This document shows positions 1 to 29,784 of a stretch of 29,784 bases of DNA, piece by piece; position 1 is the stretch's first letter; every line of letters starts with the position of its first letter. Source of the stretch: a virus; IMG/VR virus record IMGVR_UViG_3300023116_000222, positions 1 to 29,784 of that record; one strand, written 5' to 3'. A program made the translations under genes and the position numbers. Under the pieces are notes generated by a model, which made no database searches, was not told the origin of the DNA, and saw only the letters and a list, made by a program, of their open reading frames with translations.

Positions 1-122
1 ACTTTCTCATCTTGGAGGTAATCATCGATGCAATCTTGCATACGATCTTTGCGCTGTCTCTCATACTCTTTACTCCAGTAATCATCGGGAACTTGAATGT
101 CAGGGCGTCCTTCAATAGTCAT
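1..122 (-). CDS. hypothetical protein, N-terminal part (cut by window edge)
   Basis: An open frame begins with ATG at 122 and runs through the left window edge, giving 40 visible residues that begin MTIEGRPDIQVPDDYWSKEY. They are charged and rich in Asp, Glu, Arg and Lys. The start shares one base with the stop of the preceding gene (TGATG), which points to translational coupling and supports the start. I do not recognise the family and the C-terminus is outside the window. Confidence 0.5.
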   Translation of the reverse strand, partial: MTIEGRPDIQVPDDYWSKEYERQRKDRMQDCIDDYLQDEK

Positions 123-304
123 CAGTGAAATTCCTCATTACGGCAACGATCAAGATATTCTAGCACTTGGGAGCGCCATTCCATCAACTCATGGTAACAT
201 TTCTGATTGTGAGCACACTGGCGCAGTGCTGGGTCTGGTTTGAGAACACTCTCATAAAACAGACCAAGGGCATCGCGGCGTTTCTCGTGCTTTTGTTGAT
301 CCAT
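122..304 (-). CDS. small hypothetical protein (60 aa)
   Basis: A 60-residue soluble protein, rich in Lys, Arg, Glu and aromatic residues, starting MDQQKHEKRRDALGLFYESV. It is predicted mostly helical and has two cysteines near the middle (the CAHNQKC segment) and one near the end. There is no signal peptide or membrane segment. It is coupled to the next gene through a TGATG junction. About 67 bases separate it from the gene upstream; they contain AT-rich sequence but no clear -35/-10 pair and no good ribosome site. Function unknown. The coding call rests on the tight junction and plausible composition. Confidence 0.5.
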   Translation of the reverse strand: MDQQKHEKRRDALGLFYESVLKPDPALRQCAHNQKCYHELMEWRSQVLEYLDRCRNEEFH

Positions 305-371
305 GGTTGACTGTCGAACTAATAGTATTTTAGATTGTTTTGTGTGGGTTTCTGTATAACCTCACACTATC

Positions 372-590
372 TTAATATTGTTCCCCATCTCGTGCTTTGG
401 CAGGAGCGTGGGCAACGTCAACAAATGCCATCGCTAGTTCAGAGAATGCGTTGGGTATCACCACAATACAGAGACCCGAAACAGCGACGCCAAAACAAAT
501 TTTCCAGAAGTAGTCCATGGGACTAAGCGGTTTACCTTGTAAGTGTAGCATAAAAGGAGATTCTGCTGAATGGGGTGTGCCAGTTATCAA
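372..590 (-). CDS. small putative membrane protein
   Basis: The frame gives up to 72 residues. One hydrophobic segment (roughly residues 28-47, around FGVAVSGLCIVVIPNAF) could span the membrane, followed by a charged C-terminus ending DGEQY. Two starts are possible. TTG at 590 makes a TTGA overlap with the stop of the upstream oxygenase gene and sits behind a G-rich stretch. ATG at 551 (MLHLQGKPLSPMDYFW) has no visible Shine-Dalgarno sequence. I prefer the coupled TTG start because another gene in this window (28657-28896) uses the same TTGA arrangement, but the choice is not certain. Function unknown. Confidence 0.45.
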   Translation of the reverse strand: MITGTPHSAESPFMLHLQGKPLSPMDYFWKICFGVAVSGLCIVVIPNAFSELAMAFVDVAHAPAKARDGEQY

Positions 591-1192
591 AGCGCACCAC
601 CACCCCCACCAGAAACTGTTACAGTTATATTACTATCGTTCATTCCATATGTACCTGTAGGAACAACATTGAAAGCGATACTACACCTAGGTTTTCTTGA
701 TTTGTGTGGCAATATAACATGATGAACAAAAGAAGGAAACAAAACTATATCGCCTTTATTTGGTTCAAAGATATATTGATTTGAACCAGGACTAACACCA
801 TCATTTACACTTCTATTGCCATCATGCCATCGCCAGGGCATTGGATGCCTGAACAATATAGGAGAAGGATTCTCAGTAATGTAAAGAACACCACTGTAGA
901 ATGAATTTGTGTGAGAATGATCGTATCCATGTCTATAATTCGACTCTGTATATGTCATCCAACTAGAAAATATACAGAACTTATAATATCCAAAATTATT
1001 CATTACTTCTTTAGTAATTTCATGTATTGGATCATATAGAAAACTAAACTGTGTATTAAGAACACTGTTATCAACACTCATTGCACCAAAGTATGGTGTA
1101 TTAGCAATGGCATTTTGACATTGTTCATCATCCAGTTCTATTTTATTATAATAAAATGGACATGCAAATTTGTCTTGCCTATCATTCATCAT
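587..1192 (-). CDS. 2OG-Fe(II) oxygenase (TIGR02466/2OG-FeII_Oxy_5-like)
   Basis: About 201 residues from MMNDRQDKF, predicted to be a double-stranded beta-helix dioxygenase using Fe(II) and 2-oxoglutarate. The family signature is visible: DHSHTNSFYSGVLYI (residues 91-105; metal-site histidines His92 and His94) followed by GDIVLFPSFVHHV (147-159; distal His157 or His158) and Arg169 in the RCSIAFNV strand, a likely 2-oxoglutarate ligand. The frame is open upstream to 1249, but the start at 1192 overlaps the preceding gene by only 11 nt and gives a normal N-terminus. The C-terminus ends VSGGGGGAL, an unusual polyglycine tail whose GGN codons lie just ahead of the next gene's TTG start. The substrate cannot be told from sequence. 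It is the last of five oxygenases in this operon. Confidence 0.8.
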   Translation of the reverse strand: MMNDRQDKFACPFYYNKIELDDEQCQNAIANTPYFGAMSVDNSVLNTQFSFLYDPIHEITKEVMNNFGYYKFCIFSSWMTYTESNYRHGYDHSHTNSFYSGVLYITENPSPILFRHPMPWRWHDGNRSVNDGVSPGSNQYIFEPNKGDIVLFPSFVHHVILPHKSRKPRCSIAFNVVPTGTYGMNDSNITVTVSGGGGGAL

Positions 1193-1415
1193 CGTCCACT
1201 CGATCAACAGATGCAATATCACACACTGGCACTTCATGCTCATTAGCAATCAAATACCACGGCATCATTTGACCATGATACTCTGGATGTGCTTGATAAG
1301 AAGTAGGATAGATACGATCACCCAGATACTTTACTTCGGTTTCGGGAATATTGTGATCGCGTAACATTGCTTGTAGCTGCAAGTGTGTCAACTCGGGTTG
1401 CGTAGGTACTTTCAT
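1182..1415 (-). CDS. hypothetical protein (77 aa)
   Basis: Protein MKVPTQPELTHLQLQAMLRD and onwards, 77 residues, ending in an acidic tail (DRVDDDE). The ATG at 1415 has a GGAG ribosome site about six bases upstream (GGAGAAACAATG), so I choose it over the more distant ATG at 1466. The first 98 nt overlap, in another frame, the 3' end of the DUF4385 gene. The residues here look like ordinary protein, whereas the overlapping DUF4385 tail looks like readthrough. No domain recognised; no signal peptide or membrane segment. Confidence 0.6.
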   Translation of the reverse strand: MKVPTQPELTHLQLQAMLRDHNIPETEVKYLGDRIYPTSYQAHPEYHGQMMPWYLIANEHEVPVCDIASVDRVDDDE

Positions 1416-1869
1416 TGTTTCTCCATTGTTTACGAAGTTGTTGGTATTCAGTGTCATATGCAGCAAGATCTCGTTTTACTTTGAAGACTGCTGCTGCTCT
1501 TGACTTTTCGTTATTAAGAGCATCCCGTTCCTGCGGAAGTATATTCCCAGTTGATGCATATTTTCGTCCCGAAGAATGATTGGCATACCTTCGGGCGCGA
1601 GTGAAACCCATTTCAAGGAATTTCCTGGCCATGTCCATACCAACAAAATCCTTTTGCCGTCTGTACGTACAGAACATTTCGTATATTTTGTTAGAAGAGA
1701 CAATAGCAGTTTCTTCATCTACGAACCGCCAATGAGCGCATATGTCGTTAGTGTAAGGGCGTACCAGTAGCACTCCTTGCTCTCCCCTTCCAATACGATA
1801 AAGTTTGCGAGTCTCTGTGTCTGTGAAGTCAAGGTCCTCATAAGGGAGTTCATAACAAAATTCAAGCAT
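1318..1869 (-). CDS. DUF4385 family protein
   Basis: 183 residues. The core matches the DUF4385 family often found in cyanophages: LYRIGRGEQGVLLVRPY at residues 23-39, then DFVGMDMARKFLEMGFTRAR at 74-93, followed by RYANH. The function of the family is not established. The start at 1869 overlaps the stop of the preceding oxygenase gene by 8 nt. The C-terminus from about residue 153 is rich in Ser, Thr and Arg and unlike the core. It overlaps the next gene by 98 nt, suggesting that an original stop near residue 152 was lost. Family assignment is confident; biochemical role unknown. Confidence 0.85.
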   Translation of the reverse strand: MLEFCYELPYEDLDFTDTETRKLYRIGRGEQGVLLVRPYTNDICAHWRFVDEETAIVSSNKIYEMFCTYRRQKDFVGMDMARKFLEMGFTRARRYANHSSGRKYASTGNILPQERDALNNEKSRAAAVFKVKRDLAAYDTEYQQLRKQWRNNESTYATRVDTLAATSNVTRSQYSRNRSKVSG

Positions 1870-2386
1870 TCTTAATATTGAAGGAGATGATTACTCTGGG
1901 TAAGTCAGATTGCACCACATTACATTGGTGCATCAGAGCAGATGGGAAGAAGACAATATCTCCTTCACTGACCTGAGGAACATACTCTATCACATCACCT
2001 TCAATAAAGTCAAGGTATGGAGCGAAGAATGACGTTGGTTGGTGGTCACTTTCTAAACTGGCATAAAAGATAGCACTATACCCCAGTGCTCCATGATTAT
2101 GTAAAGGATGCAAACATCCACGACTGTACTTCTGTGCCCAACAATTACTTATAGTAAACTTGTTTGGATATATTCCATTGAATTCATCTAGTGCTGGTGA
2201 AATAATCTCAAAGAATTTAGAAGCATATGTTGGTTGAATACCATTTCGATGAAACTTGAAGTAATCAGTCTCATGAAATTCTTCTTTATCCAATTCCATC
2301 AGCGACAGAATCTCTTCTTTATGATCAGACCAATTCTCTATACTATATGCAAAAATAGGTACACTGAAGGCAATATTATGCCTCAT
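1862..2386 (-). CDS. 2OG-Fe(II) oxygenase (TIGR02466/2OG-FeII_Oxy_5-like)
   Basis: A second member of the same subfamily as the gene at 587-1192. Numbered from MRHNIAFSVPIFAYS (174 residues), the metal-site region is HPLHNHGALGYSAIFYA (93-109; His96 and His98 the likely site), then EGDIVFFPSALMHQ (141-154; distal His153) and Arg164 in RVIISFNI. Two starts are possible: ATG at 2386 (11-nt overlap with the upstream gene) and ATG at 2425 (50-nt overlap, 13 more residues). Neither has a good Shine-Dalgarno site. I prefer 2386 because family members usually begin close to a PIF/PIW-like segment. Substrate unknown. Confidence 0.8.
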   Translation of the reverse strand: MRHNIAFSVPIFAYSIENWSDHKEEILSLMELDKEEFHETDYFKFHRNGIQPTYASKFFEIISPALDEFNGIYPNKFTISNCWAQKYSRGCLHPLHNHGALGYSAIFYASLESDHQPTSFFAPYLDFIEGDVIEYVPQVSEGDIVFFPSALMHQCNVVQSDLPRVIISFNIKNA

Positions 2387-2777
2387 CTGGTCTGTTCTTA
2401 CCGCGTCTAAGTCTCTGATTTTCATACAAAGTTACACCATCATTACTAACAATAGCAACATTATACCAGAAAGGATCATTTTCTACACCATCTGGTAGTT
2501 CATCTCTACGAGGAAAATAGTCAGTCACAAAATCAATTGCTACATCGTAGTTCCTAAACTCAATGTATCCATAGTAGTGTGTCTGCATTAGTGAAAGTAA
2601 CTGTACAGGAACATCTTCATTGAATTGATAATGTTCAATAACTGATGTTTTCACAGTATCGTCAGAAGATTGCAATCTTGAATTACCCCAGTAAACAAGA
2701 ACACCATCAACACCAGCAGCATCTGCTATAATTTGGTCCCAATCTTTTTCTTCATCAAATGTCTGTAGGTTTTTCAC
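2376..2777 (-). CDS. hypothetical protein (133 aa)
   Basis: 133 residues beginning (V/M)KNLQTFDEEKDWDQII. It is acidic at the N-terminus, rich in aromatic residues in the middle (HYYGYIEFRNYD, DPFWYNV) and basic at the very end (RLRRGKNR). The start is GTG at 2777, supported by a strong GGAGG site six bases upstream, and it overlaps the upstream oxygenase by 23 nt. No domain, signal peptide or membrane segment recognised. It sits between two oxygenase genes, so a role linked to them is possible but only inferred. Confidence 0.65.
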   Translation of the reverse strand: MKNLQTFDEEKDWDQIIADAAGVDGVLVYWGNSRLQSSDDTVKTSVIEHYQFNEDVPVQLLSLMQTHYYGYIEFRNYDVAIDFVTDYFPRRDELPDGVENDPFWYNVAIVSNDGVTLYENQRLRRGKNRPDEA

Positions 2778-3294
2778 TAGTATCCTCCAACTTCTTTAAT
2801 TTATATGCAGCAGTAATTCTAATACCATAAAATTCTCGTGTTACATCTTCTGCCCAATGCAACAATTTAGATGGAAATAACACAGCAGAGAATGGTTTTG
2901 GGAATACTACATCAAATTTACCATCATCCTGAACAAATACTGTCTTTCCTCCCCATTGCAAGTCCCAGTGTGGATTACAATAGATCAAAAACGTATAATC
3001 AGCATCATCTTTATGTGGAGCACCATCGAGACCTCTAGTATATCCATTCAAGTAATAATCTAAAATCTCAAACTCAAATGGTAATAGAGTTTTCATTCTT
3101 TCTGGTATCACTTTTGCAAACATAGAAACACCTCGAACATCCATCTTCCAAAACTTCTTGAACGGTGTTGCTACATCACTAGAAGCGCCAAACAACCATC
3201 TTGGACGACTTGCTATTTTTTCTATTTCATGTACATCAGATACTTTCAATACATTTTCATATACTTTGATATCCGTCAATAATGGTTCAGTCAT
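2755..3294 (-). CDS. prolyl 4-hydroxylase-like 2OG-Fe(II) oxygenase
   Basis: 179 residues with a full facial triad: His94-Lys95-Asp96 (GAPHKDDADYTFLIYCN), distal His146 in LFPSKLLHWAEDV, and Arg159 (YGIRITAAYKL) as the likely 2-oxoglutarate carboxylate ligand. The intervening WDLQWGGKTVFV strand resembles the GGEL/F strand of prolyl 4-hydroxylase-type enzymes. It would hydroxylate a protein or small molecule using Fe(II), oxygen and 2-oxoglutarate; the substrate is not visible. No signal peptide, so it is cytoplasmic in the infected cell. The ATG at 3294 lies one base after the stop of the upstream hydroxylase gene. Confidence 0.85.
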   Translation of the reverse strand: MTEPLLTDIKVYENVLKVSDVHEIEKIASRPRWLFGASSDVATPFKKFWKMDVRGVSMFAKVIPERMKTLLPFEFEILDYYLNGYTRGLDGAPHKDDADYTFLIYCNPHWDLQWGGKTVFVQDDGKFDVVFPKPFSAVLFPSKLLHWAEDVTREFYGIRITAAYKLKKLEDTSEKPTDI

Positions 3295-3295
3295 G

Positions 3296-3946
3296 TCAAT
3301 TTCTCAAAACACTACTTCTTCTAATCAATCCCATTCTAATATGATCTAATTTGACAGTATCTTCCCTGGTCAAATTATCACATATATTATAATAAAATTC
3401 ATTTAGATCGGCAAGATAATATCTCATTGTTTGATCATGTATTGAACTTTCACACCAGAATGTAATGCATTTTCTCACTCCATGCGTGATAGGTCTAACA
3501 CCATGAATATATTCAGTAGGATACATTAATAGTTTTCCTGGTTCTAATCTAGATTCCACTACATTATCACCAAATTTTACATAATGCTCACCGCCTTCAT
3601 AATCATCATTCAAATTGATCACACATGTAAAATCAGTTCTACATCCCCACATATCAAATGCATCAACGTGATCTGAATAATGTTGACCTTCTCCATATCT
3701 CAACATCATACAAGGAGATGCTTTATTCAGTATATGAATATCAGTAACAGTAGATTCACGAAGAATTTTTGCAATACCAGAATTGACCATCTTATTGATG
3801 TCAATATCTTCTTGCTGATGATTGTTTTTTACTTCTTTGTCTTTTGGTCCTGATATTGCACCATCAACAAATTTTCCAGCATCAAACAAACTCAGCATTT
3901 GTCTCAGTTGATTTCTATCTAAGAAATCAAATGTATATGTTCTCAT
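3296..3946 (-). CDS. PKHD-type hydroxylase (2OG-Fe(II) oxygenase)
   Basis: 216 residues. The catalytic core is typical of PKHD/PiuC-like hydroxylases: YGEGQHYSDHVDAF with His93-Val94-Asp95, the FTCVINLNDDYEGGEHYV strands (106-123), PGKLLMYPTEYIHGVRPI with distal His148, and Arg158 in HGVRKCITFW. A C-terminal helical extension (about 170-216) follows, as in other PKHD proteins. Predicted cytoplasmic. The ATG at 3946 overlaps the stop of the preceding Sm-like gene in an ATGA junction. PKHD proteins are common in cyanophages, but their viral substrates are not known. Confidence 0.88.
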   Translation of the reverse strand: MRTYTFDFLDRNQLRQMLSLFDAGKFVDGAISGPKDKEVKNNHQQEDIDINKMVNSGIAKILRESTVTDIHILNKASPCMMLRYGEGQHYSDHVDAFDMWGCRTDFTCVINLNDDYEGGEHYVKFGDNVVESRLEPGKLLMYPTEYIHGVRPITHGVRKCITFWCESSIHDQTMRYYLADLNEFYYNICDNLTREDTVKLDHIRMGLIRRSSVLRN

Positions 3947-4278
3947 TCTAATACTTCTCTCAAAGATCTTATATAATTTTGTACAGCATCTTTATACATT
4001 GTTTCCAAAGTTGGCATTGGAGCACAAATATTCATAACATTATCAAAACTAATCAAAAAAGATGTGTCAATGGAGAAAAACTTCCATGGTACTAAAGAAA
4101 CAGGAACTCTATCACTATCAGCAGTTGGATCTCTTTTTATAATTCTAAAAGGGTAAATCATATTATAACATACCTTTATTTTTTCACCATTGACCTCTTC
4201 ATAATAATCTTGAAGATTAGCAATCACCTCTTCACCACTGACCAAAGTGATGATGATTATATTAAGTTTGGTTTCCAT
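3943..4278 (-). CDS. putative Sm-like (LSm-fold) protein
   Basis: 111 residues. Residues 7-26 (IIIITLVSGEEVIANLQDYY) and 60-77 (VSLVPWKFFSIDTSFLIS) resemble the small Sm-like proteins of marine cyanophages, in which a LVSGE.VI strand is followed by a .PW..... strand and a MY-containing helix (here METMYKDA-like at 91-98). One such cyanophage-derived protein has a solved Sm-like structure. In that fold, Sm1 and Sm2 motifs build oligomeric rings that in host relatives bind RNA. Ring formation or RNA binding here is inference. ATA is used for 4 of its 13 isoleucines. It lies two bases after the preceding gene and overlaps the next by 4 nt. Confidence 0.55.
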   Translation of the reverse strand: METKLNIIIITLVSGEEVIANLQDYYEEVNGEKIKVCYNMIYPFRIIKRDPTADSDRVPVSLVPWKFFSIDTSFLISFDNVMNICAPMPTLETMYKDAVQNYIRSLREVLE

Positions 4279-4280
4279 AA

Positions 4281-5099
4281 TTATACATTATTTGCTTGAA
4301 TTTTAGCGAGTACGTAGTCTAGTTCATCCTGTTCTGTTTCAAATTCAGGATATGGAGCAAAGATAAGATCAGGGTTCTTGATTTTATAGTTAGAAGCGAT
4401 TGTCATTACAATTCTTTTAGCATATTCACTGTATGTTGTAGCAGTAAAATTGCCAAACTGATCTTCGGTCATCAAATACTCTTTATCCTGATTCCCCTCT
4501 CTCAAAACAAATGTAGTCTTGAAATACGTTGGATTGATTGGGAACATAACTTCATCAGCATCCTGTCCAACATGAACACTAGGAAGATCTCTGAGTTTTG
4601 ATCGATAAAGTGTCCACATTGCCTTTGTTTCATCATCAATAGCAGCATCTGCAACTTGAGTCCAATCACTATCATCAAGTAAGAAGTTCCTAATCATTCT
4701 GATACCTTCCCAAGAAACTTTATTCCACCTACCATACTCATTAAATAACTTTTCTTGAATAGTTTCTTGACTTGAATCAACATATGAAAAATACTGTTCA
4801 GTTAGTTGTTCTACAAGTTGATCCACTTCTTGTTGAGTTGGTTCTCTCCAAGAATAAGTTCTCCACTTTCTTTCTCCTGTAGCACGATCATAGACATATT
4901 TTTTCTTCTCAATGTCATGACTACCATCACTGAAATAATTTACAGTAATTAGACGATCTTTATCAGAAGACCAAAATGGATATAAAACTGGTTGAATATT
5001 TTCATTCCACCAGTCTTCATCAATAAATTGTGAATTACCATCTTTGATAATAAATCGCTCAAGTGCATTGAGCTGCAATGTGATACGAACGTCTGCCAT
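4281..5099 (-). CDS. protein with phage tail assembly chaperone-like domain
   Basis: 272 residues. The N-terminal half (1-130) is an unassigned region with many aromatic and acidic residues. Residues 134-173 match the phage tail assembly chaperone-like motif (Phage_tail_APC): RMIRNFLLDDSDWTQVADA (135-153), then Trp162 and YRSKLRDLP (165-173). Proteins with this segment are usually encoded beside tail-fibre genes and are thought to assist fibre folding or attachment. Its place directly downstream of four fibre genes and one oxygenase fits that. A late-promoter-like GATAAATA lies about 40 bases upstream, but the gene is probably co-transcribed with the fibre operon. Confidence 0.7.
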   Translation of the reverse strand: MADVRITLQLNALERFIIKDGNSQFIDEDWWNENIQPVLYPFWSSDKDRLITVNYFSDGSHDIEKKKYVYDRATGERKWRTYSWREPTQQEVDQLVEQLTEQYFSYVDSSQETIQEKLFNEYGRWNKVSWEGIRMIRNFLLDDSDWTQVADAAIDDETKAMWTLYRSKLRDLPSVHVGQDADEVMFPINPTYFKTTFVLREGNQDKEYLMTEDQFGNFTATTYSEYAKRIVMTIASNYKIKNPDLIFAPYPEFETEQDELDYVLAKIQANNV

Positions 5100-5104
5100 T
5101 TTGA

Positions 5105-5725
5105 TTACGGGAGTTTTATGAACCAGCCTGTCGCAATATATTTATCATGGGTGAATACAGTGTTGCCACGATGAACATGTGTCATACCAGCAGGCCATAT
5201 TAGAACAGTTCCTGTTTTTGGTCTATATCTTTTCTTTTGATACAAAAACTCTGTCTCCGCCTCTCCTTCTGGCATGTCATTCAAATATACCATCCATGCC
5301 AACTCTCTATTTGCTGCTCTAAAACTAGAGTTTTCATAATGCCATGTGTGATAACCACCACCAGGAGGAGTTCTTTGTATTTTGATGCCAACAGAATTCA
5401 TATTTACTCTACTTATATGATCATATTCTGTTTTATAGTTCTCAAAAGCAGCATTCAAATACTTATTAAAATGCATTGCAGTTCCCATATCAATGTCGTC
5501 AAGCATTAGAGAAACATCATGCCTTGCTAATTTTGCTGTTGGCATCTGATCCTTACCATATTGAACAAGGTAAGGATTAGTTTCTATCCATTTCTCAAAA
5601 TTACTAACAATAAGAGAACAAATTTCATGGTGAACTAATCTTTCATAGACACCAATGAAATCTTCATATTTTGAATTTACTCTGCTTGGATCTATAATAC
5701 AATCAGTTTCACTTGCGGCTAGCAT
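5105..5725 (-). CDS. 2OG-Fe(II) oxygenase
   Basis: 206 residues. The catalytic motif is PPGGGYHTWHYENS, where His129-Tyr130-Glu131 forms an HxE variant of the usual HxD metal site. The downstream segment GTVLIWPAGMTHVHRG provides distal His183, and Lys195 (KYIATGW) sits where family members keep the 2-oxoglutarate-binding Arg or Lys. The AWMVYLNDMPEGEAETEF strand is typical of the fold. The ATG at 5725 is one base after the stop of the large collar/adhesin gene, so the oxygenase should be made with the tail fibres. The HxE site is seen in some active family members, so I do not read it as inactive. Confidence 0.8.
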   Translation of the reverse strand: MLAASETDCIIDPSRVNSKYEDFIGVYERLVHHEICSLIVSNFEKWIETNPYLVQYGKDQMPTAKLARHDVSLMLDDIDMGTAMHFNKYLNAAFENYKTEYDHISRVNMNSVGIKIQRTPPGGGYHTWHYENSSFRAANRELAWMVYLNDMPEGEAETEFLYQKKRYRPKTGTVLIWPAGMTHVHRGNTVFTHDKYIATGWFIKLP

Positions 5726-5726
5726 A

Positions 5727-8700
5727 TCAATAAGCGCGAATCAAATACTTTACTCTATGATAGCGTGTTAGAAGAGGAATGTCAATCTCTGGTTGCAATG
5801 CTGATGTCACATTTAGTTTTACAGCAGAAGATAAAGTAAATAATCCTTCATTGACATCGATGCCAGCAGATGTCAATGGATCACCTTGTGGTTCAATTCT
5901 TTCAACAATTTGTTCAATTCCCAAATCTGCCTTTGCTGTTGGATATGTAACAATTTGCTGTTCTGTCTCATCATATATGAATTTTACTTGATGAATACCA
6001 TAATTATCATTACCAGCATTACCAGAAGATGCTCTTGTTTGTCTTATTTCAAGAATTAAATTACTTACCTGATAATCAGAATCTAAATCTAGAGTAACAT
6101 CTGTCCAATTGCTATGATTTCCAGCACTACTAATAGTTCCAATCTTTGTAAAACTAGATGCATTATCATTACTAGCAAATAACTCTAGTGGCTCATTTGG
6201 TGTCTCTCCACCGTTACTACCATTTCCAGTAATAACTTGTATTATAATTTGTATAATGGGAGAGTTTTTAGAATTATCTTCAGATGCATCAATTTGAATT
6301 GTTCTTGCATATCTTACTTGTTCTGATCCTTCGAATCTCAAATATTGTTCATCATTTGGAGAATCGAATCCAGCAGTTCCAGTTCCAGTTCCAGAAGGAG
6401 CATAGTCAACACCATCACTAGCTGAAGCAAACAAACCAGAAGTGCTAGAAGTTGTTGTGCCACCATCAGTAGCAGATGTTACTAGATAACCAACTTGTAT
6501 TGCACCATCTTGACCACCATTATTACCACCAGATCCAACTACAGCTGTTCCAGATCCAACATTTGTCATACCAGTGAGTGACCAATAGAAAAATGCACCA
6601 GATCCACCACCGCCACCACCAGAGCCATAATAAGTTTGGTTTTCTACAGCGGTAAATACAACACTACCATTATTACCATTTACTACCGTATTTGCTTGTC
6701 CTGCAGCTGCATTTCCAGCACCACCAGAATCTATTAGAGTTGCTGTAGGACCAGTGCCGCTAGATTTAATTGAAGATTGTCCTCTTTGTCCACCATATCC
6801 AGATCTACGGGCGTTAGAACCGTTTCCACCTCCACCGCCACCACCGATGCCAGCACCTACACCAACGCCGCCGCCACCGCCGCCACCGCCGCCTCCAGAG
6901 CAGACAGAATTAGTTCCTGTTCCCCCACCATTACCAAAAATATCACCAAGTTGTTGAACACCATCATTAGAGGCATTTGTTGTGCCATTTATACCAGCGT
7001 TTCCTCCAGTATTACCGCCGCCGCCACCGCCGCCGCCTCCTGCTGCGCCAATAAACATAGTTGATGACGTACCAACAGCAGAAGCAGCACCACCACCTCC
7101 GCCACCACCAGCACCAGATCCATTACCACCGTTACCACCACTAGCAAATCCGTTCGAAGAACCAGCGCCACGAGTAAGTCCGTTACCACCACCGCCGCCA
7201 CCGCCAACATAAACTCTCAGTGTTCCACTATTTGTTTGGTTAACTAAAGCTGTAATTCGTTTTCCTCCAATTCCAGTTCCAGGTGTTGCGGATTCATTAC
7301 CATCATGACCTGCACCACCACTACCGCCTCTTACTTCAGCAGTCAATGAATCTAGTGGCCAATCATTTGGAATATTATATGCTGTATATTGACCTGCTGC
7401 AGTTGGAGTAGTGAATGACTGTGAGACAGTACCAGATCCTGTATACAATGTTCTTGATCCATCTCCACCAGCGCCATTTATTAATGAACTCGTTCCACCC
7501 TCTCCACCAGAAGATGGTCCTCCACTTCCACCATCATTAGAGGTATAATATAAATTTACATCTAGAGTTAGTCCACCAGTAAGAGAAACATTGGACAAAG
7601 TATTACTAAAATTAGTTGTAGATCCATTTACAGTATATGATCCTGCACCTCCATCGCCGCCAGCACCTCCATTATCACCAGTTGCTCCACCTTCTCCACC
7701 AGTAGCAGTAATTCTATAAGTGTTGCCATTGTATGTAAATTGATAATAGCTTTGACCGCCGTTACCACCGCCACCATCTGTAGTAGCACCACCACCACCA
7801 GCACCGCCAGCAAAACCACTAATTCCTACAATAGGAAGTTCATCTGCCGCTGGAGCGGGAACAGTGTATGATCCACTCGATCCCTCTTCAACTTTAACTT
7901 CAGTTGAAGTGATAGTATTTCCTGGCAATTGAATTTCTTTACCACCAATAGTATACGTGTCATCAATAATATATAATGTTGGAGCTGGAGTTCCAATGGT
8001 TGTGGTGACATCTGGTGGTAAATTACCAGCAATCTTATACCCTGTTTCTATCGTAATATCACCAGAACTACCAGTAGCAGTAATGTCTAAAGATGTATTA
8101 GTTCTTGCAAGATATTTTGTTTTTGCTAACTTTATTGTATTATCATCTTGTTTTATAACAAACCATGTAGTGTTTACATTGAATCCGTAATTAGTAACTC
8201 CATCGCTTAAATTTGCAGATGTTGATTGCGAATTCGCAGATACTCTGATCATATTTCCAGTAAACAATTGATGATTATTGATGGTAATAATATCATTTGT
8301 AATGTTTATTGCAGATGAGGCAAATGATTTATATTCTTTTTCTCCAATACCACTAACATTTCCAAAAGTAGAAAGGTTTGGATCAGTAACAACATAATCA
8401 ACAATACCGTGATTATGAAATAGTTGTCCACCTCCTTCAGGAAGAAAAAATCCAACTTGTCCAGTAGAATCCTTAAATCCAACAGAATGATCATCATTGA
8501 TAGCGCCAGTTCCCTCAAAAGAAGTTGCACTAGCGGCAGTAGAAGTTAGAATTTGATGTTCATGTTCTGGTACAGTTGAAATTGGTTTTTCTTGCAATGG
8601 ACCAATTGTAAATGTAACCTCGCCAGTCAGTGATCCACCAACAAATTCTGAGACGTTTGTGTATCCACTAATAACAATATTTCCAATATCATATAATGTC

Positions 8701-9944
8701 TCCTGTTCTTTTTTAGAAAAATACCATTTTCCTCCCGAAGTTCCAACTGAAGCAATGACATTTCCAGATACAGGAGATCCACCACCAGTAACACCACCAC
8801 CAGATCCGACTAATTTTCTTGTTTTATAGTCAGGTACTTTAAATGTTACGGCACTACTTGATCCAAAATTTTCAATCTTATAAGTTCCGCCACTTCCGCC
8901 GTAATCGTTTTTTATAATATTGAATAGTAACGGATATTCATCGGCATTATATTCAGATCCGTCACAGTATAAAAATCCTGGGTATTGAAAATCAATATCG
9001 TCTGCTGTTGGTGATGAAGTTGTAACAATTTCTATTCTACCTAAACCATCACTTCCTGGTTGATTGACATATACAACTTCTCCATCTTGATATCCATACC
9101 CAGGATTTTTTATACTACAAAAGTTCAAAGTTCCGTCTAAATTAGCACTAACCCCAACTCTTAAACCAGTTCCTGTAGTAGATGCTAATGTAAAGTTTCC
9201 TGAAGAACCTAAATCAGTGACATTGTAATATTTTCCAGCTGTAATATCACCATTACTTCTTGCTAATCTAAAATTATCGTCATCAATTTTATCAACATAA
9301 AAAGTAAATCCAGTATCAAATTCTACACCACCTTCACCACTAGTAGACAATATTATATTCAATACAGCTTGAGTAGTAGCACCACCACCGCTGATAGTTA
9401 TCTGTGGAAATTGATATCCTAGTCCACCATCTAATATAGTTACACCTGTCAGTTCACCAGTAGCTGTATTTACAACAGCAGCTACATTTGCTTGCTTTAC
9501 TGGTCCACTACCATTATCAGTAATTGAAATAGTAGGACTACTTGTATATCCAGCTCCACCAGTACTTACTTCAATTTCAGCAATAGAACCTCCTAATTTT
9601 GTACTGTTAGGCGCTTGCGATGTTTCAATAACAGTAAGTTTATCTCCAGTAATAAATCCATGATCTGTATAAGTTATTGTTTCAGTTGAAACAGAAAAAT
9701 TTCCAGCGTTTATTTCCAGTGTAATTGGAAGTACTTCAAATCCATTTGGATCACTCAAATTAGTAGTATAACCAGAACCACCACCAGCACCAGATACAAC
9801 AGAACCAAGTTGCTGAACGACTCCATTATCAGTAACTTTCGAATGATCTGCTTTAAAAATAGGTATAATAGTTCCAATAGGAACATAACTATTTCCTAAA
9901 GTTTGAATATCAGATAAGAATCCTTTTCGTGCTGTTCTAGACAT
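5727..9944 (-). CDS. large tail collar/adhesin protein with polyglycine region
   Basis: 1,405 residues. N-terminal VPIGTIIPIF (21-30) and a tail-collar segment at about 320-375 (FLYCDGSEYNADEYPLLFNI, then FKVPDY) match the phage tail collar family of T4 short-tail-fibre-type proteins. Two His-x-His pairs follow (HEH near 460, HNH near 510). Residues about 700-1120 are dominated by glycine, with runs of up to ten, separated by short beta segments. This resembles T-even gp38-type adhesins, whose polyglycine-II sandwiches present receptor-binding loops. Residues about 1190-1330 look like a beta-sandwich, possibly discoidin-like, and the end is YLIRAY, related to the IIRAY end of the 396-aa collar protein. 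Role inferred: host adhesion at the tail tip or fibre. Confidence 0.8.
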   Translation of the reverse strand: MSRTARKGFLSDIQTLGNSYVPIGTIIPIFKADHSKVTDNGVVQQLGSVVSGAGGGSGYTTNLSDPNGFEVLPITLEINAGNFSVSTETITYTDHGFITGDKLTVIETSQAPNSTKLGGSIAEIEVSTGGAGYTSSPTISITDNGSGPVKQANVAAVVNTATGELTGVTILDGGLGYQFPQITISGGGATTQAVLNIILSTSGEGGVEFDTGFTFYVDKIDDDNFRLARSNGDITAGKYYNVTDLGSSGNFTLASTTGTGLRVGVSANLDGTLNFCSIKNPGYGYQDGEVVYVNQPGSDGLGRIEIVTTSSPTADDIDFQYPGFLYCDGSEYNADEYPLLFNIIKNDYGGSGGTYKIENFGSSSAVTFKVPDYKTRKLVGSGGGVTGGGSPVSGNVIASVGTSGGKWYFSKKEQETLYDIGNIVISGYTNVSEFVGGSLTGEVTFTIGPLQEKPISTVPEHEHQILTSTAASATSFEGTGAINDDHSVGFKDSTGQVGFFLPEGGGQLFHNHGIVDYVVTDPNLSTFGNVSGIGEKEYKSFASSAINITNDIITINNHQLFTGNMIRVSANSQSTSANLSDGVTNYGFNVNTTWFVIKQDDNTIKLAKTKYLARTNTSLDITATGSSGDITIETGYKIAGNLPPDVTTTIGTPAPTLYIIDDTYTIGGKEIQLPGNTITSTEVKVEEGSSGSYTVPAPAADELPIVGISGFAGGAGGGGATTDGGGGNGGQSYYQFTYNGNTYRITATGGEGGATGDNGGAGGDGGAGSYTVNGSTTNFSNTLSNVSLTGGLTLDVNLYYTSNDGGSGGPSSGGEGGTSSLINGAGGDGSRTLYTGSGTVSQSFTTPTAAGQYTAYNIPNDWPLDSLTAEVRGGSGGAGHDGNESATPGTGIGGKRITALVNQTNSGTLRVYVGGGGGGGNGLTRGAGSSNGFASGGNGGNGSGAGGGGGGGAASAVGTSSTMFIGAAGGGGGGGGGNTGGNAGINGTTNASNDGVQQLGDIFGNGGGTGTNSVCSGGGGGGGGGGVGVGAGIGGGGGGGNGSNARRSGYGGQRGQSSIKSSGTGPTATLIDSGGAGNAAAGQANTVVNGNNGSVVFTAVENQTYYGSGGGGGGSGAFFYWSLTGMTNVGSGTAVVGSGGNNGGQDGAIQVGYLVTSATDGGTTTSSTSGLFASASDGVDYAPSGTGTGTAGFDSPNDEQYLRFEGSEQVRYARTIQIDASEDNSKNSPIIQIIIQVITGNGSNGGETPNEPLELFASNDNASSFTKIGTISSAGNHSNWTDVTLDLDSDYQVSNLILEIRQTRASSGNAGNDNYGIHQVKFIYDETEQQIVTYPTAKADLGIEQIVERIEPQGDPLTSAGIDVNEGLFTLSSAVKLNVTSALQPEIDIPLLTRYHRVKYLIRAY
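6490..7860 (-). repeat. GGN trinucleotide-rich, polyglycine-coding region
   Basis: On the plus strand this region is a run of CCA/CCG/CCT triplets, which read on the minus strand as GGN glycine codons. The longest unbroken tract is about 6867-6896 (ten glycines); others lie near 7015-7041, 7091-7110 and 7188-7205. It is locally much richer in GC than the flanking gene. In-frame expansion or contraction by slippage or recombination would change the adhesin without breaking the frame. Confidence 0.8.
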
Positions 9945-9950
9945 TTCTTC

Positions 9951-11651
9951 TTATACCTTTATTAAAAATTCAACCATTGTAAATGGTGCAATTAGACTAT
10001 CTATCTTAGAAACATTCTCGGGAGAAATGTTTATACTAGCTTCCATACCATCAGTTGGTACAAAAAGTTCTGGAATATTGATATCGAAATTAGTCGCTCC
10101 AAATACATAGGGAATGGTATGTGTATGCTGTGTAGGATCTTCTTGGTATCCAAATGCTTCTGTGCTTACAATAGTATTTGATAGTTGGGGGAAAGCTTGC
10201 TGAGCAGAATCATCGACAACAGTATCAAAAGGAAGTACATTATGTAATGATTGGTTATGAGAATATCCAGCAGCTTCAGCAGGATCACCAAAGGTTGTTG
10301 ATAATACCTCTAATTGAAAAGGACCACTAGAGAGAGCATAACCTTGTGTATCTGGAAAAGTCAAAGTATCACCAGCAGCATATCCAGAACCAGTATCAAT
10401 CCAAGCAATTATTTTGTATCTTGTATAATTTGGTTCTCCAACACTATCAGGCCACGCCTCAAATCTTATTGAAGCTCGAGCTCCACTTCCACTTCCACCA
10501 ACTAAATCCACCTCACCAGTGACAAAAGATTCTAAACTAGACCAAAGATTTCCACCATACGTTGTGTATGCCCACTGTCCTATTCCTTTTGTATAATTGT
10601 CAGCAGTTACATTTAAATTTTCATATAATGCAAATCCTTGAATTGCTCCACCACTACTTCCTTGAGTAGTTGGAATATTATCAGATCCTACAAAATCTCC
10701 ACCATCAATGTAATTTGCGCCGAAACCATAAGTCTGAGATGCACATTCCATTTCTACTGTTGTCAGACCTATGTCCAAGATAGTATAAGTTTGAAAACAT
10801 GGTCCTTCTGGAGTAGTATTCAGATTTAATGTGTTACCTTGTGGAACAAGGCAACTACCGTCATATGTACTACATGAACCTTTACAAATTCCATAGTACT
10901 CAAATGTAGCACCAGTTCCTAGAAATTGTCCACTAGAAATATAATTGTCGTCATTCCAAACTTCAGACTGTGCATAAAAAAGACATGCTGGTTGTTCATC
11001 TGTTGCATCATACCAATTTTGAACACCAATTGTTGATGCATTCGTAAAATAATTTAATTCAAAAATATCACTTCCAGCTCTTCTAATAGTTCTACATCTA
11101 TAAGTGGTAGTGAAGTGAGCGTGTGGAAGAAATCCATTAGCAGCAACTACTTCTTCATCAGGTTTTGTAGGATAAGTAAATCCAACATTATTTCCAACTT
11201 TAACAGTCCTTGCAGGAACTCTAAACTGCCCCGTCAATTCAACAACAGCAGTATTTCCAACATTACTAGAAACTTCTACACCAACACCAGACTTTGAAAT
11301 TGTTTGACCAGCAGCATTTATCACTGTTGCATCATTTATAACACCCTGATCAGAACCAGTTGATGGTTTGATAAACTTAGATCTCAAATCAGGAACTTGA
11401 AATTGAGTGTCTAGTAAATCTTGATCTGGTTTTTTGAATGAACAGGTAGAACCTGTACCAAGTACTTCTGCTAAAGCAGGATACAATGCCTCATTGTATA
11501 CAGAACCATCACATCTAATATAACCTGCTGGCAGCAGTGACTTACTCAATCCAATTAAAGGATCATTGACATCTAACTCTACAGGAAATGCAATAATTGT
11601 TCCCGTGGTAGTTCCTATCTTTGTTCTTTCTTGGTTTAGGAAAACTGCCAT
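9951..11651 (-). CDS. tail collar domain protein (putative tail fibre)
   Basis: 566 residues. The N-terminus carries the tail-collar fold signature: GTIIAFPVE (about 17-25), LPAGYIRCDGSVYNEALYP (40-58) and FQVPDLRSKFIKP (83-95). Two His-x-His pairs, HAH near 177 and HTH near 509, resemble the metal-binding HxH motifs of T4 gp37-type fibres. The central part has clustered cysteines (CRC; CKGSCSTYDGSC; later C-x-C-like spacing), unusual for a fibre made in the cytoplasm. The C-terminus PFTMVEFLIKV is similar in position and pattern to the ends of the two neighbouring collar proteins. Probably a virion fibre or baseplate-tip protein. It follows the 396-aa gene after one base and precedes the 1,405-aa gene by six. 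Confidence 0.8.
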   Translation of the reverse strand: MAVFLNQERTKIGTTTGTIIAFPVELDVNDPLIGLSKSLLPAGYIRCDGSVYNEALYPALAEVLGTGSTCSFKKPDQDLLDTQFQVPDLRSKFIKPSTGSDQGVINDATVINAAGQTISKSGVGVEVSSNVGNTAVVELTGQFRVPARTVKVGNNVGFTYPTKPDEEVVAANGFLPHAHFTTTYRCRTIRRAGSDIFELNYFTNASTIGVQNWYDATDEQPACLFYAQSEVWNDDNYISSGQFLGTGATFEYYGICKGSCSTYDGSCLVPQGNTLNLNTTPEGPCFQTYTILDIGLTTVEMECASQTYGFGANYIDGGDFVGSDNIPTTQGSSGGAIQGFALYENLNVTADNYTKGIGQWAYTTYGGNLWSSLESFVTGEVDLVGGSGSGARASIRFEAWPDSVGEPNYTRYKIIAWIDTGSGYAAGDTLTFPDTQGYALSSGPFQLEVLSTTFGDPAEAAGYSHNQSLHNVLPFDTVVDDSAQQAFPQLSNTIVSTEAFGYQEDPTQHTHTIPYVFGATNFDINIPELFVPTDGMEASINISPENVSKIDSLIAPFTMVEFLIKV

Positions 11652-11652
11652 A

Positions 11653-12843
11653 TTAATAAGCTCTAATAATCATTATGATTGTTTGAGATGGTGTATTATT
11701 ATCCATAATGACAGTCAATGCATCTGGAATATCAGAAACATTTACAGTATAGGACTGTACATTATTTATTGCGATAGTAGGAGGAACTTTTAGTCCAGCA
11801 GCATTCATAGACACATCAAAACTAAAATGATTATGAGTTGCAACCTGAGCATCAGTGAAATCTTGACCAGTATGACTCAGAGTTGTTGGATATGTAGTTG
11901 AAACATCACCATTCAAATAATTGGGTCTTCCAAAGATTTCTGTTGGTGGTGGAAAAACACCAGTATGCTGCTTCATATGGTGATTGTAATTGTATGTGTC
12001 TTGAAATGAATCAGTAAAAGCACCTGTAGATGGTATTGTTCTTGTTAGTCCAGCAGCAGGAACTTGATCTTGGGTAAATGATTTTGTTTCATCTGTCAAA
12101 ACTAACACATTTTCATCATAATATGTAATTGCACCAAATCCATTTCTCCACGTATCTGGACTATCTGTACTTGAAACTCCATTCAAGTTTGCAGTTTCGT
12201 AGTTTGGAGATCCAGATGTTGCAACAGTTGGAGCTTCAAATACCTGCACATATTTACCACTTGGAAATGCAGTTGTATATTGTCCACTGTGTTTGTGACC
12301 AGGAGTATGATCAATTCCAAGTTTTCTACCAATGGTGTAATATGTTTTAGACCATGTAGGATCATTCAAAGTTATATCTTTAATTTTTCCTGCCATTGCA
12401 TTGTTATTATCCATATCAAACAATAGATTAGTATCAGCAGTCCAAATAGTAGGAGGAGTAACTCCAGTTCCATCTTCGGAAATGTATTCACCAATAATAT
12501 CCTCAGCATCAGATTGACCATGCTGATACTTTGATTCTTGAAGCATTTCTAGTTCAAGATCAACCATTGCTCTATTGTTTAGATTTGGTACTCTAAACAC
12601 ATCAGCATCTTCATAGTCTGGAAAATTTCCAACAATAGAGTCATCTTCTGGACCATAAGTATTTCCCAACATTGATGCAAGAAGAGGATAATTATTGCAT
12701 GGATGAGTTTGTCCATTGCAAACTAACCAACCACGGGGAATACCACTCGGATTGTTTCCTGTTATCGATGAAGTTCCACCCCATGGCATAATAGTGCCAA
12801 TGGGGGCATTCTTCATTTCTTTTAGTCTATTGTAAAAAGCCAT
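11653..12843 (-). CDS. tail collar domain protein (putative tail fibre)
   Basis: 396 residues with a clear phage tail collar domain: APIGTIMPWGG (13-23), PRGWLVCNGQTHPCNNYP (36-53), LLASMLGNTYG, and FRVPNLNNRAM (about 82-92). HxH motifs occur near 184 (HKH) and 337 (HNH), with an additional HH...H cluster between them. The C-terminus is SQTIIMIIRAY. The ATG shares one base with the giant gene's stop (TAATG), so translation is probably coupled. It is one of three paralogous collar proteins in tandem, each larger than the last in the direction of transcription. Most likely a distal fibre or adhesion component; the exact structural position is not visible. Confidence 0.85.
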   Translation of the reverse strand: MAFYNRLKEMKNAPIGTIMPWGGTSSITGNNPSGIPRGWLVCNGQTHPCNNYPLLASMLGNTYGPEDDSIVGNFPDYEDADVFRVPNLNNRAMVDLELEMLQESKYQHGQSDAEDIIGEYISEDGTGVTPPTIWTADTNLLFDMDNNNAMAGKIKDITLNDPTWSKTYYTIGRKLGIDHTPGHKHSGQYTTAFPSGKYVQVFEAPTVATSGSPNYETANLNGVSSTDSPDTWRNGFGAITYYDENVLVLTDETKSFTQDQVPAAGLTRTIPSTGAFTDSFQDTYNYNHHMKQHTGVFPPPTEIFGRPNYLNGDVSTTYPTTLSHTGQDFTDAQVATHNHFSFDVSMNAAGLKVPPTIAINNVQSYTVNVSDIPDALTVIMDNNTPSQTIIMIIRAY

Positions 12844-15800
12844 TAGAGTTCAGTCAACCACCAACCTTGGTATGCAGCAGGTATAAAGTTATCTCCATCA
12901 CTTTGACCAACATAAATCAATCCAAAGGATGCATTTTTGTTTTGAACTACCAATTCACCAGATGCATATGGAGATGATAATCCTCCTAATTTAGTTCCTT
13001 CAATGTCACCTTGAACTGGAACTGGTTCACCACCAACAATTGGAGCACGAATAACAAGAGAATTGTTGTATGTCAATTCTCCACCAACTTCAGTAAATCT
13101 AATAATGTCTCCAGTTACAGCATTATCTGGTAGTGTTAGAACGAGAGCACCTGTAGAAGGAGCAACCTGCACAATATAATTTATATTAACTTCAACAGTT
13201 CCATTTGAATTGATAAACTTAGCAATGTGACCACCATTTTTATTCTTATATCCTATCTTGCCAAATGCATCAATCGATCTGTCTTGATTGACAGTAAATG
13301 TGCTATCACCATTTTCACCTAGATTCCTTACGTTTAGAATCTCTTGTTCTGCAGTTGGGTTGGCAGACGCAACACCAGCAACATCAAGTAAACGTCCAAC
13401 AAATGTATCACCTGTATTCGAATCAACTTGGAATGTTGGTGTATATTCCTTGTTAGTAAACTGAATTGAGTTAGGATCCTCAACACACTGTGATGGGAAG
13501 ATCCTCAGCTGACCACTAATATCAGTACCAGCATAAATTGTTAGCAGACCAGCTTCGAAGTGGTGTTCTTCGTTGTTAACCAATTTCAGGATAGGTACTT
13601 CATTATCAGTACCCATGACAGTAAAGTTAGAACCAATAAAGTTTACATCATCATAAACATCTAACTTACCATGATGATAGTTGGTCTTGACGAGTTTAGT
13701 GCCTCCATCATTAGTTACAGTATTGTCTACTTCTAGATATTCATTACCAATAATGAGGAAGTATTCACGATCTAGGAAGAATGGAACAAGATCACTATTT
13801 TCAAGTCCAACCGTAATAGTTGTATCAGCACCTGTTGCATCAAGATCTTGAGTTAGGACAGTCTGTTCTCTCAAGAGAACTCTGAAAACAGTCTCACCAT
13901 CTTGATGAGTAGTAGCTGATTTTTCACCATCACTAGTACCAATGTACTGGGAAACGTCATCATTTCTAATAACAGGCAGATTGCCTGCAGGCGATGTGGT
14001 GATTGTTGGAGTTCCACTGATATACATCAATTCTGGAGTTTCAGTTCCGTATCCAACAAGAATAAAATCACCTTGTTCAAAATCACTAATATCATCAACT
14101 GGCAAAGAAGTAGCAGTTGCTGTTACTCCCGAAACACTATTAACAAATGTTGTTGCGATATCATTATCAACTTTTGGATCTTTGAGGAATACTAATACTC
14201 GATCACCAACAGAATGTGATTGAAGCGTACTACCCCACTGAGATCTCTTAGCATAAACTTCACCATATGGATTACCAAGAGTAGTGTCACCAGTGCAGGT
14301 ATCAACATTGAATACTGTTCTTACATCATCAGTAATAGTGAAGTTATCATTTCTTGAAGCTTCAAGTTGAGCACCTTCCGCAGTTCCATTTCCACCAAAA
14401 TTGACATTTAGAGTAACAGTAGTTGTAGTTCCAGTTGCTATACTGATAATTTGTGGATCAGTAAATCTAACTTTTCCAGAATCTGTAGGGAATTGATTTT
14501 GTTGTAATGTTACAGATCCGTTGTTTCCAGTCAGTCTAACAAAATCACCAACTTCCAATCCACTAGAATCATTTACAAGATTAATAGTATTAGTTTCTGC
14601 TTGGATATTTCCAGTAAAGTTAAAGATTGATGCGGTCTTACATCCACCATTGATTCTCAATGTTTGACCAAGGGTTACATCACCTTTGATTGTAGTGTCA
14701 CCAGTAGTAGAATCAACAACAAATACATCATTCGCTTCATCATCACAATCAGTTCCATCAGAAATTCTGAATTTCTGTGTTAGTAGTTCTAATGTTTCAT
14801 CAACTTTGATAAATTCACCAGATGCACCTGTGTCATCATTTCTGCTAACAATAATATAATCATTTTCAGTTAGAGATCCGCCAAATTCTGCAAGGTATAC
14901 ATCATCAAATTCTCCAGTAGCATCAAGTGATTGCTCTAACCAACTAGCATCAAACTGAACATTGACTTTATAAATTGAAGTTGTATCAGGATGATTTGTT
15001 AGAGTATTTGGAGAGAAATTGCCAAATGGTCTCCTCTTGACTTTCAAGAAATAAGGAGCAGTAGACCTAGAAACTTCAATAATTTGTACAATTTCTGGGT
15101 GTGCAGTCTCAGCATCCCAATTACCAACGATAGGTGAATCAATAATAATATAATCGTTTTCTCCTAAGTATTGCAGTCCAGTAGAAAGGAAAGGACTGTT
15201 CTTGATTGGTAGATAGAATTCATCTGGATCAGTTAGAGCAGGAAGAATCTGTGGTTCATCGATGCTAATTGGATTTGCCTCAGTTCCTTTTTGTCCCTGG
15301 TAGAAAGATCCACCCCAAGTGCCAGCACCAGCAGTATCAACTGCGTTATATCCGTCATCTCCTGGTTGTAAGACAAGGACATTTAGAATGTCAACGTTTT
15401 GTGTGAACGTTCCATCCAGATTGACACCATCTTGATGTGCAACATCATCGCTACCCATTCTCTTTCTTTGACCAGAGAACGAGAAGGACGCTGTACCACC
15501 ACAAATTTGAACTGATGCATCAAACTTCGCAGATGCAACAACCAACAGTTTGTTATTGACAGTTGTAGTTCCACCTTGACCTGCAATATTAACTTCAGAA
15601 GCGTTAGTAGCAAAGTTGACTGTTGAAGGACCACCAGAGTTAGAGAAGAGATTAATAAGACTTGCCTGAGATCTTAGATTCGCCTGTCCCTGTTGACGAC
15701 GGAATCCTAACCATTGGTCACCATCAACTCTAAATGATTGAGTATGTACTACTGTATAAGATAGACTTTCGTTGATGTTGCCAAATGCACCACCAATTTC

Positions 15801-18800
15801 AATCTTACTGATTCCAGTTCCAGTAGTTTCAATACTACCATCAGCAGCAACAACAGCACTATCGGGGGTTTTGCCTATCCAGATATTACTATGATTTGAT
15901 GCACTACCCAAGTAGAAGAACTGATCTTCAGTTACATTGTTGCCAAGATAGAATGCGTTGCTCTGAGCATTATTGCCGATGTATATATTTTGCTGTGTAG
16001 ATCCACTATAAGTATCAGCAATATTCAATTCTATTGCTTCATTTACAAAATCTACATCAGTTGCACTATTTGCTAGACTTAGAACATCTGCACTGTTTGC
16101 TATGTTTAGAGTGCCAACAAATCCAGTATCATTGATGAAGTTGAATGTACCAGTTGTACTATCAGTTCTTACTTCTGCTGTAGTTCCATCACCATGAATT
16201 TCAATATCACGCTCAAAACGTACATCTTCAGTAAATCTTGAATCACCCTTGACTACAAATGCTCTATCAAGTTCAGCATTAGTTACATTAATACCAACCT
16301 TGTTCTCATTATCTCCTCTACCAGACTCAGTAATTGCTACAGTTTCAGTAGAAACACGGAGTGCTGCTTGTGCATTGTCAATATTGAGACTGGTATTTGT
16401 AGTTGTATCATCCCAACCAACGACTAAAGCATCAGAAATTCTATTCTGTTCCCTATCATCATATGTCTCATGATCCAACCAATCATTAGTTGTACGACCA
16501 CTAATGTAGGCATTACCAACAACATCTAAGTTAGCACGAGGATCAGTAGTAGCATTATTTTGGAATGCATCTAGATATGCAACATGTGGTGCTCTAGCAA
16601 GGGTATTGATACCCAACTTGAATGTACCAAAAGATCCAGAATCAGTTCTAATTGCTTCAGAACCAATTACACCAAATTCTTTCCAGTTAGATACAGAGAA
16701 TGATACTTGTGCATTTGGTGAAGGATTGGTAGCATCTTGTAGGAAGTTAGACCAAGATCCCCATGGAGATTGAGAAGTATCAAATGCAGGAATGAGATTT
16801 CCATCTCTTGGAATAATTTGGAAATAAAGTACATTACTATTTGCATCAAATAGATAACTTCCTCCATTCAGGATAGTCCAGTTTCCATTCAACTGAACAT
16901 TATAAAGAATATTTGACAATCTTATCTCAGAATTAGAAGCGATTTCTAAATTCTGTAAGGTTTCAGTAAATACTAACTTACCAATGTTTACATTTTGGTC
17001 AATTAGAACTTCAAAATTCTGAATAACGTTGTTTGGAATATCAGTGAATATATTTGAATAAATCCATCCCAAAGATCCAGACTTATTAACAGAACCACCC
17101 TTGAATAGCATGTCACCTGTATCAGGTAACACTCCACCAGATACATTTAGAACACTGTTTTCATAGCTAACAATTCCACCATATGCCTGATATTGTTCAG
17201 ATGGGGAAATTGATGATGCTATATCTTGATTTGGAGTTGTGTTATTTGCTGTACCATTTGGAGCACTGATAAAGAACTTGTATCCTTGACCATCTCCTCT
17301 CTTATTCAGAGAGAATATAGCAGAATCAACTCTGTTTTTACCTAGTCTAATATCTCCACTAGTATTAGGGAAATAATTATCTCTAGATAAAGTAACGTCT
17401 TGATTCAATCCAGTAACAGGATCAATTTCACTAACAATAGACTGAATTACTAATGGTGAAGATTGATTTGTTAGTTGTACATCAGGTACGTTGACTAGAA
17501 TTGGTGAGTTGAAATTGTTAACCAAATCACCATCGTCGCCACCTACAACTGTAATATTTTGATTGAATGTTACAGGAGTATCAAACGTGCTTACCAGTCC
17601 ACCAATAACATCATTTTGATCTCCATCATCGGCAAGTTCTGCTCTATCGATGAAGGTTTCTTCGCCAGTAATAGCGTTGATTCTTCTGTTACCGATATAG
17701 AGGTCACCCTGTGAGTTGATACCCGTATAGAAGACGATACCAGCGTCTTGTTTCTTACTTTGGGCATAGAAGTCCTCTTCGGGTTCCAAGACGATCTCCT
17801 GACGCGCTGGGAGACCTGTGGAGTAGTTACCAGGACCGAAACCAAGGTATTCAAACGTATGGTTTCCAGCACGAGCAATAGATGGTCTACGAAGTTCAAC
17901 GTAGTAACGCTGATCTGTAACAACTGTGTTATCACCAGCAATAGGAATGCGACGATCTTCCGAACCAGAAGTTGCGTTACCTAATTGTGCTTCAATTACA
18001 TTCTCATTTGTAAATGTGCTCTCGATGAAAGCAGGTTGCTTGAGAAGGTCAATAACAAGTTCTTTGGTTACAGAGTTCTTGGTGTCGTTGACAGTAACCT
18101 TACCATGAATATAGTTATCAGCAGCAGAGAATGATTGAGGTGGATCAATTAACTGAGAGTAATAGTTCTTCTCTGCTTCTGAAGTACCATTTTTAGTAAA
18201 CCAGAGAGGATCATTTCTGTAGTTGAGAGGATAAAGTTTACCTACAGGTTGAGAGAACTTGAATTTACGGAAGTTAGTAGATACACCAGCACCAGTTGGA
18301 TATGGAGAGATATTACCACGTAAGCAAGTTAGATAGTAAATACCATCTTGCTGACCAGGAATGCGTCTTTGTAGTTCAGCACTATCAAAGATGTAGAAGG
18401 TATCTTCAATGACACCAACATCATTGACAGATTCAACGTAATATTCAATACCAGCACTATCCTGAATAGTATCACCAGGAGTAATGGTATAAACGTTAGC
18501 GCCGTTTTGCTTGTAATAATACTCTGGGAAATTTTTTCTGATATGTGTCTTCAGAGGTAGCGATTTGCCCATATCCTGGTCTTCCAGCATATCAGCAAAG
18601 ACATTGCCCTGAGTAAATCTAGTGCTAGTAAATTCACTGTACTCTAAGGAATTGATGCCCTTAGGACCATTGATACCCTTGATAATTAAGTAGTGATCTC
18701 CACCAACATTGAAGTATCCGTGAATATATGCAGATCCTTCAGTGTTTCCAGAGAAAGAAACAGCATTATTGACAGAATTTGCAGTCTTATCTACTACAAA

Positions 18801-21800
18801 TGATCCACCTTGAGGAGCATTAATCTTGATAGTAGTAAGAATTTCGTTTCTTAGACCAGGATAGTTGACAGTATCAATACCATGATCAAAGACAGTCAAC
18901 TCCAAGTAACTAATAGAGGGATTTAGAGCATCTTCAACGTAACGACCAGATTGAATAGTAGCAGCAACACCAGAGTTGAATCTTGCAATTGCTTTATAAT
19001 CTATGTCTTGATCTTGACCAGTTGTTGGTCTTCTATATGGATCATATCTTTCTTCTAAATCTAGGTTGTCATCACTATCGAATTGACTAATGGTGTATCC
19101 AATAAATTCTGTAGCTTGTTCTGGGTTTGCAAATCTTGCTCCATAAACATTACCTACAACAGGTTTGAGTAGAATCTTCTGAGGTACTAATCTACGAGTA
19201 TCGTCAGTTCTAGTCTTGATAACGAATCCATTGATAGGATCTCTTGCGTTCTCAAGATACTTAGGAATAACATAACGTAGTTTGTATGTTCTATCATCTG
19301 CTTCACGAACATCATTGACACGCTCATACCACGTATCAGTTGTAGTAGGTTTGCTAGCATAATCACTCTGGAATAATCTGTAGAAGATCTTATCATATTT
19401 TTCTGCTTCAGACTGTGCAGAATTGATTTCATCAACACACTGTATGTACCACTTACCATTATCAGTGTCACTTGCTTGGAATGTTGGATCAAACTTCAGA
19501 GGAACACGCTTCTTGTTTGATAGAACTCTAAACTTAGCTAAGTTTGAAACAACAAAGGTAATTGGAAGAATATTATTCTGTGCCTGAGATTCAGTCTTGT
19601 GAATAGTAAAGGTCTTATTGTCTTGATAACGAACAAAGAATTCCTTATTTGGATTAATTCTACCAGCAAGAGTTCCAGATGTAATTGCAACATCAGGATC
19701 TGCTTGATAGGTATTATCAAGCAGTGGAAGTTCTCCACCAGAAATTGCTCTAAAGAATACTTTCTGTGGTGTAGTAGATGGGTTTGGAATATCAAACACA
19801 TGAGAAACATCCGACTGGATACCACCAACCGTAGTAGAACTCAATGTACAGGTATAATTGATTAGATCATAACTTTCATCAAGAACGAATTGATAGATAT
19901 CAATTTCAACATCAGGATCAATTCTTTCAGTTTCTGCCGCATAGATGTAGATACCAGCAGCAGCATTTTCTGGTGAAGTAGCAAGCATCAACTTGGTTTG
20001 ATCTGTTCCATCAAACTCTAGACCAGGATCAGCATAATTTACTGGTTGAGTTGCTCTACCAGGAGCAATGACATAATATGTTTCATTAGTATCAAATCCT
20101 TTAGGAAGTCTAACAAGACGCTTGTCAACATCAACATACTTATTGAGTGTTGCGTCAAAACGAGGACGTGGTACAAGTCTTACGGGTGTACCAGTAGCAA
20201 AGTTGTGGGCATTAGTTTGACCATCACCAGTGATGTCAATAGAGAATACAGTTGCTCTAGAAGCAAGTAATGCAGTGTTGAATGTAGGTTCTACTCTATC
20301 TACAGTAGGAACTACATTACCTTGTCCATCAACCTGAGTCAATCCACTATTGATAATAGTAGTAATGTTATCAGTCAACTGTAGAATTGCTCCTGCAGTT
20401 GATGCACACTCACGCTGTGTAGATGAAACAGTGGTATCTTGAATTACATCTGGGCTAGATGACTCAGAACCTACAATTACAGTCTCAGGAAGAGTATCTG
20501 CCCAAGCACCTTTCTCGAAAGCAAAGTATAGTTCAGTACTAGTGCTTGTTTGTCCAGCATTTATATTATTACCAGTCTCTAGACGAGATCCTTCTACACC
20601 AATTTCAATTCTTGTGGAATCAATAATGCTCTTGACATATGTTCCATCAGGAATATTAGTGGTAATTTGCTGCAGTGCATATGGAGTGTAGTTTGGATTA
20701 TCAGCATTTTCTCTAAGTTGTACTTCTGCAGTCTGAAGAAGACCATTGACGTAAGCAGGTGCAGAAGTAATAGTGTTATCATATTCTTTGACACTCATGC
20801 CAATTAGAATACCACTAGTATCATTGACATCAATGATTGCAGAGGCAGCAACATTTCTAGTTCCACCGTCTGGCGTTGGAATACTTACAAGAGATGCAGA
20901 ATCTGTAGTCGTGCAATTATATGCAAGGAAGTCAAAGTTACGCATTGCTGCGATTGCCATTTGACCAACATAGTTCCAAGCGTCAAGAGTCTCAGTCTTC
21001 TCTCCATCAATATACTCTAGTTGGTTACCAACAAAGTATGCTTCACCAGCTTGGATGCTATTAATATTACCACCATACTTGAGGTCATTAGCAATAGCAT
21101 CAACAATGTAAGCAACGTCTCTAAAGCACTTAGAAGACTCTGCATTAGTGATAAAGTCTCCGTTGTTTACAACAGGTAGTCCTTCAAGAGAAGCGGTTGA
21201 GATGGCGTCTGTGAGGATATCAAATAGGTTCTCAATCGAAGAACGAACGTTAGCACAATCCCAGTTACCATTGCTGAGAGTTGGCAATACATCCAAATCT
21301 CCAGCATATAGAGCATCACAAACAATACCGATTAGAGTATCGATTGTTGCTAGAACATCTGAGCAATTGCCCAACTCATAAGTAGTTGGTTGTGAAGGAG
21401 CGACTCTAGTAACACCAGATAGATTACCAACGCCAGCATCAGATCCAATTGCTTGGATAATAAGATCCATAAGAGTATCTACAGCTGCAACTGCAGATCC
21501 ACACTGTGGTAGTGGTGCAAAGTCATCATCCCAGTCATCAACAATAGTATTATCAAATTTCTGAGTTAGAGTGTTACCAGCAGAAACTGTAACTGCTTCG
21601 TTCCTGATGCACTGAATTGCAATTGCTTTTGCTTCAGTAAAGACTCTTGCTGCTTCATCACGTTCAGCATCAATAAATGTCTCAACTGCATTACCATTGA
21701 ATGTGTTAGTAACATAGACGTTAGCAGCATCATATGACTTAGAGTTTCCACCATACTTAACATCCCACATTACCTCTGCAAGAACGTCATAAACATCATC

Positions 21801-24800
21801 TAAACAATCTTGCTTGGTATTATCTTGCTGTGGTGTGTAAGAAGGATATGCAACTAGCATACGCTGATATGCTTCCTCTGCAATAAACTCTTTGTTGTCT
21901 AGGACAAGGTTGTATGCATCAGCATGAATGTCAGCAACAACAGAAGGATCACCAACTGCATCTAGAGTTAGACCAAGATCTCTTTGATAATACTGGTTGT
22001 TGACTGCACGGTTCATTAGATCAGCAGCACGTTTGAATGCAGTGATCGAAGGACCAACTTCATTGTCAACACCATTGCTGATTAGAGCATTGTTGTTGAA
22101 GTATTCCTTAGTTGCAGCGATTGTATACTCGTTACCACCAAACCAGAGATCCTGTGCAACAGCATCAACAATGTGACCGATATCTCTACGGCACTTAGTC
22201 TCGCCAGTGAGGAATGAACCAGCGTTTTCAACAGGTAGGTTGTTGAGGTTACCATCAGTGATTGCATCAGTAGCAATGGCAGCGAGAGTAGCAATGGCAT
22301 CACGAACATTAGTACAAGAGTTAGGATCTTGATTGTCGCCAGTTACTGGGTCAGCAGTTACTGTGAGATCCCTATCATAGAGTTGGTTAGTAACTGCTTG
22401 CTGCATAAATGCCGAAGCTTCATTGAATGCAGTAACGCTTTCTGCTTCTTCACCAACTAGACCGTTGCTAATAGGTGCATTACCATCAAAGTATTGCTGA
22501 ACAAATGTTCTGGTGTGCTTGTTACCACCAGCAAAGAGGTCAACAGATACAGCATCAATGAAGTAACCGATGTCACGACCACACTTCTCCATACCAGCAG
22601 GAGCAGATCCCTTGTTTAATTCAAGTGGCAAATTACTTTCAAGATCACCACTAGAAACAATAGTAGTAACAATACCAGCTAGCGTATCAATAGAATTTTG
22701 AACATCAATGCAGTTCAATTCATATTGATTTCCTTGGTTAGGACCAGGATCAGCAGTGATAGTCAGATCCTTATCATATAATTGGTTTGTAATTGCTTGC
22801 TTCATTACTGTAGCAGCATGATTGAAAGCAGTAACACTCTCTGCTGTCTCACCTACAAGACCATTACTGATAGGATCATTATTTACATCAAAGTATTCAG
22901 CGGCAAATCTATATGAGTACTCATTACCGCGAATGAACAAGTCAAGTGCTACAGCATCAACAAAGTATCCAATGTCTCTGCGGCACTTTAGTTCACCAAC
23001 TTCACTAGTATAAGGAGTCTCAGGAACTAAACCAGTCAAATTGCCAGCGGCAATTACATCAGTAACGATAAGTGTTAGAGAATCAATTGCATCACGAACA
23101 TTAGTACAAGATGCTGGATCAATATTAGAACCAGTAACAGGATCTGCAGTGATTGATAAATCTTGAACAGACAACTGGTTAGTAATTGCTTGCTTCATGA
23201 GGTCTCTTGCCTCTTGGAAAGCAACAATACTTTCAGTTTCTTCACCAACTAAACCATTCGTAATTGGTGCTCCACTCTCATTGAAGTACATGGAGACAAA
23301 CTTACGCGCATACTTGTTACCACCCATGAAGATATCAAGGGAGACAGCATCAACAAAGTATCCAATGTCACGCTTACACTTAAATTCTGTTCCAGCAACA
23401 CCAGGATATACAGCAACCATGTTGGTCCATGCTGTATCAATAACTTCAGTTCTGTTCTGCTGGATTAGTCTATAGGAGTCAGCAAATCTAGATGTAGAAG
23501 TAGTCTGTGCATCACCAGGGAAGTAGAAGTCAGGATGTGCAATAGCAATCTGCGCTAAAGCACGGTCTTGAATCTCGTCCTTATTCTTCTGAATGAGGCG
23601 ATATGAATCATAGAAACGTGAATCATCCGTAGTCTGAGCATCGCCTGGGAAGTAGAAATCAGGATGATCAAAAGCAATCTTAGCAAGTGCTCTATCCTTG
23701 ATCTCCTTGCTGTTGCGACGAATCATTCTGAACGCATCAGCAAAGCGAGACTCTGCATTCGTCTGTGTATCACCAGGAATGTAGAAGTCTGGATGATAAA
23801 CAGCAACTTCTGCTAGTGCTGCATCAAGGATAAACTCACGGTTAGCAACAATACGATTGCGAGCATCCTTATAACGTCCAGCAGGATCTTGCTTATTGGC
23901 AGCATCAACAGTAACACCTTCGCTGTTGAGTCCTAAAGCAGCAGAACCAGTGCTACCAGCTACAATACCATAAGGAGATAGGATGCTAGGATCTTCTGGA
24001 TCATATAAAGTTGATGTTACATCAAGAAGATTAGCAATTGCTTTCTTACAAAGATCTCTTGCTCTATTGAATGCAAATACAGCTGGTTGCTCTTCACCAA
24101 CTAGACCATTGTCAATTAGATCACCGTTAGCATCAAAGTATTCTTTAGTTGCTTCAATAACGTTTTTATTGCCACCATCTCTTAAATCTTCTGCAACAGC
24201 ATCAACAATGTAACCAATGTCACGCTTGCACTTCTCGCCAAATGTATTTCCATTGTCACCATCATAGTTGGGGAAAGTCTCCAACATAGAAGCATATGCA
24301 TCGTCAACAATTTGCTGGCGATTGTTTAGAATTAGATTGCGAGCATCAAAATAACGACCAGCAGCAGGATCTAGTGAAGGATTGACATATGAAATGTTCT
24401 GGAGTCTTGGATACTTCTCTAAGATATAACCAAAGATCTCTTCTTGAATCATGCGACGGTTGCTTTCAATTAGATTAGCAGCGTCTATATTATTGTTATT
24501 GATGACAAACTCAGCATCACCACTTGGATTTAGAACTGAACCTTTCGCAATGTACTTGACAAAACCCGTTGGTTCTAGTGTTGCCTGATACTCAGTAATA
24601 TCATTCTTAGAATCTAGTTTGACATAGAGTTTGTCTCCAGTCTTAGCACCAACTCTATATCCGTCAATAGTAGCAGCAGGACGTGATAGTGGATTGTCTA
24701 GATCTGTACCGCCAAGATATAATTTTGTTGCGTTATCACCATCCTGTCTAGTTCCCTGTACATCAATAGTATAATAGAGAACTTTTTCTGTGTTTGTTTC

Positions 24801-26450
24801 ATCCTCAACTACTTTCTGAGGAGGAATGATATCAGTAATATAACCTGCTTTATCTTGGTTAAAGGAGAATCCTTTGAAACCAATAGCATGTAGTGAGGTA
24901 TTACCGAAGTTAGAGTTAGAGTTGGTGATCGACATGTCACCACCTGACTCCATCAGGAAGTGATCAGCGAAACCAACAGCGAAGATCGAAACGTTCTGGA
25001 TGAATGCATCTTCAGAAGCGCGGACGTGGAAGTTTCTCCAGTCATCCTTCCAGTAAGAATCACCCTTAGCGTGATAAGGAACCGTAGCAAATGCGTCAAC
25101 TAGTGATGCTTGGTTCCAAGTGTTTGCGTATTCGTCGTAACGGATGAATGCTCTGTCGTCTCTCTGGAGTGAAACACCCGTATACTGCGCGATAACCATG
25201 GATTTGAATCCAGTGGCTTTCAAACCATTCGCCCAAATTCCGCAAATACCCCAAACCGAACGGATTGAGACGTTGAAAACATAAGGAGATGCGGACTCAA
25301 CAGAGTCAACTTCCGCTAGAACTTGCGCGTTCTGACCTACAGCAGGAGAAGTATCTACACTATATGTCGATCCAGATGTTAGTCCGTTACCAATACCAGC
25401 AACAACAAAAGGAACACGATAGGTGAACTTACGTGGATCATCAGAGATACTATAGATTCCCCAGAATCCTTCAATCTCTTCATCAATTTCTGTGCCAGAA
25501 ATAGCAACAAACTGACCAGCAAAGTATCCGTGGTCAACCTTTGTTGTTACCTCAATTTCAGAACTAGAAGAACCAGGAATGTCAGTAAATTTAAGTGACT
25601 CAATTACTCTGGAGTCAGACAGAGGACCAACGATTCTGTTCTCTTGAACATTAAAATCGAAATCATAAATTGTTGTTCCACTAGAAGTCTGAGTAAAATC
25701 TTCAATCGTTGGTTGATAATTCGAGAATGCCTTAGCAACTTTTCTGTAGAAAAGTTGTAGTTCTTCCTTATCGGAATACTCGAATACAGTTAGTTTGTGG
25801 TGAGAGAAGTTAGGTGCTGCCTTCTTCGTGAAATCATATGGATCATAGTATACTTCACCAGATCCTGTTGTAGGATTGTAAAGAGGGGATTCTGCAGTAG
25901 TCTGACCATCCTTGATGGTAAACTGCCAGAAGTAACAACCACCAGTTACGTTGAAGATGGCAGAGCGAGGATATGTAACCGAAGATGGTTCAGGAACATA
26001 GAGAGGACGAACAGTTGTTCTTCTGAGGTCATAACCTACAAGAGAAGAACCACGAGGGATGATAGCACCACCCTCAGTGTTGTTGAACTTGTAGAAAATA
26101 TTGTTTGGATCAGAAATATCCAGAATAGGATCTTCACCCCAAGAATTCAATACTTGATTAAATTCGAATTCATCAATACCATCAGTATCAACTAGACCAG
26201 GACGGTTATCAATATAGTGAATACCAGGCATCAGCATGATGCTGAACTGGTCAAATCTATCATTAGATGGACCAGGGGTATAAGAATACCTTGCAATTTC
26301 TAGGAAAGCACGCTGGATGCTTTTGAATGGTGTAACAGGTGAGTTACCTCTATTAGATAACGAATCTGTTGCGTTGAAGTCATCAGGAGAAACATAAAGA
26401 TACTTACCAGTTTTGCTGCTGATAAGGTTATCCAGACGTGTTAATGGCAT
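12843..26450 (-). CDS. giant virion structural protein (putative tail fibre, 4,535 aa)
   Basis: An uninterrupted 4,535-codon gene, nearly half of the window. The N-terminus (GNSPVTPFKSIQRAFLEIAR, 35-54) is like the opening of beta-helix surface proteins, and residues up to about 570 suggest a pectate-lyase-like helix. Residues about 645-1800 contain two interleaved alpha-helical repeat families, described separately. The second half is beta-rich, with recurring F.VD..TGDT segments typical of phage fibres (around 13410-13440, 14285-14310 and 14690-14725). It ends AYQGWWLTEL. A T4-type late promoter lies about 40 bases upstream of ATG 26450; the ribosome site is weak (AAGG). Probably a long tail fibre or other exterior virion protein. 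No catalytic motif was recognised. Confidence 0.8.
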   Translation of the reverse strand: MPLTRLDNLISSKTGKYLYVSPDDFNATDSLSNRGNSPVTPFKSIQRAFLEIARYSYTPGPSNDRFDQFSIMLMPGIHYIDNRPGLVDTDGIDEFEFNQVLNSWGEDPILDISDPNNIFYKFNNTEGGAIIPRGSSLVGYDLRRTTVRPLYVPEPSSVTYPRSAIFNVTGGCYFWQFTIKDGQTTAESPLYNPTTGSGEVYYDPYDFTKKAAPNFSHHKLTVFEYSDKEELQLFYRKVAKAFSNYQPTIEDFTQTSSGTTIYDFDFNVQENRIVGPLSDSRVIESLKFTDIPGSSSSEIEVTTKVDHGYFAGQFVAISGTEIDEEIEGFWGIYSISDDPRKFTYRVPFVVAGIGNGLTSGSTYSVDTSPAVGQNAQVLAEVDSVESASPYVFNVSIRSVWGICGIWANGLKATGFKSMVIAQYTGVSLQRDDRAFIRYDEYANTWNQASLVDAFATVPYHAKGDSYWKDDWRNFHVRASEDAFIQNVSIFAVGFADHFLMESGGDMSITNSNSNFGNTSLHAIGFKGFSFNQDKAGYITDIIPPQKVVEDETNTEKVLYYTIDVQGTRQDGDNATKLYLGGTDLDNPLSRPAATIDGYRVGAKTGDKLYVKLDSKNDITEYQATLEPTGFVKYIAKGSVLNPSGDAEFVINNNNIDAANLIESNRRMIQEEIFGYILEKYPRLQNISYVNPSLDPAAGRYFDARNLILNNRQQIVDDAYASMLETFPNYDGDNGNTFGEKCKRDIGYIVDAVAEDLRDGGNKNVIEATKEYFDANGDLIDNGLVGEEQPAVFAFNRARDLCKKAIANLLDVTSTLYDPEDPSILSPYGIVAGSTGSAALGLNSEGVTVDAANKQDPAGRYKDARNRIVANREFILDAALAEVAVYHPDFYIPGDTQTNAESRFADAFRMIRRNSKEIKDRALAKIAFDHPDFYFPGDAQTTDDSRFYDSYRLIQKNKDEIQDRALAQIAIAHPDFYFPGDAQTTSTSRFADSYRLIQQNRTEVIDTAWTNMVAVYPGVAGTEFKCKRDIGYFVDAVSLDIFMGGNKYARKFVSMYFNESGAPITNGLVGEETESIVAFQEARDLMKQAITNQLSVQDLSITADPVTGSNIDPASCTNVRDAIDSLTLIVTDVIAAGNLTGLVPETPYTSEVGELKCRRDIGYFVDAVALDLFIRGNEYSYRFAAEYFDVNNDPISNGLVGETAESVTAFNHAATVMKQAITNQLYDKDLTITADPGPNQGNQYELNCIDVQNSIDTLAGIVTTIVSSGDLESNLPLELNKGSAPAGMEKCGRDIGYFIDAVSVDLFAGGNKHTRTFVQQYFDGNAPISNGLVGEEAESVTAFNEASAFMQQAVTNQLYDRDLTVTADPVTGDNQDPNSCTNVRDAIATLAAIATDAITDGNLNNLPVENAGSFLTGETKCRRDIGHIVDAVAQDLWFGGNEYTIAATKEYFNNNALISNGVDNEVGPSITAFKRAADLMNRAVNNQYYQRDLGLTLDAVGDPSVVADIHADAYNLVLDNKEFIAEEAYQRMLVAYPSYTPQQDNTKQDCLDDVYDVLAEVMWDVKYGGNSKSYDAANVYVTNTFNGNAVETFIDAERDEAARVFTEAKAIAIQCIRNEAVTVSAGNTLTQKFDNTIVDDWDDDFAPLPQCGSAVAAVDTLMDLIIQAIGSDAGVGNLSGVTRVAPSQPTTYELGNCSDVLATIDTLIGIVCDALYAGDLDVLPTLSNGNWDCANVRSSIENLFDILTDAISTASLEGLPVVNNGDFITNAESSKCFRDVAYIVDAIANDLKYGGNINSIQAGEAYFVGNQLEYIDGEKTETLDAWNYVGQMAIAAMRNFDFLAYNCTTTDSASLVSIPTPDGGTRNVAASAIIDVNDTSGILIGMSVKEYDNTITSAPAYVNGLLQTAEVQLRENADNPNYTPYALQQITTNIPDGTYVKSIIDSTRIEIGVEGSRLETGNNINAGQTSTSTELYFAFEKGAWADTLPETVIVGSESSSPDVIQDTTVSSTQRECASTAGAILQLTDNITTIINSGLTQVDGQGNVVPTVDRVEPTFNTALLASRATVFSIDITGDGQTNAHNFATGTPVRLVPRPRFDATLNKYVDVDKRLVRLPKGFDTNETYYVIAPGRATQPVNYADPGLEFDGTDQTKLMLATSPENAAAGIYIYAAETERIDPDVEIDIYQFVLDESYDLINYTCTLSSTTVGGIQSDVSHVFDIPNPSTTPQKVFFRAISGGELPLLDNTYQADPDVAITSGTLAGRINPNKEFFVRYQDNKTFTIHKTESQAQNNILPITFVVSNLAKFRVLSNKKRVPLKFDPTFQASDTDNGKWYIQCVDEINSAQSEAEKYDKIFYRLFQSDYASKPTTTDTWYERVNDVREADDRTYKLRYVIPKYLENARDPINGFVIKTRTDDTRRLVPQKILLKPVVGNVYGARFANPEQATEFIGYTISQFDSDDNLDLEERYDPYRRPTTGQDQDIDYKAIARFNSGVAATIQSGRYVEDALNPSISYLELTVFDHGIDTVNYPGLRNEILTTIKINAPQGGSFVVDKTANSVNNAVSFSGNTEGSAYIHGYFNVGGDHYLIIKGINGPKGINSLEYSEFTSTRFTQGNVFADMLEDQDMGKSLPLKTHIRKNFPEYYYKQNGANVYTITPGDTIQDSAGIEYYVESVNDVGVIEDTFYIFDSAELQRRIPGQQDGIYYLTCLRGNISPYPTGAGVSTNFRKFKFSQPVGKLYPLNYRNDPLWFTKNGTSEAEKNYYSQLIDPPQSFSAADNYIHGKVTVNDTKNSVTKELVIDLLKQPAFIESTFTNENVIEAQLGNATSGSEDRRIPIAGDNTVVTDQRYYVELRRPSIARAGNHTFEYLGFGPGNYSTGLPARQEIVLEPEEDFYAQSKKQDAGIVFYTGINSQGDLYIGNRRINAITGEETFIDRAELADDGDQNDVIGGLVSTFDTPVTFNQNITVVGGDDGDLVNNFNSPILVNVPDVQLTNQSSPLVIQSIVSEIDPVTGLNQDVTLSRDNYFPNTSGDIRLGKNRVDSAIFSLNKRGDGQGYKFFISAPNGTANNTTPNQDIASSISPSEQYQAYGGIVSYENSVLNVSGGVLPDTGDMLFKGGSVNKSGSLGWIYSNIFTDIPNNVIQNFEVLIDQNVNIGKLVFTETLQNLEIASNSEIRLSNILYNVQLNGNWTILNGGSYLFDANSNVLYFQIIPRDGNLIPAFDTSQSPWGSWSNFLQDATNPSPNAQVSFSVSNWKEFGVIGSEAIRTDSGSFGTFKLGINTLARAPHVAYLDAFQNNATTDPRANLDVVGNAYISGRTTNDWLDHETYDDREQNRISDALVVGWDDTTTNTSLNIDNAQAALRVSTETVAITESGRGDNENKVGINVTNAELDRAFVVKGDSRFTEDVRFERDIEIHGDGTTAEVRTDSTTGTFNFINDTGFVGTLNIANSADVLSLANSATDVDFVNEAIELNIADTYSGSTQQNIYIGNNAQSNAFYLGNNVTEDQFFYLGSASNHSNIWIGKTPDSAVVAADGSIETTGTGISKIEIGGAFGNINESLSYTVVHTQSFRVDGDQWLGFRRQQGQANLRSQASLINLFSNSGGPSTVNFATNASEVNIAGQGGTTTVNNKLLVVASAKFDASVQICGGTASFSFSGQRKRMGSDDVAHQDGVNLDGTFTQNVDILNVLVLQPGDDGYNAVDTAGAGTWGGSFYQGQKGTEANPISIDEPQILPALTDPDEFYLPIKNSPFLSTGLQYLGENDYIIIDSPIVGNWDAETAHPEIVQIIEVSRSTAPYFLKVKRRPFGNFSPNTLTNHPDTTSIYKVNVQFDASWLEQSLDATGEFDDVYLAEFGGSLTENDYIIVSRNDDTGASGEFIKVDETLELLTQKFRISDGTDCDDEANDVFVVDSTTGDTTIKGDVTLGQTLRINGGCKTASIFNFTGNIQAETNTINLVNDSSGLEVGDFVRLTGNNGSVTLQQNQFPTDSGKVRFTDPQIISIATGTTTTVTLNVNFGGNGTAEGAQLEASRNDNFTITDDVRTVFNVDTCTGDTTLGNPYGEVYAKRSQWGSTLQSHSVGDRVLVFLKDPKVDNDIATTFVNSVSGVTATATSLPVDDISDFEQGDFILVGYGTETPELMYISGTPTITTSPAGNLPVIRNDDVSQYIGTSDGEKSATTHQDGETVFRVLLREQTVLTQDLDATGADTTITVGLENSDLVPFFLDREYFLIIGNEYLEVDNTVTNDGGTKLVKTNYHHGKLDVYDDVNFIGSNFTVMGTDNEVPILKLVNNEEHHFEAGLLTIYAGTDISGQLRIFPSQCVEDPNSIQFTNKEYTPTFQVDSNTGDTFVGRLLDVAGVASANPTAEQEILNVRNLGENGDSTFTVNQDRSIDAFGKIGYKNKNGGHIAKFINSNGTVEVNINYIVQVAPSTGALVLTLPDNAVTGDIIRFTEVGGELTYNNSLVIRAPIVGGEPVPVQGDIEGTKLGGLSSPYASGELVVQNKNASFGLIYVGQSDGDNFIPAAYQGWWLTEL
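21060..24240 (-). repeat. seven RDIGY/VDAV repeats within the giant virion protein
   Basis: A degenerate repeat of about 110-135 residues with consensus KC.RDIGY.VDAV..DL..GGN, then a YF....PI.NGLVGE segment, AF..A...MKQAI.NQL and, in several copies, a CTNVRDAI segment. I count seven copies starting near plus positions 24236, 23388, 22989, 22591, 22204, 21813 (degenerate) and 21135. The leading cysteine is kept in all seven. The copies diverge at DNA level, which suggests old duplication rather than recent expansion. Confidence 0.8.
23400..24500 (-). repeat. about 50-residue helical repeats (HPDFYFPGDAQT type)
   Basis: Repeats of the pattern DA..LI..NR..I.D.A...M....P, typically starting ADSYRLIQQNR or FDARNLILNNR. 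Three adjacent copies end in HPDFY.PGD.QT and are the most alike (23510-23800). Six copies fall here, and a seventh lies separately near 21838-21930 (HADAYNLVLDNKEFI). They are interleaved with the longer RDIGY repeats, so the two families form one repeated helical section of the protein. Confidence 0.75.
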
Positions 26451-26490
26451 GATTATTCTGACCTTGCAGTATAAAATTTATCCTCGGATT

Positions 26491-26498
26491 TATTTATA
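26491..26498 (-). promoter_or_regulatory. T4-type late promoter (TATAAATA)
   Basis: The minus strand reads TATAAATA, an exact match to the T4 late-promoter -10 element recognised by the gp55 sigma factor. It lies about 41 bases upstream of the giant virion gene, in the only sizeable non-coding gap before the structural block. It is the natural start of the tail-fibre operon transcript. Confidence 0.75.
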
Positions 26499-26601
26499 CA
26501 CCAGGACGATAACGATCTCCTAAGATAAGTATTTTGACTATTTCCTTACAACAAAGATAAATGTATCCGAATTGTTCGGACCATGTACAGTCACCTTTCA
26601 T
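26494..26601 (-). CDS. possible small ORF (35 aa) after the tRNA cluster
   Basis: An ATG at 26601 lies three bases after the 3' end of tRNA-Asn. The tRNA acceptor strand itself supplies GGAGGAG at Shine-Dalgarno distance. The 35-residue product starts MKGDCTWSEQFGYIYLCC and ends LGDRYRPGV; its TAA stop lies inside the TATAAATA late promoter. The geometry is striking, but I recognise no family and a chance ORF is possible. The region also carries a perfect 6-bp hairpin (26566-26580). Confidence 0.25.
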   Translation of the reverse strand: MKGDCTWSEQFGYIYLCCKEIVKILILGDRYRPGV

Positions 26602-26603
26602 AA

Positions 26604-26676
26604 CTCCTCCACCTGGGCTCGAACCAGGGACATGGTGATTAACAGTCACCCGCTCTACCGACTGAGCTATAGAGGA
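26604..26676 (-). tRNA. tRNA-Asn(GTT)
   Basis: Folds as a 73-nt cloverleaf: acceptor TCCTCTA paired with TGGAGGA (one G-U), anticodon stem GGTGA/TCACC around CTGTTAA giving anticodon GTT, T-loop TTCGAGC, discriminator G. CCA is not encoded. It is the last tRNA of the block, 27 bases after tRNA-Ala. Confidence 0.95.
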
Positions 26677-26679
26677 ATG

Positions 26680-26703
26680 ATTCGCTATTCGCAAATAGCG
26701 AAT
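26680..26703. other. perfect 10-bp hairpin between tRNA-Ala and tRNA-Asn
   Basis: ATTCGCTATT is followed by a four-base loop and its exact complement AATAGCGAAT. The hairpin fills the spacer between two tRNAs and overlaps only the discriminator base of tRNA-Ala. There is no T-tract, so it is not a simple terminator. It may be a processing signal for the tRNA precursor (inference). Confidence 0.7.
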
Positions 26704-26775
26704 GGAGAATAGGAGACTCGAACTCCTGACAGCCTGCTTGCAAAGCAGGTGCTCTACCAACTGAGCTAATTCCCC
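26703..26775 (-). tRNA. tRNA-Ala(TGC)
   Basis: A 73-nt cloverleaf: acceptor GGGGAAT with ATTCTCC (one G-U), anticodon stem CCTGC/GCAGG around TTTGCAA giving TGC, T-loop TTCGAGT, discriminator A. CCA not encoded. Its first base directly follows the encoded CCA of tRNA-Thr. Confidence 0.95.
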
Positions 26776-26852
26776 TGGAGCCACAAGTCGGACTTGAACC
26801 GACGACCTACGGTTTACAAAACCGTTGCTCTATCCAGCTGAGCTATAGTGGC
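26776..26852 (-). tRNA. tRNA-Thr(TGT), CCA encoded
   Basis: Acceptor GCCACTA with TTGTGGC (one T-T mismatch), anticodon stem ACGGT/ACCGT around TTTGTAA giving TGT, T-loop TTCAAGT, discriminator T, then an encoded CCA. It is the only tRNA here that carries CCA. The CCA abuts tRNA-Ala without a spacer. Body 26779-26852. Confidence 0.93.
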
Positions 26853-26855
26853 ATA

Positions 26856-26929
26856 CGGGACTGAAGGGACTTGAACCCTCGACTTCCTGCGTGACAGGCA
26901 GGCGCTCTAACCGACTGAGCTACAACCCC
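26856..26929 (-). tRNA. tRNA-Asp(GTC)
   Basis: A 74-nt cloverleaf: acceptor GGGGTTG with CAGTCCC, anticodon stem CCTGC/GCAGG around CTGTCAC giving GTC, T-loop TTCAAGT, discriminator G. Its 5' end overlaps the last ten bases of the cpeT-like gene, including the stop codon. Three bases separate it from tRNA-Thr. Confidence 0.95.
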
Positions 26930-27444
26930 ATACGTTGAAACTTGAATGCTCCGTAATCAGAGCCCCAAATTTTTTGATTGGTTTCGGCATGAAGACCACG
27001 ATCAACAACCTGATATTCTGTCTCATTCAACAGAACTTGATTTTGAACGTAAGTCTTCACACCTTGCCATTCGACCCAACATTCACACGTAGATGTACCA
27101 CCTTCATATGTGTTGTGACCAGTCTGTTTCATAATAATATCACATCCTTCACGGTATGTCAAGATGTCATCAGTAATCTGGTCTAAATTCTTGCACTCAG
27201 CAAATTGCCTAGCGTCTTTGATTTCATAATTTTTGAGTCGGAACTGTCCCTTCTCAGCGACTACTTCAATCACGAATTGTCGATATGGTCTTGCTTTGAG
27301 ATAATTATATGCTTGTTCGCCATAGATACGATTCTCAGAAATTTTCCGATGATTTACCCAGATATGTGCATAACGAGTTGGATGTCCTTGAGCTTGACGC
27401 TTATTAGAAAATGATCCTACAAGGAGTTCAAGAAACTGGTTCAT
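26920..27444 (-). CDS. cpeT: CpeT-like phycobiliprotein lyase
   Basis: 174 residues matching the CpeT/CpcT family (DUF1001) over its whole length: LLVGSFSNKRQAQGHPTRYA (7-26), HIWV, YGEQAYNYLKARPYRQ (41-56), YREGCDIIM (97-105) and EGGTSTCECWVEW (114-126). In hosts, CpeT-type lyases attach phycobilins to phycobiliprotein cysteines. Phage versions are about this size and are known auxiliary metabolic genes that bind bilins. It probably alters antenna pigments during infection; whether it ligates chromophore here is not visible. The start overlaps the preceding gene by 17 nt with no strong ribosome site. The 3' end runs ten bases into tRNA-Asp. This is the clearest single marker of a cyanobacterial host. 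Confidence 0.88.
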   Translation of the reverse strand: MNQFLELLVGSFSNKRQAQGHPTRYAHIWVNHRKISENRIYGEQAYNYLKARPYRQFVIEVVAEKGQFRLKNYEIKDARQFAECKNLDQITDDILTYREGCDIIMKQTGHNTYEGGTSTCECWVEWQGVKTYVQNQVLLNETEYQVVDRGLHAETNQKIWGSDYGAFKFQRMGL

Positions 27445-27712
27445 CTGGTAAAATTTCTGGATTAACGAGGTCTAATTCAAACAGCACTGGATGACATTCC
27501 TCAGCAATCAAATAATCTGAATATCTAAAAATATCCTCAAGAGTATATTCTATACTCAATGCTGCTTCGGAAAGAATCCATTTATCTTCTTTTTGTTCTC
27601 TTTCAAGAACATCAAAAGCAAATGGAATACTTTCAATAAAATACATTAGAACTGGTTCATTGTCAACAAAGACATGCTTCCTGCTAATTGTATACTTGAA
27701 AGTTTGAGACAT
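27428..27712 (-). CDS. hypothetical protein (94 aa)
   Basis: 94 residues starting MSQTFKYTISRKHVFVDNEP. The protein is acidic, without cysteine-rich, signal or membrane features. It overlaps the start of cpeT by 17 nt, so the two are probably translated together. It lies between tRNA-Leu and cpeT. A TGTAAATA element (plus positions 27742-27749) upstream resembles a weak late promoter; no clear Shine-Dalgarno site. A role beside the bilin lyase is only suggested by position. Confidence 0.65.
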   Translation of the reverse strand: MSQTFKYTISRKHVFVDNEPVLMYFIESIPFAFDVLEREQKEDKWILSEAALSIEYTLEDIFRYSDYLIAEECHPVLFELDLVNPEILPDEPVS

Positions 27713-27755
27713 TTGCTTTTGTCAGGGTTTCCTGGTAATACTATTTACACAGGAA

Positions 27756-27840
27756 TAGGACGAGAGGGACTTGAACCCTCACGATTGTAATAATCAACAG
27801 ATTTTAAGTCTGGTGTGTCTACCAATTCCACCACCGTCCC
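27756..27840 (-). tRNA. tRNA-Leu(TAA)
   Basis: An 85-nt class II tRNA: acceptor GGGACGG with TCGTCCT (wobble pairs at the ends), anticodon stem CCAGA/TCTGT around CTTAAAA giving TAA, a long variable arm, T-loop TTCAAGT, discriminator A. CCA not encoded. It reads the TTA/TTG codons favoured by AT-rich phage genes. Confidence 0.93.
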
Positions 27841-27844
27841 TAGG

Positions 27845-27917
27845 TGCTCCTTGCGTGGATCGAACACGCCTCAGGCGAATTATGAGTTCGCTGCATTCAC
27901 CAGATTGCTAAAGGAGC
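27845..27917 (-). tRNA. tRNA-Met(CAT), elongator (or Ile2)
   Basis: A 73-nt cloverleaf: acceptor GCTCCTT/AAGGAGC, anticodon stem GCGAA/TTCGC around CTCATAA giving CAT, T-loop TTCGATC, discriminator A. The paired G1-C72 and the lack of three G-C anticodon pairs exclude an initiator. A lysidine-modified Ile2 cannot be excluded by anticodon alone, but a separate Ile(TAT) next door makes Met more likely. Confidence 0.9.
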
Positions 27918-27919
27918 GA

Positions 27920-27991
27920 TGCTTCTGCGGGGAATTGAACCCCGTTCACACCGTTATAAGCAGTGGGCCTTAACCAATAGGCGACAGAAGC
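27920..27991 (-). tRNA. tRNA-Ile(TAT)
   Basis: A 72-nt cloverleaf: acceptor GCTTCTG/CAGAAGC, D-stem GCC/GGC, anticodon stem CACTG/CGGTG around CTTATAA giving TAT, T-loop TTCAATT, discriminator A. It would read ATA codons directly; bacteria mostly use CAT with lysidine for this. Its 5' part is overlapped by the last 22 bases of the small basic gene at 27970-28098. Confidence 0.88.
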
Positions 27992-28098
27992 TTCTTCTTC
28001 AACGCTTGGCGTCTTGCTTTTGCTTGGCGCAATGCTTGAGGTTTTAGACGACGCTTCTGGTCTTTCTTGGAGTGATGTTGCCAGTTGGGCGTCGTCAT
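27970..28098 (-). CDS. small, strongly basic protein (42 aa)
   Basis: The 42-residue protein starts MTTPNWQHHSKKDQKRRLKP and continues with KARRQALKKK; about a third of it is Lys or Arg. It could bind nucleic acid, but no family is recognised. The ATG at 28098 has GAGG seven bases upstream and a TGTGCTATAAT promoter box about 22 bases upstream, both of which support expression. The stop lies inside tRNA-Ile(TAT), so a transcript cannot serve both fully as mRNA and as mature tRNA. Confidence 0.55.
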   Translation of the reverse strand: MTTPNWQHHSKKDQKRRLKPQALRQAKARRQALKKKLLSPIG

Positions 28099-28120
28099 TG
28101 GTTTGCCTCAGTACCTAGTA

Positions 28121-28126
28121 ATTATA
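28121..28126 (-). promoter_or_regulatory. extended -10 promoter box (TGTGCTATAAT)
   Basis: The minus strand reads TGTGCTATAAT, a perfect TATAAT with an extended -10 TG. No -35 match is visible at 16-18 bases. The same 11-mer occurs at the porin-like gene (29770-29775). It should drive the small basic gene and then the tRNA block. Confidence 0.55.
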
Positions 28127-28131
28127 GCACA

Positions 28132-28269
28132 CTATGTAGGTCTTGTGGGAGGTGCAGACAGTTTCGTGATTGACTGCTGTTTGATGAATGCCTTGAGCTC
28201 AGGTGTCTCATCCCATTCCCAAATCTCTTCATGACCTTTGCTGTCAATCTTCTTGTACGTTTTCTTCAT
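28132..28269 (-). CDS. small hypothetical protein (45 aa)
   Basis: 45 residues: MKKTYKKIDSKGHEEIWEWD and then a basic, proline-containing end (LSAPPTRPT). The ATG at 28269 follows an AGGAG ribosome site by about seven bases. It overlaps the end of the upstream 69-aa gene by 26 nt, an arrangement consistent with an operon. No domain recognised. Confidence 0.55.
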   Translation of the reverse strand: MKKTYKKIDSKGHEEIWEWDETPELKAFIKQQSITKLSAPPTRPT

Positions 28270-28453
28270 TAGTAATCTCCTCTAGTTTATCCATTATACC
28301 ATCAAATGAACCAATATGCTCAATCTCTGAGATGAGACCAGCAATTTGTTTACATACAACGGGTCGTTCTCCTCTTGCAGCAAACGCTAGAGCGTTGCGA
28401 AGACTTCTAGAAGCTTCTTCTAGACTATCTTCTACTTGTTTTCCTAAAGCCAT
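28244..28453 (-). CDS. hypothetical cyanophage protein (69 aa)
   Basis: 69 residues, predicted helical, starting MALGKQVEDSLEEASRSLRN, with a conserved-looking middle (ALAFAARGERPVVCKQIAGL) and an acidic end. I believe similar small proteins occur in other T4-like cyanophages, but this is from memory. AAAGG lies four bases upstream of the ATG, and a near-consensus sigma70 promoter is about 30 bases upstream, so it is probably the first gene of an early transcript. Confidence 0.65.
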   Translation of the reverse strand: MALGKQVEDSLEEASRSLRNALAFAARGERPVVCKQIAGLISEIEHIGSFDGIMDKLEEITNEENVQED

Positions 28454-28479
28454 TACCTTTCTGAAACTCGAACAGTGTT

Positions 28480-28508
28480 ATTCTACTGAGTTTCTGAGGT
28501 TTTGTCAA
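28480..28508 (-). promoter_or_regulatory. sigma70-type promoter (TTGACA-17-TAGAAT)
   Basis: On the minus strand TTGACA (28503-28508) is followed after exactly 17 bases by TAGAAT (28480-28485), five of six matches to the -10 consensus. The -35 contains the stop codon of the 37-aa gene. It should start transcription toward the 69-aa and 45-aa genes using host RNA polymerase. Confidence 0.7.
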
Positions 28509-28618
28509 TCCTCAAAGAATTTGAATATTCCTGTCCAGATTGCGTGAAAGAATACGTATAGAAAGAATGTATCTGAAGCATCTTTCTTTGCTTTCTTTTT
28601 GTAAGTTGAAGCAGCCAT
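28505..28618 (-). CDS. very small protein, possible membrane peptide (37 aa)
   Basis: 37 residues: a basic start (MAASTYKKKAKKDASD) and a hydrophobic, Phe-rich segment (TFFLYVFFHAIWTGIFKFF) that could lie in or on a membrane. No clear ribosome site; the ATG comes directly after a stem-loop (28619-28645). Its stop is part of the next promoter's -35. No family recognised. Confidence 0.4.
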   Translation of the reverse strand: MAASTYKKKAKKDASDTFFLYVFFHAIWTGIFKFFED

Positions 28619-28645
28619 AGTAACAATCAGTAAATCATCGTTACT
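28619..28645 (-). other. stem-loop abutting the ATG of the 37-aa gene
   Basis: The minus-strand sequence AGTAACGAT pairs with ATTGTTACT across a short loop (nine pairs including one G-U). The 3' side ends right at the start codon, where the ribosome site should be. The G-U pair makes it fold better on the transcribed strand. It could dampen translation initiation (inference). Confidence 0.4.
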
Positions 28646-28656
28646 ATTTAACAACT

Positions 28657-28896
28657 TTATAAGAACATCCCCTTATCACTCATGTACTTGAGAGTTTCCT
28701 TCAAATTACCACGGTGGTCTAGACCAATTGCAATCTGTGGATACTCTGCTTCGTCGCCAAATTCTGCTTTGAATTGTTTGTGGGTAAAATCAAGACCAAG
28801 TTTGAACTCTCTTACATCTTGATCACATGCTTCAAGAACCATCTTTGCTCTTTCTGATTCTTGACCACCGTTTCCATACACTAGTGCTTGAATCAA
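28657..28896 (-). CDS. glutaredoxin-like protein lacking the CxxC site
   Basis: 79 residues from TTG at 28896. The TTG overlaps the upstream stop as TTGA and has GGAGG eight bases upstream, which decides the start over TTG at 28911. The sequence follows the glutaredoxin/thioredoxin pattern: first strand IQALVYG (2-8), a helix AKMVLEACDQ (17-26), then EYPQIAIG (51-58) with the cis-proline position Pro53, then a final helix. The catalytic CPYC is replaced by GNGGQES, and the only cysteine (Cys24) is in the helix. Redox catalysis is therefore unlikely; it may bind a partner or be a degenerate relative of phage nrdC-type glutaredoxins. Fold assignment is by pattern only. Confidence 0.55.
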   Translation of the reverse strand: MIQALVYGNGGQESERAKMVLEACDQDVREFKLGLDFTHKQFKAEFGDEAEYPQIAIGLDHRGNLKETLKYMSDKGMFL

Positions 28897-29207
28897 TCTC
28901 TTTGCCTCCAATCATCAGGTTTGTCTTGTTTGAACCAGTCAACGATCTCATCCGCACTAGAGAACCCTGTGCGGTGATTTGAGGGGTCTGGATCACCTAG
29001 ACCCATCTTATTCATGAAATCGTCCATAGTGCCCTCCTGGATGTCTCCTGCCGCTTGTCTGCGTGCTTTGTTCAACCAGTCGCGTGCTGTTGTGTATCTC
29101 TGAGCAAGTTTGTCTGCCCAGATCATGTCTTCTAACTTTACTTCCTCTTTATTAGCAATACGCTTACAGATGAATTCAAGTCTCAAGCGGTATTGTGTCG
29201 ATAACAT
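28893..29207 (-). CDS. hypothetical cyanophage protein (104 aa)
   Basis: 104 residues, soluble and predicted helical, with LRLEFICKRIANKEEVKLED (8-27), a DMIWADKLAQRY segment and a C-terminal DWFKQDKPDDWRQRD rich in Trp and Asp. Similar proteins are, as far as I recall, common in T4-like cyanophages without known function. The ATG at 29207 lies just past the terminator of the porin-like gene. Upstream CTAAATA (29230-29236) resembles a cyanophage-type late promoter. It ends in a TTGA overlap with the glutaredoxin-like gene, so the two form an operon. Confidence 0.7.
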   Translation of the reverse strand: MLSTQYRLRLEFICKRIANKEEVKLEDMIWADKLAQRYTTARDWLNKARRQAAGDIQEGTMDDFMNKMGLGDPDPSNHRTGFSSADEIVDWFKQDKPDDWRQRD

Positions 29208-29229
29208 AATCGTCCCATCACACCCATAT

Positions 29230-29236
29230 TATTTAG
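29230..29236 (-). promoter_or_regulatory. possible late promoter (CTAAATA)
   Basis: The minus strand reads CTAAATA about 23 bases before the ATG of the 104-aa gene and just after a strong terminator. It shares TAAATA with the T4 late consensus TATAAATA. A weak motif on its own; position is the main support. Confidence 0.35.
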
Positions 29237-29242
29237 AGACAT

Positions 29243-29269
29243 AAAAAATGGGCACCCGAAGGTGCCCAT
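29243..29269 (-). terminator. Rho-independent terminator with UUCG tetraloop
   Basis: On the minus strand ATGGGCACC and GGTGCCCAT form a perfect 9-bp stem closed by a C(UUCG)G tetraloop, a very stable type, followed by a run of six T. It lies about 50 bases after the stop of the porin-like gene and should end its transcript. Confidence 0.9.
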
Positions 29270-29320
29270 AAGGGTGTTCCGATTGTAGAGTGTGCCGCAC
29301 GAAAGACACACTCATATTTA

Positions 29321-29692
29321 TCAGAAGGTGTACTTCAGACCGAATTTGGTGCCGTATCCACGGTCAACACCAGCAACGCCAGAACCAACGAAGGAGACTT
29401 CGCCGTATGCGCCGAGGTCATCGGTCAGAGCAACGCCCAGACCTGCCTTACCTGAAGGAACCCAGTCAGAAGCACCACCATCGGGGAGCTTGACAGTAGC
29501 ACCAGCTTGGATATAGTAAGAAGCATCTTCGCCAAGAGCACCTTCGTAACCAACATGGTTGTCGATAGCAGTGCCACCATAGTTAGAACCAGTCCAACCA
29601 GAGTTAGCTTCAACGTTCACATAAGGACCTGCCATAGCAGCGCCAGCGAACAGGGGGGCAGCAGCAGCGGCTGCGAGAACAGATTTGATCAT
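29321..29692 (-). CDS. small outer-membrane beta-barrel (porin-like) protein
   Basis: 123 residues. A signal peptide (MIKSVLAAAAAAPLFAGAAMA, cleavage likely after Ala21 before GPY) is followed by about 102 residues of alternating beta-strand pattern (YVNVEANSG; DASYYIQAGATVKL; GKAGLGVALTD; LGAYGEVSFVG). It ends in Phe (TKFGLKYTF), the usual C-terminal signal for BAM-dependent outer-membrane proteins. It would be exported to the host outer membrane as a small barrel; pore activity is not established. GAGGAAA lies nine bases before the ATG. It has its own promoter, hairpin leader and terminator, and its GC content is visibly higher than the rest of the window, which suggests strong expression or a different origin. 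Confidence 0.7.
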   Translation of the reverse strand: MIKSVLAAAAAAPLFAGAAMAGPYVNVEANSGWTGSNYGGTAIDNHVGYEGALGEDASYYIQAGATVKLPDGGASDWVPSGKAGLGVALTDDLGAYGEVSFVGSGVAGVDRGYGTKFGLKYTF

Positions 29693-29715
29693 TTGTGTTT
29701 CCTCGAAAATTTACT

Positions 29716-29759
29716 TGCGGAATGGTTACCCGCAGATGATGGATCGGGTTGTCCCGATC
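29716..29759 (-). promoter_or_regulatory. hairpin leader of the porin-like mRNA
   Basis: Two stem-loops lie in the roughly 70-base leader: a perfect 7-bp stem GATCGGG/CCCGATC with a 4-base loop (29742-29759) close to the expected transcript start, and a 5-bp TGCGG/CCGCA stem (29716-29734). A hairpin at the 5' end may stabilise the mRNA (inference). Confidence 0.5.
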
Positions 29760-29769
29760 GCATGGATTG

Positions 29770-29775
29770 ATTATA
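29770..29775 (-). promoter_or_regulatory. extended -10 promoter of the porin-like gene (TGTGCTATAAT)
   Basis: Perfect TATAAT with an upstream TG (TGTGCTATAAT on the minus strand), about 80 bases before the ATG. The -35 position is outside the window. The 11-mer is identical to the one upstream of the small basic gene. Confidence 0.7.
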
Positions 29776-29784
29776 GCACATGAA

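Follow-up and report, generated by a model that had tools for sequence, protein, structure and literature searches.

Three 2OG-Fe(II) oxygenases inherited with the tail fibres and fibre chaperone of Synechococcus myophages

Genes and promoter of the block

In the window (the whole 29,784-nt stretch of viral DNA analysed, IMG/VR record IMGVR_UViG_3300023116_000222), we found a block that is best read as the 3' half of a tail-fibre module made late by a marine Synechococcus-infecting myophage of the Kyanoviridae. Its genes are as follows, with the oxygenases lettered A to E.

12843..26450, minus strand: giant protein of 4535 aa, fibre or other virion structural component, whose gene opens the fibre unit (ORF call; syntenic with the S-RSM4 'short tail fiber protein' SRSM4_214)
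11653..12843, minus strand: Collar-domain fibre protein, 396 aa (PF07484, 1.3e-13)
9951..11651, minus strand: Collar-domain fibre protein, 566 aa (PF07484, 3.3e-9)
5727..9944, minus strand: fibre protein, 1405 aa, directly before oxygenase A (Collar domain PF07484, 3.8e-7; phrog_30655, phrog_4924)
5105..5725, minus strand: oxygenase A, prolyl-hydroxylase-like predicted fold, HxE...H...K (PF13640, 3.7e-10)
4281..5099, minus strand: tail-fibre assembly chaperone, 3' of the fibre gene (PF16778, 2e-11; phrog_4697, 2.1e-52)
3943..4278, minus strand: small conserved protein, 111 aa (phrog_431, unknown function, 7e-20; DUF6561 below cut-off)
3296..3946, minus strand: oxygenase B, PKHD/PiuC-like, HxD...H...R (PF13640, 2.4e-13; PDB 3dkq, 3.4e-11; PiuC, 2.9e-10)
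2755..3294, minus strand: oxygenase C, phrog_274 type, HxD...H...R (PF13640, 1.3e-7; phrog_274, 1e-21)
2376..2777, minus strand: uncharacterised protein of 133 aa, encoded between C and D, gene order kept in relatives
1862..2425 (start 2386 also possible), minus strand: oxygenase D, PF13759 type, HxH...H...R (PF13759, 4.5e-11)
1318..1869, minus strand: DUF4385 protein between D and E (PF14328, 2.1e-52)
587..1192, minus strand: oxygenase E, PF13759 type, HxH...H...R (PF13759, 5e-15)

The five oxygenases had been proposed from the letters of the DNA (the sequence-only reading), and all five ORFs are present on the minus strand at the positions then given; in a Pfam profile search, 5/5 match 2OG-Fe(II) oxygenase families above the curated cut-off. 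The four fibre genes claimed upstream are likewise there, three of them with Pfam Collar domains, and the interleaved tail-assembly-chaperone-like gene matches PF16778 and phrog_4697. The name 'Sm-like' for the gene at 3943-4278 is unsupported, as we found only the sub-threshold DUF6561 match and phrog_431. A 96-aa ORF at 26494-26784, found by sequence search, was rejected as read-through of tRNA genes.

The fibre at 5727..9944 has a poly-Gly region and a conserved C-terminal tail whose last residues are KYLIRAY. This tail is kept in all fibres that adjoin A and also in S-WAM2, and two of its prolines (P1385 and P1390 in the window) are conserved in 71/74 sequences.

Upstream of the giant fibre gene's start codon, at 26491-26498, we found the late-promoter motif TATAAATA (motif taken from PMC2984593). 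The window and 10/10 genomes checked all have the motif, about 42-47 nt ahead of the giant fibre gene, and A, B and C lie in the unit that it opens. Only this motif is counted as promoter evidence. A second conserved late promoter, ahead of the chaperone, was dropped: the motif there coincides with the codons for the invariant Lys-Tyr of A (GAT/AAT AAA TAT), and it is missing wherever a different residue precedes this Lys-Tyr, so coding constraint may explain it.

Catalytic residues and predicted folds of the oxygenases

In alignments, the ligands of each oxygenase are conserved among relatives: H129-x-E131...H185...K195 in A, H93-x-D95...H148...R158 in B, H94-x-D96...H146...R159 in C, H109-x-H111...H166...R177 in D and H92-x-H94...H158...R169 in E. 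Thus A, B and C have the HxD/E...H iron triad and the basic 2OG-binding residue, and in D and E the triad is replaced by HxH...H, a pattern shared by the other PF13759 members in the alignment. All five are confirmed as predicted 2OG-Fe(II) oxygenases with metal- and cosubstrate-binding residues. PHROGs sorts them into three types (phrog_61, phrog_274 and phrog_81), and because B additionally matches PiuC-type PKHD hydroxylases we count four sequence types, where at least three had been claimed. The number five alone is not exceptional, since S-RSM4 has four here and kyanoviruses carry about 5-13 2OG-Fe(II) oxygenase genes per genome.

Enzymes of the AlkB kind have been suggested in the literature for phage oxygenases (PMC2984593; PMC9146016), as for those of Syn9 beside uvsX and uvsY. 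A DNA-repair role of this kind is very improbable for the five enzymes here: none of them matches the AlkB family 2OG-FeII_Oxy_2 in a Pfam search even at E 1, their neighbours are fibre genes and not repair genes, and in fold A matches protein hydroxylases.

The structure model of A (mean pLDDT 82.9) has a double-stranded beta-helix fold nearest to prolyl 4-hydroxylase, and its 50 best matches in the PDB are all protein prolyl hydroxylases; a profile search agrees with this fold (E about 1e-5). The first match is the viral collagen prolyl 4-hydroxylase of PBCV-1 (PDB 5c5t; E 1.8e-9, TM 0.59-0.66), to which A has 16% identity. The prolyl 4-hydroxylase residue pattern is HxD...H...K/R, whereas A has HxE...H...K; past its distal His, A has Lys as the basic residue, as in prolyl 4-hydroxylases. 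A collagen-type prolyl hydroxylase system would have a Gly-X-Y repeat substrate in the genome. The phage has no collagen-like repeats: among ORFs of at least 800 aa we found none with a Gly-X-Y run, and such repeats were rejected as substrate. We read A as probably a protein hydroxylase of prolyl-4-hydroxylase type that would act on the fibre or the chaperone. B aligns over nearly its full length with the PKHD-type PiuC and Sbal_3634 (PDB 9ghl, 9qn1, 3dkq; E 3e-11 to 3e-10). The context of PKHD/PiuC hydroxylases is bacterial iron uptake, whereas that of B is fibre genes. The nearest folds of D are 3bvc and 2rg4 (uncharacterised), and amino-acid halogenases and enzymes of antibiotic tailoring are among its mixed fold neighbours. 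Some structure predictions and alignments took in environmental loci only.

The nearest folds of A also include bacterial prolyl hydroxylases solved with EF-Tu, which is consistent with a host protein or host signalling as the target, for example by prolyl hydroxylation of EF-Tu or by consumption of 2-oxoglutarate that steers NtcA nitrogen control; a 2OG/NtcA role was proposed by Sullivan et al. (PMC3037559). We regard a host target as unlikely. A metabolic role leaves unexplained the fixed place between fibre and chaperone and the co-divergence with the fibre that are described below, and mere 2OG consumption would seem not to need four sequence types.

Conservation of the block and co-divergence with the fibre

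The sequence-only reading had suggested a synteny search for fibre and oxygenase genes across cyanophages, and for A, B and C such synteny is found. Of the complete kyanovirus genomes whose full gene order was compared, ten have the fixed cassette fibre-A-chaperone-B-C, with A and B at this place in all ten and C in eight. GenBank records of S-PM2, Syn1, S-CAM3, S-CAM4 and other Kyanoviridae have the order of the window, and S-RSM4, the closest isolate, has it with D in addition (four of the five oxygenases); E is extra in the window as compared to S-RSM4-type blocks. The block is therefore not unique to the window and is already present in known kyanovirus genomes. In the GenBank records of S-RSM4-type blocks, C is named 'DNA endonuclease V' and no link to fibres is drawn. 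We rejected this name: a T4 endonuclease V would match a pyrimidine-dimer glycosylase family, whereas C matches only oxygenase families in Pfam, and its iron ligands are conserved.

In environmental contigs, which are partly redundant, the chaperone directly follows A in 146/146 testable cases, a large fibre ORF directly precedes A in 144/145 (median fibre-A gap 1 bp), B is at its place in 112/114 and C in 95/97. The lone contig without a fibre ORF call before A is S-PM2 (L267), and the S-PM2 annotation has a fibre there. The order fibre-A-chaperone holds without exception for A proteins as divergent as about 53% identity; more distant relatives of A occur in other contexts. Of 24 complete genomes, 12 have Collar fibres, and these 12 are also the ones with a strong chaperone match. 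In S-WAM2, fibre, chaperone and fibre C-terminal tail are kept, and A, B and C are absent there.

D is common among close relatives only. E is sporadic, present at this place in some close relatives only, and no E orthologue was found at this place in S-RSM4 or in many environmental contigs. Independence of oxygenase number and type from the fibre genes, run as a refuting check, fails to refute A to C, applies partly to D and applies to E. D and E are variable additions, and the five are therefore not one functional set.

To quantify co-divergence, we correlated the divergence of each gene with that of the fibre. In ten genomes, r is 0.92 for the chaperone, 0.89 for A, 0.89 for C, 0.79 for B and 0.84-0.92 for the other fibres. 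In contrast, 93 other genes have a median r of 0.28 and a maximum of 0.74. The partial correlation between A and the fibre given DNA polymerase is 0.90. Thus, the divergence of A, B and C follows that of the fibre and not that of the genome at large.

A helicase gene downstream, in the five genomes that carry it, has an r of 0.92 with the fibre. As this linked helicase tracks the fibre equally, linkage without function is a possible reading: the enzymes may co-travel with fibres in an exchanged late region and act on another late product, for instance a glycan of the cell surface, a nucleotide or some other small molecule. The gain and loss of D and E among relatives and the mixed fold neighbours of D also fit such linkage. 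The invariant fibre-A-chaperone order and the protein prolyl hydroxylase type of A's predicted fold argue against it, and we consider it somewhat unlikely.

Oxygenases beside fibre genes in other phages and the proposed role of the cassette

In S-RSM4, seven or eight oxygenases are arrayed before gp13, and large arrays of this kind elsewhere in genomes again favour linkage; however, this array is itself behind a tail-fibre gene. The fibre modules of P-SSM2, P-RSM6 and S-TIM4 likewise have an oxygenase that adjoins fibre or chaperone genes, which also speaks against linkage alone, and in phages of the P-SSM2 type a PF16778 chaperone and a giant ORF flank another PF13640 enzyme. Outside A-B-C, 24/75 oxygenases are within five genes of giant ORFs (13.6 ± 4.0 expected, p 0.009), with no significant enrichment within one or three genes. 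With A-B-C left out, oxygenases at large are thus only weakly drawn to giant genes, and the idea of such an attraction was rejected.

Fibre features were also considered as marks of the enzymes. The C-terminal motif of the fibre was rejected as an A-specific mark: a profile search found it in S-WAM2 (E 1.3e-9), where the first BLAST had missed it, and since S-WAM2 lacks A the motif marks the fibre and not the enzyme. A Gly-rich fibre domain does not predict oxygenases either, as S-WAM2 has the domain without the enzymes, and S-CAM3 and others have the enzymes without the domain.

The analysis shows which genes are present, their catalytic residues, the order they keep, their co-divergence with the fibre and the predicted fold of A; enzyme activity, the fibre protein as substrate and the identity of the modified residue are inferred. 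The first three oxygenases are inherited with the fibres and chaperone in many phages, and they would probably finish the host-recognition fibres chemically. It is quite plausible, at about an even chance, that A, B and C are dedicated oxygenases of the fibre-assembly module that oxidise fibre chains. The S-TIM4 mutation described below and the oxygenase of P-SSM2-type phages also speak for this reading; S-WAM2, the equally tracking helicase, the lack of Gly-X-Y repeats, the other contexts of distant A relatives and the weak enrichment of other oxygenases near giant ORFs speak against it. In this reading, the chaperone (4281-5099) would bind newly made fibre chains at the C-terminal end, and the 2OG-Fe(II) oxygenases, whose genes lie between and behind those of fibre and chaperone, would oxidise the chains before these have folded. 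A (5105-5725) would most likely hydroxylate the fibre (or the chaperone) as a prolyl-4-hydroxylase type of enzyme, B (PKHD type) and C would be further enzymes of the module, and D and E variable additions. Hydroxylation may adjust fibre folding, stability or receptor contacts. The cassette, the co-divergence, the late-promoter unit and the fold of A thus favour the proposal that A, B and C act on products made late, with fibres as the probable target; this support does not extend to the five as one set. The module resembles fibre gp24 and chaperone gp25 of Pam3, where the distal part of the fibre is glycine-rich and the chaperone binds the C-terminal region (PMC9608196); the text of that paper makes no mention of oxygenase or hydroxylation.

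In P-RSM6 and S-SSM7, genes annotated as tryptophan halogenase adjoin fibre-assembly genes. A broader and distinctly improbable reading is an oxidative finishing line in kyanoviruses, in which several oxygenases, and in some phages halogenases too, modify different residues of the nascent fibre and so give the receptor-binding surface its chemistry after translation. This surface would then vary both with the set of enzymes and with the fibre sequence.

Cyanophage 2OG oxygenases, roughly five to thirteen per phage, are filed as DNA repair or nitrogen-metabolism genes. If three oxygenases belong to the fibre module, part of this large supposed auxiliary metabolic gene class would be virion-assembly enzymes, host recognition would be shaped in part after translation, and the published mutation of S-TIM4 ORF23 during host adaptation would be easy to understand. 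In the S-TIM4 host-adaptation experiment (PMC6224464), 20 genes were mutated and 14 of these were found in particles, mostly fibre or baseplate genes. ORF23, among the mutated genes not found in particles, is of the A family (39% identity) and lies directly before a tail-fibre gene.

Oxygenase genes behind the tail fibres

The window, a 29.8-kb virus record, derives from a Synechococcus-type myophage and carries five ORFs that the sequence-only reading had placed behind four fibre genes and predicted to be 2OG-Fe(II) oxygenases. We found all five where they had been located, all on the minus strand; each (named A to E here) matches a Pfam 2OG-Fe(II) oxygenase family above cut-off, and in alignments the metal and cosubstrate residues of each are kept across relatives.

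Genes of the block in the window
12843-26450: giant fibre gene (4535 aa)
11653-12843: fibre gene
9951-11651: fibre gene
5727-9944: fibre gene in front of A
5105-5725, minus strand: A, phrog_61/PF13640
4281-5099: tail-fibre chaperone, between A and B, PF16778
3296-3946, minus strand: B, PF13640, resembling PiuC-type PKHD hydroxylases along almost its full length
2755-3294, minus strand: C, phrog_274
1862-2425, minus strand: D, PF13759/phrog_81
587-1192, minus strand: E, PF13759/phrog_81

The Sm-like identity suggested for the small protein between A and B (3943-4278) was not confirmed. S-RSM4, the closest isolate found, shares 70% nucleotide identity across 79% of the first 8 kb; it carries A to D in the window's order and is without E. 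In the window and in each of the ten genomes checked, the late-promoter motif NATAAATA (PMC2984593) stands some 42-47 nt ahead of the giant fibre gene; a further copy, ahead of the chaperone, may be a side effect of the invariant Lys-Tyr codons of A.

Upstream of the giant fibre gene are seven tRNA genes (Asn, Ala, Thr, Asp, Leu, Met, Ile; 26603-27991) and a CpeT gene (26920-27444); a 96-aa ORF at 26494-26784 was rejected as tRNA read-through. A cyanophage outer-membrane-protein-like beta-barrel gene lies at 29321-29692 (PF24653, E 6.1e-49). Residues 701-749 of the giant fibre protein match the Phycobilisome family (PF00502, E 6.5e-12), and 12 of 24 kyanovirus genomes have weaker PF00502 matches in their very large ORFs; the segment may be a true homologue or a helical look-alike.

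A conserved cassette that diverges with the fibre

Twelve complete kyanovirus genomes hold 103 oxygenases, 5 to 13 per genome, and in 10 of the 12 we found a fixed cassette of fibre, A, chaperone, B and C (S-RSM4, S-CAM1, S-CAM3, S-CAM4, S-H9-1, S-H9-2, ACG-2014i, S-MbCM7, Syn1 and S-PM2; C is missing in S-H9-1 and S-MbCM7). In 24 complete genomes, the 12 with Collar fibres are also the 12 with a strong chaperone match; S-WAM2 is the exception, with fibre and chaperone present and A, B and C absent. Among environmental contigs, many of them near-duplicates (75 distinct among 102 complete ones), A is followed by the chaperone in all 146 testable cases and has a large fibre ORF in front of it in 144 of 145; 112 of 114 contigs carry B, and 95 of 97 carry C. 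D is frequent in closer relatives only, and E is sporadic. The A, B and C block is real and widespread, and for these three genes the evidence is now stronger than the sequence alone could give; five genes as one set are not supported.

Across ten genomes and 101 orthologous genes, we compared pairwise protein distances. The fibre in front of A correlates poorly with DNA polymerase (r 0.29), and its correlation with A (r 0.90) is unchanged once the polymerase effect is removed. When genes are ranked by correlation with this fibre, the seven highest places fall to the other block genes: chaperone (0.92), the two smaller fibres (0.92 and 0.91), A (0.89), C (0.89), giant fibre (0.84) and B (0.79); the remaining 93 genes have a median of 0.28 and a maximum of 0.74. 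These ranks indicate that the fibres, A, chaperone, B and C have diverged together as a single unit. Physical linkage is a caveat, since the small gene after C (r 0.83, n=7) and a helicase (r 0.92, n=5), scored in fewer genomes, also track the fibre; r is about zero for the next genes beyond them.

Enzyme types and the proposed role

For A, the 50 best PDB matches to the structural model (mean pLDDT 82.9) are exclusively protein prolyl hydroxylases (from PBCV-1, Bacillus anthracis, Pseudomonas putida, human and algal sources), and a profile search made independently of structure agrees (E about 1e-5); its residues are HxE...H...K. The nearest neighbours of the D model (pLDDT 86.2) are two uncharacterised proteins followed by a mixed set, so no single substrate class is assigned to D. 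Instead of the usual carboxylate (HxD/E...H), D, E and the other aligned PF13759 members have HxH...H, which may represent an iron site of three histidines within a 2OG-oxygenase fold.

RefSeq records give relatives of C (phrog_274) the name 'DNA endonuclease V' (for example 4995-5504 in L103 and 5013-5528 in L099, two comparison loci of relatives); because of their Pfam match and conserved iron ligands, we call them 2OG-Fe(II) oxygenases. PSSM2_031, named 'ferrochelatase', also belongs to PF13640. Such names may inflate the number of repair genes counted in cyanophages.

Oxygenases of this kind have been proposed to act in DNA repair (PMC2984593, PMC9146016) or in 2OG/NtcA control (PMC3037559). 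Viral prolyl hydroxylases have drawn a general remark on a possible relation to tail-fibre collagen (PMC9301287), and phage oxygenases, including one from S-H9-1, are reported to resemble human EGLN3 in structure (PMC12774648). In the open-access literature we found no paper linking particular oxygenases to the fibre-chaperone module. The oxygenase genes themselves are already known; the link to the module and the prolyl-hydroxylase fold of A are, as far as we could see, new. Late protein hydroxylation within fibre assembly, on a putative substrate, is a mechanism to which we give an even chance.

Other fibre modules and the S-TIM4 experiment

In P-SSM2, a PF16778 chaperone is followed by a PF13640 enzyme and a giant fibre gene, and in many contigs this enzyme again lies close to a giant ORF. 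The order in P-RSM6 is a virion protein, an oxygenase, two glycine-rich fibre-assembly proteins, then two genes annotated as tryptophan halogenase and further oxygenases. Another array, of seven or eight oxygenases, stands in S-RSM4 behind a different tail-fibre gene (2921 aa) and ahead of the neck gene gp13 (locus L233, 89.3-95.0 kb). Two findings speak against generalising: outside A, B and C, oxygenases show only weak enrichment around giant ORFs, and distant relatives of A (profile score below about 250 bits) occur in other contexts.

Genes annotated as tryptophan halogenase stand among oxygenases, beside fibre-assembly or chaperone genes, in P-RSM6 (L236, 145-163 kb) and S-SSM7 (L235, 92-114 kb); a virion protein might be the native substrate of these as well.

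When S-TIM4 was evolved in a host-adaptation experiment, mutations arose in 20 genes, 14 of them encoding particle proteins; those with an assignable function belong mostly to the fibre or baseplate (PMC6224464). The authors took ORF23, among the other six, for a nutrient-response gene (PMC6224464). We found that ORF23 (8482-9168 in the S-TIM4 locus L326) encodes an A-family oxygenase (39% identity) and that a tail-fibre gene directly follows it; it is an oxygenase gene beside a tail-fibre gene rather than an arbitrary nutrient gene. This link is suggestive and falls short of proof.
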